Part shown: positions 1-64,000 of the stretch, one piece after another
Numbering within the stretch: the first letter of the stretch is position 1
How the letters are laid out: each line of letters begins with the position of its first letter
DNA from: Rhodobacter viridis
GTDB taxonomy: Bacteria > Pseudomonadota > Alphaproteobacteria > Rhodobacterales > Rhodobacteraceae
Assembly: GCF_003217355.1 (NCBI RefSeq)
Contig: NZ_QJTK01000001.1
Coordinates: 372,001 to 436,000, forward strand
DNA: 64,000 nucleotides
Reading direction: 5' to 3'
The notes under the pieces: model-generated
What the model was told of the DNA's origin: nothing
The model's input: the letters and a program-made list of their open reading frames with translations, nothing else
Databases searched by the model: none
Program-made: the position numbers and the translations under genes

Positions 1-449
1 ATCGAAGGGCTTCTTCGTCACCTTGCAGCGCAGCCACAGGGCCAGGATGCGGGCGCTGCCTTCGTGGTCCTTGAGATAAATGCGGGGCCAATCGAGCGCG
101 GCTTCGTGTCGGGCGACCTGTTCGGGCGAGGGCATGACGCGCAGGCGCCGGGGATCGGGGTCTTCGTCACCGGCCACCTCGGGCAGGCCCCAGCCCTCGG
201 CCAGATGCTCGTCAAGGCTGGCGATGAAGGGCAGCGCCACCGTCTTGATGCCGCCCGGCCCGGTCCTGCCTGCCGACCATTGCGCCCATCGCAGGGCCGC
301 GGTCATCGCCTCGCCCACCGCCTTGGGCGTCCATGTCTCGACAGGGGCATAGCGCGCCGCCAGCGCCGCATTCTGCCGCGCGCAGAACCGTTCGGAATAC
401 TCGGCCAGCATTGCAGCGATGGCGGGGTTGCGCGCGGTCGCGTTCATCG
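1..449 (-). CDS. Truncated mobile-element protein, possibly DUF6362-like
   Basis: An open minus-strand frame starts with ATG at 449 and runs off the left edge without a stop, giving about 149 residues. A strong AGGAGG lies nine bases upstream of the start. The N-terminus begins MNATARNPAIAAML. The later part carries a W-P-R-I-Y-L-K-D-H segment followed by a basic WLRCKVTKKPFD stretch. That segment loosely recalls the DNA-binding DUF6362 proteins often found in Rhodobacterales phages, but this is recognition from memory and is weak. It is the last visible gene of the element and is separated from the BrnTA cluster by a hairpin, so it may form its own transcript. Function unknown. Confidence 0.6.
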
Positions 450-502
450 GCGGTTGCCTCCTATGTCGTGTGTTCCGACAAGATAGCACCCGCCCGCTGG
501 CA

Positions 503-532
503 CGAAAAGGCTGCCAGCGCACGCACGCTGGC
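503..532 (-). terminator. Putative terminator after the brnTA cluster
   Basis: On the minus strand a 7-bp stem, GCCAGCG with CGCTGGC around a six-base loop, is followed by AGCCTTTTCG. It sits downstream of the small gene ending at 633 and upstream of the gene starting at 449. The T tract is short, so termination is plausible but not certain. Confidence 0.45.
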
Positions 533-632
533 GCGTGGTGCGCATCTTGGGGCTTCCGCTACCTGACAGCCGTCAGCGCAAGAGGTGCGTCAGCGGACCG
601 GAAATCGGCCTCTCCGTCGATCCGCCCATCTT

Positions 633-839
633 TCAGGCTTTCAGGCCGGACACCTCGCGCAACGCCTTGTTCTTGCGCATCGCCTCGGCCAGCGCCGGGA
701 ACACCTCTCCGAAGGGCCGGGCCTGTGCAAGCTGCGCATCCGTCGCCCCGGGTGCGTCGGGCGCGTCGGGATCTGAGGCGATCAGGCGCTGAACCCGCGC
801 CTCGTCATCCGCCCCGGGGCCGGTCGCCTTGCCGGTCAT
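633..839 (-). CDS. Small BrnA-N-terminus-like protein
   Basis: A 68-residue acidic protein whose ATG overlaps the brnA stop codon as ATGA, so it is probably translationally coupled to brnA. Its middle, DPDAPDAPGATDAQLAQARPF, followed by a GEVFPAL-type stretch, resembles the N-terminal segment of BrnA antitoxins (DPDNPxLTDExFARARP, then EVLPEL). It has no ribbon-helix-helix DNA-binding half. The preceding gene already encodes a complete BrnA. This could therefore be a second, DNA-binding-free antitoxin or a cofactor of the same module. Family assignment is by eye; the function is inference. Confidence 0.6.
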   Translation of the reverse strand: MTGKATGPGADDEARVQRLIASDPDAPDAPGATDAQLAQARPFGEVFPALAEAMRKNKALREVSGLKA

Positions 840-1078
840 GCCTGATCCGCCGCCGCCTTGGCGATGGCGTCCCGGATCGCCGCATTCACGAAGGCTGACT
901 TGTTGCTCACGGCATTCAGGCGGTCCGCAAGATCGGCGTCGATCATGACGTTCACCCGCACCTTGCGTTCCTCGGGCAGCATCGCAGGCCGCCCCCGCTT
1001 CGCCCGTGCAAAGAAACCGGCGCCGAGTTCCGTCACCTCGCCATCGTCCCCGATCAGTCGATCATGTTCCATCATCAT
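836..1078 (-). CDS. brnA: BrnA-type antitoxin
   Basis: About 80 residues, starting at one of three consecutive ATGs (1078, 1075 or 1072). GGAAGG at 1082-1087 gives the best spacing to the second or third. An N-terminal TELGAGFFARAKRGRP segment is followed by RVNVMIDADLADRLNAV, which fits the ribbon-helix-helix region of BrnA antitoxins. BrnA neutralises the BrnT ribonuclease and represses their shared promoter. The start overlaps the end of brnT, giving the toxin-first order usual for this family. It probably stabilises the element or protects it; no broken features are seen. Confidence 0.8.
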   Translation of the reverse strand: MMMEHDRLIGDDGEVTELGAGFFARAKRGRPAMLPEERKVRVNVMIDADLADRLNAVSNKSAFVNAAIRDAIAKAAADQA

Positions 1079-1331
1079 ATGCCTTCCTTTCCCGCGCGTT
1101 CGCCTTGCGCAAACTGATGACCCGCAAGGCCTCGCCCCGCCTGCACCACGCCACGACGCACAGCCGCCCGCCGATGGGAACAAGGCTCACGAAGCGCGCC
1201 TCGCCATAGTCCCCGCGCTTATCCTCAACCGTCAGGGCATCATCCCATTGCGCCGCCGCCACAGACGCGAAATCGAGGCCCCGCTCGCGCATCGTGGTTT
1301 CACGCTTTGTCTCGTCCCATTCCAGCTTCAT
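1062..1331 (-). CDS. brnT: BrnT-type toxin (RNase)
   Basis: An 89-residue protein beginning MKLEWDETKRE and ending RVISLRKANARERKAYDD. Both signatures are typical of BrnT: the N-terminal FEWDxxKxxxNxxKHG-like opening, here with R-E-R-G-L-D-F, and the C-terminal ISxRxAxxxExxxY. BrnT is an RNase E/RelE-like endoribonuclease toxin that inhibits translation. ATG 1331 was chosen because homology begins there. It has no Shine-Dalgarno sequence and a TATATT box lies only six bases upstream, so the message may be leaderless. Antitoxin brnA overlaps downstream. Confidence 0.85.
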   Translation of the reverse strand: MKLEWDETKRETTMRERGLDFASVAAAQWDDALTVEDKRGDYGEARFVSLVPIGGRLCVVAWCRRGEALRVISLRKANARERKAYDDGT

Positions 1332-1392
1332 GGGAATAATATACACACAAAAAATAAGATCGCCATAACGGCGTGGAAAAATTCCAAGGCCG
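1332..1392 (-). promoter_or_regulatory. AT-rich brnTA promoter region
   Basis: This short stretch between the terminator at 1396-1423 and brnT is strikingly AT-rich for the window. On the minus strand a TATATT box (1343-1338) lies six bases before the brnT ATG. A small GGAA-AAA-TTCC palindrome lies at about 1375-1385. BrnA proteins repress their own promoters, so an operator is expected here. No clear -35 box was found. Confidence 0.45.
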
Positions 1393-1395
1393 GAA

Positions 1396-1423
1396 ACGAA
1401 ACGGGGCGGCACGATGCCGCCCC
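1396..1423 (-). terminator. Terminator downstream of the first Nu1-like gene
   Basis: On the minus strand an 8-bp perfect stem (GGGGCGGC with GCCGCCCC, five-base loop) is followed by GTTTCGTTTCC. It separates the terminase-like operon from the brnTA promoter. Confidence 0.6.
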
Positions 1424-1445
1424 TGTGCCATCGGTTCCGCGCAGG

Positions 1446-1892
1446 TCAATCGGCGGCGGCAAGATCCGCCGCGATGGCCTCCTGAACCTTGCGCAGCGCA
1501 TCTTCGATGGCCCGCCTGTCGCGCATGTCGCGGGTGCAGCGGGCGGGAAGGCCGCCGATCTGGTCCGCGATCACGCCGCAGAGGAAATCGGTCGCGGTTT
1601 CGGCCTCGCTGTCTTGGATCAGGTCACGCCGGGCGATGGCAAGGGCAAGTTCGCTTGCCTCTGCCCTGGCATCGCGGGCGCGTGCCATCGCCGCGCTGGC
1701 CGATGCGTTCCGGCTCGTCTCGCGCAGATGGGCCAAATAGGATTGAACCGCCGAAATCATCGGCACCCGGTCGCCGTCCGGCCGGTCGATCTGCCCGGCG
1801 CCGATCAGCGCCTCGATCTCACCCGGCTCGGCGCCGGTCAAACGGCGCAAGCCGGAAATGGTGATCGTTGCAGTCGGGCGGGCAGTCGTCAT
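1446..1892 (-). CDS. Nu1-like putative terminase small subunit, copy A
   Basis: 148 residues. The ATG overlaps the upstream stop codon as ATGA, and GAGGTG lies six bases before it. The N-terminal 50 residues form a winged-helix-like DNA-binding region (TISGLRRLTGAEPGEIEALI). It is followed by a SYLAHLRE segment, a long Ala/Arg-rich helix with ARRDLI, and a C-terminal region with IADQIGGLPARCTRDM. This architecture matches the Nu1 family of phage lambda small terminases, which bind the packaging site and recruit the large subunit. No large terminase is visible here. A second related gene lies at 2376-2882, so the pair may redirect a helper phage's packaging. The family call is moderate; the role is inference. 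Confidence 0.55.
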   Translation of the reverse strand: MTTARPTATITISGLRRLTGAEPGEIEALIGAGQIDRPDGDRVPMISAVQSYLAHLRETSRNASASAAMARARDARAEASELALAIARRDLIQDSEAETATDFLCGVIADQIGGLPARCTRDMRDRRAIEDALRKVQEAIAADLAAAD

Positions 1893-2383
1893 GCTTTCAC
1901 CTCTTTCGGACCGAGGCCTTTGACGGCCCGGGTGTTGCGCTTGGCAAGCGCAGCGGCCAGAGCCTCGAATGCACCGGCCTGCCGGGCAATCCGGCGAGCA
2001 TCCGCTGGGCCATCCGCGGCTTGGGCCGCAGCGACGGCGGCAAGGCGGCTCAGGCGCCGGTCTATCAATTCCACCATCGGGGCGGCGGCTTTGACGGCTT
2101 GAGTGCGAAGACGGCGCAGACGAAGGGGCGTGCCGCGAAGACCCGGCGGCGGCCCGCGGCGGGCCGGGCGCAGGGCCGCTTCGAGCGCCTTGGGGTCGAT
2201 CTTCGCCGTGTAGAAATTGACGGCGGCGGCAACGGCATCGCCGTAGGTGATCCTGCCATCAGCATCAGAGGCTTCGCGGATGATCGACGGAGCGAGGCGC
2301 AATTCGCGCGCCGCCGTTTCATAGGGAAGCGACTGCGCCCAGAGCCGGGCGACGATGCGAGGAGGGGGGGCTTCGTCATTCAT
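1889..2383 (-). CDS. Hypothetical protein between two Nu1-like genes
   Basis: 164 residues if started at ATG 2383, which overlaps the stop of the upstream gene. An in-frame upstream extension to 2470 lies wholly inside that gene and is unlikely. The N-terminus, RIVARLWAQSLPYETAARELRL, looks like a helix-turn-helix. The C-terminus is a basic Ala/Arg-rich helical region ending KGLGPKEVKA. I do not recognise a family. It overlaps both neighbours, so it is co-translated with the two terminase-like proteins and may be a third DNA-binding packaging factor; that is inference from position only. Confidence 0.65.
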   Translation of the reverse strand: MNDEAPPPRIVARLWAQSLPYETAARELRLAPSIIREASDADGRITYGDAVAAAVNFYTAKIDPKALEAALRPARRGPPPGLRGTPLRLRRLRTQAVKAAAPMVELIDRRLSRLAAVAAAQAADGPADARRIARQAGAFEALAAALAKRNTRAVKGLGPKEVKA

Positions 2384-2882
2384 CCCGACCCCCGCTAATT
2401 TCCGAGAAGTCGCCCGTGTTGAGCGCGGCCAGCGCTCGGTCACGCGCCCGCTCAATGGCCTTGATCGCACCGGAGATCTCGCTTGTCATCGTCTTCCGGG
2501 TCGATGCGGAGAGGGCGCGGTCGATAGGGGTCTTTCGCAGCCGGGCGATGGCGGTGGAGGCGATGCGGGTGACGACATGTTCAGCCTCGGTCAAGTCAAC
2601 AAGCTCGGCCCGGCGCCGGGCGGTGCTGGCCTCGATCAAAGATGCTTTCGCGTTGTGCGATCTGCTGGCCGCGGTGCTGGCGGGGCTCTTTCTGGCCTCG
2701 TCGCGAAGGAAGCGCACATATCCCGAAACCGCCGCCGTCGCGGTCGTTGTGCCGCGCCCGACCCGGGTGACATATCCAGCCTTGACCAACTGGCGCAGGC
2801 GTTCTTCGCCAAGCCCGAGCAGCTTCGCAGCGGCGGCCATCGGCAGGGCGTCCGGGGGCAAATCGGGGGCCGGGGTCGTCAT
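2376..2882 (-). CDS. Nu1-like putative terminase small subunit, copy B
   Basis: 168 residues. A clear N-terminal helix-turn-helix (MAAAAKLLGLGEERLRQLVK) is followed by GYVTRVGRGT, a SGYVRFLRDE motif, and LIEASTARRRAELVDLTEAE, the hallmark middle of Nu1-type small terminases (a long helix with ARxxLV). The remainder is a helical region with IARLRKTP. The architecture is shared with the gene at 1446-1892, but the sequences have diverged strongly. The start lies two bases after the stop of the scaffold-like gene. Small terminases select the DNA to be packaged, and satellites use their own to capture helper capsids. The role here is inferred. Confidence 0.65.
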   Translation of the reverse strand: MTTPAPDLPPDALPMAAAAKLLGLGEERLRQLVKAGYVTRVGRGTTTATAAVSGYVRFLRDEARKSPASTAASRSHNAKASLIEASTARRRAELVDLTEAEHVVTRIASTAIARLRKTPIDRALSASTRKTMTSEISGAIKAIERARDRALAALNTGDFSEISGGRDE

Positions 2883-2884
2883 TG

Positions 2885-3679
2885 TCAGCCCTTTGCCAGA
2901 TCCGCCAGCGCCCCACCGGCCAGCCCACCGGCGCCGCGCAGGGCCGTGGCCTCGTCCTCGGTCATCGAGGGGTTCAACGGCACAGGGCGAGCCTCGGGGG
3001 CCGCCGGGACCGCGCCGATGGATGCGTTGGCGTCGTTCACTGCCTTCGACCAGATCGCGTCCACGCGCTGCGAGCGGGTCATGTGATCAGCCCCGCCAGC
3101 CAAGGGGCCGAACGATCCGGCGGCCGCGCTGCGTTCAGCGAGGGTTGGATATTTCCGCGCTTCGGACTTGGGTGCGGACGTCAGCGCGGCAAGTGCCTGC
3201 CCGAGGTCGAGCGCGGTTTCGACCGCCAGAGCCGCAGCGACAGGGAACCGGCCCTCGGCCTCGGCGTGGCCAAGGATCGAAGCGATGCGCCGCCGTTCGG
3301 TCACCGCCGCCTGGGTGCCGAATGTGCCGATGGCGGTGGGGACCACGAGCGCCTCGGGCGAGGCGGCGGCATCGGTCGGCAGGGTCATCAGCACGGCCGC
3401 CGCGCCTTCCGCACTGATAGGCGTAGAGAGCGCCAAGCGCGCAGCCTGACGCGGACGCCCGTTGCTGGAACCCGCCCTGATCACGGTGGCAATCCGGGCA
3501 CGCTCGGCGGCAGTCTCGGCTTCCACCGCCGCCGCGGCCTTGGCCTTTTCGGCGGCATCTGCTGCTGCCCGCAAGGTTGTTTCAATCTCGCCAGCGAGCA
3601 CCCGCCGTTCGGTCGGGCTGAGGTCGGTCCGCGTGTTGGCGCGGCGGGTGGCTTCGGCTTTGAAGTCGGTCATGGTCAT
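2885..3679 (-). CDS. Scaffold-like protein with duplicated phage-protease C-terminal repeat
   Basis: 264 residues. After an Ala/Lys/Glu-rich helical N-terminus, two copies of one motif occur: ERARIATVIRAGSSNGRPRQ at residues 59-78 and ERRRIASILGHAEAEGRFPV at 128-147. Each is followed by an AxxLAL(S/E)T and AAxxLM/AL stretch. This unit is the usual tail of phage ClpP/S49 head-maturation proteases, which in lambda-like phages is also made alone as the internal capsid scaffold. No protease domain is present. A free-standing scaffold could alter capsid assembly or size, but I cannot test that. The gene lies directly before the Nu1-like genes and its ATGA overlaps a small upstream gene. Confidence 0.55.
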   Translation of the reverse strand: MTMTDFKAEATRRANTRTDLSPTERRVLAGEIETTLRAAADAAEKAKAAAAVEAETAAERARIATVIRAGSSNGRPRQAARLALSTPISAEGAAAVLMTLPTDAAASPEALVVPTAIGTFGTQAAVTERRRIASILGHAEAEGRFPVAAALAVETALDLGQALAALTSAPKSEARKYPTLAERSAAAGSFGPLAGGADHMTRSQRVDAIWSKAVNDANASIGAVPAAPEARPVPLNPSMTEDEATALRGAGGLAGGALADLAKG

Positions 3680-3849
3680 TTCGTTGTCTCGCTATAGGGT
3701 TCGGCGGGCCGGATCTGCGCGGCGGCGCGGCTCAGCAGATCCGCTAGGCCGGGGCGTGGTTGAGATTGCCGATCTTGCAGCGCCGCACGAAGCGCGCGGG
3801 GGTCGAGACATTCCCCAATGGCTTTGTTTTGTTGGGATTTTTCGCTCAT
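3676..3849 (-). CDS. 57-residue hypothetical protein
   Basis: A short gene starting at ATG 3849 with GAGG five to six bases upstream, and ending TGA inside the ATGA start of the next gene. The product begins MSEKSQQNKAIGECLDPRAL and continues with an LQDRQSQPRPGLADLLSRA helix. The good ribosome-binding site and coupled end make it credible as the first gene of the scaffold/terminase-like operon. No family is recognised. Confidence 0.6.
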   Translation of the reverse strand: MSEKSQQNKAIGECLDPRALRAALQDRQSQPRPGLADLLSRAAAQIRPAEPYSETTK

Positions 3850-4218
3850 TTTGTCCTCGTTTTAGGGGGTTGAAATCCAACCAAAATGCAAATTTCAGAT
3901 GTTGGAAATCGCAGAAGACCCGGGCCACCGAAGCGCCGCTCTGGACGGGGGGCTCCAAACGGTCCCTTTGGGGGGGTGCCCCCGCAGCGCCCCGCAGCCG
4001 CCCGTGGGCAGCCTTCTTGCCCTTCCCGCTAGGTGGGTTGCCTTCGCGCGAGTTGCGCGCCCACGGCCCGCCTGCGCGGCATGGTGGGGGTGATGCCCCC
4101 CGCGCAGGGGCGCAGGGGGCCGCGCCGTCGCCGCTTGCCGAAGGCGGCGAGACGACTTCAGAGTGCGAGAGGTAAGGGGAAAGGAAACCGAAAGCCCCAT
4201 ACTCCCGCACCCCGCAAC
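3850..4218. other. Non-coding GC-rich stretch before the packaging-like operon
   Basis: About 370 bases lack a convincing gene. The right part is very GC-rich with dense short inverted repeats and G/C runs. The left 60 bases, next to the gene at 3849, are AT-rich and may be its promoter. Its place just upstream of Nu1-like genes is where cos or pac sites lie in lambda-like phages. I could not identify a cos core, so this is only a candidate location. Confidence 0.35.
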
Positions 4219-4779
4219 CTATTGAACCGGAAGGGCTTGATCGGCGGCCAGCGCGACAACCGGCGACAGGTCGGCACGGCGGCCGATCTGGACGCCCAAG
4301 CGTTCCAGCGCGCGCAGTGCGGCTTCCTCGGCCATCTCGGTGCGCAGGATCTCGCCATCCAGTTCAGCGAGACGGGCCAGCCGGTCTTCGTCGGAAAGGC
4401 CGGGTCTGCTCTGCTCCAAGTCCGAAAGTTGATTGGCGATCAGGTCGCGAACGGCGGCGCGGTTCGTTGCGACGACAAGGCCGAGAAGGTTCGCGACCGC
4501 GATTTCCGCGTGCCCGCTTTGCGAAAGCTTAAGACCGAAAGTCCCGCGCCGGTCCCGAAGGTGGTGAAGTGACAGGCCGTCGATGGCCTCGGTCGCAAGG
4601 TGGTCAAGATGATCGTCGAGGTCGTCCAGCACGTCGGCCAGAGGGCGGGGGGCGGCTTCGATCTGGGTACGATCAGCGCGCAGGGCGCCAATCTGGTCGC
4701 GGAACGTATCGATGGACGACAGCAAGTCGTTGACGCTGGCCGGGGTGTTCGCCGCTTTTTTCATCGTGGGCATCCTCAT
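4219..4779 (-). CDS. Hypothetical coiled-coil-like mobile-element protein
   Basis: 186 residues. The ATG overlaps the previous stop (ATGA), with GGAGGT six bases upstream. The N-terminal half contains an IDTFRDQIGALRADRTQIEA heptad-like helix, then LADVLDDLDDHLDHLATEAI. A central LSLHHLRDRRGTFGL segment and a helical C-terminus ending ALPVQ complete it. The pattern suggests a long helical, possibly oligomeric protein. No enzyme motif or membrane segment is seen. It pairs with the equally helical protein from 4776-5279, suggesting the two act together. Function unknown. Confidence 0.7.
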   Translation of the reverse strand: MRMPTMKKAANTPASVNDLLSSIDTFRDQIGALRADRTQIEAAPRPLADVLDDLDDHLDHLATEAIDGLSLHHLRDRRGTFGLKLSQSGHAEIAVANLLGLVVATNRAAVRDLIANQLSDLEQSRPGLSDEDRLARLAELDGEILRTEMAEEAALRALERLGVQIGRRADLSPVVALAADQALPVQ

Positions 4780-5279
4780 TTCGACACCTCCCCGGCAAGC
4801 AGCAGCGGAATGGTCGCGCCATGGTCGAGGGCGAATTTGAGCGCAGCCCGAAGGACCGACTGCGCGGCGCCCGCGGCTTCGCTGGCCTCGGCGGCTTCAT
4901 CGCTCGCCGTCTGCATGGCGGCCCGCAGTTGCGCGACCTCGGCCTCGATCACCGCGGCTTGCGCTTCTGCTTCGGCTTCGAAGCCGGGCGCGGCACGCTG
5001 CGCGAGAAGACGGATGCGCGTCTCGCGCTCCGAAATCATCTCCCGAAGTTGGTGCCCCCGGTCGGTCGCCATCCGGGCGCGCGCCCGGTGCCGGTCGCGG
5101 GTCGAGGCCAGGGCGGAAAGGCGGCTGGCAGGTGCCAAGGTGATGCCCTCGACGGTCATCGCCGTGGTGGGCTGGGCCGGTTTCGGCACGGGCGGGGGCG
5201 GAAGAGGCACTGTCCGGCGGGGTGCCTTGCCGTGGACGAAAGCGCCGAGGTCGGCATATCTTTCACGAAAATCTGTCAT
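4776..5279 (-). CDS. Hypothetical coiled-coil protein
   Basis: 167 residues starting at ATG 5279. The N-terminus MTDFRERYADLGAFVHG is followed by a proline-rich linker (VPLPPPPVPKPAQP). Then comes a long Ala/Glu/Arg-rich region (residues about 55-145) that would form coiled coil. The C-terminus is FALDHGATIPLLLAGEVSK. Start and stop are tightly coupled to the following gene. A strong hairpin (5350-5379) lies upstream, so these two genes may be read by attenuated read-through or from their own promoter. No family recognised. Confidence 0.65.
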   Translation of the reverse strand: MTDFRERYADLGAFVHGKAPRRTVPLPPPPVPKPAQPTTAMTVEGITLAPASRLSALASTRDRHRARARMATDRGHQLREMISERETRIRLLAQRAAPGFEAEAEAQAAVIEAEVAQLRAAMQTASDEAAEASEAAGAAQSVLRAALKFALDHGATIPLLLAGEVSK

Positions 5280-5349
5280 CGGGGGGGCCTTTCGGTTTGT
5301 CGTTGCCCCCAGATTGCCACCCTCTCCGCCGACCGAGCACCCACCCCCT

Positions 5350-5379
5350 CAGTTAAGACGCCCGCCGGATCGGCGGGCG
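5350..5379 (-). terminator. Putative terminator/attenuator in the element
   Basis: A perfect 9-bp stem (CGCCCGCCG with CGGCGGGCG, three-base loop) occurs at 5359-5379, and on the minus strand it is followed by TCTTAACT. It divides the replication-side genes from the coiled-coil gene pair. Confidence 0.5.
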
Positions 5380-5404
5380 CTTCGGGTCATGCGAGAGACG
5401 ATGA

Positions 5405-6067
5405 TCAGAAGGAAAAGCTGGCCTGCGGCTCTTGCCCTTTACGGTCCTGCCGGATGCGCTCGGCCAGGGTATCCGCGCCGGGCATCGGGTGATGAAGGCC
5501 GAGTTTCATAACTAGCCACCACGTCTCGGCCTCCCCGCCGGGGCGCGTCTTCCGATCCTTTCTGTCCTCGGGCCAGCGCGTGCTTTCGTATCGCGCGCAA
5601 GCCGCCCGCAGCGCCTTGGCGGCGGCGCTGGCAGTCATTTCGCGATAGGGCGCCTCGCGCGACAACGAAAGCACCAGGGCGTTCCGCTCGGCGATTTTTG
5701 CCTCGAAGGCCAGCGGCCTGCGGCCATCCCGAGGCCGCAAGCCGAGGTGGAAATCGAGGAAATCGTGCTGCCCCAGATCCTCCGTGAGCCATTCGCTGAT
5801 CAAGGCGGCGACCTCGCGCACCTCGCGATCAGCGCTCAGGCCCCCCCACTCGACCAGCCGAGCCAGCGCCGATCCGACGGCGACCGGACCGGCGGCAAGC
5901 AAGGCCTCCGGGTCGTCAAGGTGCCAGTCTGCCGAGGTCTGCCACGCGGGCAAAGCCGGGCGCTGGATCCACGCCTCGGTCATCGTCGGAGGCACGTCTT
6001 CGTGGTCGATTTCGAGACCGCGCCGGGCGGGGCCGGTTTGACCGGCCCCCGCATCATCGTCATGCAT
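5405..6067 (-). CDS. Hypothetical mobile-element protein
   Basis: 220 residues from ATG 6067, with AAGGAGG about six bases upstream. The start overlaps the upstream stop closely (ATGCATGA). The protein is acidic near the N-terminus (MHDDDAGAG). A middle domain contains SALARLVEWGGLSADREVRE and ISEWLTEDLGQHDFLDFHLG, and a basic region RWPEDRKDRKTRP precedes WWLVMKLGLHHP. It probably folds as a soluble helical protein. I recognise no family. It lies in the block next to the iteron cluster, so a role in replication or its control is possible but unsupported. Confidence 0.7.
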   Translation of the reverse strand: MHDDDAGAGQTGPARRGLEIDHEDVPPTMTEAWIQRPALPAWQTSADWHLDDPEALLAAGPVAVGSALARLVEWGGLSADREVREVAALISEWLTEDLGQHDFLDFHLGLRPRDGRRPLAFEAKIAERNALVLSLSREAPYREMTASAAAKALRAACARYESTRWPEDRKDRKTRPGGEAETWWLVMKLGLHHPMPGADTLAERIRQDRKGQEPQASFSF

Positions 6068-6581
6068 CGTCGCCTCCTTGCACCCAACACACCCCGGCAC
6101 CTTTGAGGCCGGAGGTCGCCAGCCGGTCGCCGATCCGCCAGAACAGAAGAAACGACGCGGCACCGTCCGATTTCCGGGTGATCGGTTCCACCCGCTCCAA
6201 CCGCGCCAGCCGCTTCCCGATCCGTAGCTCTGTCCCGATCTCCGGGGGCGCGTCGAAGCAGATCGGATATTTTCCCTTCCGCGCATCCGATGCGCGGGCG
6301 CGATTGCGCGCCCGCACCTGCTCGAAGTGTTCGGCGAGGATTGCCTGCACGGTTTCGTCAGAAAGGCCGCGTTCCATGAAGGCCGTGCCGACGATCTCGA
6401 CGTGATCGCGCCAGAATTTCGCCCGATCCGGTTTCTTCATCCCCGCCATGATCGTTTCAACGAGATCGTGGTCGAGTTGCGGCAATGCGGGGTGCGGGGA
6501 AACCGATGCGGGTTTGTCCCGCATCGGGCCGGGTTTCCGACCGATGGATTTGCGGGCCAGCACGCGCAATTCAGCGGTCAT
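6060..6581 (-). CDS. Hypothetical protein next to the putative origin
   Basis: 173 residues from ATG 6581. GGAGG lies seven bases upstream and decides against the longer in-frame start at 6620. The N-terminus is basic (LARKSIGRKPG). A central helical part contains RAKFWRDHVEIVGTAFMERG and LSDETVQAILAEHFEQV. The C-terminal part, IGTELRIGKRLARLERVEPI then FLLFWRIGDRLATSGLKG, looks like a small beta barrel or RNA/DNA-binding fold. It is the first gene downstream of the iteron region. No family recognised. Confidence 0.7.
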   Translation of the reverse strand: MTAELRVLARKSIGRKPGPMRDKPASVSPHPALPQLDHDLVETIMAGMKKPDRAKFWRDHVEIVGTAFMERGLSDETVQAILAEHFEQVRARNRARASDARKGKYPICFDAPPEIGTELRIGKRLARLERVEPITRKSDGAASFLLFWRIGDRLATSGLKGAGVCWVQGGDDA

Positions 6582-6609
6582 GACAAACCTCCATTTCGGG
6601 CTTGGCAAC

Positions 6610-6790
6610 TGGCAAGGCACGCACCCCCATTAAATGGGGGTGCTGCGTGACTTGCCCTGGATTGCGGGGTGGCAAGGGACGGTGGCAAGTGACGCAAAAA
6701 CACGTCCCTTGCCGTCCCTTGCGTCGGTTGCCGAGGTGGCAAGTGACGGTGGCAAGTGACCCCCCCTTTTCCGACAAAGCGTGACTTGCC
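6610..6790. repeat. Iteron cluster, candidate replication origin
   Basis: At least nine copies of a GGCAAG(T/G)GAC-type unit occur in 180 bases. Direct copies start at 6611, 6671, 6684, 6738 and 6751; inverted copies start at 6647, 6704, 6714 and 6781. Two direct pairs have an exact 13-base period (6671/6684 and 6738/6751). This arrangement beside a RepA-like helicase gene is characteristic of iteron-controlled origins of plasmids and phage satellites. The 5-gene side of the cluster contains a long palindrome with an AT-rich centre. Confidence 0.7.
6618..6649. repeat. Long palindrome at the edge of the iteron cluster
   Basis: A 10-bp perfect stem, GCACCCCCAT with ATGGGGGTGC around TAA, lies at 6621-6643. 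With one bulge it extends by CAC/GTG outward. It abuts the iterons and could be an initiation hairpin, a repressor site, or a terminator for the repA transcript. Confidence 0.65.
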
Positions 6791-6802
6791 AGTTTCGCCC
6801 GT

Positions 6803-7906
6803 TCACACATCCGCATTTCCGCCCCCTTCGATGATCTGAAACAGGCCGCCTGCCTCCTTCGAGACGCGGCCGAGTTCGGCGAGCAGGAGGAGCATCTGGC
6901 GCGCACGCTCGCGCCCCGACCGCGCGTCCTTGCAATTTATGGCGCCAGCATCGGCCAAAATTTTCCCAGCATCTGAAGCAGAGAAAGGGCCGGACGGCAG
7001 CAGGGATAGGGCCGCGATTGCGCGGCCCTCGGCCTCGGCCCGTTTCGCGTCGTTCGCTGCCAGCGCGCCCTTGGCCTTCGGCGCCGGGGTGATCTGTTCG
7101 CAGACGGCAGAAGTGACAGGATCGCCATCTTCGTCTCTCCCAATCTCAACGGCGCGCAAGCTGAAGTGGATCGGCGCCCCAAAGGCAAGATCTCGCTGTT
7201 TTGTGGTCGTCGCCTTCACCTCACCGCCGCTGGCGGTCAGTTCGATTTCGCTGTCAAGGGCGGCGTGCAGGCTTGAATGCCCCCTCAACCCTCGCGAGGT
7301 ATCTTTGCCAGTGTGATGCACAAGCATGACGTGGGCGCCGGTCGCGGCCTGAATTTTGCCGCAGGATGCGACAAGCGCCGCGATGTCCTTGCCCTCGTTC
7401 TCGTTCCCCGACCCGAGGGACCGGGCCAGAGTGTCAATCACGACGAGCGACGGCCGCACGTCCAGCGCGTCTTCGATCATGCGAACGATCAGATCGGCAT
7501 CTGTTCCCCCGCACATGTCAACAGGTAGGGGAAGGATCGCCATTCCGGCCTTCGTCGCCTTCGCCACCACCTCTGGCTTCGCGGTTCGGAGCGCGGCAAC
7601 TCGGTTGCCGAACACCGCCGCGCCTTCGGCACAGACGTAGACCGCAGGCCCGGCGGCGGCCACACGGTGGCCGAACCATTCCGCACCGGCCGAGACATGC
7701 ACCGCCAGATCTAGGGCGAAGAACGATTTGCCCACGTTCGAGGGGCCGAAAAGGCACGAAAAGGCGCCACGGTCGAGCCAGTTCTTGACCAAATACCGAC
7801 CCGCGGTGACCGGGCGCACGCGTTCAAGCGGCGCCAAGGCGTTGATAAGGAGGGCAAGGCGGGCCTCCCCGCCGCTGCCCGTCATCGGGCGAGGCGCGGC
7901 GTTCAT
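6803..7906 (-). CDS. RepA-like hexameric replicative helicase (AAA ATPase)
   Basis: 367 residues from ATG 7906, which overlaps the upstream stop as ATGA. A RecA-fold ATPase: Walker A GPSNVGKS at residues 54-61, Walker B SLVVIDTLARS near 150, and a sensor-like HVMLVHHTGKD later. This order matches the RepA/AAA_25 helicases of RSF1010-type plasmids and many satellites, which unwind DNA at the origin. The C-terminal 100 residues contain a likely winged helix (SASDAGKILADAG, then a DARSGRERARQML-type helix). The iteron cluster lies immediately downstream, and the winged-helix protein upstream may be the initiator. The whole layout supports autonomous replication after excision. Confidence 0.85.
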   Translation of the reverse strand: MNAAPRPMTGSGGEARLALLINALAPLERVRPVTAGRYLVKNWLDRGAFSCLFGPSNVGKSFFALDLAVHVSAGAEWFGHRVAAAGPAVYVCAEGAAVFGNRVAALRTAKPEVVAKATKAGMAILPLPVDMCGGTDADLIVRMIEDALDVRPSLVVIDTLARSLGSGNENEGKDIAALVASCGKIQAATGAHVMLVHHTGKDTSRGLRGHSSLHAALDSEIELTASGGEVKATTTKQRDLAFGAPIHFSLRAVEIGRDEDGDPVTSAVCEQITPAPKAKGALAANDAKRAEAEGRAIAALSLLPSGPFSASDAGKILADAGAINCKDARSGRERARQMLLLLAELGRVSKEAGGLFQIIEGGGNADV

Positions 7907-8343
7907 TTGACACCGCCTTCCTGGACTTCCCGGGCGGGCATGGTCGCGAGGTAGATGTTCGCGGGTCGTCCCCGCCCTTCGTGTTTTGCGTGCCCGACCA
8001 CGCAAAGCAGACCTGCTTCCCGGAGGCGCTTGATCGCGCCCCGGGCGCCTTGCGGATGGACCCCGCAGGCCGCCGCCCATTCCCCCGAACCCGCCTTTGC
8101 GGTCATCGTGTCGTGGTCAAGGCGACCCGCCAGCCAAACGGCGAGATACAGATCCACGGGCCGAAGGCCGCTCTGCGTCAAGCGGCTGGCACCGTGGACT
8201 GCGGCCACGGTTTGCAGCCATGCCAAGGGGCTTGCGGCTTGTGCGGGAACGGGTTTCGCCGTATCCTCGCGCTTGATCTTCGTTTGAATGGCCTCGGGGC
8301 GCTGGCGGGCGCCTTCGGGGCCTTTTCGTTTTAGTGAAGGCAT
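7903..8343 (-). CDS. Winged-helix protein, possible replication initiator
   Basis: 146 residues from ATG 8343, with GGAAGGGGG upstream. A basic N-terminus (MPSLKRKGPEGARQR) precedes a winged-helix domain: LAVWLAGRLDHDTMTAKAGS, then EWAAACGVHPQGARGAIKRL, then a wing LCVVGHAKHEGRGRPANIYL. Small winged-helix proteins coupled to a RepA helicase include RepC-type initiators that bind iterons, but regulators share this fold. The ATGA overlap with the helicase gene indicates joint translation. Initiator is the most attractive reading and is inference. Confidence 0.7.
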   Translation of the reverse strand: MPSLKRKGPEGARQRPEAIQTKIKREDTAKPVPAQAASPLAWLQTVAAVHGASRLTQSGLRPVDLYLAVWLAGRLDHDTMTAKAGSGEWAAACGVHPQGARGAIKRLREAGLLCVVGHAKHEGRGRPANIYLATMPAREVQEGGVK

Positions 8344-8505
8344 GATGCCCCCTTCCGTGATACCCGGCAAAGTGCCGGGCGACTGGTGACGCCCTATGTC
8401 TCCAATCAATCAATCACGGGCCGGGTGGGCTTTCGGCTTGAAGATATAATAGCCCGATCCGACTGCCGCGCAAGGTTGGAGATTGTGGGGTGCTGCTATA
8501 GGGGA

Positions 8506-8694
8506 TCAAGCGGCGTTCGATGCGGCGGCCTTGGCCGTTTCCCAGGCCTCAAGATCTGAAAGCCGCCAGCGGACGCAGCCGGGGGAAAGGGTGACAGGCG
8601 CCGGGAAGGTCGCGTCCGCCTTGCGCCAGCGCCAGACGGTCACGCGTGAAACGCCGTAGCGTTCAGCGGTTTGCCGGTCAGAAAGGAACGTCAT
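8506..8694 (-). CDS. alpA: AlpA/Vis-type regulator
   Basis: 62 residues: MTFLSDRQTAERYGVSRVTV, WRWRKADATFPAPV, CVRWRLSDLEAWE. This is the AlpA (MerR-like excisionase/activator) fold with the helix-turn-helix at about residues 6-25 and the typical FPxPVxL...RWRxSDLExW end. In P4 and Gram-negative PICIs, AlpA/Vis controls integrase and late genes and acts as an excision factor. GAGGTG six bases before the ATG lies inside an inverted repeat, suggesting that repressor binding blocks this promoter and start. It lies between the integrase pair and the replication genes, as in satellites. Confidence 0.85.
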   Translation of the reverse strand: MTFLSDRQTAERYGVSRVTVWRWRKADATFPAPVTLSPGCVRWRLSDLEAWETAKAAASNAA

Positions 8695-8695
8695 G

Positions 8696-8735
8696 TTGCA
8701 CCTCGTTTGATGTGGTGCAAACCAATTTCACCACA
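8696..8735. promoter_or_regulatory. Two overlapping operator-like inverted repeats
   Basis: TTGCACC (8696-8702) pairs with GGTGCAA (8714-8720), and TGTGGTG (8711-8717) pairs with CACCACA (8729-8735). Both are perfect 7-bp arms with an 11-base spacer, and they share the GGTG at 8714-8717. They occupy the alpA promoter/ribosome-binding region. A regulator, possibly AlpA itself or a helper-phage protein, probably binds here. Confidence 0.65.
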
Positions 8736-8794
8736 TTTCGAAGGTTCGCAAAACCTTTCGACAACTCCCCCAAGGCACCGGGAAGTTACGAAAA

Positions 8795-9469
8795 TCACAG
8801 GCGGCGCAGATCGGCAAAAAGTGCGTTCCGACCGGGGATCGGGCCGCCGATTGCGAAGTCATGAGCCGTGTCAAGAAAGGCCGCGAACGCCTTGTCTCTG
8901 TTTGCATTTCCGCCGAGTGGGATGCCTGCGCGGCGAAACAGCGGAACGAGCGCAGCGCCGAAAACGGCGACGGGCCGGGGGCGCGTGTTGGCGGTGTAAC
9001 CACCCCGGCCGCCTGCCTTGCCTGGCGCGGCCAGAAGTGCCTCGGCGGCAGTTTCGGCGGCGGCCAGTTCTTCGCGGTCGAACAGGTCGATCAGCGAAAA
9101 CGCCATCGCCCCTGCGGGGCCGTCCAGCGGCCCGCCCGCGGCGGCCCTTCGCAGCGCGCGGGCGTCATCTACTAGCGTCGCCAGTTCCTCGCGCAGCGCC
9201 AACACCCGCTCGGCCAGCGCCTCCACCTCGGGGCGGGACCATTCCCGAACAAACGGGTTCACCTCTGCTTCATCGCGCAATCGTAGAAGCAGGGCCTCAA
9301 TCTGGCCGCGCGCCTCGGGGTCATCGCGCAACCGCGCGAGCCGGTCATCTGCGGCAACGACGCGCAGCCAGAAGGGAGCAACGGCCTCGGCCCGCTCGCG
9401 CTCTGCGCGTTTTCCGGCCTCGATCAGCGCTGCGATCAGGGCGGGATCTTGGGGGGGCAGGCCGGTCAT
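8795..9469 (-). CDS. Hypothetical helical protein coupled to the integrase
   Basis: 224 residues from ATG 9469, overlapping the integrase stop as ATGA. The first 150 residues are charged helix (RAERERAEAVAPFWLRVVAA, then LIEALLLRLRD-like segments). A hinge follows (PGKAGGRGGYTANTRPRP) and then a C-terminal domain, VAVFGAALVPLFRRAGIPLG through RDKAFAAFLDTAHDFAIGGP. No family recognised. Position directly behind int suggests a function in integration, excision or immunity, but there is no direct evidence. It shares the transcript with int and is followed by the alpA operator region. Confidence 0.7.
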   Translation of the reverse strand: MTGLPPQDPALIAALIEAGKRAERERAEAVAPFWLRVVAADDRLARLRDDPEARGQIEALLLRLRDEAEVNPFVREWSRPEVEALAERVLALREELATLVDDARALRRAAAGGPLDGPAGAMAFSLIDLFDREELAAAETAAEALLAAPGKAGGRGGYTANTRPRPVAVFGAALVPLFRRAGIPLGGNANRDKAFAAFLDTAHDFAIGGPIPGRNALFADLRRL

Positions 9470-10812
9470 GTGCGCACCGACAGAGGGGCAGGGAATGGCA
9501 CGACTGTTTGCGCCGCCCGCCCATGGAGAAAGTCGGCCCATTGCACCATTACCTGCCGCCGCCGTTCGAGAAGGTCGGTTCGCCGATAGGCCCGCTCGGT
9601 CTGATCGCCGACATCGTGGGCAAGCGCCAGTTCGGCGAGAGTGTGGTCGATGCCGTGATCTGCCGCCCAATCGCGGAAGCTACTCCGCAGCCCGTGCGGG
9701 ACCGCCGGGCGCCCAGTGCGTGGATCGCGCCAGCCCGCCTTATCCACCGGCAGCCCAGCCTTTTGCGCGGTGCGCTCGGCGTCTGCTTGCATGTCCCGCA
9801 TCACTTTCGAAAGCGTCATGTCGGACAAGGGGCCGCCGCGCGGCGCCCAGAAAACAAGTTCACTATCGGCCCGGGGCAGGTCTCGGAGCAGGGCTAGCGC
9901 ATCGGGCGACAACGCCACACGATGTTCGCGCTTCATCTTCATGCGCTCGGGCGGAACGATCCATAGCCCGGCCCCAAGGTCTATTTCATCCCATCGCGCG
10001 CCCCGCACTTCACCCGAGCGGCTGGCGCATAGGCACGCGAAGCGCAGGGCCGCAGCCCCCATGCCGCCGCGCCTCCCGAGGGCGGCCCACCATGCCGCAA
10101 GATCGGCCTGCGCGATGGCAGGTTGATTGGCGCCCTTGGCCACCGCGTCGGGGCGGGGCAGCAGTTCGGCCAAGTTGCCATTCCAACGGGCCGGGTTCGG
10201 GGCGTCGTGCGGGCGATGGCCCGCGACGGCAGCCCAGTTCAGGATTGCCTCAAAGCGCATCCGCAGCTTTCGCGCGGTCTCTGTCTTGTCGAGCCAGATC
10301 GGTTGCAGCACCCGGAGAATGTCGCGCGTCTCTATTTCCGAGACGGCGATCCTGCCGATTTCGGCTGCGGCATACGTCTGAAAAGTGCTGCGCAAGTATT
10401 TGATGGCCTTTTCGTTTCCGATTTGCGCTCCCTTGGCCTCGATCCACATTTCGAGCGCATCGGCCATGGTCAATGTGCGCCGCTGCGCCGCCGCCAGAGC
10501 GGCGCGGGTGGCCTTGCGTTCCTCGATTGGGTCGATGCCGTCGCGGACCTTGGCTTTCGCCTGCCGCGCCCGGTCTCGCGCTTCGGCCAACGAAACCTCG
10601 GGATATGCGCCCAACCCAACGGCCCGCCGTTTGCCGCCGATCAGCGTGCGCAACAACCAAGATTTCCCGTCGCTCGGGCTGACCTGCAACAATAGGCCTG
10701 CTACGCCGCCCACTGCATGCCATTCGGATCGGTCCCGCGTTCCTGAGTGGCTGACGCGCTTTACGTCGAGCGGCCCCCACTCTCGCACCCTCTTGGGCAT
10801 CCCGTTCTCCAA
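9466..10812 (-). CDS. int: P4-type tyrosine integrase
   Basis: 448 residues. The N-terminal DUF4102 arm-binding domain is seen in HAVGGVAGLLLQVSPSDGKS, then a GLGAYPEVSLAEARDRARQA hallmark. A core-binding SAM-like domain follows (MADALEMWIEAKG). The catalytic domain has the first Arg in CASRSGEVRGARW, HGLRSSFRDWAADHG (HxxR), and the nucleophile Tyr in DQTERAYRRTDLLERR. Length and motifs match P4/CP4-57 integrases, which insert islands mostly at tRNA 3' ends. No tRNA is visible to the right, so the att site is either unusual or on the far side. The gene is intact. Confidence 0.95.
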   Translation of the reverse strand: MENGMPKRVREWGPLDVKRVSHSGTRDRSEWHAVGGVAGLLLQVSPSDGKSWLLRTLIGGKRRAVGLGAYPEVSLAEARDRARQAKAKVRDGIDPIEERKATRAALAAAQRRTLTMADALEMWIEAKGAQIGNEKAIKYLRSTFQTYAAAEIGRIAVSEIETRDILRVLQPIWLDKTETARKLRMRFEAILNWAAVAGHRPHDAPNPARWNGNLAELLPRPDAVAKGANQPAIAQADLAAWWAALGRRGGMGAAALRFACLCASRSGEVRGARWDEIDLGAGLWIVPPERMKMKREHRVALSPDALALLRDLPRADSELVFWAPRGGPLSDMTLSKVMRDMQADAERTAQKAGLPVDKAGWRDPRTGRPAVPHGLRSSFRDWAADHGIDHTLAELALAHDVGDQTERAYRRTDLLERRRQVMVQWADFLHGRAAQTVVPFPAPLSVRT

Positions 10813-11040
10813 TCATTCAACCTATGCGGGCGGAGTGAAAATCGGGAGTAGAACTTTTTCGCCGATTTATGTCTCTCCATCCTGCTAGCCAAAAATATTG
10901 CAACAAGATGCAAGGCGATGCAATCGGCTGTTTCTTGGAATTTGCCTAAGTTCTTGATAAGGAAAGAAAGATATTACAGATTGAAACGACGTGAAAAGCG
11001 CCTGCGGCGTTTGTCGGGTGCGCCATTTCTCCAAGACGTT
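10813..11040. other. Non-coding right boundary of the element
   Basis: About 230 bases between the integrase start and the terminator of the first host gene. They are more AT-rich than the surroundings (for example TTCTTGATAAGGAAAG near 10950). They should contain the integrase promoter and the right attachment site. No tRNA or tmRNA 3' end, and no direct repeat to a second site within the window, was found. Confidence 0.5.
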
Positions 11041-11078
11041 GAAATGAAAAGACGCCCGAGGGGCGCCTTTGCTTTCCC
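11041..11078 (-). terminator. Terminator of the glycosyltransferase gene
   Basis: On the minus strand GGCGCCCCTCGGGCGTC forms a GC stem, followed by TTTTCATTTC, 20 bases after the stop at 11096. It marks host sequence and so limits the element's right end to below about 11.04 kb. Confidence 0.7.
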
Positions 11079-11095
11079 GAATGTGCCGGAAGCGC

Positions 11096-11800
11096 TCAAG
11101 CCGCTGATTGCGGCACGGGCGAGCTGTTCCATTTCTGCAGATATTTCAGCCGGTTCAGATGCCAGCTTTCGGTTCCGAACTGGCCCCGGCTCTCGTGCAT
11201 CAGGGCGATATCCCAGACCCCAAGCGTCAGACCCGCCTGACGGGCGGCAAGGCAGAAATCGACGTCATAGAAGTGGAAATCGAACCGCTCGTCGAAACGA
11301 AGGTTTCTCTCGATCAGCGCGCTCATCCGGCAGGCCACGAAGACACCATCAATCAGATCGACCGGGATGCGCGAGGGGCCCAGCCGGTTCACGCGCTTCG
11401 GCGGCCAGCTTGTTCCATGCGCGATGGAGCCCGCCATCTTCTCCTTGTCGACGCGCGTGCCATGCTCGTCCTCAAAGCACCAGGCGACTTGACCGGGAAC
11501 GGGGCGCACAGATCCCGCGACGCCGATGATGTCGAAAGCCTGCATCCCGTCGTGGCAATGCCCAAGCCAGTGATGATCGACGAAGAACACGTCATCGTGG
11601 CAGAAGATCAGGGTGTCATATTCGTCCTTCGATCGCTCGATGGCGTCGTTGTAGACACGCGAGAGCCCGGCGGTGTTGGACGGATAAAGCAGGATGTCGC
11701 ACTGATCGGACAGGCTGCGTTCGAAAGTCTGACCAGTCGGTTTCGTGGCGTAAAATTCGTCAAGCCCAACGGGCGTGGCCACGACAAGTCTGCTTCTCAT
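11096..11800 (-). CDS. StrF-type glycosyltransferase family protein
   Basis: 234 residues from ATG 11800, preferred over 11821 because GAGGT lies at good spacing. It begins MRSRLVVATPVG. A nucleotide-sugar-binding-like LIFCHDDVFF (DxD-type) motif sits near residue 70. VPVDLIDGVFVACRMSALIE-like and FHFYDVDFCLAARQAG motifs are typical of the Glyco_tranf_2_5 (StrF) family. Such proteins transfer sugars onto surface polysaccharides or secondary metabolites; the substrate cannot be predicted. No membrane segment is present, so it is probably cytoplasmic. It is a single-gene unit adjacent to the island insertion. Confidence 0.75.
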   Translation of the reverse strand: MRSRLVVATPVGLDEFYATKPTGQTFERSLSDQCDILLYPSNTAGLSRVYNDAIERSKDEYDTLIFCHDDVFFVDHHWLGHCHDGMQAFDIIGVAGSVRPVPGQVAWCFEDEHGTRVDKEKMAGSIAHGTSWPPKRVNRLGPSRIPVDLIDGVFVACRMSALIERNLRFDERFDFHFYDVDFCLAARQAGLTLGVWDIALMHESRGQFGTESWHLNRLKYLQKWNSSPVPQSAA

Positions 11801-12052
11801 TCCAAACCTCGATCCGGTCATTCTGATCCGGCGTCGAGATTAGGCGAGGAAGGCTGACAAAGCGTTAACTGTCGACGGTCTCTGGCAAAGCGCCCCGCGA
11901 TCGAGATCATCTTGTCTCGCAAATCGGGGTCGGCGACGCATCTTTTACGCAGAGTTTTCCAGATGTCGCACTGTCGTGCAACCTGTTGGAAAATATTGGA
12001 AAAGCACCGGTTCCGGGCGTGGTTTCCCGAAAGTTTTCCTCAGGGGGAAGGA

Positions 12053-12613
12053 TTAGCCCTGCCAACTGCGGATATCACCGCAATCCATGTGCACGAAGCC
12101 CGAGTGATTGTAGCGGCCGACACCGCCAGCGCGGCAGGACAGCGCGGCCGAATAGATCTGACCGACCGAGCGCGATCTCATCCGCAGATCGGCAGCCATG
12201 CCCTTCATGTGCAGAGAATTGCGCGCAACCCCGTGCGAGCGCGAGCGCAGCATCGCATTGGTCGCCGGCGAACGGTAGCCCGAGAGCAGCATGTAGGGCT
12301 CGGAGCTGTCTAGCAGGCGGTGCGAGGCAGCGGCGATGTCGACGGTCCGCGGGTCGATCGTCTTCACATCATTGGTGCGCCAGTCGCGCATGAAGCGGGT
12401 GATTTCATTCAGCGCTTCGGGAACATACTCGCCTTCGATCCAGTAGATCGTGTCGAGGCTTTCACCGGTCCGACCGGAATACATGTGGATCCGGCGGATA
12501 TCGCCAGCCCCACGCAGGAACCCGAACGCGTTGGAGGCTTTCGGAGCTGCCACCACAAGCGTGGCAGCAAAGGCCGCAAGAAGCCCGCGACGAGAAGTCG
12601 TGATCGTGCTCAT
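12053..12613 (-). CDS. Tat-exported DUF882 / M15-like peptidoglycan peptidase
   Basis: 186 residues. The N-terminus STITTSRRGLLAAFAATLVV is a twin-arginine signal (SRRGLL). The mature part has SGYRSPATNAMLR, then NSLHMKGMAADLRM, with His and Asp zinc ligands, and HSGFVHMDCGDIRSW with the third ligand. This fits the DUF882 (YcbK/MepK) branch of M15 metallopeptidases that cleave peptidoglycan cross-links in the periplasm. It lies divergent from a YcbB-type L,D-transpeptidase (starts 12613 and 12919), and YcbK/MepK enzymes cut the 3-3 links such transpeptidases make. A shared regulatory region is likely. Confidence 0.9.
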   Translation of the reverse strand: MSTITTSRRGLLAAFAATLVVAAPKASNAFGFLRGAGDIRRIHMYSGRTGESLDTIYWIEGEYVPEALNEITRFMRDWRTNDVKTIDPRTVDIAAASHRLLDSSEPYMLLSGYRSPATNAMLRSRSHGVARNSLHMKGMAADLRMRSRSVGQIYSAALSCRAGGVGRYNHSGFVHMDCGDIRSWQG

Positions 12614-12918
12614 TTTGGTTCGCCTGTCCCTCGGTCTATGCCGTCTGAAGTATTGCGGCTTGATCCGAACGTATCCGGATTCCGTGGCGAAGTTATGGCA
12701 CGAAGAGAATCGTGTTTCAAATTGTCATTTTTTACGGGGTAGGGAAAACCCCACCATTCGGCGATTTCTTGCCGTTAACGAGTCCTAACAGATTCTGTGG
12801 CGCGTTTGCATCTGTCGCGCGGCTGACGCGGCAAAAGGCCGTGTCAACCGCCTGCGGGGATGGACTTGCGCAAGGTTTTCCCACAGGTTGCGAGCTACTC
12901 TTCTGTAGTGGGAACAGA
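12614..12918. other. Divergent promoter region between DUF882 and L,D-transpeptidase genes
   Basis: About 300 non-coding bases containing AT-rich stretches (around 12705-12735) suited to promoters. No recognised binding motif was found. Confidence 0.5.
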
Positions 12919-14541
12919 ATGACTGCATATTGTAGTGGGATGGGGCGTGCCGCCCTCGTTGCGATGATGATGGCCGGGGGGGCGATGGCGCCCTTTGTTG
13001 CGGCAGATCCGGCACGGGCGCAGACGATTTCGGGTTTTGCGCAGGCCGTGGCCGAAAGCACGGCCGTCAGTCCCGACCTGTCCGCTTTTTATGCGACCCA
13101 CGGCTATGCGCCGCTCTGGACGACGGCCGAGTCCGCGACCCGGCGCGCGGCCTTTTTCGCCGCCCTCGATCAGGCGGATGCCAATGGCCTGCCGTCGGCG
13201 CGCTATGGCGCCGATGATCTGCGGGCGCGGTTCGCCAGCATCGAGACCGAGCGCGAGCGGGGGCAGCTCGAGGCGGCCGTATCGCTGGCCTATCTGGCTT
13301 GGGCGCGCGACATCAACTCGGGCGCGCTCGAGCCGAAGAAGATCGATCCCGGCATCGTGCGCGAGATCCGTCGCCCCGATCCGCAGGCGCTGCTGAGCGG
13401 TCTGGCGGCGAGTCCGGCTCCGGCGCGGTTCCTGCGCGATCTGACGCCGAAATCGCCGCGCTACGCGGCGCTGGTGAAAGCGCGGCTCGATCTGCAGACG
13501 CAGATCGCGACGGGCGGTTGGGGGCCTCAGGTTTCGGCGAAGCGGCTCGGTCCGGGCGACACTGGCCCGGCGGTGGTGACGCTGCGCGATCGGCTGATCC
13601 GCATGGGCTATCTTGATCGCTCGGTGGCGGCGAGCTACGACGCCGCGCTGCAGACCGCGGTGCAGACCTATCAGCTCGATCAGGGCATCAAGGCCGATGG
13701 CATCGCGGGCGAGGGCACGCTGGCCGAGATCAACCGCGCTCCCGAAGAGCGGATGAAGTCGATCCTTGTCGCGATGGAGCGGCTGCGCTGGATGAACGGC
13801 CTGGATCTGGGCAAGCGCCACATCTGGGTGAACCTGCCCGATTTCACCGCGCGGGTCATCGACGACGGCAAGATGAGCTTCGAGACGGTCACCGTGGTCG
13901 GCATGAACCAGGGCGACCGGCGCACTCCCGAATTCTCCGATCAGATGGAGATGATGGTGATCAACCCGAGCTGGTCCGTGCCGCGCTCGATCACCGTCAA
14001 GGAATACCTGCCGATGATGCAGCGCAATCCGGGCGCAGCGGGGCACATCCAGCTGATCGACAGCCGGGGCCGGGCCGTCTCGCGGGGGTCGGTCAACTTT
14101 GCCGCCTATAATGCGCGCAACTTCCCCTTTGCGATGCGGCAGGCGCCCTCGAACGGCAATGCGCTCGGGCTGGTGAAGTTCCTGTTCCCGAACCCCTACA
14201 ACATCTACCTGCATGACACGCCCTCGAAGTCGCTGTTCCAGAAGGATGTCCGCGCCTTCAGCCACGGCTGCATCCGCGTCGGTCGGCCCTTCGATCTGGC
14301 CTATGCGCTTCTGGCGGCTCAGGAATCGGACCCCGAAGGCTATTTCAAATCGGTGCTGAACACGGGTGCCGAGACGACGGTGAAGCTGCGCGAACCGGTG
14401 CCGGTGCATCTGGTCTATTTCACCGCTCTGCCCAATGCCCGTGGTCGGATCGAGTATCGCGACGATGTCTACGGGCGGGATGCCGCCCTCTTTGCCGCGC
14501 TCGACAAGGCGGGGGTGGAATTGGCTCCGCTGACGAATTAA
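12919..14541 (+). CDS. YcbB-type murein L,D-transpeptidase
   Basis: 540 residues from ATG 12919; ATG 12940 is a near alternative, and both have GGGA upstream. A signal peptide (MGRAALVAMMMAGGAMAPFV, cut near ADPARA-QT) is followed by an N-terminal scaffold and a peptidoglycan-binding domain (GDTGPAVVTLRDRLIRMGYL). The YkuD catalytic domain ends with SHGCIRVGRPFDLA, holding the catalytic Cys. It forms 3-3 cross-links in periplasmic peptidoglycan. The length and order match E. coli YcbB/LdtD. It is divergent from the DUF882 peptidase and upstream of lpxD. Confidence 0.93.
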   Translation: MTAYCSGMGRAALVAMMMAGGAMAPFVAADPARAQTISGFAQAVAESTAVSPDLSAFYATHGYAPLWTTAESATRRAAFFAALDQADANGLPSARYGADDLRARFASIETERERGQLEAAVSLAYLAWARDINSGALEPKKIDPGIVREIRRPDPQALLSGLAASPAPARFLRDLTPKSPRYAALVKARLDLQTQIATGGWGPQVSAKRLGPGDTGPAVVTLRDRLIRMGYLDRSVAASYDAALQTAVQTYQLDQGIKADGIAGEGTLAEINRAPEERMKSILVAMERLRWMNGLDLGKRHIWVNLPDFTARVIDDGKMSFETVTVVGMNQGDRRTPEFSDQMEMMVINPSWSVPRSITVKEYLPMMQRNPGAAGHIQLIDSRGRAVSRGSVNFAAYNARNFPFAMRQAPSNGNALGLVKFLFPNPYNIYLHDTPSKSLFQKDVRAFSHGCIRVGRPFDLAYALLAAQESDPEGYFKSVLNTGAETTVKLREPVPVHLVYFTALPNARGRIEYRDDVYGRDAALFAALDKAGVELAPLTN

Positions 14542-14589
14542 ATCGGGGACGAGGCGCGGGACGGCGCCGCTCAACGAGGGGCTTGATCC

Positions 14590-15690
14590 ATGGCGCAGAC
14601 GGTCGAAACCATTGCACGGGCACTTGCGGCGCGTGCCGAAGGAGACATTTCCCTGCCGATCGAAGGTGCCTCCGAGCCGCAATCGGCAGGGCCGAAGCAG
14701 ATCGCCCTCGCGATGAGCGAAAAATACATTCCGGGGCTCGCGCAGGGCAAGGCGCTGGCGGCGATCCTGCCCGAGGGCACCGATTGGCAGGGGCTGGGGC
14801 TGAAGGCGGCGATCTTCGTGGCGCGGCCGCGGCTGGCAATGGCGGGGCTGTCGAAAGCCTTCGACCCGGGCCCGGAGATCGCGCCCGGCATCCACCCCAC
14901 CGCGGTGATCGACCCCACGGCCGAGATCGGCGCGGGCGCGGCGATCGGCCCCTTCGTCGTCATCGGCCGCGGGGTTCGTATTGGCGAGGGCGCGCGGATC
15001 GCGGCCCATGCCTGCATTTCCGAAGATGTGAAGATCGGCGAGCAAGCCCTTGTCCTGCAAGGCGTAAAGATCGGCGCGCGGGTGGTGATCGGGGATCGTT
15101 TCATCGCCCAGCCCGGCGCGGTGATCGGCTCGGACGGGTTTTCCTTCGTCACGCCCGAAAAATCCGGTGTCGAGGAAATCCGCGAGACGCTCGGCCAGCG
15201 CGACACGATCAAGGAGCAAAGCTGGACCCGCATCCACTCGCTTGGCACGGTCGTCATCGGCGATGATGTGGAACTGGGCGCGAATGTCTGCATCGATCGC
15301 GGCACAGTGCGGGCGACGATGATCGGCTCGGGCACCAAGCTCGACAACCTTGTTCACGTCGGCCACAACGTGCAGGTGGGCCGCGACTGTCTGCTCTGCG
15401 GTCAGGTCGGCATCGCGGGCTCGTCGCGGATCGGGGATCGGGTGGTGATGGGTGGCCAATGCGGGGTGAACGACAACATCTTCGTCGGCGATGACGTGAT
15501 CGCGGGCGGCGCCACCAAGATCTTCACCAATGCGCCCGCGGGCCGCGTTCTGCTTGGGTATCCGGCGGTGAAGATGGAAACCCATGTCGAAGCCTGGAAG
15601 AACATCCGCCGTCTGCCGCGACTCTTTGCGCAAATGGCCGAACTTCGGGAAACTGTTACAAATCTCACGCAGAAGAAGGGCACGGAGTAA
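14590..15690 (+). CDS. lpxD: UDP-3-O-(3-hydroxyacyl)glucosamine N-acyltransferase
   Basis: 366 residues. The N-terminal LpxD domain is followed by a left-handed beta helix with many hexapeptide repeats (IGAGAAIGPFVVIGRGVRIG). HVGHNVQVG carries the catalytic His. The enzyme adds the N-linked 3-hydroxyacyl chain in lipid A synthesis, using acyl-ACP, in the cytoplasm. AGGGG precedes the ATG. Unlike the usual bamA-lpxD-fabZ-lpxA order, it is followed at once by an acyl carrier protein and a ketoacyl synthase, so it may use or share a special acyl donor. Confidence 0.95.
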   Translation: MAQTVETIARALAARAEGDISLPIEGASEPQSAGPKQIALAMSEKYIPGLAQGKALAAILPEGTDWQGLGLKAAIFVARPRLAMAGLSKAFDPGPEIAPGIHPTAVIDPTAEIGAGAAIGPFVVIGRGVRIGEGARIAAHACISEDVKIGEQALVLQGVKIGARVVIGDRFIAQPGAVIGSDGFSFVTPEKSGVEEIRETLGQRDTIKEQSWTRIHSLGTVVIGDDVELGANVCIDRGTVRATMIGSGTKLDNLVHVGHNVQVGRDCLLCGQVGIAGSSRIGDRVVMGGQCGVNDNIFVGDDVIAGGATKIFTNAPAGRVLLGYPAVKMETHVEAWKNIRRLPRLFAQMAELRETVTNLTQKKGTE

Positions 15691-15697
15691 CAGCCAG

Positions 15698-15973
15698 ATG
15701 AGGCCCGATATGCAAGAGAAGATTCTTTCGATCATCGCCCGCGAGGCTGCGATGGAACCCACCGAAGTGCGCCCGGACATGACGCTTGACGAACTTGGGC
15801 TCGACAGCCTTGGCCTCGTCGAGATGATCTTCGCGATCGAGGAAACCTTCGGGGTTTCCGTTCCCTTCAACGCCAACGAACCGACGCAGAGCGAGTTCGA
15901 CATTTCCTCGGTCGGCTCGATCGTGCGGGCGGTCGAGCGGCTGATCTCGGGTCCGCAGGCGGCGCTGGCGTGA
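15698..15973 (+). CDS. Acyl carrier protein, lpxD-linked
   Basis: 91 residues from ATG 15698. ATG 15710 is also possible and has GAGG six bases ahead. The sequence MQEKILSIIAREAAMEP is followed by LDELGLDSLGLVEMIFAIEE, with the phosphopantetheine Ser in LDSLG. A C-terminal extension, PTQSEFDISSVGSIVRAV, ends it. The F-x-V-P and short acidic helices are typical of ACPs, but it is not the housekeeping AcpP sequence. It is comparable in setting to specialised ACPs such as AcpXL that serve lipid A. It is coupled to the downstream ketoacyl synthase by a GTGA overlap. Confidence 0.88.
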   Translation: MRPDMQEKILSIIAREAAMEPTEVRPDMTLDELGLDSLGLVEMIFAIEETFGVSVPFNANEPTQSEFDISSVGSIVRAVERLISGPQAALA

Positions 15974-17184
15974 CCCAAAGACGTGTTGTGATCACAGGGG
16001 CCGGAACGGTCAATGCTTTGGCCCCTGACGTGAAAGGCACCTTTGCCGCGATGGCGGAGGGGCGCTGCGGGATCGGCGCGCTTGACTTTGCCGATGTCGA
16101 GCGGCTGACGATCCGGATCGGGGCGCAGGTGCGCGACTTCGCGCCCGAGGTGCATTTCGACAAGGGCAAGCTGTCGTTCTTCGACCGTTTCACGCAGTTC
16201 GCGCTGGTTGCCGCACGGCAGGCGATGGCGCAGGCGGGGCTTGCGCGCGAGCCGGGCGATCCGACCCGCTGGGGCGCGATCATCGGCACGGCGGGCGGTG
16301 GCAATGCCACGGTGAACGAGGCCTATCGCGCCGTTTATGCCGAGGGCAAGAACCGCGTGCATCCTTTCACCGTGCCGCGGCTGATGGGCAATGCGGCCGC
16401 CTCGCATGTGTCGATGGAATTCGGGCTGATGGGGCCGAGTTTTGCGGTCGCGACGGCCTGCGCCAGTTCGAACCATGCGCTCGGGCTGGCGTTCCAGATG
16501 ATCCGCTCCGGCATGGCCGACGGGATGCTGGCGGGCGGCGCGGAATCGATGCTGAATTTCGGCGGGTTGAAGGCCTGGGAAGGCCTGCGGGTGATGTCGC
16601 CCGATGGCTGCCGCCCCTTTGCAGCCGGTCGCAACGGCATGGTGCAGGGCGAGGGCGCGGGGATTTTCGTTCTGGAAAGCTTCGAGTCCGCACAGGCACG
16701 GGGCGCCGAAATTCTGGCCGAGATCAAGGGCTTCGCCATGACCTCGGACGCAAGCGACATCGTCATGCCCTCGCGCGAGGGGGCGGCGCGCGCGATGCGC
16801 GGGGCGCTTGCAGATGCAGGGATCACGCCCGAGGCGATCGGCTACGTGAACGCTCATGGCACCGGCACGGCGGCGAATGACAAGACCGAGGCTGCGGCGC
16901 TCGCGGATATCTTCGGAGACCGCCTGTCGCAGGTTCCGGTCAGCTCGACGAAGGCGATGCACGGCCATTGCATCGGCGCGACCGGGGCGATCGAGCTTCT
17001 GGCCTGTCTGATGGCGCTGAACGAGGGTGTCATCGCCCCCACGCTTGGCTATGACGCGCCCGATCCCGACTGTCCGCTGGACGTCGTTCCGGGCATCGCG
17101 CGGGCCGCGCGTGTGGAGACCGTCATGACCAATGCCTTTGCCTTTGGCGGTCTGAACGCGGTACTGATCCTCTCCAAACAATGA
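15970..17184 (+). CDS. Beta-ketoacyl-ACP synthase (FabF-like), lpxD/ACP-linked
   Basis: 404 residues with a GTG start overlapping the ACP stop. The thiolase-fold residues are all present: VATACASSNHALG (nucleophile Cys), NAHGTGTAANDKTE (His) and MHGHCIGATGAIE (His). It condenses malonyl-ACP with an acyl chain. The dedicated ACP and lpxD next door suggest it builds a special chain for lipid A or another envelope lipid rather than bulk fatty acid. The branch resembles FabF-like enzymes of polyketide and AcpXL clusters. Substrate is inference. A strong terminator follows the stop directly. Confidence 0.9.
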   Translation: MTQRRVVITGAGTVNALAPDVKGTFAAMAEGRCGIGALDFADVERLTIRIGAQVRDFAPEVHFDKGKLSFFDRFTQFALVAARQAMAQAGLAREPGDPTRWGAIIGTAGGGNATVNEAYRAVYAEGKNRVHPFTVPRLMGNAAASHVSMEFGLMGPSFAVATACASSNHALGLAFQMIRSGMADGMLAGGAESMLNFGGLKAWEGLRVMSPDGCRPFAAGRNGMVQGEGAGIFVLESFESAQARGAEILAEIKGFAMTSDASDIVMPSREGAARAMRGALADAGITPEAIGYVNAHGTGTAANDKTEAAALADIFGDRLSQVPVSSTKAMHGHCIGATGAIELLACLMALNEGVIAPTLGYDAPDPDCPLDVVPGIARAARVETVMTNAFAFGGLNAVLILSKQ

Positions 17185-17209
17185 CGCCGCCCCGAAAGGC
17201 GGCGTCTTT
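17183..17209 (+). terminator. Terminator of the lpxD-acp-KAS unit
   Basis: GACGCCGCC and GGCGGCGTC form a perfect 9-bp stem around six bases, beginning in the stop codon and followed by TTTC. Confidence 0.85.
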
Positions 17210-17241
17210 CAATGTCTTCGCAGATGATCCTGAGTTGCGGA

Positions 17242-17814
17242 TCACTTCTGGACAGTTGCATCCCAGCCGGCGCTGAAGCCCTTGAGCGAGATCGCCAGTT
17301 CGACTTTCTTGTCGGGCGCGGCCATCGGAACGATGGTCATGGTGATCTTGTTGCCCTTCTTGAACAGATCAAGATCCTTGTCTTTCAGCGCCACATTCGA
17401 GAAGCAGGCGTCTTTCGAGCAGAAGGCATAGGGCAGGGTGACCGCTTTTTGCGTGTCGATCTGCAGCGTGACCCCCGCGGTCAGGGCCGACTCGATCGGG
17501 GTTGCGATCGTGGCCCCCGCGACGGCTTCCTTGCCCTTCGGCAGCGGCAGGATCGAAATCGAGGCAACCTTGTTGCCCGCGGTGTCTGCCATCAGCTGGA
17601 ACATCTCGCAGGCTTCGGTGCCGTCCTGCGCCTTGATGCACTGCACTTTCCAGTCGCCTTCGGTCGTCTTGACATATGGCTCGGCGGCCGGCGCGGCGGG
17701 GGCTGCGGCGGCGGGTGCAGCGGGCGCCGGCGCTGCGGCGTCCTCGGCCAGAGCCATCGGCGCGGCAAGGCTGGCAGCGAGTATCAGGGCAATCGAGGTG
17801 GTGTTCTTGATCAT
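17242..17814 (-). CDS. IalB-like exported protein
   Basis: 190 residues from ATG 17814, with GGAGG seven bases upstream; a TTG directly before it is not needed. A signal peptide (IALILAASLAAPMALA) is followed by an Ala/Pro-rich linker of about 25 residues. The IalB domain then carries GDWKVQCIKAQDGTEACEMF, a central LPYAFCSKDACFSNVAL, and a C-terminal AISLKGFSAGWD. Four Cys probably make two disulfides. The IalB family is named after Bartonella invasion locus B but is widespread in free-living Alphaproteobacteria as periplasmic or secreted proteins of unclear role. It is convergent with the KAS gene. Confidence 0.9.
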   Translation of the reverse strand: MIKNTTSIALILAASLAAPMALAEDAAAPAPAAPAAAAPAAPAAEPYVKTTEGDWKVQCIKAQDGTEACEMFQLMADTAGNKVASISILPLPKGKEAVAGATIATPIESALTAGVTLQIDTQKAVTLPYAFCSKDACFSNVALKDKDLDLFKKGNKITMTIVPMAAPDKKVELAISLKGFSAGWDATVQK

Positions 17815-17960
17815 CAAATGTCCTCCGGTGGGGATGAATCCGCCTTAGCATGGGACCTGCAGCCTGTCAGGGCCAAAAGCGCCCGACGCTCGGAACTGGC
17901 GGGCTCAGGCGGTGAAACTTGCGTGATGGGAACGTGACCTTTCAAGGGGTTTCAATGAGA

Positions 17961-17990
17961 AGGGCTCCGTTTCCGGAGCCCCGTTTTCCC
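17961..17990 (+). terminator. Orphan terminator-like hairpin
   Basis: GGGCTCCG and CGGAGCCC around a short T-rich loop are followed on the plus strand by CGTTTTCCC. No plus-strand gene ends here. It may close an unannotated small transcript or be a leader structure for neighbouring genes. Confidence 0.45.
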
Positions 17991-18104
17991 CCTGTCGGAC
18001 TGGCCGACTATGTCATTGGTCGGGACGCTAGTGCGGAAAACATCGCAGGTCAACACGCAATGATGATCCGCCGTGATCGGCGCGTCAGGAGGCGATCCGG
18101 GGGA

Positions 18105-18200
18105 AATAAAAAACCGCGCCCGAAGGCGCGGTCAGTCTGACAGGGAGGAAGTGTCCCGCGGCCAATGGGCCCGAACCGGGACAACTCCAGACTGGCACAA
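18105..18200 (-). ncRNA. Structured RNA candidate with intrinsic terminator
   Basis: On the minus strand the region folds into nested helices. CAGTCTG (18194-18188) pairs with CAGACTG (18139-18133). TGTCCCG (18183-18177) pairs with CGGGACA (18158-18152). A GGCC/GGCC hairpin is nested inside. Directly after comes a perfect 8-bp stem with a CGAA/TTCG loop (18113-18132) followed by a run of T residues. No minus-strand gene lies upstream, so this looks like a small RNA gene or an attenuated leader of the ialB-like gene 290 bases further on. No known RNA family was recognised. Confidence 0.55.
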
Positions 18201-18268
18201 AAGGGTTAAACAAGTATTGTTCCTGGCATCGGTGATCAACGCTTTGCGGGGGAGCAAGGGGGGGCGAG

Positions 18269-19849
18269 ATGCGTGCAGTTCTCAGCGAAACGGGCATTTT
18301 CGTGGGCGGCGGCGGGGAGGGGTACGCCACGGCGCAGGACTTTCTGCTGAAGGCTGGCAACCGTCACGGCCTGATCGCGGGGGCTACCGGCACCGGCAAG
18401 ACGGTGACGCTGCAGGTTCTGGCCGAGGGGTTCTCGGCGGCAGGAGTTCCGGTCTTCATGGCCGATGTGAAGGGCGATCTGGCCGGGATCGCGGCGGCGG
18501 GGTCCGAGACGGCAAAGCTGCACGAGCCCTTCGTCAAACGTGCGGCCACGATCGGGTACGATCTCTCCTATCGCGCCTATCCGGTCACCTTCTGGGACAT
18601 GTTCGGCACGCAGGGCCATCCGGTGCGCACGACGGTTTCCGAGATGGGGCCGCTGCTGCTGGCGCGGCTGCTTGAACTGAGTGAGGCGCAGGAGGGGGCG
18701 CTCAACATCGCCTTCCATCTTGCCGACGCCGAGGGGCTGGCGCTGCTTGATCTGGCCGATCTGCGCGCGATGCTCGTGCATGTGGGCGAGCGGGCCGATG
18801 AGGTGAAGCTGCGCTACGGCAATATCTCGTCCGAGTCGGTGGGGGCGATCCAGCGCCAGCTGCTGATCCTTGAAAATCAGGGCGCGACGGCGTTTTTCGG
18901 CGAACCCGCGCTTGCGCTGTCCGACATGATGACGGTGGCGCCGGACGGGCGGGGCCGGATCAACATTCTTGCGGCCGACAAGCTGATGGCGAGCCCGCGG
19001 CTTTACGCGACCTTCCTGCTGTGGCTCTTGTCCGAACTCTTCGAGGAGCTGCCCGAGGTGGGCGATCCCGACCGTCCGAAGTTCGTCTTCTTCTTCGACG
19101 AGGCGCATCTGCTGTTTGACGACGCGCCCAAGGCGCTGGTCGACAAGGTCGAGCAGGTGGCGCGGTTGATCCGCTCGAAAGGCGTCGGGATTTACTTCAT
19201 CACGCAGAATCCCGCGGACGTTCCCGAGGAAATACTGGGGCAGCTCGGCAACCGCGTGCAACATGCGCTGCGCGCCTTCACCGCGAAGGATCAGAAGGAT
19301 CTCAAGCGCGCGGCCGAGAATTACCGTCCGAACCCGCGCTTCGACACCGAAACCGCGATCAAGGAAGTCGGCACGGGTGAGGCGCTGACCTCGTTTCTCG
19401 ACGCGAAAGGCGTCCCCGGCGTGGTCGAGCGCACGCTGGTGCGCCCGCCGCAGTCGCGTCTGGGGCCGATCACCGCAGAAGAACGCCGCGCGGTGATGGC
19501 GAGCTCTCCCTTCGGGACGAAATATGACACGCCGGTCGATCGGCAGTCCGCTTTCGAGCTGCTGACGGCGAAAGCCGAAAAAGCCGCCTCCGAAGCCGCG
19601 GCTGCCGAGGCCGCCCCGGCCACCGCTGGTCCGGCGACGCTCGAATTCAACCGGGCCCGTCGCTACGAGCCCTACAAGCCCAGCGCCGCAGAGCCCGAAC
19701 GCCCGAAGCCTGCTCGCGCGTCGTCGGCGGCCTCGCGCAGTGACAGCATCGCCGAGGTCTTCGGCAAGTCGCTGGCCCGACAGCTTGGCAGCAAGGCCGG
19801 GCAGCAGATCGTGCGCGGGGTACTCGGGTCGCTGTTCAAGGCGCGCTGA
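18269..19849 (+). CDS. YjgR/HerA-like ATPase (DUF853)
   Basis: 526 residues. Walker A is GATGTGKT near residue 40 and Walker B is [13 protein letters not shown] near 275. Near 315 is the characteristic [20 protein letters not shown] of the DUF853/YjgR family. HerA-type proteins are hexameric DNA translocases; the function of YjgR is not settled. A C-terminal Ala-rich linker ends with [20 protein letters not shown]. It has no partner nuclease (NurA-like) beside it. The start follows a GGGGGGG-rich ribosome-binding region. Monocistronic, convergent with the DUF6477 gene. Confidence 0.92.
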
Positions 19850-19863
19850 ACCCGACGCGCCGA

Positions 19864-20172
19864 TCAGGCCACCCGGACCGTCGGCGCCGCCTGCAGCCGG
19901 GGCAGCAGGCGCGCCTCGGCCATCATCGCGATCAGCACCTCGATGTGGCGCAGGAAACTGTATCCGGCCGCCCCGTCGCGCCGCGCGGTCTCAAGCGCGT
20001 CTTCCTCGGCCAGAAGAGCGCGCAGCGCCTCCTCGGGTCTTGGCAAGTCGCGCGCGGCAAGAAGCCGTTTCAGGTCGCGGCCACGCTCGTAGTCCTTTTG
20101 TCCAAAACGCGCCGCCCGGATCAGCAGCTTCGGGCGGCGCAACTGCGCCATCTGGTCGATTTCTTCGCACAT
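19864..20172 (-). CDS. DUF6477 family protein
   Basis: 102 residues from ATG 20172; a GTG at 20208 and an ATG at 20151 are alternatives. The core LRRPKLLIRAARFG, KDYERGRDLKRLL and LLAEEDALETARRDGAAGYS are what I recall of the DUF6477 proteins of Rhodobacterales. They are small, helical and of unknown function. It lies between the YjgR-like gene and, divergently, the DUF6456 gene. No membrane segment or catalytic motif is visible. Confidence 0.7.
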   Translation of the reverse strand: MCEEIDQMAQLRRPKLLIRAARFGQKDYERGRDLKRLLAARDLPRPEEALRALLAEEDALETARRDGAAGYSFLRHIEVLIAMMAEARLLPRLQAAPTVRVA

Positions 20173-20390
20173 CGTGATCCCCGCACTCAGCTTGAACAAG
20201 GAAAGCACAACCTTGACGGGTGTTGCGCGAAAGCCATGACAATCGTGCGCTGCAGTTGGTAATCTTTAGATTTTTTAAAGAATTTTGAGGATCACCCCAT
20301 TTCTTAACGAAGGGGTAACCAAAGCAACCCACGGTTGCAAGTGCCGTTTTCGCTTGTCTTTTGAAGAGCGTAACGAACTGGGAGACGGAA

Positions 20391-21512
20391 ATGAAGACCA
20401 TGCACGCTTCGCAGCAGCTGCCTGCCTGGTTGCCCGACTACGCGCGGCTTTACCTGCGTCACGTCGAGGAGGGCGTGCCGATCCGGCAACTGGCGAAGGC
20501 CGAGGGCTGCCATGCCTCGACCATCCTGCGCCGCGTCCGCCGGATCGAGCAGCGCCGCGATGATCCGCTTGTCGACGAAGCTTTGACCCGGCTTGGCCGA
20601 TCCTCTCCCGCTGCACCTGCTGCCTCGACCAAAGAGGATGACACCGCGATGATCGCCCAGATCCGTGCCCCTGAGCCCGACCCCACCCCCGATATCGAGA
20701 CGCTTTCGCGTGAGGGGCGACGGGTGCTCAGACGCTTGTCCGAACTCGGCGCGCTGCTGATCATCGCGGCGGATATGGAAAAGGCGGTGGTGCTGCGGGG
20801 CACGGTGCGCACGGCAGTGGTGGAGCGCGAGGTTGCCCAAAGCTTCGCGCTGAACGGCTGGATCACGGTCAAGCACGCCGGGCGGGTGACGAGCTACGAG
20901 CTTTCCGCCGCGGGGCGCGGGGCGCTGAAACGGCTTCTTGAAGCCGAGGCCGCCGCCGAGGGGCGCGATCCCGAGACCGACCCGCCGAACCCGCACGCCG
21001 ACAGCCATCGCGAGTGGGGCGAGCGCACGGTGAACGAGGGGCAGGGACGACTGACGCGGATGCGGATGAACCTGGCCGAGAGCCCGCTTGGCGTGCTGGC
21101 GCGACGGCGCGATGCCGATGGACGCCCGTTCCTGCCGCCCGAGCTGGTCGCCGCGGGCGAGCGGCTTCGGGAAGATTTCGAGCTTGCGCAGATGGGGCCG
21201 CGCGTCGCGCAGAACTGGGAAAGGTTCATGACGGGCGGCGCAAGGGGGCAATATCGCCCCGACCTTGGGCAGGGCGGTCCGGGCGGCTCCGAGCGCGCCC
21301 GCGAGCGCGTGGCGGCGGCGCTCTCCGACCTTGGTCCGGGGCTGGGTGACATGGTGCTGCGCTGCTGCTGCTTTCTCGAAGGGCTGGAGTCGGCCGAGCG
21401 GCGCATGGGCTGGTCGGCGCGCTCGGGCAAGATCGTGCTGCGCATCGCGCTGATGCGGCTCAAGCGTCATTACGACGAGACTTACGGCGGGGCCTCGCCA
21501 CTGATCGGTTGA
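20391..21512 (+). CDS. DUF6456 helix-turn-helix protein
   Basis: 373 residues from ATG 20391, with GGAGACGGAA upstream; the in-frame start at 20361 has none. The N-terminus has a resolvase-like helix-turn-helix (GVPIRQLAKAEGCHASTILR). A second winged-helix-like part follows around 145-190 (AVVEREVAQSFALNGWITVK). The C-terminal DUF6456 contains GDMVLRCCCFLEGLESAERR and WSARSGKIVLRIALMRLKRH. The domain is conserved in Alphaproteobacteria and looks like a transcription regulator. Targets are unknown. Paired GC inverted repeats follow the stop and may end transcription. Confidence 0.85.
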   Translation: MKTMHASQQLPAWLPDYARLYLRHVEEGVPIRQLAKAEGCHASTILRRVRRIEQRRDDPLVDEALTRLGRSSPAAPAASTKEDDTAMIAQIRAPEPDPTPDIETLSREGRRVLRRLSELGALLIIAADMEKAVVLRGTVRTAVVEREVAQSFALNGWITVKHAGRVTSYELSAAGRGALKRLLEAEAAAEGRDPETDPPNPHADSHREWGERTVNEGQGRLTRMRMNLAESPLGVLARRRDADGRPFLPPELVAAGERLREDFELAQMGPRVAQNWERFMTGGARGQYRPDLGQGGPGGSERARERVAAALSDLGPGLGDMVLRCCCFLEGLESAERRMGWSARSGKIVLRIALMRLKRHYDETYGGASPLIG

Positions 21513-21545
21513 CCGGCGGCTTCGGGCCGGTCTTGACACCGGACC
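21513..21545 (+). terminator. Hairpin after the DUF6456 gene
   Basis: GACCGGC and GCCGGTC form a stem directly after the stop, and a second GGCCGGTC/GACCGGCC pairing is possible just downstream. There is no long T tract, so rho-independent termination is uncertain. Confidence 0.45.
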
Positions 21546-21625
21546 GGCCCAACTGTGCCAATGCATGTCTTGACTGTTGACGCTGCGATTGCGACGCTTG
21601 GCCTATTCGCGAGGCCTGTCGAAAA

Positions 21626-22255
21626 ATGTCGAATAAATTGTATTTTCGTTTCTCGACCCTACCGGTCGTATTGCCTGCCAATCCCCCGAAGATATCGAAC
21701 TTGTCAGGATTGTGCTATGTCATTTGGGCAGGGTTCACCTTGTGGGATGTTCTGCCAGATATAGCCCGGGTTGGGCTCACAGCGGTGCCGCCGAGTGATT
21801 GGTTCTTGCTGGGCGTGGTGATCGTAATAACGCTTGGCTGGGGGGGATTGAGTGTCGCAAGCGCATGCGGTCTGCCGCGCCTCGAGATTGACGAGGGCCG
21901 CATCATCCGCAGAGACTTGTTTGGTCGTCCGACCACGATAGAGCTTGGTGATTATGCCCAAGTCTTTCTGGACGGCCCGAATTTCGCGTATCGAGACCTG
22001 GTGTTCCTGCCGATGCAGCCCGGGCAGAAACGGCGCGGTGTGAACCTGATGTCCTTCGTCACGGAACCGGGGGATGATGAGGCCATCCTCGGGCTGATCC
22101 GGCGGGCTGCGGGTGATCGACCGGCCCCGACCGCAGAGCAGATGAAGCTCCTTGCTGGCCGTCGTCGGATCGAGCCATTCGTCCCGATACTCTCGACGAT
22201 CTTTGTCTTCGGGCTTATCGCCGCGTTGGGATGGGCGGGTTTATTCGAGCGGTGA
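21626..22255 (+). CDS. Hypothetical membrane protein
   Basis: Up to 209 residues from ATG 21626; the start is uncertain because no clear ribosome-binding site is seen. Hydrophobic segments are near residues 30-48 and 58-80 (WFLLGVVIVITLGWGGLSVA) and at the C-terminus (VPILSTIFVFGLIAALGWAG). Between them is a soluble domain (LPRLEIDEGRIIRRDLFGRP) that could be PH-like. The first 120 bases are AT-rich compared with neighbours. No family recognised and no operon partners; it ends 64 bases before lipA. Possibly a recent acquisition. Confidence 0.65.
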   Translation: MSNKLYFRFSTLPVVLPANPPKISNLSGLCYVIWAGFTLWDVLPDIARVGLTAVPPSDWFLLGVVIVITLGWGGLSVASACGLPRLEIDEGRIIRRDLFGRPTTIELGDYAQVFLDGPNFAYRDLVFLPMQPGQKRRGVNLMSFVTEPGDDEAILGLIRRAAGDRPAPTAEQMKLLAGRRRIEPFVPILSTIFVFGLIAALGWAGLFER

Positions 22256-22318
22256 GCCATTTGCATCGGCCGGGCTTTCGTCCTATCTGAGAGGACGTTC
22301 GCTGCGAAAGGAAGCCCG

Positions 22319-23284
22319 ATGCCCGACACTCAGGACCCGGCCCCGAAGGCGCCCAGCCTGCGCCACCCGGAAAAGGCGCATCGTCCCGACAATGCCCAGC
22401 CGAAGAAACCGGGCTGGATCAAGGTCAAGGCGCCGACCTCGCAGGGCTACAAGGAAACGCGCGATCTGCTGAAGTCGAACAAGCTCGTCACCGTCTGCGA
22501 GGAAGCGGGCTGTCCGAACGTCGGCGAGTGTTGGAGCCATGGTCACGCGACGATGATGATCATGGGCGAGACCTGCACGCGGGGGTGCAGTTTTTGCAAC
22601 GTTGCGACCGGCAAGCCCGATGCGCTGGATGCCTTTGAACCGGGTCGGGTGGCTCATGCGGTGGCGACGCTCGGGCTCAAGCATGTTGTCATCACCTCGG
22701 TCGATCGCGACGATCTCGAAGACGGCGGGGCGGAGCACTTTGCCCAAACGATCCGCGCTGTCCGGCATCGCTCGCCCGAGACGACAATCGAGGTGCTGAC
22801 CCCGGACTTCCTCAAATGCGGGCCGCAAGCGCTGGAAAAGGTTGTTGAAGCACGGCCGGATGTGTTCAACCACAACTTGGAGACCGTGCCCGGTCTTTAT
22901 CCGACGGTTCGTCCCGGGGCGCGCTATTTCCACTCGCTGCGGCTGTTGCAACGGGTCAAGGAACTCGATCCGGCGATGTTCACGAAATCGGGGATCATGG
23001 TCGGGCTTGGTGAAGATCGGCAGGGCGTCAGTCAGGTGATGGATGACATGCGGGCCGCCGATATCGATTTCCTGACCATCGGCCAATATCTGCAGCCGAC
23101 GCCGAAACACCATGCCGTTGCGCGCTTCGTGACACCCGAGGAGTTCGCCGATTACGAAAAGGCCGCCTATGGCAAGGGGTTCCTGATGGTCTCGGCGACG
23201 CCGCTGACCCGGTCGAGCTATCACGCGGGAGAGGATTTCGCGAAATTGCGCGCCGCGCGGAATGCGAAGCTGGGTCGTGACTGA
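22319..23284 (+). CDS. lipA: Lipoyl synthase
   Basis: 321 residues. A radical SAM enzyme inserting two sulfurs into octanoyl-protein to make lipoate. The auxiliary iron-sulfur cluster motif [12 protein letters not shown] and the radical SAM motif CTRGCSFC are both present, as is the C-terminal [15 protein letters not shown] precedes the ATG. Length is normal. Lipoate serves pyruvate and 2-oxoglutarate dehydrogenases. lipB is not adjacent. Confidence 0.97.
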
Positions 23285-23606
23285 GCTCTGAGCGCGCCGA
23301 GGTCTGGCGGTTCTGATCTCTGACGGAGAGGGAGCTTGGACAGGTTCAGAGGAAGATCAGATCGGGGTTCGGCAAAGGTGATCCGATCGGCGCTTAGGGC
23401 CTTGATAACAGGCTCGCCTTCGGTGTGGTCTAGGCCATATCGGCGCATGTGACGCCGGAACCGGTGCCCGCGGAGATCTGAGCCCGGTCGCCCGCTTTCA
23501 AATACATGGAAGAAGCGCGCCTTGGCGCAGTTCAAAGTGTCTGCGTCGCGCTTTGACAGACATCACTCATGCTTAGCAGCAGCGTCCTGCGCTGAGCGCA
23601 AAGGGG
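23285..23606. other. Non-coding region between lipA and the che operon
   Basis: About 320 bases with no convincing gene. A minus-strand open frame reaching 23535 was examined and has neither a ribosome-binding site nor a recognisable product. Nothing else is seen. Confidence 0.5.
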
Positions 23607-23634
23607 AGAGCCCGTTTCGTGATGGGCCTCAGAA
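23607..23634 (-). terminator. Putative terminator of the che operon
   Basis: On the minus strand GAGGCCC and GGGCTC pair around a ten-base loop directly at the last stop codon, followed by TCCCCTTTG. Confidence 0.45.
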
Positions 23635-24018
23635 CCACTGAATCTCCCCCTGCTCCTCCTCCTGAACTTCATGGCGCTGGAGTTCCGGATCGAGGTTTGT
23701 CGCCAGCTCATGAAGGCGGAGCCGCGACAGGATCGGAACTGCGTGCAGTTTCACGTCTTGCGGCATCTCCGTCGAGACGGCGGCCATCAGGCGCCCGAGA
23801 TCCTCGAGCGCCTGAGTGATCCGATCGATGCCTTGCAGGCCGCGAATGGCGGCTGCATCGGTGTGATCGGCAAAATGGCACAGCGAAATGGCGCGCTGAA
23901 CCTCCGAGGAAAGACGGGCAAGGGTGTCGAGCTCGTCGCCGATCCGCGCAGCAAGCGCGTCGAGCGGAAGATCTCGTCTTTCAATGGGTATCGCGGCGAT
24001 GGTGGACAGATCAATCAT
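23629..24018 (-). CDS. cheT: CheT/CheZ-like chemotaxis protein with DxxxQ motif
   Basis: 129 residues, last gene of the operon, start overlapping the cheY stop as ATGA. Two long helices are predicted (about 17-50 and 55-85). The second holds GLQGIDRITQALEDLGRLMA, where Asp65 and Gln69 make the DxxxQ phosphatase motif of CheZ. The acidic C-terminus EEEQGEIQWF recalls the CheY-binding tail of CheZ. In S. meliloti the last che gene, cheT, has been described as CheZ-like with DxxxQ. Position and motif agree; phosphatase activity is inference. Confidence 0.65.
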   Translation of the reverse strand: MIDLSTIAAIPIERRDLPLDALAARIGDELDTLARLSSEVQRAISLCHFADHTDAAAIRGLQGIDRITQALEDLGRLMAAVSTEMPQDVKLHAVPILSRLRLHELATNLDPELQRHEVQEEEQGEIQWF

Positions 24019-24401
24019 AGCCGGCCCACCACGGCTTCGATGCAGCTGCGCAGTTCTTGCGGGGTGAACGGCTTCTTGAGGAAGTTGTTCATCCCCAGCC
24101 GCTTGCCCGTGTCGATGATTTCGCGATCCGCACGCCCCGTGATCAGGATGAAGCCGAGCCCCTTGGTCTTCGGGTTCGTGCGCAGTGCGTGCAGAAGTTG
24201 CAGCCCATCCATCCCGGGCATGTTGTAGTCCGAGATCACCAGATGGACCGGTGTCTTGTCCAAGATCTGCAACGCCCCCGGACCGTCGGTGGCATACCCG
24301 ACCTGACGGATTCCCATTGCATCGAGGGCTTGTGTGATCAGGCCGCGGCTGGTGGACATGTCGTCAACGACCATGACCCTCAATTGATCTCTCAGTGCCA
24401 T
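24015..24401 (-). CDS. cheY2: Chemotaxis response regulator CheY (second)
   Basis: 128 residues from ATG 24401, inside the end of cheR and preceded by GGAGG. It is a single receiver domain: acidic pair in VMVVDD, phosphoacceptor Asp in LVISDYNMPGMDG, then FILITGRAD and the Lys in NNFLKKPFTPQEL. It probably binds the flagellar motor switch; in two-CheY alphaproteobacterial systems one CheY acts as the motor regulator and the other as a phosphate sink. It is adjacent to the CheT/CheZ-like gene. Confidence 0.92.
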   Translation of the reverse strand: MALRDQLRVMVVDDMSTSRGLITQALDAMGIRQVGYATDGPGALQILDKTPVHLVISDYNMPGMDGLQLLHALRTNPKTKGLGFILITGRADREIIDTGKRLGMNNFLKKPFTPQELRSCIEAVVGRL

Positions 24402-25270
24402 TTCGGGCCTCCGATCGAGGCTTCCGGATTGGGAAGCTTGTAAGTTGTGATACCGGCCGTGGACAGCTGGCTGGGCGGTTCGAGCGGGATACGTTCGGAG
24501 TGACCGACGAAAAGCCATCCGCCCGGATTGAGCACAGATTCAAAGCGGCGCCAGAGGCGAAGCTGATCTTCCGGGCTGAAATAGATCACGACGTTGCGGC
24601 AAAAGACGATGTCGAACCGTCCCCGCATCGGCCAGGAGGTGTCATGCAGGTTCAGTTCACGGAACGACACCAGATTGCGCAGCGCCGGAACGATATGTAC
24701 TCCGTCCTTCTCGACGGTCACGAAGCGTTGCAGCGGCTTCGGAATGGTCGAGAGCGTATTCTCTTCGTAAACCGCCGCACGGCCGCGCGCGATCATCTGC
24801 GGATCGATATCCGTTGCAAGCAACCGGATATCCAGCCGAGCCAGATCCTGTGCCATATCGGCAAGCACCATCGCGATCGAAAACACCTCTTGCCCGGTTG
24901 AGCAACCTGCCGACCAGATCCGGACTTTCTTGCCCGCGCGTGCCTGTTCGAGCAAAGGGGGCAGGGTCGTGGAACGCAAGGTCTCGAAATGGTGGTTCTC
25001 GCGGAAGAACTGCGTGACGTTCGTCGTCAGGGCCGAAACCATGGACCGACGTTCCTCATGGCCTTCATCCGAGGTGATCAGACGGATGTAGCTGCCATAA
25101 TCCTTCAGGCCGAGCGCGCGCAGGCGTTTGCCAAGTCGCGACTGCACCATCGAGGTTTTCCCCGGTGCAAGGACGATCCCCGCCTGCTCGTAGAGAACGC
25201 GGGCAATCGCAGTCAGCTCGCTTTCGCTTGGAGCGGGGGGAACCGCCAGATGGGGATGATGCTGGGTCAT
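24392..25270 (-). CDS. cheR: Chemotaxis protein methyltransferase CheR
   Basis: 292 residues from ATG 25270, overlapping the cheW stop as ATGA. The N-terminal all-alpha CheR domain has TTNVTQFFRENHHFE. The S-adenosylmethionine site is IWSAGCSTGQEVFSIAMVLA, and FDIVFCRNVVIYFSPEDQ lies in the methyltransferase domain. It methylates glutamates on chemoreceptors for adaptation. No cheB lies in this operon although its product must reverse the reaction. Confidence 0.95.
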   Translation of the reverse strand: MTQHHPHLAVPPAPSESELTAIARVLYEQAGIVLAPGKTSMVQSRLGKRLRALGLKDYGSYIRLITSDEGHEERRSMVSALTTNVTQFFRENHHFETLRSTTLPPLLEQARAGKKVRIWSAGCSTGQEVFSIAMVLADMAQDLARLDIRLLATDIDPQMIARGRAAVYEENTLSTIPKPLQRFVTVEKDGVHIVPALRNLVSFRELNLHDTSWPMRGRFDIVFCRNVVIYFSPEDQLRLWRRFESVLNPGGWLFVGHSERIPLEPPSQLSTAGITTYKLPNPEASIGGPKWH

Positions 25271-25743
25271 GCTGCCTCGGCGTTTTCGTCGGGCAACACG
25301 GCGCCGAGGTCGAGCACACGGATCATGCGACCATCGACGATGGTCAGCGCTTCGATGAAGCTGTGGGCACAATCCGCGGCCAGTTCCGGTGGCGGTTGCA
25401 GTTCCGTGCGCGGCAGCGCCAGAATGTCGGAGACCGCATTGACCAGAAGCCCCGCAGTCTGCGAGCCGACCTGCACGACGATGATGACGTTGCGGGCATC
25501 ACCCACGACGGGTTCCATGCCGAGACGCACCGACAGATCAACCACCGGCAGCACGGTGCCGCGCAGGTTGATCACGCCGCGCACATGCATCGGTGCGTGC
25601 GGCAGGGGGGTCGCGCGGGTCCAGCCACGGATTTCGCGGACGGACATGATGTCGACGCTGTATTCCTCGTCGGCGAGCCGGAATGACAGGAGTTCGACTT
25701 CGGAGGAGTTTTGCGAGCTTTTTTCCAGGGTCATGGCGGTCAT
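25267..25743 (-). CDS. cheW: Chemotaxis adaptor CheW
   Basis: 158 residues. A CheW/SH3-like domain: LLSFRLADEEYSVDIMSVRE, then GVINLRGTVLPVVDLSVRLG (the usual NLRGxVxPVVDLRxR), and VDGRMIRVLDLGAVL. It couples receptors to CheA at the membrane. Overlaps cheA (ATGA) and cheR. Confidence 0.95.
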   Translation of the reverse strand: MTAMTLEKSSQNSSEVELLSFRLADEEYSVDIMSVREIRGWTRATPLPHAPMHVRGVINLRGTVLPVVDLSVRLGMEPVVGDARNVIIVVQVGSQTAGLLVNAVSDILALPRTELQPPPELAADCAHSFIEALTIVDGRMIRVLDLGAVLPDENAEAA

Positions 25744-27953
25744 CCTGCAAGTGCGAAGGCTGGGCTCCGGGTGCGTCCGGAAGCGTTTTGAACAAGATCG
25801 GGCGGGTCGAGGATCAGGGCGATCTGACCATCGCCAAGGATGGTGGCGGCGGCGACGCCGGGGATATGGCCGTAGCTGCGTTGCAGCCCCTTGATCACCA
25901 CCTGCCGCTGCTCAAGGATCGAGTCGACGACAAGGGCGGAGCGGGTGCCGTTTTCCTGCGCGGTCAGCAAGACGATGCCACCGGCGTAACTCGACTTCGG
26001 CGCCCGATAGCCCAGCTCTGCGCCGAGGTCATAGAGCGGCACGAAGGCTCCGCGGACATGGATCACGTTCGTGTTCGGACCAAGCGCGCGGATGTCCTCG
26101 TCGGTGAGGGTCGCGGTTTCGAGGATCGCCGAGAGCGGCACCACGAGGGTTTCGCCCGCGACATTCACCACCATGCCGTCGAGCACGGCGAGCGTCAGTG
26201 GCAGCGAAATCGAGAAGCGCGTGCCCTTGCCGGGTTCCGAATGGATGGTGATGCGACCGCCGAGCGACTGGATCGCCTGCCGGACAACGTCCATGCCGAC
26301 GCCGCGACCGGAGAGGGCCGACACTTGATCCGCCGTCGAGAAGCCGGGCAGGAAGAGAAGGTTGTCGATCTCGCTGTCGCTGAGTTGCGCATCCGGAGCC
26401 ACGAGGCCTTTGGAGATTGCAATCTCGCGGACCTTTGGACGGTTGATGCCCGCGCCATCGTCGACCACCTCGATCACCACACGCCCGGAGCGGTGCTGCG
26501 CAGAGAGCGTGATCACCCCTTCGGAGGTCTTGCCCGCCGCGCGGCGTTTTTCCGGCGTTTCCAGGCCATGGTCGACGGCATTGCGGATCATGTGGGTGAG
26601 CGGGTCGGCGAGCCGCTCGATCACGGTCTTGTCGACTTCGGTCGCTTCGCCCTCGGTGCGCAGACGCACTTCCTTGCCGACGGCACTCGACGCCTCGCGG
26701 ACAATCCGGGCCATGCGCTGGAACAGCGGCTTCACCGGCTGGGCGCGAATCATCATCACGCTGTCCTGGATGTCGCGCGTCAGCATCATGAAGGCTTCAA
26801 GCCCGGTCATCACCGCCGAATTCGGCGGCAGCCCGGCTTCGGCCACGCTTTGGGCCAGCATCGCCTGGTTGATCACCAGCTCGCCGACCAGGTTCACGAG
26901 ACGGTCGATGCGGTCGAGATCGACGCGCACCGTGGCCGAAGGCTCGGAGGCCGCCTCGCGTTGAGCCGGACCGTTGCCCGACGCCGCGGGCATCTCAACT
27001 GCCACGAAAGGGGGCGGCGGCGGGGCCTCGACCCGCGGTTCGGATTTGGCAATCGCAATGACCTCGGCCTGCGGCGCAGGAGCCGCGGCGACCGGGACCG
27101 GATCTTCAGGATCGGGCGTCAGAGGCGGCAGATCGAGCGCGGCAGCCCCGGGCATTCCGAAATCGGGCATCGCGAAATCTGCTGCGCCCGACGGCAAGGT
27201 CGCTGCTGCGCCGCTGGTGATCTCGATCTCGCAGACGTCTTCGACGAAATCGAAGACTTCGCGGATGTCGAAATCGGTGACGTCGCCGGTGATCTCGACC
27301 ACCCATTCCAGCCAGAAGCTTTCGGGATCGAGGGACTCAAGCGGCGGCAGGCGCGACAGATCGCAGGTCGTGCTGCTCGCCCCGAGCTTTCCGAGCGCAC
27401 GCAGCAGGTGCAAAGGCTCGTTGCCCGAGCTGAACAGCGCGGCCGAGGGACGGAACCGGACGGTCCAGACCGGGGTTGCGGGCGCTTCGTCGACGGGGCC
27501 GAAGTCGAAAGCCAGGCCCATCGGTTGGAAATCGGTCACTTCTTCCTCGACGACCGGACCGGCGCCGCCGCCGATCAGGGCTTCGAGCGACACGAGGCAG
27601 TCTTCCGAGCCCTCGGGCGGCGGCGCCGCATCGCGGGCGGCGCGGACGTGGTCCTGCAGGAAATCCGCTGCCTGAAAGAACAGTTTCATCGCGTCGGGCG
27701 TGATCGTCATCCGGCCGGAGCGCAGTTCGTCCAGAACGGTTTCATAGCGGTGGGCAAAGGCGACCAGCGCATCAAGGCCAAAGGCCCCCGCGCCGCCCTT
27801 GATGGAATGGACCGCGCGGAAAACGATGTTGATCGTCTCGTTGTCATGGCTGCCCTCGTCCATGTCGGACAGGGCATCCTGCAGGCTTTCGAGCAGCTCT
27901 TCACATTCGATGAAGAAACTGGCCCGGATTTCTGCCATCGGGTCCGTTGCCAT
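25740..27953 (-). CDS. cheA: Chemotaxis histidine kinase CheA
   Basis: 737 residues. The P1 Hpt domain carries the phospho-His in FRAVHSIKGGAGAFGLDAL near residue 50. A long variable region follows, rich in Pro/Ala, with CheY-binding-like segments. P3 dimerisation includes VDLDRIDRLVNLVGELVINQ. The P4 ATPase has VDHGLETPEKRRAAG and GRGVGMDVV. P5 CheW-like is at the end (VHVRGAFVPLYDLGAELG). Receives receptor signals through CheW and phosphorylates the two CheY proteins. Start chosen with GGAG eight bases upstream. Complete. Confidence 0.96.
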   Translation of the reverse strand: MATDPMAEIRASFFIECEELLESLQDALSDMDEGSHDNETINIVFRAVHSIKGGAGAFGLDALVAFAHRYETVLDELRSGRMTITPDAMKLFFQAADFLQDHVRAARDAAPPPEGSEDCLVSLEALIGGGAGPVVEEEVTDFQPMGLAFDFGPVDEAPATPVWTVRFRPSAALFSSGNEPLHLLRALGKLGASSTTCDLSRLPPLESLDPESFWLEWVVEITGDVTDFDIREVFDFVEDVCEIEITSGAAATLPSGAADFAMPDFGMPGAAALDLPPLTPDPEDPVPVAAAPAPQAEVIAIAKSEPRVEAPPPPPFVAVEMPAASGNGPAQREAASEPSATVRVDLDRIDRLVNLVGELVINQAMLAQSVAEAGLPPNSAVMTGLEAFMMLTRDIQDSVMMIRAQPVKPLFQRMARIVREASSAVGKEVRLRTEGEATEVDKTVIERLADPLTHMIRNAVDHGLETPEKRRAAGKTSEGVITLSAQHRSGRVVIEVVDDGAGINRPKVREIAISKGLVAPDAQLSDSEIDNLLFLPGFSTADQVSALSGRGVGMDVVRQAIQSLGGRITIHSEPGKGTRFSISLPLTLAVLDGMVVNVAGETLVVPLSAILETATLTDEDIRALGPNTNVIHVRGAFVPLYDLGAELGYRAPKSSYAGGIVLLTAQENGTRSALVVDSILEQRQVVIKGLQRSYGHIPGVAAATILGDGQIALILDPPDLVQNASGRTRSPAFALAG

Positions 27954-27963
27954 CTCGCTCTCC

Positions 27964-28329
27964 TCAGCCGGTAACCATTTGCAGCGCCTTGACCAGCTTC
28001 GGCGGGTCGAAAGGCTTCACGATCCAGCCGGTGGCACCTGCCGCGCGGGCGCGGGCCTTCAGCTCGGGGGCGGATTCGGTGGTCAGCACGAGGATCGGTG
28101 TCGCCCGGTGCTTGTCCTGCGCCCGCACGGCTTCGATGAAGCCGAAGCCGTCGAGGCGGGGCATGTTGATGTCCGAAATGATCGCGTCGGGCGCGATGCC
28201 GTCGAGCACCTCGAGCCCGTGAACCCCGTCTTCGGCGAGGTGCAGCGTGATCCCCGCATCTGTCAGGGCAAGTTTCAGCATGTCGCGGATGGTGCGGCTG
28301 TCATCGACCGCAAGGACAGTCAGGCTCAT
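27964..28329 (-). CDS. cheY1: Chemotaxis response regulator CheY (first)
   Basis: 121 residues. VLAVDDSRTIRDM, phosphoacceptor ISDINMPRLDGFGF, ILVLTTES and WIVKPFDPPKL show a complete receiver domain with no output domain. It sits between the STAS gene and cheA, the position of cheY1 in S. meliloti, where CheY1 is the phosphate sink. GGAGAGG precedes the ATG. Confidence 0.92.
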   Translation of the reverse strand: MSLTVLAVDDSRTIRDMLKLALTDAGITLHLAEDGVHGLEVLDGIAPDAIISDINMPRLDGFGFIEAVRAQDKHRATPILVLTTESAPELKARARAAGATGWIVKPFDPPKLVKALQMVTG

Positions 28330-28601
28330 GCGGCCTCTCCGGTTTGAATGTCCGCGGGCGAAAGGCCAAAGACGGCAAGAGCGTCGTCAAAGGCGTCCGA
28401 TCGCGGTGTGATGATGAGTGAGGTTCCAGCCTGCCGCGCGCTTTTTGCGGCGGAGGCCAGGACTTGCAAAGCAAGCCCGCCCAGATGGGTAACGGCCGAA
28501 GCATCGAGGACAAGATCGGCACCGGCCGCACCGCGCAAGGCTGTGGCGAGCGGTGTGACCTGCGACAGGTCGAGCCGTGAAGCAAGGGCGATCGTGGTCA
28601 T
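28326..28601 (-). CDS. cheS: STAS-domain chemotaxis protein (CheS-like)
   Basis: 91 residues forming one STAS domain: ADLVLDASAVTHLGGLALQV and TSLIITPRSDAFDDALAVFG. The usual Asp-Ser phosphorylation site of anti-sigma antagonists is replaced by Gly-Gly (about residues 41-42), so phospho-switching is unlikely. It heads the operon just before cheY1, as cheS does in S. meliloti, where CheS binds CheA and speeds loss of phosphate from CheY1. The equivalent role here is inferred from position and size. GAGGTCGGA precedes the ATG. Confidence 0.7.
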   Translation of the reverse strand: MTTIALASRLDLSQVTPLATALRGAAGADLVLDASAVTHLGGLALQVLASAAKSARQAGTSLIITPRSDAFDDALAVFGLSPADIQTGEAA

Positions 28602-28751
28602 TCCGACCTCGCCAAAAGATGGGTTTGGAAAACGGACACGTGTTCCCCTTTCATTCCTGCATGAAAGAGGATTACCGGCTGCGGGTTAAATAAGGTTTGA
28701 CGGCACAGGGTTTTTTACCCTGCCATCTTGTTGCCTTTTATGGGCTTCGGC
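28602..28751 (-). promoter_or_regulatory. Region between glk and the che operon
   Basis: 150 bases that must hold the end of the glk transcript and the che promoter. CAGGGT/ACCCTG with a five-T loop (28707-28723) forms a hairpin after glk, without a clear T tract on the minus strand. No sigma-28 or CtrA site could be recognised with confidence. Confidence 0.35.
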
Positions 28752-29729
28752 TCAGATCCGGGGGGCACAGGCGTGCAGATGCGCCGCACAACCGACGAGC
28801 GCGGCGTAGTCGTCCTCGATCACCTGCACCGGGAACGCGGCGAGGAAATCCGAGAACCGGCCCTTGGCGCGCATCGCGGCCTCGAAACCGAATTCGGAGA
28901 GAAGCGGCGTGAAGGCGCGGGCGACGCCGCCGCACAGATGGATGCCGCCGAAGGGCAGGTGGATCAGCGCCAGATCGCCGACGACGGCGCCAAGGTGGCG
29001 CACGAAGATGCGCGCGGTCGCAAGGCCAAGTGGGCTGCGGGCGGTGATTTCGGCCATCACCTCGGCGGCGGTCAGGCTGTGCGGTTGCCCGGCCTCGGCG
29101 GCGGCAAAGGCGAAGACACGCTCAAGCCCGCGGCCGGACAGCACATCTTCGACGGCGGCAAAGCCATGTGCGGCCTCGACAAAACGCATCAGGCGGATGT
29201 CTTCGTCGGTGACGGTGGGCAAGGTGATGTGGCCGCATTCCGAGGCGGTGACGATGCGTCCACCCGGGGCTTCATGCACGGGCGCGGCGTTGAAGCCGGT
29301 GCCGACGCCGATGACGAGCTGCGCCGAGCCGGGCCGGGCGGGTTGGCCGGGCAGAACGGTCGCGACCGCCTCGGGGGCGAGATGGCCCAGTGCGTGGCCC
29401 TGCGCCTGCAGATCGTTCAGAACCGCGACCGTCTCGGCCCCGGTGACTTTGGCAATCGACGTGCTTTCGATCACCCAGGAGAGATTGGTCATATGGGCGA
29501 CACCATCGCGCACCGGACCGGCCGCGGCCACGCAGGCGCCCGCGAGATCGGTCACACCCTCGGTCTGCATGTAGGCGCTCAGGATCGGTTCCAGCGCGGG
29601 CTGACCGGCATTGGCATAGCGGCGGATCGATTCGGGCAGGAGCCGCCCATGATCCGACAGCGCCACCCGCGTGTTGGTGCCGCCGATATCGGCCAGAAGC
29701 GCGTAACGGTTCGGGGTGGCGGTGATCAT
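28752..29729 (-). CDS. glk: Glucokinase
   Basis: 325 residues of the bacterial Glk (not ROK) family. The phosphate-1 motif is LLADIGGTNTRVAL. ACVAAAGPVRDG, LVIGVGTGFNAAPV and the catalytic region LNDLQAQGHAL are present. HLCGGVARAF lies in the adenosine region. It phosphorylates glucose set free by the alpha- and beta-glucosidases of this locus. Its start lies two bases after the beta-glucosidase stop, so it is in that operon. Confidence 0.93.
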   Translation of the reverse strand: MITATPNRYALLADIGGTNTRVALSDHGRLLPESIRRYANAGQPALEPILSAYMQTEGVTDLAGACVAAAGPVRDGVAHMTNLSWVIESTSIAKVTGAETVAVLNDLQAQGHALGHLAPEAVATVLPGQPARPGSAQLVIGVGTGFNAAPVHEAPGGRIVTASECGHITLPTVTDEDIRLMRFVEAAHGFAAVEDVLSGRGLERVFAFAAAEAGQPHSLTAAEVMAEITARSPLGLATARIFVRHLGAVVGDLALIHLPFGGIHLCGGVARAFTPLLSEFGFEAAMRAKGRFSDFLAAFPVQVIEDDYAALVGCAAHLHACAPRI

Positions 29730-29730
29730 G

Positions 29731-31059
29731 TTAGCGCTCCAAAGCCTTGCTCAAGGCGTGATAGGACGCCTTGGGGGTGCGCTGCAAGCTTTCGAAATCA
29801 ACATGGACAAGACCGAAGCGGCCCTCATAGCCCTCGGCCCATTCGTAATTGTCGAGCAGCGACCACGCATAATAGCCGGAAAGCGGCACCCCCGCTGCGA
29901 TGGCGTCGCGGCAGGCGTGCAGATGCGCGGCAAGATAGGCGATGCGGTCCTCGTCGATGCACAGGCCGTGGACCAGAGGATCCTCGGCCGCCATGCCGTT
30001 TTCGGTGACGTAAAGCGGCGTCGCGCCTGTGTAATCGTGGTGCAGCCGGGTCAGGATATGGCTCAGCCCCTCGGGGCAGATTTCCCACCCCAAAGCGGTC
30101 TTCGGCAGCGGCCCGGGCCGTTCGGCGGTGCCGGGCCAGGGGCCCGCGGCGGGGGCGATGCGCTTGGCGGTGTAATAGTTGACGCCGAACCAGTCGAGCG
30201 GCGCGGTGATGGTCGCGAAATCCTCCTCCCAGCCCCGCGGCAGATGCGGGGCGAAGCCGTCGAGGACCTCTTCCGGGTAGCGGCCAAGGAACATCGCCTC
30301 GACAAAGAAGCGATTAAAGATCGCATCGTAACGCTTTGCCGCAGTTTCGCATTCCGGGCTTTGCGAAGCGGGCAGGGCGTGTTCGAAATTGCACACGGCG
30401 CCAAGGTTCGTCAGCCCCTCGGCGCGCAGCACACCGATCGCGGTTCCATGCGCGAGGCAGAGGTGATGCATCGCCCGCGCGGTGGCCCGGATGTCGCGCA
30501 GGCCCGGCGCATGAAGCCCAAGGAAATGCGAGAGCCAGCCGACGCACCACGGCTCGTTGATCGGGGCGGTCGACCAGATCCGGTCGCCGAGCCGTCGCGC
30601 GATGATCCGGGTGAAATCACCAAACCACTGCGCCACGTCACGGTTGCGCCAGCCGCCCAGATCCGCCAGCGCCGCGGGCAGTTCCCAGTGATAGAGCGTG
30701 AGCGCCGGTTTCAACCCGCGTTCCAGCATGCCATCGACAAGGCGGTCGTAGAAATCGAGCCCCTCGGCATTCACCGTGCCGCGCCCCTCGGGCAGAACCC
30801 GCGCCCAGGAGGTGGAAAAACGATAGGACTCAAAGCCTGCCGCCGCCACAAGGTCGAGATCCTCGGCCCAGCGGTGATAGTGATCGCAGGCGCGCGCGCC
30901 GGTCTCGGCGCCTTTCACATTGCCGGGCGTTGCGGCGAACGTGTCCCAATGCGTCGGACCGGCGCCGCCAAAACCGTGCCCTTCGATCTGATAGGAGGAG
31001 GTGGCGGCGCCGAAGAGGAACCCGGGCGGAAAGGCGGAGCGTGGGGGCAGGGCGGTCAT
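29731..31059 (-). CDS. bglA: GH1 beta-glucosidase
   Basis: 442 residues. N-terminal FPPGFLFGAATSSYQIEG is the GH1 start signature. WSTAPINEPW holds the acid/base Glu, and TPLYVTENGMA holds the nucleophile Glu. No signal peptide, so it acts on imported disaccharides in the cytoplasm, releasing glucose from cellobiose-like sugars. The ATG overlaps the regulator stop as ATGA. Presence beside the alpha-glucoside importer suggests the transporter may also take beta-glucosides. Confidence 0.95.
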   Translation of the reverse strand: MTALPPRSAFPPGFLFGAATSSYQIEGHGFGGAGPTHWDTFAATPGNVKGAETGARACDHYHRWAEDLDLVAAAGFESYRFSTSWARVLPEGRGTVNAEGLDFYDRLVDGMLERGLKPALTLYHWELPAALADLGGWRNRDVAQWFGDFTRIIARRLGDRIWSTAPINEPWCVGWLSHFLGLHAPGLRDIRATARAMHHLCLAHGTAIGVLRAEGLTNLGAVCNFEHALPASQSPECETAAKRYDAIFNRFFVEAMFLGRYPEEVLDGFAPHLPRGWEEDFATITAPLDWFGVNYYTAKRIAPAAGPWPGTAERPGPLPKTALGWEICPEGLSHILTRLHHDYTGATPLYVTENGMAAEDPLVHGLCIDEDRIAYLAAHLHACRDAIAAGVPLSGYYAWSLLDNYEWAEGYEGRFGLVHVDFESLQRTPKASYHALSKALER

Positions 31060-32090
31060 GTGGCACCTCCGGGGGCGGGGCCAGTGGAGCCGCCGACCAC
31101 CAGAACTGCTTCGAGCAGTTCCGAGGCGGGCTCGGGCGGCGGGGATTCGATCATGCGCAGCAACATCGTGGCACAGCGCCGCCCGGCCTCGCGGACGGAA
31201 GAGCGGGTGGCGGTGAAGATCGGCTCCTCGGCGCCGTTCCTCAGATAGCCGAGTTCGTCGTCATGGGTGACGATCGAGACATCGCGGCCCATCACCAGAC
31301 CGTCCTCCCAAAGCGCGCGGCGCACGCCCATCGCGGACAGCAGCGACGAGGTCAGGAAAGCCGTCGGCGGCGCGCTCAGGCGCAGCATCGCGCGGGCGGC
31401 ATCATGGCCCTGCGCCTCGGTCATTTCGCCCGCCACCATCAGCCGCGGATCGGGCGAGAGATCGGCTGCCGCCAGCGCACGCTCGAACCCGCGCCGCCGC
31501 CGCAGGGCGAAATCCATCGCCTCGATCCCGTTCACCAGCGCGATGCGGCGATGCCCGAGGTCGAGCAGGAACCGCGTCGCGCGCTCGAAAGCGCGGGAAT
31601 TGTTCACATCCACAAAGGCATAGGGGCGGGTGATGCCCGAAGCGCGGCCATGTACGACGAAGGGCAGGCCAAGATCCTCAAGCAGGGCAATGCGCGGATC
31701 GCCCGCCCGTGGGCCATGCACGATGATGCCGTCGACATTGCCCTTGGAGCGGATCTCGCGATAGGCGCGCTCCTGCTCCGCATCGGGCACGATGGTCAGA
31801 AGCATGTCGTAGCCCGCCCGCGCATAGACCTCGCCCGCGCCGGCGATGAAATCGGCGAAGACCGGGTTGACGATCTCGTGCTGGGTGGAAATCGGGATCA
31901 CATGGCCGATCGCCATCGCGCGCCCGGTGGCAAGGCGCTTGGCCTGCGTGTTCGGCCTGTAGTTGTATTCGCGCGCGGCCGCCTCGACCCGGACCCGGGT
32001 GGCCTCAGCCACTTCGGGAAAACCGTTCAGGGCGCGGCTGACCGTGGTCGGCGAAAGCCCCAGATGCTGCGCGAGATCCTTGAGGTTCAT
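31056..32090 (-). CDS. aglR: LacI-family regulator of the agl locus
   Basis: 344 residues. The N-terminal helix-turn-helix and hinge helix are typical: MNLKDLAQHLGLSPTTVSRA, then LNGFPEVAEATRVRVEAAAR and YRPNTQAKRLATGRA. A periplasmic-binding-protein-like sugar domain follows. It heads the leftward operon with bglA and glk and is divergent from aglE. AglR represses the alpha-glucoside operon in S. meliloti. Two palindromic candidate operators lie between it and aglE, one of them only 23 bases from its own start, implying autoregulation. Confidence 0.93.
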   Translation of the reverse strand: MNLKDLAQHLGLSPTTVSRALNGFPEVAEATRVRVEAAAREYNYRPNTQAKRLATGRAMAIGHVIPISTQHEIVNPVFADFIAGAGEVYARAGYDMLLTIVPDAEQERAYREIRSKGNVDGIIVHGPRAGDPRIALLEDLGLPFVVHGRASGITRPYAFVDVNNSRAFERATRFLLDLGHRRIALVNGIEAMDFALRRRRGFERALAAADLSPDPRLMVAGEMTEAQGHDAARAMLRLSAPPTAFLTSSLLSAMGVRRALWEDGLVMGRDVSIVTHDDELGYLRNGAEEPIFTATRSSVREAGRRCATMLLRMIESPPPEPASELLEAVLVVGGSTGPAPGGAT

Positions 32091-32112
32091 GGTGGGGTCC
32101 GGTTTCTCCGCA

Positions 32113-32130
32113 ATTCAAAGCGGTTTGAAT
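32113..32130. promoter_or_regulatory. Candidate AglR operator O1
   Basis: ATTCAAAGCGGTTTGAAT is an 18-bp near-perfect palindrome with a central CG, as LacI-family operators have. It lies 23 bases upstream of the regulator's start codon and shares the AAAGCG(C/G)TTT core with O2. Confidence 0.75.
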
Positions 32131-32245
32131 GCGCTGAGCCTACCCCCGCCAGCCGCGCCGCGTCAATCGTTCCCGCAAGTTCTGAAAATTGCTGCGCAAG
32201 CAGCATTTGGGTCCTTATTTTCTGCGCCTGCACCTGCCGTTTCGA

Positions 32246-32296
32246 TTGACTTTGAAAGGGGATTAAGGGACGCTTTTGGCATCCAAAGCGCTTTGG
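32246..32296 (+). promoter_or_regulatory. aglE promoter region with candidate AglR operator O2
   Basis: CCAAAGCGCTTTGG at 32283-32296 is a perfect 14-bp palindrome with the same core as O1. A TTGACT box at 32246 could be a -35 element; the -10 box is unclear. An operator here would cover the transcription start and block aglE. Distance between operator centres is about 168 bases, allowing looping. Confidence 0.7.
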
Positions 32297-32362
32297 TGGC
32301 GAGTCGGATCCGCCTCGGGCCGCAGCGGCAAAGGGCCTTCGGCCCGGTCTCGGGAGGACGCA

Positions 32363-33718
32363 ATGACGAAACATCTTTTGCTGAGCGCAGCGGTGCTTGC
32401 GCTCGCCACCTCGGCTGCTTTTGCGCACCAGATGAAGTTTGTTCCGGGGGAAGATTCCCGGTTCCATTGGGATAGTTTCGACAGCTTCAAGGCGAGTCAC
32501 GCTCTGGACGGGCAGAAGCTGGTGATCGATGGCCCCTGGGGCGGTGTCGACAAGGAGCTGTTCGAATCGGTGCTGGCGACCTTCGAGGCCGCGACGGGGG
32601 CGAGCGTCGAATATAACGGCGGCGACGGCTTCGAGCAGCGGATCATGGTCAACGTCGAGGCCGGATCGCCGCCCGATATCGCGGTGGTGCCGCAGCCCGG
32701 TCTGGCGGCCGATCTGGCGAAGCGTGGCAAGCTGACCCCCTTGGGCGAGGCGACGCAGAAATGGCTGGCCGAGAATTATGCCGCGGGGCAATCCTGGGTC
32801 GATCTGGGCACCTATGCCGGGCCGGATGGCAAGAAGGCGCTTTACGGCCTGTTCTACAAGGTCGATCTGAAATCGCTCGTCTGGTACAGCCCGGAGAATT
32901 TCGAGGATGCGGGCTATGAGGTCCCGCAGACGATGGAAGAGTTGAAAGCGCTGACCGAGAAGATCGTCGCCGACGGTGGTACGCCCTGGTGCATCGGGCT
33001 GGGCTCCGGTCCCGCGACGGGCTGGCCCGCGACCGACTGGGTCGAGGACATGATGCTGCGCGACAACACGCCGGCGGATTACGACGCCTGGACGACGAAT
33101 GCGCTCAAGTTTACCGATCCCAAGGTCCTGACGGCGATCGACGATTTTGGCTGGTTCGCGAAGAATGACAAATTCGTCGCGGGTGGCGCGGGCGCCGTCG
33201 GCTCGACCGATTTCCGCGACAGCCCGAAGGGCCTCTTCGTAAGTCCGCCGCAGTGCTACATGCACCGGCAGGCCTCCTTCATCCCGAGCTTCTTCCCCGA
33301 GGGGACGAAGATCGGCGAGGATGCCGATTTCTTCTACTTCCCGGCCTATGCGGGCAAGGATCTGGGCAAGCCGGTGCTGGGGGCGGGCACGGTCTTCGTG
33401 ATGACGCATGAGACCGCCGCGGCAAAGGCCTTCTTCGAGTTCCTGCAAACGCCGATCGCGCATGAGGTCTGGATGGCGCGGACCGGATTTCTGACGCCGC
33501 TGAAGACGGTGAACCCCGAAGTCTATGGCGATGCGACGCTGAAAAAGATGGGGGACATTCTGCTCAACGCCTCGACTTTCCGGTTTGACGGGTCTGACCT
33601 GATGCCGGGCGCGGTGGGCGCGGGCACGTTCTGGACCGGCATGGTCGATTATGTGGGTGGCAAGGAGTCTGCCACGGTCGCGGCCGAGATCCAGAAATCC
33701 TGGGACGCGATCAAGTGA
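32363..33718 (+). CDS. aglE: Alpha-glucoside ABC transporter, substrate-binding protein
   Basis: 451 residues from ATG 32363, with GGGAGGACGCA upstream; the longer frame from 32276 crosses the operator. The signal peptide HLLLSAAVLALATSAAFA is cut before HQM. The mature protein is a cluster B extracellular solute-binding protein with FDSFKASHALDGQKLVIDGP, DIAVVPQPGLAADLAKRG and a Trp-rich sugar site. It captures trehalose/sucrose/maltose-type sugars in the periplasm by analogy with S. meliloti AglE. A strong hairpin separates it from the permease genes. Confidence 0.93.
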   Translation: MTKHLLLSAAVLALATSAAFAHQMKFVPGEDSRFHWDSFDSFKASHALDGQKLVIDGPWGGVDKELFESVLATFEAATGASVEYNGGDGFEQRIMVNVEAGSPPDIAVVPQPGLAADLAKRGKLTPLGEATQKWLAENYAAGQSWVDLGTYAGPDGKKALYGLFYKVDLKSLVWYSPENFEDAGYEVPQTMEELKALTEKIVADGGTPWCIGLGSGPATGWPATDWVEDMMLRDNTPADYDAWTTNALKFTDPKVLTAIDDFGWFAKNDKFVAGGAGAVGSTDFRDSPKGLFVSPPQCYMHRQASFIPSFFPEGTKIGEDADFFYFPAYAGKDLGKPVLGAGTVFVMTHETAAAKAFFEFLQTPIAHEVWMARTGFLTPLKTVNPEVYGDATLKKMGDILLNASTFRFDGSDLMPGAVGAGTFWTGMVDYVGGKESATVAAEIQKSWDAIK

Positions 33719-33729
33719 GCTGAAAAATC

Positions 33730-33753
33730 GGGGCATGTTCGGGAACATGCCCC
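33730..33753 (+). other. mRNA stem-loop between aglE and aglF
   Basis: GGGGCATGTTC and GAACATGCCCC form a perfect 11-bp stem around GG. There is no T tract. Such intra-operon hairpins typically protect the upstream binding-protein message and reduce read-through into permeases. Confidence 0.75.
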
Positions 33754-33783
33754 GGCGCGGCGAGGTCGTTCCGGGGAGGGCGG

Positions 33784-34791
33784 ATGGATCAGTCTTTGAT
33801 GACGCAAGCCGTCTCGGCGCTGTCGACGATCGTCATCGGCGTTTTCGGCTGTGTGGGGTGGTTCTGGCTCTCGAACCTTGCGCTCGACGCCGCGCTGCCG
33901 CCACGGGGCGAGAAAATCGGTCGCAATCTGGCCTTGGCCGCAGCGATCCGGCCGTGGCTTTTTCTGGGTCCGGCGCTGATCGCGCTTGGGGTCTATCTCG
34001 TCTATCCGATCTTCGTGTCGATCTGGCTGTCCTTTCATGACACCCGCGGCGATGCCTTTGTGGGGCTCGCCAACTACCGCTGGCTCCTTGCCGACAGCAA
34101 GTTCCATGAATCCTTGCGCAACAATGCCTTGTGGCTCGTTGTTGTGCCAAGCTTCTCGACCTTGTGCGGGCTGATCGCCGCCGCCTTGACCGATCGCATC
34201 CGCTGGGGGAACCTCGCGAAATCGCTGATCTTCATGCCGATGGCGGTGTCCTTTGTCGGCGCGGCGGTGGTGTGGAAATTCGTCTATGACTACCGCGGCG
34301 AGGGGCAACCCGAGATCGGCCTTCTGTCCGCTCTGGTCACGCATCTGGGCGGCACGGCGCAAGCTTGGTTGACGGTGCCCGGGTGGAACTCGATCCTGCT
34401 GATGGTCGTGCTGATCTGGATCCAGACCGGCTTCGCGATGGTGATCCTTTCGGCGGCGCTGCGCGGCATCCCCGAGGAAACGGTCGAGGCAGCGACGATC
34501 GACGGCGCGACGCCGCTGCAGATCTTCTTCCGGATCAAGGTGCCGCAGATCTGGGGTACGATCGCCGTCGTCTGGACCACGATCACCATCACCGTGCTGA
34601 AGGTCTTCGACATCGTGCTGACGATGACGAACGGACAATGGGGCACGCAGGTGATGGCGAACCTGATGTTCGACTGGATGTTTCGGGCGAATGACTCGGG
34701 CCGGGCCTCGACCGTGGCGCTGGTGATCATGCTTCTGGTGACGCCGATCATGATCTGGAACATTCGCAACGCGAACCGGGAGATGCGCTGA
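33784..34791 (+). CDS. aglF: Alpha-glucoside ABC transporter permease
   Basis: 335 residues with six to seven membrane helices. The conserved EAA loop is visible as IPEETVEAATIDGATPLQIF (E-A-A-x-x-D-G-A). MalF-like architecture with an N-terminal extra helix. GGGGAGGGCGG precedes the ATG. Its stop overlaps the aglG start (TGATG). Confidence 0.94.
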   Translation: MDQSLMTQAVSALSTIVIGVFGCVGWFWLSNLALDAALPPRGEKIGRNLALAAAIRPWLFLGPALIALGVYLVYPIFVSIWLSFHDTRGDAFVGLANYRWLLADSKFHESLRNNALWLVVVPSFSTLCGLIAAALTDRIRWGNLAKSLIFMPMAVSFVGAAVVWKFVYDYRGEGQPEIGLLSALVTHLGGTAQAWLTVPGWNSILLMVVLIWIQTGFAMVILSAALRGIPEETVEAATIDGATPLQIFFRIKVPQIWGTIAVVWTTITITVLKVFDIVLTMTNGQWGTQVMANLMFDWMFRANDSGRASTVALVIMLLVTPIMIWNIRNANREMR

Positions 34792-35939
34792 TGAATGACC
34801 GGGTCGAAGACGGCGCGGCGGGGCGGTCGGCAGCGCTCGTCTGGGCGGTGAATATCGCGGCGGCGGCGCTGGTGCTGCTGTGGACAATCCCAACCGTGGG
34901 TTTGCTCGTCTCGTCTTTTCGGGACCGCGACCAGATCATCACCTCGGGCTGGTGGCGGGCGGCCTTTTCGTCCACAGCCAACGATTTCGTGCGGGCGGGA
35001 ACGGCTGCGGACCAAGTACAGGAGGGCGATGTTTTCGTCATATCCGGCAATGTGTTGCCGTCGAAAGCTGAGCTGAAATCCTGGGGTGTTTCGTCAAAGG
35101 CGCCCGCCGCCTATCAGCCCGGAGACATCGCCGAGCTTAAGGATGGCCAACGCTTGACGGTTTCGGACAAGGGCGATTATCGGCTGACCTCGCCCACGGC
35201 CTTCCCCGAGGGTCGGGGCATGCGGATCTTCGTCACGACCGTGGCCCCGCCGCGTCTGACGACCGGGAATTATGCTCGTGTGATCACAGCCGAGGGGATC
35301 GGGCGGGCATTTCTGAACACGATGACGGTGACGATCCCGGCCACGGTGATCCCGATTCTGATCGCGGCCTTCGCCGCTTATGCGCTGGCCTGGATGCGGT
35401 TTCCGGGCCGCGCGCTTCTGGTCGCGACCATCGTCGGCCTGTTGGTCGTGCCTTTGCAGCTGGCGCTGATCCCGCTTTTGAAACTCCACAACCAGATCGG
35501 CCTGAACCAGAGTTACCTCGGCATCTGGCTCGCCCATACCGGCTTCGGCCTGCCGCTCGCCATTTACCTTTTGCGCAACTACATGGTCGGTCTGCCGCGC
35601 GAGATCATCGAATCCGCCCGCGTCGACGGCGCGACGGAGTTCCAGATCTTCCGCCGCATCGTCTTGCCGCTCTCGTTCCCGGCGCTGGCTTCCTTTGCGA
35701 TCTTCCAGTTCCTCTGGGTCTGGAACGATCTGCTGGTAGCCACCGTCTTCCTTGGCAATGCGACCGATACACAGGTGATGACCGGAGCCCTGCGCGCGCT
35801 TCTGGGCTCGCGCGGGGGCGACTGGGAAATTCTCGCGGCCTCGGCCTTCGTTTCGATCGCCGTGCCGCTTATCGTTTTCTTTGCGTTGCAGAAATATCTC
35901 GTGCGCGGTCTTCTGGCCGGCTCGGTGAAAGGTGGCTGA
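34791..35939 (+). CDS. aglG: Alpha-glucoside ABC transporter permease
   Basis: 382 residues, MalG-like. The EAA loop is seen in LPREIIESARVDGATEFQIF. Between the first and second membrane helices is an unusually long soluble insert (about residues 50-165, including FSSTANDFVRAGTAADQVQE), expected to be periplasmic and typical of AglG. Forms the channel with AglF. The next gene starts immediately after its stop. Confidence 0.94.
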   Translation: MNDRVEDGAAGRSAALVWAVNIAAAALVLLWTIPTVGLLVSSFRDRDQIITSGWWRAAFSSTANDFVRAGTAADQVQEGDVFVISGNVLPSKAELKSWGVSSKAPAAYQPGDIAELKDGQRLTVSDKGDYRLTSPTAFPEGRGMRIFVTTVAPPRLTTGNYARVITAEGIGRAFLNTMTVTIPATVIPILIAAFAAYALAWMRFPGRALLVATIVGLLVVPLQLALIPLLKLHNQIGLNQSYLGIWLAHTGFGLPLAIYLLRNYMVGLPREIIESARVDGATEFQIFRRIVLPLSFPALASFAIFQFLWVWNDLLVATVFLGNATDTQVMTGALRALLGSRGGDWEILAASAFVSIAVPLIVFFALQKYLVRGLLAGSVKGG

Positions 35940-37565
35940 ATGACCTTCCTTGAAAAATCCCCCGACTGGTGGCGCGGCGCGGTGATCTATCAGATCTACC
36001 CGCGCAGCTTTCAGGACACGAATGGCGACGGGGTCGGCGATCTGCCCGGGATCACCCGGCGGCTCGATCATGTGGCCGGGCTTGGCGTCGATGCGATCTG
36101 GATTTCGCCCTTCTTCACCTCGCCGATGAAGGATTTCGGCTATGACGTCAGCGACTATTGCGACGTTGATCCGCTGTTCGGCACGCTGACCGATTTCGAT
36201 GCGCTGATCGCGCGGGCACATGACCTGGGGCTGAAGGTGCTGATCGACCTGGTGCTGTCGCACAGCTCCGACGCGCATCCGTGGTTCAAATCAAGCCGCC
36301 AGAGCCGGGTGAACCCGAAATCCGACTGGTATGTCTGGGCCGAGCCGAAACCCGATGGTACCGCGCCGAACAACTGGCTCTCGATCTTTGGCGGTCCGGC
36401 GTGGCAGTGGGATGCCCGGCGCGAGCAGTACTATCTGCACAACTTCCTGACCTCGCAGCCCGACCTGAATTTCCATTGCCCCGAGGTGCAGGAGGCGCTT
36501 CTGGGCGTGGCGAAGTTCTGGCTTGATCGGGGCGTCGATGGCTTCCGGCTCGATACGATCAACTTCTACATGCATGATTCCGAGTTGCGCAATAATCCGC
36601 CGCTGCCACCGGAGGAACGCAACGATCAGACCGCGCCCAAGGTCAATCCCTACAACCACCAACGTCACATCTACGACAAGAACCACCCACAGAACATTGT
36701 TTTCCTGCGGAAATTGCGCAAGTTGATGGATGGCTACAATGCCGCCGCCGTGGGCGAGATCGGCGACAGCCAGCGGGGCCTCGAGATCCTGGGCGAATAC
36801 ACCTCGGGCCCCGATGCGATGCAGATGTCCTATGCCTTCGAGTTGCTCTCGGGCCATGCCGCGCTCGGTGCCGATGACATCGCCGAGGTCTTCCGCAAGG
36901 TCGCGGAGGTCGCTCCTGAAGGCTGGGCCTGCTGGGCCTATTCGAACCATGATGTCGTGCGCCACATCACGCGTTGGAGTCTCACCGACCCGGCGGCGCG
37001 CTGCTACACGACGTTACTGATGTGCTTGCGCGGCTCGGTCTGCCTCTATCAGGGCGAGGAACTCGGTCTGCCCGAGGCCGAGATCGCCTACGAGGACCTG
37101 CAGGACCCCTATGGCAAGGAATTCTGGCCCGAGTTCAAGGGGCGAGACGGGTGCCGGACGCCGATGGTCTGGCAAGGCAACGACCCGCAGGGCGGGTTTT
37201 CAAGCGTGAAGCCGTGGTTGCCCGTTTCGGCGGCGCATTGCGCCTTGGCTCCCGATGTCGTCCAAGGAGATTCCGGGGCGCTCATCCATCATTACCGCAA
37301 GGCCATCGCTCTGCGTCATGCCCATCCGGCGCTGCAAAAAGGCGCGATGACAGCGATCGAAACCAAGGCTGGTGTTCTCTCATTCATCCGCTCCGAGGGC
37401 GAAACGGAATTGCTTTGCATTTTCAACCTGACCGATAATCCGTCCTCTGTCAGCTGTCCGGGCGATTGGGAGGCGGTCGATGGCTCCGCGCCAGAAGGGG
37501 GGAAACTCGACCTTGGCGCTTGGGACTTGGCGATCCTGAGGCGGCGCGGAGAGCACCATGGCTGA
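35940..37565 (+). CDS. aglA: GH13 alpha-glucosidase
   Basis: 541 residues. GH13 regions are visible: VIYQIYPRSFQDTNGDGVGD, then VLIDLVLSHSSDAHPW (region I), GVDGFRLDTINFYMHD (region II with nucleophile Asp), the general-acid Glu in AAAVGEIGD, and YSNHDVVRHITRW (region IV). No signal peptide; hydrolyses imported alpha-glucosides in the cytoplasm to glucose for Glk. The end overlaps aglK by eight bases. A close paralogue lies at 61912-63498. Confidence 0.95.
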   Translation: MTFLEKSPDWWRGAVIYQIYPRSFQDTNGDGVGDLPGITRRLDHVAGLGVDAIWISPFFTSPMKDFGYDVSDYCDVDPLFGTLTDFDALIARAHDLGLKVLIDLVLSHSSDAHPWFKSSRQSRVNPKSDWYVWAEPKPDGTAPNNWLSIFGGPAWQWDARREQYYLHNFLTSQPDLNFHCPEVQEALLGVAKFWLDRGVDGFRLDTINFYMHDSELRNNPPLPPEERNDQTAPKVNPYNHQRHIYDKNHPQNIVFLRKLRKLMDGYNAAAVGEIGDSQRGLEILGEYTSGPDAMQMSYAFELLSGHAALGADDIAEVFRKVAEVAPEGWACWAYSNHDVVRHITRWSLTDPAARCYTTLLMCLRGSVCLYQGEELGLPEAEIAYEDLQDPYGKEFWPEFKGRDGCRTPMVWQGNDPQGGFSSVKPWLPVSAAHCALAPDVVQGDSGALIHHYRKAIALRHAHPALQKGAMTAIETKAGVLSFIRSEGETELLCIFNLTDNPSSVSCPGDWEAVDGSAPEGGKLDLGAWDLAILRRRGEHHG

Positions 37566-38643
37566 TCTCAAACTCACGCGCGTCGGCAAATCCTATGGCG
37601 AAGTGGACGTGCTGCGGGACATCAACCTCGATATCAAAGCCGGGGAGTTGATCGTTTTCGTCGGCCCCTCGGGCTGCGGAAAGTCGACGCTGCTGCGGAT
37701 GATCGCGGGGCTCGAGCGGATCAGCGCGGGCGAATTGCGGATCGATGGCGTGCGGGTGAACGACATGCCGCCCGCGCAGCGCGGCATTGCGATGGTGTTC
37801 CAATCCTATGCGCTTTACCCGCATATGACTGTGCGCCAGAACATGGAATTTGCCTTGAAGATTGCGAAGAAGACCCGGCAAGATATTGACAAGGCTGTTG
37901 AAAACGCCGCGCGCATCCTGCAGTTGACGCCCTATCTCGACCGGCTGCCGAAGGCGCTTTCGGGCGGGCAGCGCCAGCGCGTGGCCATTGGCCGGGCGAT
38001 CGTGCGCGATCCCAAGGTCTATCTGTTCGACGAACCGCTCTCAAACCTTGATGCCGCGCTGCGGGTGGCGACGCGGATCGAGATCGCGCAGCTGAAAGAG
38101 GCGATGCCCGAGCGGACGATGATCTATGTCACCCATGATCAGGTCGAGGCGATGACGCTGGCCAGCCGCATTGTCGTGCTGGCGAACAAGGGAATCGCGC
38201 AAGTCGGCACCCCGCTCGAGCTTTACGAAAAACCCGAAACCGAGTTCGTCGCGCAGTTTATTGGTTCCCCGCAGATGAATCTGCTGCCCGGGGTGATCCG
38301 TGAAACCGGGGCGGTGACGGTGGTGGCGCTGGACGATGGCGGCACCGCGCGCTCGACCGTACCCACGAGCCCGGCCGACCTTGGGCTGCGGGTGAATATT
38401 GGCGTTCGACCCGAGGATCTGACTGTGATCACAGAAGGCGGACTGTTTACTGGCGTTGTCGAGATCGTCGAGGCGCTCGGCGAGGTGACGCTGCTTTACT
38501 TCGCGGCCAAGCCCGGGGAACCGCATATGGTTGCGAAACTGCCCGGGATCCATGCCGGTTTGCGTCACAGCACGGTCGGCCTGACCGCTGCGCCGGAAAA
38601 GGTGCATCTGTTCCACGCCGGACGGTCGCTTCTTTATCGCTGA
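37558..38643 (+). CDS. aglK: Alpha-glucoside ABC transporter ATPase
   Basis: 361 residues of the MalK/UgpC type. Walker A is GPSGCGKSTLLRM, the signature is ALSGGQRQRVAIGRAI, Walker B is VYLFDEPLSNLD and the H-loop is YVTHDQVEAMTL. A C-terminal TOBE domain contains INIGVRPEDLT-like sequence. Powers AglFG at the inner membrane. Last gene of the agl operon. Confidence 0.95.
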   Translation: MADLKLTRVGKSYGEVDVLRDINLDIKAGELIVFVGPSGCGKSTLLRMIAGLERISAGELRIDGVRVNDMPPAQRGIAMVFQSYALYPHMTVRQNMEFALKIAKKTRQDIDKAVENAARILQLTPYLDRLPKALSGGQRQRVAIGRAIVRDPKVYLFDEPLSNLDAALRVATRIEIAQLKEAMPERTMIYVTHDQVEAMTLASRIVVLANKGIAQVGTPLELYEKPETEFVAQFIGSPQMNLLPGVIRETGAVTVVALDDGGTARSTVPTSPADLGLRVNIGVRPEDLTVITEGGLFTGVVEIVEALGEVTLLYFAAKPGEPHMVAKLPGIHAGLRHSTVGLTAAPEKVHLFHAGRSLLYR

Positions 38644-38713
38644 TGTCGCAAAACGCGCATGGATGTCGGCAAGCGTCGGGTAAAACCGGGACAGACCCAA
38701 GCGGAGGTGCGCG

Positions 38714-40270
38714 ATGAGCGAAGAGATCGAACAGGCGGCAGGCGGGCGGCGGGCGCGCGGCGGCGGCGGGGCGGCCCGGCGGGCCGAACGCACCGCGGTG
38801 CGGGTCGAATTCGCCAAATATATCGAGCGCAACATCCCGAACCTCGAGATCCTGAACGAGGAAGCGCTCCAGATCATCGAAGCCAATGCCGAGACGGTGC
38901 TGGAACAGATCGGCGTCAATTTCGTCGAGAACCCGGCCGCGCTCGACCGCTGGCGTGCCGTGGGCGCCGATGTGCAGGGCGAGCGCGTGCGCTTCCCGAA
39001 AGGCCTTGCGCGCGAATTGTGCAAGACCGCGCCGTCGAGCTTCGTGCAGCATGCCCGCAACCCCGACCGCAATGTTACCATTGGCGGGAAAAACCTTGTG
39101 CTTGCACCGGTTTACGGGCCGCCCTTCGTGCGCGATCTGGAAGGTGGCCGCCGCTATGCGACGATTGCCGATTTCCGCAATTTCGTCAAACTCGGCCAGA
39201 TGTCGAAATATCTGCATCACTCGGGCGGCACGGTTTGCGAACCGACCGACGTGGCGGTGAACAAGCGCCACCTCGACATGCTGCACGCGCACATGACGCT
39301 GTCGGACAAGCCCTACATGGGCTCGGTCACCGAACGCTCGCGCTGTGTCGACTCGATCGAGATGTCGAAGATCCTCTTCGGCGAGAAATTCGTCGACGAG
39401 AACACGGTGATGACCTCGCTCGTCAACATCAACTCGCCGCTGACCTTCGATCCGATCATGATGGACGCGCTGGAAGTCTATGCGGCGGCGAACCAGGCCT
39501 GCATCGTTTCGCCCTTCATCGTCGGTGGCGCGATGGCGCCGGTGACGGTCGCGGGCACGCTGACGCAGGTGCTGGCCGAGGTGATGGTCGCCGTGGCCTA
39601 CAGCCAGATCATCCGCAAGGGCGCGCCGGTGATTTTCGGGGCTTTCGTGACCTCCATCGACATGAACTCGGGCGCGCCGACCTTCGGCACGCCGGAAGCG
39701 GCGCAGATCACGCTGGGCGCCGGGCAGCTGGCACGGCGGATGAACCTGCCGTTCCGTTCGGCGGGCTCGTTCTGCGGCTCGAAACTGCCCGATGCGCAGG
39801 CGGCCTATGAAACCGCGAACACGCTGAACATCGGTCTGCTCGCGGGCGTGAACTTCATGCTGCATGCCTGCGGCTGGCTCGAAGGCGGTCTGGTCTCGTC
39901 CTACGAGAAATATGTGATGGATGCCGATCAGCTCGGCGTGCTGCATCGCTTGGCGGCGGGCGTCGACATGAGCGCGAACGGGCAGGCGATGGATGCTTTG
40001 CGCGAGGTCGGCCCGGGCGGTCACTTCCTTGGCTGTGGTCACACCCAGTCGAACTTCAAGGAGGCCTTCTGGAAGACCGACCTGTTCGACTACAAGCCCT
40101 TCGAGACCTGGGACGAGGAAGGCGCGCGCGACACCGCGACGCTGGCGAGCGTTCGGGTGAAGAAGATGCTCGGCGACTATCAGGCACCGGCGATCGATCC
40201 GGGCGTCAACGAGGCGCTGGCTGAATATGTGGCGAAGAAAAAGGCGTCGGTTCCTGACGCGTTCCTCTGA
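38714..40270 (+). CDS. MttB-like (non-pyrrolysine) corrinoid-dependent methyltransferase
   Basis: 518 residues from ATG 38714, with GGAGGTGCGCG upstream. A basic, Gly/Arg-rich N-terminal tail (GRRARGGGGAARRAE) precedes a TIM-barrel of the trimethylamine methyltransferase superfamily: ILNEEALQIIEANAETVLEQ, SGGTVCEPTDVAVNKRH and GPGGHFLGCGHTQSNFKEAF. No in-frame amber codon, so it belongs to the non-pyrrolysine MtgB-like group, which demethylates quaternary amines such as glycine betaine. No corrinoid protein or second methyltransferase lies nearby, so substrate and partner are open. Confidence 0.88.
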   Translation: MSEEIEQAAGGRRARGGGGAARRAERTAVRVEFAKYIERNIPNLEILNEEALQIIEANAETVLEQIGVNFVENPAALDRWRAVGADVQGERVRFPKGLARELCKTAPSSFVQHARNPDRNVTIGGKNLVLAPVYGPPFVRDLEGGRRYATIADFRNFVKLGQMSKYLHHSGGTVCEPTDVAVNKRHLDMLHAHMTLSDKPYMGSVTERSRCVDSIEMSKILFGEKFVDENTVMTSLVNINSPLTFDPIMMDALEVYAAANQACIVSPFIVGGAMAPVTVAGTLTQVLAEVMVAVAYSQIIRKGAPVIFGAFVTSIDMNSGAPTFGTPEAAQITLGAGQLARRMNLPFRSAGSFCGSKLPDAQAAYETANTLNIGLLAGVNFMLHACGWLEGGLVSSYEKYVMDADQLGVLHRLAAGVDMSANGQAMDALREVGPGGHFLGCGHTQSNFKEAFWKTDLFDYKPFETWDEEGARDTATLASVRVKKMLGDYQAPAIDPGVNEALAEYVAKKKASVPDAFL

Positions 40271-40278
40271 GCCGCGGG

Positions 40279-40324
40279 CGGGGGCGCTGTCCCCGCACCC
40301 CCGGGATATTTGAGGCAGATAAAA
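40279..40324 (+). repeat. Dispersed extragenic repeat, copy 1
   Basis: GGGGCGCTGTCCCCGCACCC, then CCGGGATATTTGAGGCAGAT and AAAA. It has the same layout as copies at 48765 and 61833: a GC palindrome, GATATTTG, and a degenerate GCAAGATAAA. It lies just after the mttB-like gene. Confidence 0.8.
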
Positions 40325-40350
40325 GGCGCTCCGGTCGGGGCGCCTTTTGA
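40319..40350 (+). terminator. Bidirectional terminator after the mttB-like gene
   Basis: AAAAGGCGC and GCGCCTTTT form a 9-bp stem around a ten-base region, with A and T tracts on the two sides. It can serve both the mttB-like gene and the convergent CorB-type gene. Confidence 0.85.
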
Positions 40351-40368
40351 TTTGCGGCCCTGAAGGAG

Positions 40369-41688
40369 CTATTGCCCCGCGTCAAGCGGGCGGATGCGCA
40401 GTTGGCTGATCCGGTTGTCCTTGCGGGCGGCGACTTCAAAGCGGAAGCCGTGGAACGAGAAGACCTGCCCGACCTCGGGGATGGTCTGCGCCTCGTGGAT
40501 CACGAGGCCCGCGACCGTGTTCGCCTCGTCATCGGGCAGCGCCCAGTCGGTTTCGCGGTTCAGGTCGCGGATCGTCATCGCGCCATCGACGATGTAATCG
40601 CCCGTCTCGGTCGGTTTCAGTTGCCGTTCGCCCTTGGGGTCGAATTCATCGGTGATCTCGCCGACGATTTCTTCAAGGATGTCTTCGAGGGTCAACAGCC
40701 CCTTGAGGTCGCCATATTCATCAACAACGAGCGCGAAGTGCGTGCGCCGCTTGAGAAATTCCCGCATCTGTTCGTCGAGCGGAGTTGTCTCGGGGATGAA
40801 ATAGGGCTTCATCGCGACCTTCATCACGTCAAGGTCGGAGACGGAGTCGAGCTTGCCATCCCCCGTGCGCAGGAAACGCTCGACCGCGCGCAGAAGGTCC
40901 TTGGCATGCAGGATGCCGACGACATTTTCCCGCTCGCCCTTGTAGAGCGGAAGCCGAGTGTGGGGCGAGGCAAGAACCTGCGCCAGAACCTCGTTCGGGT
41001 CGTCCTCGGCGTCGATCATCTCGATCTGGCTGCGGTGGCGCATGATCTCTTCGACGGTGCGATTGCCGAGATCGAGCGCCCCCAGCAGGCGGTCGCGGTC
41101 GGCCTTGTCCACCGTCCCCTCGGAGGTGCCAAGCGCCAGCGCCCCGGCGATCTCTTCATGGATCGAGAACATGTTCTGGTTCGCATCGGTGCGATGGCCA
41201 AAGATCCAAAGGATGCCGCGCACGATGCCGCGCACGACCGACACGATCGGGCTGAGCACCACGATCAGGATGCGCACCAGTCGCGCCACCCGGGCCGCCA
41301 CGGTCTCGGGATTGGCGATGGCCCAGGTTTTCGGCAGCACCTCGGCGAAGATCAGCACGAGGGCGGTCATCACCAGCGTCGCCAGCGCCACGCCGGAATG
41401 GCCGAAAATGCGGGTCAGCAGTGCGGTCGCCAGCGAGGCCGAGAGGATGTTGACGACGTTGTTGCCCAGAAGCAGCGAGCCGATCAGCCGCTCGCTGTCC
41501 TCGGTCACCCGCAGCGCGGCGGCCGCGCCCTGTTCGCCTTTGTCGGCCCGGGCACGCAATTTCGCCCGCGAGGCTGCGGTAAGCGCGGTTTCGGACCCGG
41601 AGCAGAAGGCCGAGATCATCAGCAGAACCGCGATGGCCGCGGCGTTGATCCAGAAGGTCGTGTCGAGAAAGGCGATGAAAGTGCTCAT
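40369..41688 (-). CDS. CNNM/CorB-HlyC-type membrane transporter
   Basis: 439 residues. An N-terminal DUF21/CNNM membrane domain (VLLMISAFCSGSETALTAAS, then LLLGNNVVNILSASLATALL) precedes two CBS domains (VVGILHAKDLLRAVERF; ALVVDEYGDLKGLLTLEDIL). A C-terminal CorC_HlyC domain ends ISQLRIRPLDAGQ. Family members transport or regulate Mg2+/Co2+; haemolysin is a historical name. Located in the inner membrane. Convergent with the mttB-like gene. Confidence 0.93.
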   Translation of the reverse strand: MSTFIAFLDTTFWINAAAIAVLLMISAFCSGSETALTAASRAKLRARADKGEQGAAAALRVTEDSERLIGSLLLGNNVVNILSASLATALLTRIFGHSGVALATLVMTALVLIFAEVLPKTWAIANPETVAARVARLVRILIVVLSPIVSVVRGIVRGILWIFGHRTDANQNMFSIHEEIAGALALGTSEGTVDKADRDRLLGALDLGNRTVEEIMRHRSQIEMIDAEDDPNEVLAQVLASPHTRLPLYKGERENVVGILHAKDLLRAVERFLRTGDGKLDSVSDLDVMKVAMKPYFIPETTPLDEQMREFLKRRTHFALVVDEYGDLKGLLTLEDILEEIVGEITDEFDPKGERQLKPTETGDYIVDGAMTIRDLNRETDWALPDDEANTVAGLVIHEAQTIPEVGQVFSFHGFRFEVAARKDNRISQLRIRPLDAGQ

Positions 41689-41722
41689 GATGCAGTGATG
41701 ATGCGGCCTTGCCGCGATGGGA

Positions 41723-42664
41723 TCAAGTCTTGCCGGCCAGGGGGTGATGGCCCAGCACCAGCTCTTTCAGCCGTTCGTCGAGGACATGGGTGTAGATCTC
41801 CGTCGTCGAGAGATCGGCATGGCCGAGCAGCGTCTGGATCACCCGAAGATCGGCGCCGCCTTGCAGCAGATGCGTCGCAAAGGCATGGCGCAGCACGTGC
41901 GGTGTTACTCGCGCCGGATCGAGGCCCGCCGCAAGGGCGATATCTTTCAACAGCGCATGGAAGGCCTGCCGGGTCAGGTGCCCCTCTTTCCCCGTGGACG
42001 GGAAAAGATAGCGCGAGGGCGGGGTCTTGCGGGCGATCCGCGCCTCTTCCTCGGCAGCATCCCGAGTGACGAGCCAGGCCGCCAGCGCCTCGCGCGCGGG
42101 ATGCGACAGCGGCACCATCCGCTCCTTGTCGCCCTTGCCGCGCACCATCAGCATCGCGGGATTGCCGCGCGCCGCCGAGACCGGCAGGCCGACGAGTTCG
42201 CTGACCCGCATGCCGGTCGCATAGAGCAGTTCCATCAGGCAGCGGTTGCGGATCTGTTCGGCGGCGGTGCGGCCCTGATCGCGCCCGGCGTCCAGAAGCG
42301 CCTCGACCTCCTCGACACTCAGCGTCTTCGGCAGGCGCTTTGCCTTGCCGGGACCGGAAATCTGCAGCGTCGGATTGTCCTCGCGCCAGCCTTCGTCATA
42401 GGCGAAGCGGTAGAATTGCTTCACCGCCGACAGCCGCCGCGCCCGCGTCGACTTTGCCAACCCCTCGGCTTCAAGCCGAATGAGCCAGGTTTCGACCGCG
42501 TCGCGGCCGAGCGTCATCAGATCAAAGCCTTTTGCCGCCGCAAAATCGATGAAATCGACCAGATCGCGGCCATAGGCGTCGATCGTGTTGCGCGCGGCCC
42601 CGGCTTCGGCGGATTGCGCCTCCAGAAAGACAGCGATCCGTTCGCGCGGGGTGAGGCGGATCAT
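41723..42664 (-). CDS. xerD: Site-specific tyrosine recombinase XerD
   Basis: 313 residues. The core-binding domain is followed by a catalytic domain with Arg in LLYATGMRVSELVGL, HVLRHAFATHLLQGGADLRV (HxxR), the second His in LLGHADLSTTEIYTHV, and the nucleophile Tyr. Resolves chromosome dimers at dif with XerC and FtsK, and is also exploited by integrative phages. The start overlaps the upstream stop as ATGA. Confidence 0.94.
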   Translation of the reverse strand: MIRLTPRERIAVFLEAQSAEAGAARNTIDAYGRDLVDFIDFAAAKGFDLMTLGRDAVETWLIRLEAEGLAKSTRARRLSAVKQFYRFAYDEGWREDNPTLQISGPGKAKRLPKTLSVEEVEALLDAGRDQGRTAAEQIRNRCLMELLYATGMRVSELVGLPVSAARGNPAMLMVRGKGDKERMVPLSHPAREALAAWLVTRDAAEEEARIARKTPPSRYLFPSTGKEGHLTRQAFHALLKDIALAAGLDPARVTPHVLRHAFATHLLQGGADLRVIQTLLGHADLSTTEIYTHVLDERLKELVLGHHPLAGKT

Positions 42665-44232
42665 CCGCGCCGCTCCAGAATGATCAGTTGCAGCGCGGTG
42701 CGACGGGCCAGGGTTTCGAGCCCGACCTTGCGCAGAAGGATCAGCCCGGCCTCGAGCCGCCGCGGATCGCCCTTGGCGCCTTCCGAAATGTCATCGACGG
42801 CCGAGAGCAGCGCCTCGCCCAGACGGTCGGGAACGAGGGTCGCATAGGCCTCTGGAACCGCTTTCGGCGGTGCATCGAAGACCCGCTTCACCGTCAGCGC
42901 CAGCAGATCCTGTGCCGGGATCTGCGAGGTATCGCCGCGCGCCACCGCGATCAGCAGCGGTTCGGCACTGGCCGCCTCGGGCCAAGTTTGCGCGACCTTG
43001 TCGAAATCGCTGGTGAGCAGCGCCATGCGCAGCGCAAGGGTCTTCGCCGCACCGGTCAGCGGCAGATTTTGCAGCCGAGGGGCGAACATCTCGGCAAAGG
43101 CGGTTTCGAGTTCCTGATCCTGCATCACCGCCCAAGCTTGCGGCAAAACCGTGTCGACACGGTCCACATCACTTGCAGAAAGGGCGCTATCCAATTGCGA
43201 AATAAGCGTAACGCGATCCCATACCCCGCCCGACGCAGAAGCGCGATCCTGCGTGTAAAGCCCCAGAAGCTGGTTCGGATCAAGCACCCCCATGCGGGTC
43301 AGGCGTTCGGCAGCTTCGAGTTGCGTCTTCCAGCCGGCATTGGCGCGCAGGTCGGAATGCGCGAAAGCGACGGGCAGGGTCGTCGTCGCCATCGGCTGGC
43401 CGACCGCCTCCATCAGCCGGAAGCTGAGCGGATTGGGCCGCGCGGGCGGCGGCAGATCGGGGGCGCCATCGGCCCCGGCATCGTCCAGAAACCGCTGCAG
43501 CAGCGTCGCCGTCTCGCTGTCGATCTGACCCAGCGCCTGTCCGGTGCCCAGCGTCAGCATCGCCGCATCCCAATTGCTGCGCCGTGCCAGACAATAGATC
43601 CGCGCCGGATACGAGGGCGCAACCGCGGGCGATTTCTCCATGATTTCACAGGCATGGTCTTCCTGACCGAGCAGCAGCGCAACATCGAAGCGGCGCCGGA
43701 AGATTTCGGGGTCGGAAGGTTCGGCCTGCTCGAGCAGCGCCATCGCCTGATCCAGCGCGCCAAGATCCAGCAGACGATCGATCCGGGCCAGGAACAGCAC
43801 GTTCTTGCCCTCGGGCGCCGGGGTGATCGGCGGATCGAGTTCGGCGAGCATCAGCTCCAAAAGGAACCCCTGCACGGCGGGAAGCGTATCAAGACGCTCC
43901 TTGCGCAGGGCGGCGGCCAGATCGACCTCGGGCGTCGCCCCCCAAAGCCCGCGCGGCAGACCGATGCGGCTGGCGGAAAGCAGGCCCAGGCTGTCGGCGC
44001 TAAGCGGCGAATCGAGCGAGGCGACCCCGATATTCTCAAGCGTGCCGACACCCGACACCGGGGCCTCACCCGCAACGGGGGGCAAGACGGCGGCCGACCC
44101 GTTGCCCGGCCGCGCCACACTGACGGAGGTCGAAAGCCAGTCGATCGCCGACATTGGTGGTTCGGCGACAGCCACACCGGAGGAGAGAAGACCGAGCGTC
44201 AGGCTCAGCAGCAGGCGGTGCTCAATCGTCAA
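42661..44232 (-). CDS. Large exported protein of unknown function (TTG start)
   Basis: 523 residues if started at TTG 44232, which overlaps the stop of the previous gene and directly precedes a signal peptide (TIEHRLLLSLTLGLLSSGVA, cut after AVA-EP). Longer in-frame starts would add a basic, non-coding-looking extension that is the shadow of the upstream gene. The mature part is helical and looks like a TPR/solenoid protein (LFLARIDRLLDLGALDQAMA; ALLLGQEDHACEIMEKSPAV). No catalytic motif. It is probably a periplasmic helper coupled to the small membrane protein upstream and to xerD downstream. Confidence 0.75.
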   Translation of the reverse strand: MTIEHRLLLSLTLGLLSSGVAVAEPPMSAIDWLSTSVSVARPGNGSAAVLPPVAGEAPVSGVGTLENIGVASLDSPLSADSLGLLSASRIGLPRGLWGATPEVDLAAALRKERLDTLPAVQGFLLELMLAELDPPITPAPEGKNVLFLARIDRLLDLGALDQAMALLEQAEPSDPEIFRRRFDVALLLGQEDHACEIMEKSPAVAPSYPARIYCLARRSNWDAAMLTLGTGQALGQIDSETATLLQRFLDDAGADGAPDLPPPARPNPLSFRLMEAVGQPMATTTLPVAFAHSDLRANAGWKTQLEAAERLTRMGVLDPNQLLGLYTQDRASASGGVWDRVTLISQLDSALSASDVDRVDTVLPQAWAVMQDQELETAFAEMFAPRLQNLPLTGAAKTLALRMALLTSDFDKVAQTWPEAASAEPLLIAVARGDTSQIPAQDLLALTVKRVFDAPPKAVPEAYATLVPDRLGEALLSAVDDISEGAKGDPRRLEAGLILLRKVGLETLARRTALQLIILERRG

Positions 44233-44482
44233 GCCCCGCCCCCGCGGCTGCGGGCGCGGCACCCGATTGCGGGGCGCTCGCATCGGCGGGCGCAGCGGGC
44301 GCCATCGCGGTCTCGGGGACCACAGGCGCAACCGAACCCGGCGCCGGGGCAAGATCGGGCAGGGCGACGGGAGTACGGATTTCAACCGGCTCGGCGCTCA
44401 TGTCACCGAAATAGGCATAGCCCAGCGTTCCGAGCACCGCCGCCACGAGAAGAACGAGGATGGCCTTGAATATGCGCCCCAT
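44222..44482 (-). CDS. Small membrane-anchored protein
   Basis: 86 residues: an N-terminal membrane helix (IFKAILVLLVAAVLGTLGYA) followed by an acidic then Pro/Ala-rich periplasmic tail ending GAGLDD. It overlaps the following gene, whose TTG start lies within its last codons, so the two are translationally linked. No family recognised; possibly an anchor for the downstream exported solenoid protein. Confidence 0.75.
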   Translation of the reverse strand: MGRIFKAILVLLVAAVLGTLGYAYFGDMSAEPVEIRTPVALPDLAPAPGSVAPVVPETAMAPAAPADASAPQSGAAPAAAGAGLDD

Positions 44483-44690
44483 GTGTCTGCTTTCTTGTCT
44501 TTATGGTCGTCTTCGATCGTTTTCGCCGGAAACGGGAGCTGCCGCATTCGGGCGTCGCACCTGCGGGGATGCCGCCGAAACGTCGCGCTGGCAAGATTAT
44601 ATATGGCATTTCGGCAAAGTTCACGCCATTGAGGGGCGCAAAGATCACGAATGCGCAAGCGCCCGTCAGAGGCGGGACCGGGGAGGAAGC
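44483..44690. promoter_or_regulatory. Divergent region before aroK
   Basis: About 210 bases between the small membrane-protein gene and aroK, which face away from each other. The AT-rich part AAGATTATATATGG near 44592-44606 could carry promoter elements. No known operator seen. Confidence 0.4.
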
Positions 44691-45254
44691 GTGGCCGGGG
44701 AAGAGGGAGTTCACCCGCGTCTGCAAAAGACGATCGTGCTGGTGGGGATGATGGGCGCGGGCAAGACCGCGGTCGGCACGGCTTTGGCGCGCGCCTTGAA
44801 GGTGCCGTTTCACGACAGCGACGAAGAGATCGTGAAGGCGGCGCAGCGCTCGGTGGCCGAAATCTTCGAGCGCGACGGCGAGCCGTTCTTTCGCGCCCGC
44901 GAATCGGAAGTGATCGAGCGGCTTCTGACCGGCACGCCCGGTGTCGTCTCGACCGGTGGCGGGGCCTTCATGGCCGAGGCGAACCGCGAGATGATCGCCC
45001 GGCTTGGGATCTCGGTCTGGCTCAAGGCGGAACTCGAGCTGCTCTGGAACCGGGTGAAGAACAAGACGACGCGACCGCTTTTGCGCACGGCAGATCCCAA
45101 GGCGACGCTCGCGGGATTGATCGACAAGCGTTACCCCGTCTATGCGCTGGCACAGGTGGCGGTCGAGGCCGAGCCGGGGCTGTCGATCGAGCAGATGGCG
45201 CAGAAGGTGATCGAGGCTTTGACGGCGGAACCCGGGGTTTTCGCGGAGGATTGA
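44691..45254 (+). CDS. aroK: Shikimate kinase
   Basis: 187 residues from GTG 44691, with GGGAGGAAGC upstream; the open frame further upstream has no such signal. Walker A is GMMGAGKTAVG; DSDEEI carries the magnesium/shikimate Asp; FFRARESEVI, VVSTGGGAF and RPLLR complete the shikimate site. It phosphorylates shikimate in aromatic amino acid synthesis. Immediately followed by aroB, the conserved pair. Confidence 0.95.
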   Translation: MAGEEGVHPRLQKTIVLVGMMGAGKTAVGTALARALKVPFHDSDEEIVKAAQRSVAEIFERDGEPFFRARESEVIERLLTGTPGVVSTGGGAFMAEANREMIARLGISVWLKAELELLWNRVKNKTTRPLLRTADPKATLAGLIDKRYPVYALAQVAVEAEPGLSIEQMAQKVIEALTAEPGVFAED

Positions 45255-46370
45255 ATGACCGAAGTGGTGAAGGTGGAACTTGGCGCGCGCGCCTACGAGG
45301 TGCGGATCGGCGCCGGGCTGCTGGCGCAGGCGGGGGCAGAGATCGCGCCCTTGCTGCGCAAGCCCAAGGTGGCGGTGGTGGCCGACGAAACCGTGGCCCG
45401 GTTGCATCTTGAGGCGCTACGGGCGGGGCTTGGCGATGTCGAGATGGTCTCGATGACGCTGCCTTCGGGCGAAGGCACGAAAAGCTGGCCGCATTTCGAG
45501 CGGGTCTGCGAATGGCTTCTGGCGCAAAAGGTCGAGCGCAAGGATATCGTCGTTGCCTTTGGCGGCGGGGTGATTGGCGATCTGGTGGGCTTCGCATCGG
45601 CGGTGTTGCGCCGCGGTGTGCGCTTCGTGCAGATCCCGACGACGCTGCTGGCGCAGGTCGACAGCTCGGTCGGGGGCAAGACCGGGATCAACGTCGCCGC
45701 GGGCAAAAACCTGATCGGCGCGTTTCACCAACCCTCGCTGGTGCTGGCCGATATCGGGCTTCTCGACACGCTCACGCCGCGCGATTTTCTCGCCGGCTAT
45801 GGCGAGGTGGTGAAATACGGGCTTCTGGGCGATGCCGCCTTCTTTGACTGGCTCGAAAAGAACGGCCCCGCGATGGCGGCGGGCGACAGCGCTTTGCGGC
45901 AATATGCGGTGAAGCGCTCGGTCGAGATGAAGGCCGACATTGTCGCGCGCGACGAGACCGAGGAAGGCGATCGGGCGCTGTTGAACCTTGGCCACACCTT
46001 CTGCCACGCGCTCGAGGCGGCGACGGGCTATTCGGACCGACTGCTGCATGGCGAGGGCGTGGCGATCGGCTGCGCGCTGGCGTTTGAGCTGTCGCAGCGG
46101 CTGGGCCTGTGTTCGCAAGAGGCGCCCTCGCGCGTGCGGGCGCATCTGCGCGACATGCAGATGAAGGTGGAACTGACTGATATCCCAGGGGAATTGCCGG
46201 ATGCCGATGGGCTGATCGCATTGATGGGGCAAGACAAGAAAGTGCTCGACGGCAAGCTGCGCTTCATTCTCGCGCGGGGGATTGGCGAGGCTTTCGTGAC
46301 CTCTGACGTGCCGCGCGAGGTCCTGAAGGATCTGCTGACCGAAGCGCTGGCGCGCCGGGATCTTCGTTAA
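45255..46370 (+). CDS. aroB: 3-dehydroquinate synthase
   Basis: 371 residues. NAD-binding VAFGGGVIGDLVGFASAVLR, then QIPTTLLAQVDSSVGGKTGI, YGEVVKYG and the zinc His in LLNLGHTFCHALE with a further His in LLHGEGVAIG. Converts DAHP, made in this organism by the class II synthase at 55757-57130, to 3-dehydroquinate. ATG follows the aroK stop without a gap. Confidence 0.96.
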   Translation: MTEVVKVELGARAYEVRIGAGLLAQAGAEIAPLLRKPKVAVVADETVARLHLEALRAGLGDVEMVSMTLPSGEGTKSWPHFERVCEWLLAQKVERKDIVVAFGGGVIGDLVGFASAVLRRGVRFVQIPTTLLAQVDSSVGGKTGINVAAGKNLIGAFHQPSLVLADIGLLDTLTPRDFLAGYGEVVKYGLLGDAAFFDWLEKNGPAMAAGDSALRQYAVKRSVEMKADIVARDETEEGDRALLNLGHTFCHALEAATGYSDRLLHGEGVAIGCALAFELSQRLGLCSQEAPSRVRAHLRDMQMKVELTDIPGELPDADGLIALMGQDKKVLDGKLRFILARGIGEAFVTSDVPREVLKDLLTEALARRDLR

Positions 46371-46393
46371 GACGTCAATCGGCGCGGCGCGTT

Positions 46394-47179
46394 TCAGCGA
46401 AAGCTCAGTCGCAGATCCGGTTGGTTCGGATCACCGGGGCAATCCAGCGGATGGGGCAGTTGCAACGCTGCCCCGTCTTCGGGCGCATCTTGCATCGCGG
46501 CGCTCGAAAAGGTCAGTTCGATCAAATCAGGAACGCCATCGCGCGTGACATGCGCGCCGTTCTGCGGATGCAGATGCACAAGCCGAAGCGGAAACTGCGC
46601 AACAAAATCAACAAGTTCACCGCAGCGCGCCCCGATGTCGTGGAACTCGACCGCCAGTCCGGACAGTTGGTCGGCATGATCGATCAAGGCCTGAAGGCAG
46701 TCATATTCGGCGCCCTCGATATCCATCTTCACGAAAACCTTGCGGCCAAGGCTGCGCGCTTCCGAGAGGATCTGTTCGGGAGACAGGTAGAGATCGGAGG
46801 GACCATGGCCGACAAATTTTCGGATATGGACCCGGTCGCCGACGAAGAACTGCTTGTAGTCCTTCCATATGCGGAGCCGCTTTGAAAACCGGCTCGGACG
46901 ATGCACATGCAGGAGCGAGCGCAGCATCTTGTTGCGGAAGTGCCGCTCGCCCATGGAAGCATCATAGGCGCGAAGTGGCGTCGGGCGGATGCGCAGGAAA
47001 TCCGCCTCAAAGCTCCAGTCGCTGGCTATGCCCATGGCAAGCAGCGCGTCAGATTGCGCCAGATCGCGCGCATCGACAAGATACCCGCCGTCGAAATCGC
47101 GCCCCAGCCGACGCAGATGTGCCGTCGGCCAGGGCCGAAGGGCCTCCGGCAAATGAACGTCGATCGCGCTTATTCCCAT
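46394..47179 (-). CDS. FkbM-family methyltransferase
   Basis: 261 residues. The FkbM hallmark [20 protein letters not shown] is at about residues 145-165, with a following [10 protein letters not shown]. The expected N-terminal SAM-binding glycine loop is weak ([20 protein letters not shown]). Such enzymes O-methylate sugars or small molecules. The start overlaps the end of guaA by ten bases, an unlikely functional partner, so it may be a chance insertion behind guaA that uses its transcript. Substrate unknown. Confidence 0.8.
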
Positions 47180-48726
47180 TCGATCGTGCCCGGTGGCTTC
47201 GAGGTGATGTCATAGGTCACCCGGTTGATGCCCTTGACTTCATTGATGATCCGCGTCGCGGTCTCGCCAAGGAAATCATGGCTGAACGGGTAGTAATCCG
47301 CCGTCATGCCATCGACCGAGGTCACCGCGCGCAGCGCGCAGGCGTAATCATAGGTGCGCCCGTCGCCCATCACGCCCACGGTCTTCACCGGCAGAATCGC
47401 GACGAAGGCTTGCCAGATCTCGTCGTAAAGCCCGTGCTTGCGGATCTGGTCGATATAGACCGCATCGGCCTTGCGCAGGATGTCGAGTTTTTCGCGGGTG
47501 ATTTCGCCGGGGCAGCGGATCGCAAGACCCGGACCGGGGAAGGGGTGGCGGCCGATGAACTTCTCCGGCAGACCGAGTTCGCGGCCAAGGGCGCGGACCT
47601 CGTCCTTGAAGAGTTCGCGCAGCGGCTCGACGAGCTTGAGGCCCATCTTTTCCGGCAGCCCACCGACGTTGTGGTGCGACTTGATCGTGACCGACGGGCC
47701 GCCACTGAACGAGACCGATTCGATCACGTCGGGGTAAAGCGTGCCCTGGGCGAGGAAGACCGCGCCCTCGATCTTGTTCGCTTCACGCTGGAAGACGTCG
47801 ATGAAGAGCTTGCCGATCGTCTTGCGCTTGACCTCGGGGTCCGAGACGCCCTCGAGCGCGCCGATGAACAGGTCGGCCTCGTCGGCGTGGATCAGCGGGA
47901 TGTTGTAGTTGTCGCGGAACATCGAGACGACTTCGTCGGCCTCGTTGAGCCGCATCAGCCCGTGATCGACGAAGACGCAGGTCAGCTGATCGCCGATGGC
48001 TTCGTGGATCAGCACAGCCGCAACCGAGCTGTCAACACCGCCCGACAGGCCGCAGATCACCCGCTTGTCGCCGACTTGCGCCCGGATCTTGGCGATGGCG
48101 TCGTCCTTGTAGGAGGCCATCGTCCAGTCGCCGGTGAAACCCGCGAGACGGACGAAGTTCTCGTAGAGTTTCGCGCCTTTCGGCGTGTGATGCACTTCGG
48201 GGTGGAACTGCACGGCATAGAAATGGCGCGCGACATCGGCGGTGATGGCGAAAGGCGCGCCGGGCGAGGTGCCGTAGACCTCGAAGCCCGGGGCGATGCG
48301 CGAGACGTGATCGCCGTGGCTCATCCAGACCTGTTCTTGACCGGCGTCGAACCAGCCCTCGAGGATCGAAAGGCTCTTGTCCGTCGGCGTCACGAAGGCG
48401 CGGCCGAATTCGGCGGTGCCGTGACCGCTTTCGACCAGACCGCCCAGCTCCTGCATCATCACCTGCTGGCCGTAGCAGATCCCGAGGATCGGCACGCCAA
48501 GCGTGAAGGCGGATTTGGGCGGGCGGGGCGAGCCTTCGCGGGTGACCGAATCCGGGCCGCCCGAGAAGATGATGGCCTTGGGGGCGAAGTCCTGCAGGAA
48601 GGCGTCGGTCACCTTCTGATAGGGGTGGATTTCGCAGTAGATGGAAAGCTCGCGCAGGCGCCGGGCGATGAGCTGGGTCACCTGCGAGCCGAAGTCGATG
48701 ATGAGGAGGCGCTGATGCTGGGTCAT
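47170..48726 (-). CDS. guaA: GMP synthase (glutamine-hydrolysing)
   Basis: 518 residues. Class I glutamine amidotransferase: [11 protein letters not shown] with the catalytic Cys and [10 protein letters not shown] with His. The ATP-pyrophosphatase loop is [13 protein letters not shown]. The C-terminal dimerisation domain ends [15 protein letters not shown]. Converts XMP to GMP in the cytoplasm. Complete and of normal length. Confidence 0.97.
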
Positions 48727-48764
48727 GGATGCGGAATAGGTTGGGATGGGCTGGAAAGCAAGAG

Positions 48765-48813
48765 GCCGGGGGCGCTGCCCCCGGACCCCCGAGATATTTG
48801 TCGCAAGATAAAG
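48765..48813 (+). repeat. Dispersed extragenic repeat, copy 2
   Basis: GCCGGGGGCGCTGCCCCCGG, then ACCCCCGAGATATTTGTCGC and AAGATAAAG. It lies between the livM stop and the guaA start, both on the minus strand. The GC palindrome can act as a stem. Confidence 0.85.
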
Positions 48814-48829
48814 GGCAAAGCCTGCCCCG

Positions 48830-50179
48830 TCATCTTTCGGGCAGCAGGCCCCTTGGGCTGAAGCGCAGCACCGCGAGCAGGATCACCCCCATGATGACAA
48901 GGCGCATGTGCGGGGCCGAGTCGACGAGATGCGATTTCAGCGTGCCATCGGCGAGATGGTCGGCGAGCATCCCCATCAGCGTCGGGCCCCATTCGCCCGC
49001 CTTGATCCAGACGAACCAGATCAGGAGGCCGCCCAGAACCGAGCCCCAGTTGTTGCCCGAGCCGCCGACGATCACCATCACCCAGATCAGGAAGGTGTAG
49101 CGCAGCGGGTTGTAGCCCGAGGGTGTCATCTGTCCGTCGAGCGAGATCAGCATGGCGCCCGCAAGCCCCAGCACGGCCGAGCCGATGATGAAGATCTGCA
49201 GGTGGCGCCCGGTGACGTTCTTGCCCATCGCCGCCGCGGCGACCTCGTTGTCGCGGATGGCGCGCATCATCCGGCCCCAGGGCGAATTCAGCGCAAGCTG
49301 CGCAGCCCAGATCAGCAGGCCGAGCACCGCGATGAAGAGCAGGCAATAGAGCAGTTTCACCAGCAGCGTCGAGCCGGTCATCGGGTCGAGGCCGAAGCTC
49401 GCAGCGCGTGCGAGGAAGCCCGGGTCCTGCTGCAGGTTCGTCTCGTAAGGCACGGGCCAAGGCCGCGGAATCCCGTTCACGTTGAGAACGCCACGATCCA
49501 GCCATTCCTCGTTGCGCAGGACGGCGACGATGATTTCCCCGATCCCGAGCGTGGCGATGGCAAGATAGTCCGAGCGCAGGCCGAGCGCGGTTTTGCCCAC
49601 GACCCAGGCGGCGGCAGCGGCAAGCGCGGCCCCGATCGGCCAGGAGAGCAGCACCGGCAGGCCGATGCCGCCCAGATAGCCCTGCGCCGAGGGGTTGATC
49701 GCCTGCACGGCCTCGACAGCCGGGTCAAAGACGGCGCGATAGGCGAAGAAGCCAAGCACGAGCGTCGCGGCAACGGCCCAGCCGCGCAGGCGAACGGGCA
49801 GGCGGCCCCACAGGAAGACGGCGGCAACCAAGGTGGCCATTGCGACGCAGAGCGCGATCAGAATGCCCCAGCCGCCCGCGGCAAAGGCGCCCGGCGTCGC
49901 TGGCATCGAGACGAGCACCGGTGCAAGACCACCAAGGGCCAGAAATCCGACGACGCCGGTGTTGAAGAGACCTGCATAGCCCCATTGGATGTTCACGCCC
50001 AAAGCGAGGATGGCCGAAATCAGCCCGACGCGCAGGATGCCGAGCGCGTTGTCCCAGTGCCCCGAGAAGAAGGTGTTCGAGACCGTCCCCTCGAGGATGA
50101 AGAGGACCGCCAGAGCCCCGAACATCGCAGGGGCGCGCCATTTGCCGCCTTTCGCGGCTTTCGGTTGATGCGTGCTCAT
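48830..50179 (-). CDS. livM: Branched-chain amino acid ABC transporter permease LivM
   Basis: 449 residues, long for LivM because of an N-terminal region with extra membrane helices. The conserved [18 protein letters not shown] and [10 protein letters not shown] motifs typical of LivM are present. Part of an inner-membrane importer with LivH; the substrate class is branched-chain or related amino acids. Start overlaps the livH stop. Confidence 0.93.
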
Positions 50180-51186
50180 ACCGATTTTCCTTTGAAAAGC
50201 CCGGTGGGCTTGAACAGCAGCACGATGATCAGGATCGCGAAGCTGACCGCGAATTTGTATTCGGTGGAGAGAAGTTGCAGCAGACCCTCGGGCTCGTAGC
50301 CGGGGATCAGATACATCGCCACTTTCTTCCAGGCATAGGTGACCGACACTTCAGAGAAGGCGATCACGAACCCCCCGGCGATGGCGCCAAGCGGGTTGCC
50401 AAGGCCACCAACGATCGCCGCGGCGAAGATCGGCAAGAGCAGCTGGAAGTAGTTGAAGGCCTTGAACGACTTGTCGAGGCCGTAGAGCGTGCCTGCAATG
50501 GTGGCGAGCGCCGCGGCGATCACCCAGGTGACGGCGACGACGCGGTTCGGGTCGATGCCGGAGAGCAGCGCCAGATCTTCGTTGTCGGCATAGGCGCGCA
50601 TCGATTTGCCGGTGCGGGTCCTGGCGAGAAACCAGAACAGCGCCCAGACGACGAGCGCGGCTGTGATCACAGTGATCGCCGTCGTCGCGCGGATCGCCAG
50701 AGGCTCGGTCAGGCCGGTCATCGCCTTGAAGTCGGGCGCCGAGATCAGGAAACGGGCGCCATCGGCGAATTTGATCTCGTCAACGCCGATCAGCACGCGG
50801 GTCAGGCCGTTCATCACGAACATCACGCCGACAGAGACCATCGTGATGTAGATCGGTGCCGCGCGGACCTTCCGATAATAGCTGTAGACCACCTTGTCGG
50901 TCGCAAGGACGAGCGCCGCGGTGAGGGCGATGCCGATCGGCAGGGCGAGCAGCGCGGTCGGCAGCGGCCCGAAGGACAGGCCCGCCGATTGCATCGCCCA
51001 GGTGACGAGGATCGTCAGCCCGGTGCCAAAGGCCATGGTGTCGCCATGCGCAAAGTTCGAGAAGCGCAGGATGCCGTAAATCAGCGTCACGCCAAGCGCG
51101 CCAAGCGCGAGTTGCGCCCCGTAGGCGGTGGCGGGCACGATGATGTAGTTCAGGATTGCCACGAAGGCGTTGAGGATATCCATCAC
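50176..51186 (-). CDS. livH: Branched-chain amino acid ABC transporter permease LivH
   Basis: 336 residues with about eight membrane helices. YGAQLALGALGVTLIYGILR, RFSNFAHGDTMAFG and AIVGGLGNPLGAIAGGFVI are the LivH signatures. Overlaps both the small exported-protein gene upstream and livM downstream, so all are co-translated. Confidence 0.95.
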   Translation of the reverse strand: MMDILNAFVAILNYIIVPATAYGAQLALGALGVTLIYGILRFSNFAHGDTMAFGTGLTILVTWAMQSAGLSFGPLPTALLALPIGIALTAALVLATDKVVYSYYRKVRAAPIYITMVSVGVMFVMNGLTRVLIGVDEIKFADGARFLISAPDFKAMTGLTEPLAIRATTAITVITAALVVWALFWFLARTRTGKSMRAYADNEDLALLSGIDPNRVVAVTWVIAAALATIAGTLYGLDKSFKAFNYFQLLLPIFAAAIVGGLGNPLGAIAGGFVIAFSEVSVTYAWKKVAMYLIPGYEPEGLLQLLSTEYKFAVSFAILIIVLLFKPTGLFKGKSV

Positions 51187-51566
51187 TGCACCTCCTCGCA
51201 GCGGCCGTCGAAGGCGATCACGATAGGCCGTCCCTCGGATTGGGTGTGGATGCTGAGAACGGCCCCGGCATTGCCGAAGTCCGTGACGAAATAGGAAGAC
51301 CCATCAGAGGGTTCCGAGGTAAAGCTCATTTGTCCGCTCGCGGGGTCGTAGCCGCCGGTCATGTTCAGGGTCACCTGATGGTCGCGAAATCTGGCCTGCG
51401 CCCCTTCGACTTCGAGCGTCACCTTGTAGTCTTCTTCACCGCAGCCATCCGAGATGCAGGACCGACCGAAGTCGCAGTTGAGCACGAAAGCGCGGTCGGG
51501 GTGGATCTCCTCGGACAGCGCCGGAGAGGCCGCAAGACAGGCTGCGGCAAGCACGGAACGTCTCAT
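51183..51566 (-). CDS. Small exported protein inside the liv operon
   Basis: 127 residues with a signal peptide (RRSVLAAACLAASPALS, cut before EE). The mature part has four or five Cys (NCDFGRSCISDGCGEEDYKV and GRCEEVQ at the end), suggesting disulfides, and predominantly beta sequence. No family recognised. It starts between livF and livH with overlapping codons, which makes it unlikely to be an accident. It may be an accessory periplasmic factor of the transporter, but nothing in the sequence proves that. Confidence 0.75.
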   Translation of the reverse strand: MRRSVLAAACLAASPALSEEIHPDRAFVLNCDFGRSCISDGCGEEDYKVTLEVEGAQARFRDHQVTLNMTGGYDPASGQMSFTSEPSDGSSYFVTDFGNAGAVLSIHTQSEGRPIVIAFDGRCEEVQ

Positions 51567-51567
51567 C

Positions 51568-52272
51568 TCAACCCCCGAGGAAGGTGCGGCGGACCTCGGG
51601 ATCGGCCATCAGCGCCGCCCCGGTGTCGGTATATTTGTTCGCACCCTGCACAAGCACATAGCCCTGATCGGCGATCTCGAGGGCCTGACGGGCGTTCTGC
51701 TCGACCATCAGGATGGAAATCCCGGTCCGGGCCACTTCGATGATGCGGTCGAAGAGTTCGTCCATGACGATCGGCGAGACGCCCGCGGTCGGTTCGTCGA
51801 GCATCAATAATTTGGGTTTTGTCATCAGCGCGCGCCCGACGGCGACCTGCTGGCGCTGCCCGCCCGAAAGCTCGCCCGCGTTCTGGTAACGCTTCTCGCG
51901 CAGGATCGGGAACAGCTCGTAGACCTGCTCGATCGTGTCGCGGAAATCGTCGGTGCGGATGAAGGCGCCCATTTCGAGGTTTTCCTCGACCGACATCGTC
52001 GGGAAGACGTTGTTCACCTGCGGCACGAAGCCCATGCCTTTCTTCACCCGCTCTTGCGGGGAAAGGCCGGTGATGTCTTCGCCATCAAGTTTCACATGCC
52101 CACCGCGCAGGCGCAGCATGCCGAAGACCGCTTTCATCGCGGTCGATTTGCCCGCGCCGTTCGGGCCGACGATCACCGCGATCTGGCCCTTTTCGACCTT
52201 CAGCGTGCAGCCGTGCAGGATGTCTGCGGCGCCGTACCCACCGATCATTTCGGAGGCGTCAAGAAAGCTCAT
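51568..52272 (-). CDS. livF: Branched-chain amino acid ABC transporter ATPase LivF
   Basis: 234 residues. Walker A GPNGAGKST, signature ELSGGQRQQVAVGRAL, Walker B LLMLDEPTAGVSP and the H-loop-like SILMVEQNARQAL. Typical short LivF. Overlaps the livG stop (ATGA). Confidence 0.95.
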   Translation of the reverse strand: MSFLDASEMIGGYGAADILHGCTLKVEKGQIAVIVGPNGAGKSTAMKAVFGMLRLRGGHVKLDGEDITGLSPQERVKKGMGFVPQVNNVFPTMSVEENLEMGAFIRTDDFRDTIEQVYELFPILREKRYQNAGELSGGQRQQVAVGRALMTKPKLLMLDEPTAGVSPIVMDELFDRIIEVARTGISILMVEQNARQALEIADQGYVLVQGANKYTDTGAALMADPEVRRTFLGG

Positions 52273-53057
52273 GCCTGTGTCTCCGCCTTGATCTTGTTCT
52301 TCAAGCCGCGACCCAGATAGGCCTCGATCACCGCTTCGTTCTGCATGATGGTGGAGGGGTTGCCCTGAGCCAGAACCTTGCCCTCTGCCATGACGATCAC
52401 CGGATCGCAGAGGCGGCCGATGAAATCCATGTCATGCTCGATCACGCAGAAGGTGTAGCCGCGCTCCTTGTTCAGCCGAACGATCGCATCGCCGATCGTG
52501 TTGAGAAGCGTGCGGTTCACCCCGGCGCCGACCTCGTCGAGGAAGACGATCTTGGCCTCGACCATCATCGTGCGGCCAAGCTCCAGAAGCTTTTTTTGTC
52601 CCCCGGAAAGGTTTCCGGCGCGCTCGTCCTTCAGGTGGGAAATCGTCAGGAAGTCAAGAACTTCATCGGCCTTCTTCAGAAGTGCCGCTTCCTCCTCGGC
52701 GATCCGGCCGCGACCGAACCAGGCATTCCAGAGCGTCTCGCCCGATTGGCCCGCGGGCACCATCATCAGGTTTTCGCGCACCGTCATCGTGGGGAATTCA
52801 TGCGCGATCTGGAAGGTGCGCAGCAGGCCCTTGTGAAACAGCTCATGCGGCTTCAGGCCGGTGATGTCCTCGCCCGCCATCGTCACGCGCCCGGAGGTTG
52901 GCTCGTGCACCCCGGCTATGACGTTGAAAAGCGTCGACTTGCCCGCGCCGTTCGGACCGATCAACCCGGTGATCGACCCCTTGGCGATTTCGAGCGAAGC
53001 GCCATCGACGGCGTGAAAGCCGCCAAAGTGCTTGTGCAGGTTCTCGACCCGGATCAT
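52269..53057 (-). CDS. livG: Branched-chain amino acid ABC transporter ATPase LivG
   Basis: 262 residues from ATG 53057, with AGGGGA upstream. Walker A GPNGAGKSTLFNV, signature NLSGGQKKLLELGRTM, Walker B IVFLDEVGAGVN and the LivG-specific FCVIEHDMDFIGRL. Follows an attenuator hairpin after livK. Confidence 0.95.
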   Translation of the reverse strand: MIRVENLHKHFGGFHAVDGASLEIAKGSITGLIGPNGAGKSTLFNVIAGVHEPTSGRVTMAGEDITGLKPHELFHKGLLRTFQIAHEFPTMTVRENLMMVPAGQSGETLWNAWFGRGRIAEEEAALLKKADEVLDFLTISHLKDERAGNLSGGQKKLLELGRTMMVEAKIVFLDEVGAGVNRTLLNTIGDAIVRLNKERGYTFCVIEHDMDFIGRLCDPVIVMAEGKVLAQGNPSTIMQNEAVIEAYLGRGLKNKIKAETQA

Positions 53058-53109
53058 GCAGTCCCCTTGGTGGCCCCGAAGGGCCGGTATCTGTGCCGTT
53101 TTCGGCCTT

Positions 53110-53144
53110 GTTTTCAAAGCAAACAGCCCGGATTGCTCCGGGCT
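53110..53144 (-). terminator. Attenuator between livK and livG
   Basis: On the minus strand AGCCCGGA and TCCGGGCT form a perfect 8-bp stem around GCAA, followed by GTTTGCTTTG. Partial termination here would give more binding protein than membrane components. Confidence 0.8.
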
Positions 53145-53165
53145 GCTTCGATCTCTTGCGAAACC

Positions 53166-54350
53166 TCAGCGGTATTTGACGGTTTCGATCTTGTCGTTCT
53201 TGATTTCGATCTCGCGGAAGGTACCCGCAGATTCGCCCGCACCGATCAGCTCGACCGAGGACGCGCCTTGATAGTCGATGTCCTTGCCTTCGGCGATCAG
53301 CTCGAGCGCCTTGCCGAGTTCGCCGGGGAGGATCTTTTCGCCCGGAGCGTTGGCAACATCCATGACCTTGGCCTTGTAGACGGCCGGATCGGTCGAGTTG
53401 GCAGCCGCCATCGCCAGCATGATCAGCGCAGCCGCGTCATAGGCTTCGCCCGAATAGACGCCGGTGCCATCGAAGCCGGCAGCCTTGGCGGCGGCAAGGA
53501 ACTTGTCTTTGCCTTCGCCTTCCGACGACGGCATCTGGCCGAACGATCCGTTGATTTCCTTGCCGAAATCGGCTTCGAGCTTGCCGCCGACCATACCGTC
53601 GGGGAAGACGAAGGTCGAGAAGGCGCCGGTGTCGAGCGCGCCGCGCAGGATGCCCGAACCGCCTTGGTCGACATAGCCCGCGATCACGAGGGCTTCGCCA
53701 CCGGCCGAGGCCAGCGCGGCGACTTCGGCCGAATAATCCGGCTTGCCGTCGTCATGCGCCGCGTTGATCGTGACCTTGCCGCCCTTGGCTTCGAAAGCCG
53801 CGGCGAAGCTGTCGGCGAGACCCTTGCCGTAGTCGTTGTTGGTGTAGGTCAGAGCGACCGACTTGATGCCGTGCTCCATGATCTCGTCGGTCATGACTTC
53901 GCCCTGACGGGCGTCCGACGGCGAGGTGCGGAAGAACAGGCCGTTGTCTTCGAGCGTCGACAGCGCCGGCGAGGTCGCCGAGGGCGAAATCATCACGACG
54001 CCCTTCGGCATGGCGACGTTTTGCAGCGAGGCGGTGGTTTCGCCCGAGCACATGCCGCCGACGATGCCTTTGACGCCGTCCGCAGTGATCAGTTTTTCAA
54101 CGGTGGCGGCGGCGGCGGCCGAATCGACGCAGGTCGAGTCCCCGCGCACGCCCACGACGGTCGAGCCGCTCATGAACTTGCCCGAGTCCGAAACTTCCTT
54201 CATCGCCAGCTCGGCACCCTGCGCCATCGCGGGCGACATCGATTCAAGCGGACCGGTGAAGCCGAGCGAGATGCCCAGTTTCACTTCGTCGGCAAAAGCA
54301 CCACCGGCGGTCAGCGCCAGCGAGGCGGTTGCCAGGAGAAGCTTCTTCAT
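53166..54350 (-). CDS. livK: Branched-chain amino acid ABC transporter binding protein
   Basis: 394 residues from ATG 54350, with GGGAG at good spacing. The signal peptide KKLLLATASLALTAGGAFA is cut before DEV. A type I periplasmic-binding fold: VKLGISLGFTGPLESMSPAM, GIVGGMCSGETTASLQNVAM and VALTYTNNDYGKGLADSFAA. Binds the amino acid in the periplasm. First gene of the liv operon. Confidence 0.94.
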   Translation of the reverse strand: MKKLLLATASLALTAGGAFADEVKLGISLGFTGPLESMSPAMAQGAELAMKEVSDSGKFMSGSTVVGVRGDSTCVDSAAAAATVEKLITADGVKGIVGGMCSGETTASLQNVAMPKGVVMISPSATSPALSTLEDNGLFFRTSPSDARQGEVMTDEIMEHGIKSVALTYTNNDYGKGLADSFAAAFEAKGGKVTINAAHDDGKPDYSAEVAALASAGGEALVIAGYVDQGGSGILRGALDTGAFSTFVFPDGMVGGKLEADFGKEINGSFGQMPSSEGEGKDKFLAAAKAAGFDGTGVYSGEAYDAAALIMLAMAAANSTDPAVYKAKVMDVANAPGEKILPGELGKALELIAEGKDIDYQGASSVELIGAGESAGTFREIEIKNDKIETVKYR

Positions 54351-54476
54351 GTGTTCACTCCCATGTTGGAACAATGTCCTGGCCGCGCAGGTTAGAACCG
54401 GAAACTGGAAAAGAAAATAGGCCACTTGGTCAAGTTTTGGTCGGAAGCGGGCTCATTTGCGCAACATTCTGCCGCA

Positions 54477-55574
54477 TCAGTCCAAAAGATCGTCGTCAAG
54501 ATCGTCATCGGCGAGCGCGGCTTCGATCGCAGCCTCTTCTTCCTCGCTGCTGCCAGAGGTCCCGCGTTCGCGGTAAGGCGTGGTCTGATAATGCGCGCGG
54601 TAGCATTTCGAGAAATGCGACGGGCTCGCAAAACCGCAGGCAAGGGCGACGTTGATCACGCTCATTTCCGTTTGCATCAACAGGTTACGCGCCTTTTGCA
54701 GGCGGATCTCCATGTAGTAGCGCTTTGGTGACCGGTTCAGGTAGCGGCGGAACAGCCGTTCGAGCTGGCGGGTGGACATGCCCACTTCCTCGGCCAGCTT
54801 TGCCGGGCTGATCGGCTCTTCGATATTCGCCTCCATCCGGCCGATCACCTGCGCAAGCTTCGGATGTCGCACCCCGATCCGGGTCGGAATCGACAACCTT
54901 TGCGTGTCCTGATCGGTGCGGATCGAGTTGTAGATCAACTGATCGGCGACCGTATTGGCCAGCCCCTCGCCGTGATCACGCGCGATCTGTTTCAGCATCA
55001 GGTCGATCGAGGCGGTGCCGCCGGCCGAGGTCAGACGGTTCCCATCGATCACGAAGACCGATTTCGTCAGTTTTACCCCCTCGAAATCCTCGAGGAAGCT
55101 GTCCTGATTCTCCCAGTGGATCGTCGCCCGCTTGCCGTCGAGCAGACCGGCCTTGGCCACCGCCCAGGCGCCGGTGCAGACGCCCCCCACCGCCGCGCCG
55201 CGACGGGCCTCGCGCCGCAGCCAGTTCAGGATCGGTTTCGTCGTCGCCTCGGCCACATCGATGCCGCCGCAGACCAGAACCGTGTCGTCGCGCGAAATCT
55301 CGTCCAGCCCCATGTCGACGCGCAGCACCGTGCCGTTCGAACAGGTCACATCCTGCCCGTCGTCCGAGGCCAGCTTCCAGTCGTAGAGCTTCAACCCCGA
55401 GACCTGATTGGCCAATCGCAGCGGCTCGATCGCGCTGGCGAAGGCCATCATGGTGAAACGGTCAAGCAGCAGGAACACATAGCGCCTGGACCGCTCGGGC
55501 GCGGTCAGGCGAACCGTCCCTTGCGAGGGGGCGGGACGGGTATGGGTGCGGGGGGCGGTCGAGGGCAGACGCAT
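54477..55574 (-). CDS. GlxA-family AraC-type transcription regulator
   Basis: 365 residues from ATG 55574; the upstream in-frame ATG at 55601 also lacks a clear ribosome-binding site. The N-terminal DJ-1/PfpI-like sensor includes GAAVGGVCTGAWAVAKAGLL. The C-terminal AraC domain has EEVGMSTRQLERLFRRYLNR and NVALACGFASPSHFSKCYRA. An acidic tail ends DDDLDDDLLD. The subfamily includes regulators of arginine, carnitine and glycine betaine catabolism. It stands between livK and the DAHP synthase gene, so either could be a target; this is not shown. Confidence 0.92.
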   Translation of the reverse strand: MRLPSTAPRTHTRPAPSQGTVRLTAPERSRRYVFLLLDRFTMMAFASAIEPLRLANQVSGLKLYDWKLASDDGQDVTCSNGTVLRVDMGLDEISRDDTVLVCGGIDVAEATTKPILNWLRREARRGAAVGGVCTGAWAVAKAGLLDGKRATIHWENQDSFLEDFEGVKLTKSVFVIDGNRLTSAGGTASIDLMLKQIARDHGEGLANTVADQLIYNSIRTDQDTQRLSIPTRIGVRHPKLAQVIGRMEANIEEPISPAKLAEEVGMSTRQLERLFRRYLNRSPKRYYMEIRLQKARNLLMQTEMSVINVALACGFASPSHFSKCYRAHYQTTPYRERGTSGSSEEEEAAIEAALADDDLDDDLLD

Positions 55575-55756
55575 TTTGCGACTTCTTTCATGTCGTTTCA
55601 TGCACACAATCAGGCTTTGCGTCGCAGCGCAAGAGGGCCTTTGGGGCAGGGCAAGTTGGCGGCCATTCTGCACGCAAGGTGTGAAAAACGGGTTTGTTCT
55701 ATTTTGCGCACCGCTTTATAAGGCCCAGCGACGAAAAGCCCCGAAGGGAGTGGAAA

Positions 55757-57130
55757 ATGGCCAAGGCATGGATGAAATCGGACTGGCGCGCGAAGCCGCG
55801 GGTGCAGATGCCCGATTATCCCGACGCCGCGGCCCTTGCCGCGGTCGAGGCGCAGCTGGGCAAGATGCCGCCGCTGGTGTTTGCGGGCGAAGCGCGGCGG
55901 CTGAAGGCCGATCTGGCGAAGGCCGCCAAGGGCGAGGCCTTCCTGCTGCAAGGCGGTGACTGCGCCGAGAGCTTCACCGAATTTCATGCCGACAATCTGC
56001 GCGACACCTTCAAGGTGCTGCTGCAGATGGCGATCGTGCTGACCTGGGGTGCGAAAGTGCCGGTGATCAAGGTCGGTCGGATGGCTGGCCAATTCGCCAA
56101 GCCGCGCTCGGCGCCCACCGAAATGATCGGCGGTGTCGAATACCCGAGCTACCGCGGTGACATCGTGAATGGCTTCGAGGCGACGCAGGAAGCGCGGATC
56201 CCCGATCCGAAGCGCATGCTGCAGGCCTACACCCAGGCGGCTGCCTCGCTGAATCTGCTGCGGGCCTTCTCGACGGGCGGCTATGCCGACATCCATCGCG
56301 TGCAAAGCTGGATCGCCGGGTTCACCGACGAAGAGGATGCGGCGCGCTACCGGAAAGTGGCTGATCAGATCGCCGAGGCAATGGAGTTCATGGCGGCGGC
56401 CGGGGTGACCTCGGAAACCGCGCATGAGCTGGCAACGGTCGATTTCTACACTAGCCACGAAGCGCTGCTGCTGGAATATGAAGAGGCGCTGTGCCGGATC
56501 GACAGCACCACCGGCCTGCCGATCGCGGGCTCTGGGCATATGCTGTGGATCGGCGACCGCACCCGCCAGATCGACGGCGCGCATGTCGAATTCTGCCGCG
56601 GCGTGCAGAATCCGATCGGCTTGAAATGCGGCCCCTCGACCACCGAAGAAGACCTCAAGGTGTTGATGGCGACGCTCAATCCGGAGAACGAACCGGGGCG
56701 TCTGACGTTGATCGCGCGCTTTGGTGCGGGCAAGACCGGCGATCACCTGCCGCGGCTCATCCGCACCGTTCAGGCCGAGGGCGCGCAGGTGCTTTGGACC
56801 TGCGACCCGATGCACGGCAACACGATCAAATCGGCTTCCGGCTTCAAGACCCGGCCGTTTGAATCGGTGCTGCGTGAAGTGCGCGAGTTCTTCTCGATCC
56901 ACAAGGCCGAGGGCACGATCCCGGGCGGCGTGCATTTCGAAATGACCGGCAAGGATGTGACGGAATGCACCGGCGGCGTGCGCGCGGTCTCGGACGAGGA
57001 TCTGTCGAGCCGGTATCACACCGCCTGCGACCCGCGTCTGAATGCGAGCCAATCGCTGGAACTCGCCTTCCTCGTCGCCGAGGAACTGCAAAACCTGCGC
57101 GTGCAGAAAAAGAAGGCGGCGGGACTTTAA
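55757..57130 (+). CDS. aroG: Class II DAHP synthase
   Basis: 457 residues from ATG 55757, with GGGAGTGGAAA upstream. Plant-type (class II) 3-deoxy-7-phosphoheptulonate synthase: [44 protein letters not shown] and [20 protein letters not shown]. First step of the shikimate pathway, upstream of AroB. Cytoplasmic. Monocistronic with its own terminator. Confidence 0.96.
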
Positions 57131-57162
57131 GAACGCCCTGCAAACCGTTGGTTCATAATAAT

Positions 57163-57190
57163 AAGGCCCGGGGTGACCCGGGCCTTTCTT
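57163..57190 (+). terminator. Terminator of the DAHP synthase gene
   Basis: AAGGCCCGGG with CCCGGGCCTT around a short loop, followed by TCTTC. A-rich before and T-rich after, so it may also serve the convergent PAS gene. Confidence 0.9.
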
Positions 57191-57228
57191 CATTCAATGG
57201 TTTCAAAAATGACGTGTTGCCCTGCGTT

Positions 57229-57963
57229 TTACTTCACGACGCGGAACATCGCGCGGCGTTCCTCCGGCGTCAGATCGCCAGCCTGCGGACGCGGGGCTTC
57301 CGGCGCCGGAGTGACGGTCGCGACCGGAGCTTTCGGCGCCGAGAAATTCGGCAGACGCTTGCCCAGACCGAACGCCTCGGGCGTGACGGGTTTCGGCAGC
57401 GACGCGGCAGCATGGCCACAGGGCGTGACAGGCTGCACATGCGCGGCATCGACGATGAAGCGGCGCGGCGTGCGGCCGATGCCCTGACCTTCGGCAACGA
57501 GGCAGCCGAGGATGCGGGTCACGTCGCCCATGTCCGATTTCATCGGCAGGAGCAGCAGGCGGGCGGTCATCGGCGGCTTGCCGATTCCGGCTTCGGCGGT
57601 CAGCACGAGCTCCGCGATCGCCGGACCCTGAAAGACGGCCTCGGTGGCATCGGCAACGCGCTTGCGGCCTTCGGGGGTGAACATGGCGGTCAGCGGCATG
57701 CCGCGGATTTCCATGCCCATCAGATCGTTCAGATGCATGCCTGCCAGACGGAAGCGGCCCATGCCGGGGGCGACGCGCTCAAGGATGAAGGCATATTCGA
57801 GCGCATTTTCCAGACCGCGCGGATCGATGTCGGAGCGGGCGGGAACATCGCGGCCAGCGCGGAGCCCTTCCCAATAGGCGCGCATCTGCGCCACGATACG
57901 CCGACCGACGCCAGCCTGTCCAAGCCGAGCCACTTTTTCAACGGTGTCGAATTCGCGGTCCAT
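57229..57963 (-). CDS. PAS-domain protein (PAS_5 type)
   Basis: 244 residues. An N-terminal PAS_5 domain: IVAQMRAYWEGLRAGRDVPA, DPRGLENALEYAFILERVAP and FRLAGMHLNDLMGMEIRGMP, with LVAEGQ ending it at about 165. The remaining 80 residues form a Pro/Ala-rich tail ending TPEERRAMFRVVK. No output domain. This family is abundant in Rhodobacterales and Caulobacterales and of mostly unknown role. Soluble, single gene. Confidence 0.85.
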   Translation of the reverse strand: MDREFDTVEKVARLGQAGVGRRIVAQMRAYWEGLRAGRDVPARSDIDPRGLENALEYAFILERVAPGMGRFRLAGMHLNDLMGMEIRGMPLTAMFTPEGRKRVADATEAVFQGPAIAELVLTAEAGIGKPPMTARLLLLPMKSDMGDVTRILGCLVAEGQGIGRTPRRFIVDAAHVQPVTPCGHAAASLPKPVTPEAFGLGKRLPNFSAPKAPVATVTPAPEAPRPQAGDLTPEERRAMFRVVK

Positions 57964-58141
57964 CGTCGTTTTTCCCGTGTTTGCGGCCTCGGCCGCGCTA
58001 TCCCCAAGCAGCTCGCGCTGCCACTGTCCCCTGCACCCCCGGCCTTCGGCGTTTCGGGTCTTTCTGTTGACCCCGGGAGCGAAATCCTTACTGAAGTCTT
58101 AATACGCCTTTTTTCGGCCACAGGGGGAACTAAAGTCTTAA

Positions 58142-59062
58142 ATGGTTAAGCCCGCCACACCTTCCCGCACGCTCCAGGGCCCGCTCTCGATGACGGGCTT
58201 CGCTTCGGTCTCCGGGTCCGGCCATGGTTATGACTGGCTCTGGGAGATCCGATCGGTCAATGGCAAGGGGCTCGATCTGCGGCTGCGCCTGCCCGAAATC
58301 GAGGGGCTGGAAGCGGCGGCAAGAGCGGCTTTGTCGCAGCGGGTTTCGCGCGGGAATATTCAACTTTCTCTGAAGCTTGCGCGGACGTCCGGGGTAGAGC
58401 GTCTGCGCCTTTCCGGGGCCGGTCTTGCGGCCGCCCTGAGTGCCCTGCGGGAGGTCGAGGAAGCGGCCCGCCTGCACGGTGTCAGCCTTGCGCCGTCGCG
58501 GGCAACGGACCTCTTGTCGCTGCGCGGAGTGCTCGACCAAGGGGGGGCAGAAGATGAGGAACAGGCGCCGTTGCGGGGGGCTTTGTTAACGGATTTGGAC
58601 CGGTTGCTGGTTGACTTCGTCGCAATGCGTGCAGCGGAAGGCGAGCAACTTGGTGGCATAATTGTGGCGCAGATCGACAGAATCGCTGATCTGGCCGCGC
58701 GTGCCGCCGACGTGGCGGAGGCGCGGCGACCCGAAGTTGCCGCTGCGTTGCAGATTTCCCTGGCCCGCGTGCTGGAAAACGGCGTTGACGCGCAAAGGGT
58801 GGCGCAGGAACTTGCGCTGCTCGCGGTCAAGGCGGATGTGACCGAGGAAATCGATCGGCTGCGCGCCCATGTGGCGGCCGCGCGGGCGCTTTTGGCGGAA
58901 ACCGGTCCGATCGGGCGCAAGTTCGACTTTCTGACGCAGGAATTCGTGCGCGAATCGAATACGCTGTGCTCCAAATCGGGCTCGACGGCATTAACGGCGA
59001 TCGGGCTTGACCTGAAGCATGTCATCGACCAGATGCGCGAGCAGATTCAGAACGTGGAGTAA
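58142..59062 (+). CDS. yicC: YicC-family endoribonuclease-like protein
   Basis: 306 residues from ATG 58142; ATG 58190 directly before the usual SMTGFAS motif is the alternative. YicC_N: MTGFASVSGSGHGYDWLWEI, then RSVNGKGLDLRLRLP. The DUF1732 C-terminus has KFDFLTQEFVRESNTLCSKS. E. coli YicC acts in RNA turnover of small RNAs. Placed directly before gmk as in many proteobacteria, forming the unit yicC-gmk-gamma-carbonic anhydrase. Confidence 0.92.
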   Translation: MVKPATPSRTLQGPLSMTGFASVSGSGHGYDWLWEIRSVNGKGLDLRLRLPEIEGLEAAARAALSQRVSRGNIQLSLKLARTSGVERLRLSGAGLAAALSALREVEEAARLHGVSLAPSRATDLLSLRGVLDQGGAEDEEQAPLRGALLTDLDRLLVDFVAMRAAEGEQLGGIIVAQIDRIADLAARAADVAEARRPEVAAALQISLARVLENGVDAQRVAQELALLAVKADVTEEIDRLRAHVAAARALLAETGPIGRKFDFLTQEFVRESNTLCSKSGSTALTAIGLDLKHVIDQMREQIQNVE

Positions 59063-59065
59063 GTC

Positions 59066-59710
59066 ATGCCCGAACTGCGCCGCCGGGGGCTGTTGATCAT
59101 TCTGTCCTCGCCCTCTGGGGCGGGGAAGTCGACGCTTGCGCGCAGGCTGATGGCTTGGGACCCGACGCTGTCGTTTTCGGTTTCGGCCACGACGCGCAAC
59201 CCGCGCCCGGGCGAGGAAGATGGGCGCGAATATTACTTCCGCACCCGCGCCGAGTTCGAGGCGATGGTCGCGGCGGGTGACATGCTCGAACATGCCGAAG
59301 TTTTCGGCAATTTCTATGGTACGCCCTCGGCCCCGGTCGAGGCGCGGCTGGCCGAAGGCCGGGATGTGATTCTCGACATCGACTGGCAGGGCGGGCAGCA
59401 GGTCCGTCGCTCGCGCCTCGCGCAGGATGTGGTCTCGATCTTCATCCTGCCGCCCTCGATCGCCGATCTGGAGCGGCGGCTGCGGATGCGGGCGCAAGAC
59501 AGCGACGAGGTGATTGCCGGGCGGATGGCGAAGAGCCGCGACGAGATCAGCCATTGGGGCGAATACGATTACGTGGTGATCAACCGGGATGTGGCCGCGG
59601 CCGAGACGGAGCTGGTGACGATTCTGCAAGCCGAACGGGCGCGCGCCGAGCGTCAGCCGGGGCTGACCGAATTCGTGCGCGGCCTGAACAAGGAGTTCGA
59701 AGCGCGATGA
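59066..59710 (+). CDS. gmk: Guanylate kinase
   Basis: 214 residues. Walker [17 protein letters not shown], then [20 protein letters not shown] and the GMP-binding [16 protein letters not shown]. Phosphorylates GMP, the product of GuaA in this window, to GDP. Overlaps the next gene as ATGA. Confidence 0.96.
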
Positions 59711-60225
59711 TCTATGAACTCGACGGTGTGGCGCCGGTGCTGGGGCAGGGTGCCTGGGTGGCCCCGGACGCCAATCTGATCGGCAAGGTGGTGCTGGAGG
59801 AGTGCGCCTCGGTCTGGTTTGGGTGCACTTTGCGCGGCGACAACGAGGAAATCCGGGTCGGCGCGGGCACGAATGTGCAGGAGGCGGTGATCTGCCATAC
59901 CGACATGGGCTTTCCGCTGGTCATCGGCGCGAATTGCACCATCGGCCATCGGGCGATGCTGCATGGCTGCACCATCGGCGAGGGCTCGCTGATCGGGATG
60001 GGCGCGACCGTGCTGAATGGTGCGAAGATCGGGCGCGGCTGTCTGATCGGCGCGGGGGCGCTGATCACCGAAGGCAAGGAAATCCCGGACGGCGCGCTTG
60101 TGATGGGGGCGCCCGGCAAGGTGGTGCGAGAGCTTGATGCCGCGGCGCAAGCCCGGCTTCTGAAATCAGCCGCGCATTACCGCGCCAATGCGGCGCGGTT
60201 TGCCAAGGGCCTTCGGCCACTCTGA
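59707..60225 (+). CDS. Gamma-type carbonic anhydrase family protein
   Basis: 172 residues. A left-handed beta helix of hexapeptide repeats ([20 protein letters not shown]). The three zinc His are in [10 protein letters not shown] and [11 protein letters not shown]. The family (YrdA/PaaY/CaiE) includes active anhydrases and thioesterase-like members. Coupled to gmk. Cytoplasmic trimer expected. Confidence 0.92.
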
Positions 60226-60633
60226 TCAGTTCCAGGCTGGCGGCACCTCGAGAATGTCGAAGTCCCGCGGCCCCCAGATCTGGCGCACTTCGGCGCAGAC
60301 GATCGAGGTGTTGGGCAGCGGCGGAGAATACGCGCGCAGCGGGCCTTTATATCCAAGCCGGTCGAGCAGACGGGCAAAGTCGAGGATGTCATGGCCCGGG
60401 CTGAAGAGCGGTGACAGCACCACATCTGGCGCAATGCGCGCCATCAATTCGGCGTCGATCATCGACAACCGCGCAATGGTCACGTTCGCCCCCTGCACAC
60501 CACGCAAGGCGCGCGGCAGAGATTGCGACGGATCAACCACGAGAATACGGCGACCGGTCAGGGACAGCCCTGCGGTTTCAAGACGTTTACTGCCTTTGGG
60601 GGCATCGATCGGCGGGGGCATTGCTCCATCCAT
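60226..60633 (-). CDS. Degenerate receiver-like protein
   Basis: 135 residues from ATG 60633, with ATG 60621 possible. GRRILVVDPSQSLPRALRGV resembles the first strand and acidic pocket of a receiver domain, and APDVVLSPLFSPGHDILDFA the phosphoacceptor strand. The usual Asp is absent (VVLSP in place of VVLxD). The end has RQIWGPRDFDILEVPPAW. It could be a phosphorylation-independent receiver; this is inference. It lies tail to tail with the carbonic anhydrase gene and divergent from the histidine kinase gene. Confidence 0.65.
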   Translation of the reverse strand: MDGAMPPPIDAPKGSKRLETAGLSLTGRRILVVDPSQSLPRALRGVQGANVTIARLSMIDAELMARIAPDVVLSPLFSPGHDILDFARLLDRLGYKGPLRAYSPPLPNTSIVCAEVRQIWGPRDFDILEVPPAWN

Positions 60634-60681
60634 TTTTTCGATGGATTTCCATCGCTTATGACAATTTTTTCCGCGAAATTC

Positions 60682-60708
60682 GCAAAAGCTAGCCCCCTTC
60701 GCTTTTGC
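60682..60708. promoter_or_regulatory. Inverted repeat between the receiver-like and kinase genes
   Basis: GCAAAAGC and GCTTTTGC are perfect 8-bp arms with an 11-base spacer, in the space between two divergent genes. The arrangement fits a dimeric regulator's operator. No Pho-box match was found. Confidence 0.55.
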
Positions 60709-60785
60709 ATGCGGCCTTGATATTGGGTATCGTTTCCCCGAAGCGTTCTCGGGTCAAGTATTCGAAGTCTCAAGGTGGCCGAAAA

Positions 60786-61817
60786 ATGGCAGATTCGTCA
60801 ACAATCTCATTGGCAGACTCGCTACCGTTTCCGCTACTTCTCGTGTCTCCCGCGCAACGTGTCCTTCATGCCAACCCCGGGGCCGAGGCCTTGCTGGGGC
60901 GCGGACTGGCGGGGCGCACGCTGGTGACCGTGCTGCGCCAACCCGGGCTGGTGGAGGCGGTGGAAGCTGTCCTTGCCGGACAGGGGCGGCAGCAGGTTCG
61001 GTTGCGGCTCGGCGGTCCGGGGCAGGAATCACAGGTTCTGGTCACGGTTGCGGCCTTGGCAGAGGGGACGTTGGCGTTGACCTTCGAGGATCTGACAGCG
61101 GTCGAGACGGCCGAGGCGATGCGGCGGGATTTCGTCGCAAACGTCAGTCATGAATTGCGGACGCCCTTGACCGCGCTGATGGGGTTCGTCGAGACGCTGC
61201 GCGGTGCGGCAAAAGACGATCCGGTGGCGCGGGACCGATTTCTGGCGATCATGGAGCGCGAGGCCGGGCGGATGAACCGGCTGGTGGGGGATCTGCTGTC
61301 GCTCAGCCGGGTCGAAGCCGAGGAGCGTCGTCGCCCGACGACCGGCACCGATCTGGGAGCGGTCTTGCGTGGGGCCATTCAGGCTTTGGCCCCCTTGGCG
61401 GAAGCGCGTCAGGTGCAACTGATCCGCGAAGGTCTGACCGAGGGGCTGAAGATCCCTGCCGATCCGGACCAGTTGACACAGGTCTTCACCAACCTGATCG
61501 AAAATGCGATCAAATATGGTGGCAGCGGCGGAGAGGTGCGGGTTTCCGTCGATAAGATCGAGTATGAGCCGGTTTTGAGGGGGGCAGCCTTGAGGGTTGT
61601 GGTGGCGGATCGGGGCGAAGGCATCGACCCGATCCATATCCCGCGGTTGACCGAGCGCTTCTATCGGATCGACACCCATCGATCCCGGGAGCAGGGAGGA
61701 ACGGGCCTGGGTCTTGCGATCGTCAAGCACATCGTCTTGCGCCATCGCGGCCGGATGAAGATCGAAAGTGACAAGGGTCAGGGCAGTCGGTTCCTGATCA
61801 TTCTGCCGGTGTCCTGA
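60786..61817 (+). CDS. PhoR-like soluble sensor histidine kinase
   Basis: 343 residues. A PAS-like N-terminus (FPLLLVSPAQRVLHANPGAE) precedes HisKA with the phospho-His 122 in FVANVSHELRTPLTALMGFV. HATPase follows: the N box is LIENAIKYGGSG, then VADRGEGIDPIHIPRLTERF and GGTGLGLAIVKHIV. Sequence style is that of PhoR, but there is no membrane helix in the reading frame and neither phoB nor pst genes are adjacent. The partner is unknown. Confidence 0.88.
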   Translation: MADSSTISLADSLPFPLLLVSPAQRVLHANPGAEALLGRGLAGRTLVTVLRQPGLVEAVEAVLAGQGRQQVRLRLGGPGQESQVLVTVAALAEGTLALTFEDLTAVETAEAMRRDFVANVSHELRTPLTALMGFVETLRGAAKDDPVARDRFLAIMEREAGRMNRLVGDLLSLSRVEAEERRRPTTGTDLGAVLRGAIQALAPLAEARQVQLIREGLTEGLKIPADPDQLTQVFTNLIENAIKYGGSGGEVRVSVDKIEYEPVLRGAALRVVVADRGEGIDPIHIPRLTERFYRIDTHRSREQGGTGLGLAIVKHIVLRHRGRMKIESDKGQGSRFLIILPVS

Positions 61818-61832
61818 TCAAGCTCGCGTTTC

Positions 61833-61905
61833 CGGGGCGCGGCCCCGGATCCCGAGATATTTGGTGCAAGATAAAAGGGATAGTGCTCGCCCTTTATCTT
61901 GCTTG
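61833..61905 (+). repeat. Dispersed repeat copy 3 with long terminal hairpin
   Basis: CCGGGGCGCGGCCCCGGATC, then CCGAGATATTTGGTGCAAGA and TAAAAGGG match the other copies. The end (GCAAGATAAAAGGG) is followed after ten bases by its near-exact reverse complement CCCTTTATCTTGC, making a long stem between two convergent genes. It probably terminates both. Confidence 0.8.
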
Positions 61906-61911
61906 TGCGTT

Positions 61912-63498
61912 TCAGCGGAGCCAGACGGCGCCATTTGGGCCAAGTTTGACCACACCGTTCTCGACCGTGGCCGCGATGGCGGGACCCGTTTGTTTGCCGA
62001 TAATGCCGGTCAGGGTCACGGGCTCTGATCCCAGATTGAAGAGGCAGGTGAGCGTTTCCGATGCAGCTTCGCGGACGAAACCGAGCACCGGATCGGGCAG
62101 ATCGAGGAAGCGACTCTGCCCTTCCTTCAGTGCCGCGGAGGCCCGGCGGAAGGCGAGCATGGCACGATAGTGATGCAGGACCGATTCGGGATCCGCGTCC
62201 TGCGCCGCAACATGGCGGGCAAGCTGGGGAGCCTTCACGGGCAACCAAGGTTTGACCACACTGAAACCACCCTGCGGCGATCCATCCCAAACCATCGGGG
62301 TCCGACAGCCATCGCGCCCCTTGTTCTCGGGCCAGAAGCGCAGGCCGGGCGGGTCGGTGAGCTCTTCATAGGCGAGCTCCGTTTCGGTCTGACCCAGTTC
62401 CTCGCCCTGATAGAGACCGATTGTACCCTCGAACGAGGCAAGCATCGAGATGGCGAGCTTCGCAATCGCATCCTGCGCCCCGTGGCGAGCCCAACGTGTC
62501 ACATGGCGGTTCACGTCGTGGTTCGAGAATGACCATGATGGCCAGCCATCCGGCGCGCCGTTGAAGAAGCCTTCAAGGACCTTGCGGAAGTGCGCGGGCG
62601 TGAACTTCGGACCCAGCATGTCAAAGCTGTAGGCCATGTGCAGATGAGCATCGCCAGCCGTATATTCTTCCATCAGACGCAACGCGCGATGCGGAACTTC
62701 CCCAACTTCGCCGACCATGCAGCGATTGTCGTACTCGTTGAGGAGAGAGCGCATTCTTGAAATAAAAACAAGGTTTTCTGGCCTGTTCTTATCATAGGCG
62801 TGATCTTGCATGTCATAGGTGGAAAGCGGCGGCCAGCGTTCCGGATCGGGCGGCATCGGCGGGTTGTCGCGGAGCGCGCCATCGTGAATGTAGTAGTTCA
62901 CCGTGTCGAGGCGAAAGCCGTCGACGCCACGATCCAGCCAGAACCGCAAGACGTCGAGCATCTCGTCCTGAACTTCAGGGTTGCGCAGGTTCAGGTCTGG
63001 CTGCGAGATCAGGAAATTGTGCAGATAATACTGACCGCGCTCTGGCGCCCATTCCCAGGACGAGCCGCCAAAGACCGATTGCCAGTTGTTCGGGGGCGCC
63101 CCATCGGGCTTCGGGTCAGCCCAGACGTACCAATCCGCCTTTGTGCCGCGCTTTTTCGAATCGGCAAACCAGGGATGGCGGTCGGACGAATGGCTGAGTA
63201 CCTGATCTATGATCACTTTCAGGCCAAGCTCATGCGCGCGCGCCACAAGCGCATCAAAATCAGCCAAGGTGCCGAAAACGGGATCGATGTCGCGATAATC
63301 CGATACGTCATACCCCATGTCGTCCATGGGGGAGCGAAAAATCGGGCTCAACCAGATCGAATCGACGCCGAGACTTGCAACATGCGGCAACCGATCGGTG
63401 ATGCCTTTGAGGTCTCCGATCCCGTCAGAGTTCGAATCCTGAAAGCTGCGCGGATAAATCTGGTATATGACCGCACCGCGCCACCAATCTCTGCCCAT
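61912..63498 (-). CDS. GH13 alpha-glucosidase, second copy
   Basis: 528 residues from ATG 63498, with GGAG six bases upstream. The same motifs as aglA at 35940-37565: VIYQIYPRSFQDSNSDGIGD, then DQVLSHSSDRHPWFADS, GVDGFRLDTVNYYIHDGA and FSNHDVNRHVTRW. The sequences are clearly paralogous. No signal peptide; hydrolyses alpha-glucosides in the cytoplasm. Divergent from glycogen phosphorylase, which suggests that one or both act on glycogen-derived maltodextrin; this is inference. Confidence 0.93.
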   Translation of the reverse strand: MGRDWWRGAVIYQIYPRSFQDSNSDGIGDLKGITDRLPHVASLGVDSIWLSPIFRSPMDDMGYDVSDYRDIDPVFGTLADFDALVARAHELGLKVIIDQVLSHSSDRHPWFADSKKRGTKADWYVWADPKPDGAPPNNWQSVFGGSSWEWAPERGQYYLHNFLISQPDLNLRNPEVQDEMLDVLRFWLDRGVDGFRLDTVNYYIHDGALRDNPPMPPDPERWPPLSTYDMQDHAYDKNRPENLVFISRMRSLLNEYDNRCMVGEVGEVPHRALRLMEEYTAGDAHLHMAYSFDMLGPKFTPAHFRKVLEGFFNGAPDGWPSWSFSNHDVNRHVTRWARHGAQDAIAKLAISMLASFEGTIGLYQGEELGQTETELAYEELTDPPGLRFWPENKGRDGCRTPMVWDGSPQGGFSVVKPWLPVKAPQLARHVAAQDADPESVLHHYRAMLAFRRASAALKEGQSRFLDLPDPVLGFVREAASETLTCLFNLGSEPVTLTGIIGKQTGPAIAATVENGVVKLGPNGAVWLR

Positions 63499-63643
63499 CG
63501 TCATCTCCGTGCCAATATATCGAGCAAGCATAGGCTCATTCCATGCCGCGGCAATGACATAGCGCGCAAAGGGGCGGGTTCGGCTTGACGGCGGCGGGGC
63601 GGCATCCCATCAAGGGGGCGGGAGAACGAAGAAGGGTTTGACA

Positions 63644-64000
63644 GTGAGAGATGTAAGCGCGCCCAGCGTCGAGGCTTTCCGGACGGAAATCCTGCGGCAT
63701 CTGACCTACTCGATGGGCAAGGATGCAGGCCATGCCTCGCTTTACGACTGGCGCATGGCCCTGAGCCTTGCGCTGCGTGATCACATTGTCGAGCCATGGT
63801 TTGACGCCACCCGGCAAACCTACGAAGAGGGACGCAAGCGGGTTTATTATCTCTCCATGGAATTCCTGATCGGGCGCATGCTTGAGGATGCCGCGATCAA
63901 CCTTGGCATGCGCGCGATTGCGCGCGAGGCGATTGAGGGGCTGGGGCAGGAATGGCACCGCGTCGTCGAAGACGAGCCGGACGCGGCGCTTGGCAATGGC
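63644..64000 (+). CDS. glgP: Glycogen/alpha-glucan phosphorylase, N-terminal part
   Basis: A GTG start at 63644, with AAGGG nine bases upstream, opens a frame that runs off the right edge (119 residues). RHLTYSMGKDAGHASLYDWR, ALSLALRDHIVEPWFDATRQ and RVYYLSMEFLIGRMLEDAAI are the N-terminal signatures of GT35 phosphorylases. It releases glucose-1-phosphate from glycogen in the cytoplasm using a pyridoxal phosphate cofactor. The PLP lysine region lies beyond the window. Confidence 0.93.
   Translation, partial: MRDVSAPSVEAFRTEILRHLTYSMGKDAGHASLYDWRMALSLALRDHIVEPWFDATRQTYEEGRKRVYYLSMEFLIGRMLEDAAINLGMRAIAREAIEGLGQEWHRVVEDEPDAALGNG

Follow-up and report, generated by a model that had tools for sequence, protein, structure and literature searches.

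A 13,701-bp island (att repeat to att repeat) in the Rhodobacter viridis genome is probably an integrated phage satellite of an undescribed alphaproteobacterial family, one whose members would redirect packaging and capsid size, and some of them perhaps also tail assembly, in a helper phage with a GpA-type terminase. We place the probability of this reading at about 0.78. The island extends leftward out of the window, the 64,000-nucleotide stretch of DNA that was analyzed. At the level of sequence, it presents an att-bounded insertion at a tRNA-Arg gene, an integrase, an AlpA-type regulator, a RepA-like helicase with iterons, two small terminases (TerS), a scaffold relative, and a site common to helper-type phages (Table 1).

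The original prediction of a candidate phage satellite was made with the left end missing. The leftward sequence supplied a second att repeat in tRNA-Arg(CCG), and the resulting total of 13.7 kb falls within the predicted 10–18 kb. The two repeats are the only match of at least 14 bp between window positions 10701–11500 and the 42.7 kb to the left. The right boundary, earlier placed at 11,040, is now 11,025. A full set of structural, lysis, or conjugation genes continuing leftward would have spoken against a satellite; the four left genes are none of these by Pfam and PHROG. That all genes lie on one strand holds within the 11 kb but not for two genes further left, which are on the opposite strand. 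The tRNA-Arg(CCG) site is empty in one same-genus genome (G782) and occupied by a sister island in another (G784). All 11 genes shared by the two islands are under purifying selection (Ka/Ks 0.13–0.40), and the left-end cargo varies between them. The att-bounded 13.7 kb, the nonstructural left genes, and the same-genus empty and occupied sites together support the satellite prediction.

Table 1. Features of the island, from left to right. Coordinates are window positions unless stated otherwise; gene starts were picked by eye.
Feature	Position	Strand	Evidence or remark
attL	contig C1:369311-369324, 2.7 kb left of window		tRNA-Arg(CCG) 3' end; same 14 bp as attR
232-aa protein, no family assigned	left of window	+	
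XRE + ImmA/IrrE regulator	left of window	+	
ParB-like fragment	left of window	-	
g188, DUF6362-like	1..447, extends 119 bp left of window	-	phrog_6836 2e-18; PF19889 below cut-off
g68	633..839	-	like N-terminal part of BrnA-like gene in G051 satellite, 72% over 46 aa
RHH-like putative antitoxin	836..1078	-	weak CcdA/BrnA, below cut-off
BrnT ribonuclease toxin	1062..1343	-	PF04365 2.6e-21
nu1c, second Nu1-type small terminase	1446..1892	-	phrog_57 5e-8; hhalign 99.3%
'mid' protein, between nu1c and nu1a	1889..2383	-	possible degenerate winged-helix relative
nu1a, Nu1-type small terminase	2376..2882	-	phrog_57 6e-8; hhalign 99.6%
Scaffold-like protein	2885..3679	-	phrog_17040 'head maturation protease' 4e-9; phrog_8399 scaffold only 0.02
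g57 small protein	3676..3849	-	conserved in G784; weak conservation in G051 and L050
Candidate packaging (cos-like) site or late promoter	3850..3990	-	C-run, AGGGACCGT (3967-3959), GC-rich stretch, T-rich stretch
g186, cassette gene 3, satellite marker	4219..4779	-	all-helical model
g167, cassette gene 2	4776..5279	-	HMM; Ka/Ks 0.35
g220, cassette gene 1	5405..6067	-	HMM
g173, no family assigned	6060..6581	-	relatives in G931 and G878 satellites
Iteron-like cluster	6646..6790	.	7 copies of GGCAAGTGACG, both orientations
RepA-like AAA_25 helicase	6803..7906	-	PF13481 3.6e-37
HTH protein, weakly like replication initiators	7903..8343	-	phrog_345 0.013; Ka/Ks 0.24
AlpA-type regulator/excisionase	8506..8694	-	PF05930 8.5e-7; phrog_66 1e-10
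g224, no family assigned	8795..9469	-	conserved in G784 sister satellite, 89% aa, Ka/Ks 0.13
Tyrosine integrase, P4 type	9466..10812	-	Arm-DNA-bind_3 6e-19; Phage_integrase 4e-15; PHROG phrog_1 2.6e-48
attR	11012..11025	.	14-bp core TGTCGGGTGCGCCA = 3' end of tRNA-Arg(CCG)

The P4-type integrase, AlpA regulator, and RepA-like helicase with its iteron cluster were all recovered as predicted, the genes through Pfam and PHROG matches and the iterons through a shuffle test. With at most one mismatch allowed, all seven copies of GGCAAGTGACG in the 64-kb window fall inside the cluster, and seven copies were reached in 0 of 100 shuffles. AAA_25 is the sole Pfam match of RepA, and the PHROG primase-helicase matches span its helicase parts.

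No portal, major capsid, large terminase, tail, or lysis family was detected at E ≤ 0.001 by Pfam and PHROG in 20 of the 21 called genes (all except a 57-aa one), as had been claimed of the first four classes for the 11 kb. The closest approach to any of these is a weak match (E 0.2) of the scaffold gene to phrog_8940, which is listed in the tail category as a 'capsid assembly protein'. Profiles of the large terminase (TerL), portal, and major capsid protein (MCP), each built from a single sequence, matched none of 19 satellite loci, the G051 element being covered up to its final 1.3 kb. A search of this genome for GpA-type large terminases found no resident helper; the only such terminase sits in another satellite-like element. 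Another tRNA-Arg of the genome holds a capsid-forming PICI-like element. In phages, the helper-type block comprises DUF6362, neck, the AGGGACCGT site, ParB, TerS, TerL, portal, S49-scaffold, D, and MCP.

Fifteen related elements were collected. The full g220-g167-g186 cassette is present in 11 of them and g186 in all 15, the latter in most members by construction, as g186 served as search bait; G051 and G353 were found through nu1a, and L247 and L252 through a DNA motif. Fold searches with g186 returned no known fold at E 0.001 or better, and the protein has no match among 50,697 phage and 72,556 plasmid records. Exact att repeats were found at 8 of the 12 chromosomal loci searched, and seven of the 15 elements sit at tRNA ends (Arg, Gly, Glu, Met). 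The L247 contig, 14 kb long, has a terminal repeat of 127 bp, which a circular free form would give. The integrase is a poor family marker: the cassette accompanies it only in L050/L134, one contig, among the best 80 of 286 relatives in the viral contigs, and only in L143 and L149 (G283 and G353 again) among the best 80 of at least 545 in the genome contigs. Virion parts differ by member and include satellite-type small terminases, a protease-free scaffold, and decoration, neck, tape-measure, and fibre proteins; six of the 15 have no recognizable TerS, and four have no scaffold or S49 gene. Cargo of the 14 relatives was tallied over 99 unassigned ORFs and the top 25 of 115 PHROG and 35 Pfam families; these tallies pool ORFs, gene-by-gene assignment is our own reading, and rare single matches lie partly outside view. 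Ten large unassigned ORFs were checked singly: four had no match, and six did, mainly to replication initiators or primase, one of these (in L050) also matching repeats like those of tail fibres.

The predicted scaffold-like protein and two Nu1-like small terminases are likewise present, by PHROG matches for all three and by hhalign for both terminases. The hhalign reference, also used for 'mid', was a helper-type TerS set of eight rows, one of them out of frame. In the tree, nu1a falls in a satellite-only clade (6 of 6, support 100/99); for nu1c the count is 5 of 6, with support of 85/84, below the tool's star. The intervening 'mid' protein was considered as a third small terminase and not adopted, with hhalign at 50.6% at best, a model pLDDT of 67.6, and no fold match at E 0.001 or better. 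The scaffold-like protein is related to the scaffold segment at the C terminus of S49 head proteases and lacks the protease; its alignment found no match in the viral contigs. The scaffold motif seems to occur twice in the window protein, as two stretches in the PHROG matches. Compared with shuffles, in a test biased toward the real sequences by optimizing the split point for these only, this doubling is clear in G051 and L247, barely above background in the window protein and G784, and not seen in L050 and G283.

The noncoding element at 3850–3990 is likely a cos site, or else a late promoter, as judged from a motif that lambda-like phages also keep beside their terminase genes. AGGGACCGT occurs in 10 of the 15 elements, or in 8 of 13 when L247 and L252, both retrieved by a longer form of the motif, are set aside; the exact core is missing from the other five. 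Shuffling all 15 elements, several with ends set by eye, gave a mean of 0.90 elements and a maximum of 3. The longer pattern was found in 28 virus contigs, which include near-copies (e.g., L248/L260, L257/L259, L241/L261). On the same strand, 22 of the 28 have a neck gene upstream (≤5 kb) and/or a terminase or ParB gene downstream (≤9 kb); six have neither, and one of these, L247, is a satellite. This gene context and the shuffling of the 15 satellites together carry the argument for AGGGACCGT. The cos reading is indirect, and several observations speak against it: phages L036–L038 and Mae-JY30 have a diverged form only, the exact core is missing from those five satellites, and in VP882 and phiHAP-1, distant cos phages used as a control, the genome ends lack the motif.

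The same element could be the late promoter of helper-type phages, through which the helper's late activator would switch on the satellite's morphogenesis genes, with the packaging site elsewhere. The element lies about 110 bp ahead of the g57-scaffold-TerS operon in the window, precedes ParB in several phages, and stands ahead of g188 rather than TerS in G142, all of which suit a promoter; P4 offers a precedent of late promoters shared with a helper. Against cos, in L037 and L142 it is more than 5 kb from TerS, with ParB and other genes between, and in L247 it is apart from the late genes. We nevertheless regard a promoter as unlikely. In compact phages (L239, L245, L255, L258, L264) the site stands alone between neck, whose match ends 50–89 bp upstream, and TerS, 97–259 bp downstream, and this is where lambda-like phages have cos. 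In our judgment, a GC-rich stretch with a T-rich one after it also resembles cos more than a promoter.

These data allow a mechanism to be proposed for the satellite. The cycle would begin when a lambda-like helper, its terminase of the GpA type, infects or is induced. AlpA and Int would excise the island, and RepA would copy it from the iterons. The satellite's small terminases would recruit the helper's large terminase to the site carried by the satellite, and nu1a or nu1c might block the helper's small terminase. The protease-free scaffold, kin of the scaffold segment of the helper protease, would compete for helper capsid protein, yielding small shells that fit about 14 kb, and the particle would be completed with helper tails. 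In other members of the family, additional helper parts may be replaced as well (decoration, neck, tape measure, fibre).

The late genes of the island are homologous to a subset of the phage block, and the ParB-like fragment and truncated BrnA-like gene look like remnants, as expected if a helper-type lambda-like phage had lost terminase, portal, capsid, and tail and left scraps (TerS, scaffold, DUF6362, a ParB piece). We consider such a defective prophage very improbable: 15 elements carry related reduced sets, seven of them at tRNA ends; all 11 genes shared with the sister are under purifying selection; nu1a falls in a satellite-only clade; and g186 is absent from the phage records. It is very improbable that the island serves chiefly in host defense and spreads only inefficiently, with decoy TerS and scaffold that poison phage assembly, and with toxin-antitoxin genes and ImmA as further defense. 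BrnT, the XRE-ImmA/IrrE regulator, and the variable left-end cargo would fit that role, as would the SRAP- and SocA-like genes (one match each in the tally) that take the place of this cargo in the sister. The integrase, AlpA, RepA, iterons, cos-like site, and empty site point instead to mobility, and interference and spread can coexist.

Within the satellite reading, a more tentative idea, which we think somewhat less probable than its negation, is that the lineage spreads through exchange of individual virion parts. A constant core of integration, replication, packaging site, and g220-g167-g186 would be combined with interchangeable helper-type parts, and g186 would be a shared factor letting satellite parts win over those of the helper; L252 would live as a plasmid, with a Rep_3 initiator in place of an integrase. 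The parts in question would be two old satellite-only TerS, a freed and in places doubled scaffold, and decoration, neck, tape-measure, tail-chaperone, and fibre proteins. If swapping occurs, each member would re-specify packaging, shell size, tail length, or host range of the same helper class.

Most detailed work on phage satellites has concerned Enterobacteria, Vibrio, and Gram-positive cocci. The present analysis adds an alphaproteobacterial family defined from genomes, for which it predicts a helper class, proposes a packaging site common to both sides, and names candidate redirecting genes. Piracy of virion assembly that includes replacement of tail parts, first known in PLEs according to the parts of PMC12987554 used here, becomes testable in another, unrelated bacterial set. 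The g220-g167-g186 cassette is a concrete marker for further members.

P4 has a P4-type integrase and an AlpA/Vis-like regulator, and the island shares both types. P4-like satellites also have Psu, Delta (Ogr), and the alpha primase-helicase, whereas no Psu or Ogr/Delta Pfam family matched 20 of the 21 island genes at E ≤ 1, and Pfam detects no primase domain in RepA. Of the predicted PICI/P4-like character, the Gram-negative PICI layout stands and the P4-like part, by the content compared, does not. Capsid-forming PICIs, as described in the consulted part of PMC10690885, are similar in size; in contrast to them, the island is without capsid, portal, and large terminase. Vibrio PLEs encode a tape measure and a chaperone and build chimeric tails, and their helper is the lytic phage ICP1 (PMC12987554, in part). 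Four of the 15 family members resemble them in carrying a tape-measure gene; in the window island, PHROG revealed no PLE-type tape measure or tail chaperone, nor any tail gene.

The closest mechanistic model is SaPI1 of Staphylococcus, in which a satellite protein, CpmB, competes with the helper scaffold (PMC5644958, in part); some members of its PICI group have their own TerS (PMC6092414, in part). The hosts are unrelated, and CpmB has 72 aa, whereas the island has a protein akin to the scaffold portion of an S49 protease; no counterpart of CpmA was recognized there. Gram-negative PICIs, in the portions of PMC6092414 drawn on here, measure about 12–15 kb, carry an integrase, a replication module, and a transcription regulator, and lack phage structural and lytic genes; an att site never used by prophages, homologues of PICI-exclusive genes, and helper induction and packaging complete the definition. 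The length of the island lies in that range, and int, AlpA, HTH, RepA, and iterons are present. No capsid, portal, TerL, tail, or lysis family appears at E ≤ 0.001, yet there is a scaffold relative, and virion parts occur in relatives of the island. The island resembles Gram-negative PICIs such as EcCICFT073 and PmCI172, which sometimes have terS, in its size, its int, AlpA, and replication gene, its own att, and the lack of a full structural set (same portions of PMC6092414). Unlike them, it has int at the tRNA-distal end, two small terminases, a protease-derived scaffold, and g220-g167-g186, and some of its relatives carry virion parts. The window island belongs to a separate satellite lineage as defined in this analysis.

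The left end that the original prediction of a phage satellite had lacked was recovered by extending leftward from the window, which covers C1:372001-436000 of a 3.87-Mb draft genome, and ARAGORN located a tRNA-Arg(CCG) gene in the added sequence. The end of this gene recurs in the window and is the sole match of at least 14 bp that window 10701-11500 shares with the 42.7 kb to its left. With this second att site, the island between the repeats measures 13,701 bp, and it contains all parts of the satellite gene set that had been read from the sequence. From the right, its minus strand carries the integrase, g224, AlpA, an HTH protein, RepA-like AAA_25, and an iteron cluster, which is sound (7 near-copies, all inside 145 bp); then g173, g220, g167, g186, a 370-bp gap, and g57; then a late block of scaffold-like protein, small terminase (TerS) nu1a, the gene mid, and TerS nu1c; and, at the left, BrnT, an RHH-like antitoxin, g68, g188, and a ParB-like fragment. 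On the plus strand, adjoining the tRNA, lie genes for an XRE-ImmA/IrrE regulator and for an unknown protein of 232 aa.

In G782, a genome from the genus of the window genome, flank identity with the latter is 84-88%; the match ends at the tRNA end and restarts at window 12025, with ~125 bp between, and the site is therefore empty. A second congener, G784, carries a sister island in the same tRNA with its own 15-bp repeat. Common to both islands are int, g224, alpA, hth, g167, g186, scaffold, nu1a, mid, nu1c, and g188, and Ka/Ks is 0.13-0.40 for 11/11 of these genes, by a simple Nei-Gojobori count with uncurated G784 gene starts and a nu1a Ks near saturation. The two islands are unlike in the rep region, the toxin-antitoxin pair, and the left cargo, which in G784 is SRAP- and SocA-like by reading, with a single match to each type in the Pfam tally. 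Also by reading, a RelE/ParE-type pair in G784 takes roughly the place of the BrnT pair. The segment right of attR is absent from the same place in both G782 and G784 and is probably a separate small insertion event.

Locations of features in the window, its genome (G000), and related elements
Feature	Location	Description
tRNA-Arg(CCG)	C1:369248-369324	
attR	window 11012-11025	exact copy of final 14 bases of tRNA-Arg(CCG)
Shared non-coding site	window 3850-3990	before g57
Toxin-antitoxin genes	window 633-1343	BrnT toxin, RHH-like putative antitoxin, small gene resembling truncated BrnA
Segment right of attR (~0.97 kb)	window 11032-11997	glycosyltransferase-like gene (by reading)
Second island, in tRNA-Arg(ACG)	G000 C3:96450-108253 (L030 10450 to L030+L031 22253)	11.8 kb, 22-bp repeats
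L252 (IMGVR_UViG_2799112273_000001)	1-14938	14.9-kb contig, 95-bp terminal repeat
L247 (IMGVR_UViG_3300043399_001082)	1-14041	127-bp terminal repeat
L275 (G931:C6)	1124-4281	cargo near tRNA
L140 (G142:C271)	7726-9838	satellite cargo

The lineage, which the original prediction did not recognize, is a new satellite family, PICI-like in layout. Its 15 members with enough context are the window element, those in genomes G784, G051, G353, G182, G283, G142, G708, G750, G878, G931, and G836, and the IMG/VR contigs L050 (found by g186), L247, and L252 (both found by DNA motif). Member genomes are spread over three families of the class (f1, f135, f171). A nu1a protein search matched 18/394 family genomes, the window's own counted; among the 18 loci looked at further, G051 and G353 are satellites, and L037 and L142 are full phage blocks. 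The g186 alignment matched 7/394 family and 4/385 class genomes, and an enlarged alignment matched 8/390 order genomes, one of them weakly; the three samples share genomes, among them the window's own, which is in every one. Partial or weak loci in G381 (L141), G400 (L229), G998 (L276), and G1030 (L278) stand outside the counts, as does a contig-end fragment in G339 (L032) with g220, g167, and nu1a and no g186 match. Exact att repeats were found in 8/12 chromosomal loci searched, L050 being outside this count: at tRNA ends for the window element, G784, G051, G353, G142, G931, and G836, and as a 44-bp repeat with no tRNA for G708. No repeat was accepted for G182, G283, G878, or G750 in the ranges searched; the G182 candidate, a GC-rich 14-mer, was rejected.

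The g220-g167-g186 cassette is matched by profiles, with all three genes adjacent, in 11/15 elements. In L247, an unscored ORF separates g220 from g186, and only g186 is detected by profile in G708, G750, and L252. Neither the window nor the L252 version of g186, used as a tblastn query, had a match among 50,697 phage records or 72,556 plasmid records. Its structure model is confident (pLDDT 84.9) and all helical, and a fold search with the model returned no match. Because g186 accompanies quite different virion parts, we infer that its role may be a general one, the redirection of assembly or of late expression.

Virion parts were scored by HMM profiles and PHROG. A scaffold without protease occurs in 9/15 members (the window element, G784, G051, G353, L050, G283, G142 weakly, L247, and G931) and a whole S49 protease in 2/15 (G182, phrog_53 2e-110; L252, by profile). 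Tandem nu1a and nu1c are present in 6/15 (the window element, G784, G051, L050, G878, and G931) and a single TerS in 3/15 (G353, L252, and G750); TerS was not recognized in 6/15. Head decoration protein D and a tail X/baseplate-hub protein are found in G051, and neck protein Z in G353, L247, and L252. Tape measures occur in 4/15: L050 (phrog_28 1e-79), G708 (5e-20), and, by the L050 profile, L247 (5e-49) and L252 (3e-10). L050 also has a tail fibre and small tail proteins (phrog_166 5e-19), the latter matched weakly in G708 (phrog_2115 2.5e-5); by reading, these small proteins are tail chaperones. Profiles for large terminase (TerL), portal, and major capsid gave 0 matches in the 19 loci scanned. 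The window scaffold protein matches PHROG profiles in two stretches. A repeated scaffold motif scores 91 in G051 (shuffle max 73) and 86 in L247 (max 57), is barely above shuffles in the window element (75, max 72) and G784 (67, max 64), and lies within the shuffle range in L050 (58, max 60) and G283 (46, max 57).

The late genes of the satellites are related to some of the genes in a block found in L037, L142, and phage Mae-JY30 (PP438422). This source block, a composite over loci with gene names in L037 and L142 given partly by reading and tblastn, runs DUF6362 (seen in L037), neck Z, site, ParB/methylase, TerS, GpA-type TerL, portal, S49 protease-scaffold, D, and MCP. In a TerS tree of 30 rows, the nu1a clade is satellite-only (6/6, support 100/99), the nu1c clade is 5/6 satellites (85/84, unstarred), and the TerS of satellite G353 falls among phages (98/96). 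These placements therefore suggest that most TerS-bearing satellites keep their own old subunits and that one borrowed more recently. No helper of this type was found in the window's genome; the only GpA-type TerL there sits in another element.

Over 281 bp, the gap upstream of g57 shares 72% identity with G784; the longer blastn segments in this region, one of them containing the gap, reach 66-67%. The core of this shared site, which may be a late promoter, precedes the scaffold or TerS operon in G784, G051, L050, G353, G878, G931, and L252; it precedes g188 in G142 and lies away from late genes in L247. Over the 15 satellites, AGGGACCGT occurs in 12 copies in 10 elements (8/13 when the motif-found L247 and L252 are set aside), as compared to a mean of 0.95 copies and a maximum of 4 in 20 shuffles. 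A longer site pattern matched 28 virus contigs, with a neck gene upstream in 18, TerS, ParB, or TerL downstream in 21, and at least one of these in 22. Lambda-like phages keep cos beside neck and terminase genes, and the position of the shared site is consistent with a candidate cos. The distant cos phages VP882 and phiHAP-1 have no such motif at their ends.

The tRNA-Arg(ACG) island encodes an integrase, an AlpA-like protein, a capsid-protease fusion (phrog_4523 6e-140), portal, GpA-type TerL, and TerS, with a RepA-like match too and no tail gene among 7 proteins scanned. It resembles a capsid-forming PICI, and one genome houses both satellite kinds. L252 has a Rep_3 initiator, TerS, the cos-like site, neck, S49 protease, tape measure, a tail-D-like gene (by reading), and g186, with no integrase recognized; it is possibly a satellite plasmid. 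L247, with a tape-measure gene of 793 aa, is probably a circular free satellite, given its terminal repeat and a repA split over the contig ends. The L275 cargo, a DUF4123-type protein (read from the tally) and a 610-aa protein with no PHROG match, looks like an effector-type pair. An Mrr-type restriction endonuclease-like protein and an HNH protein (by reading) in L140 are possible defence genes.

A literature search outside subscription papers found none on satellites of Rhodobacter or Rhodobacteraceae. From homology and position, the mechanism would combine TerS redirection with scaffold competition. In SaPI1, CpmB competes with the helper scaffold (PMC5644958), and the satellite scaffold would act in this manner. 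Tape-measure genes in satellites are already published: chimeric tails are built by PLEs, and other satellites, cf-PICIs among them, are listed with putative tmp genes (PMC12987554). MiniFlayer carries a tail fibre gene (PMC10690885). By the features tested, the window element is not a capsid-forming PICI. Of the PICI/P4-like class originally proposed, the P4 likeness fails for the features tested, but the PICI likeness stands: the element is alike in layout and size to Gram-negative PICIs (PMC6092414).
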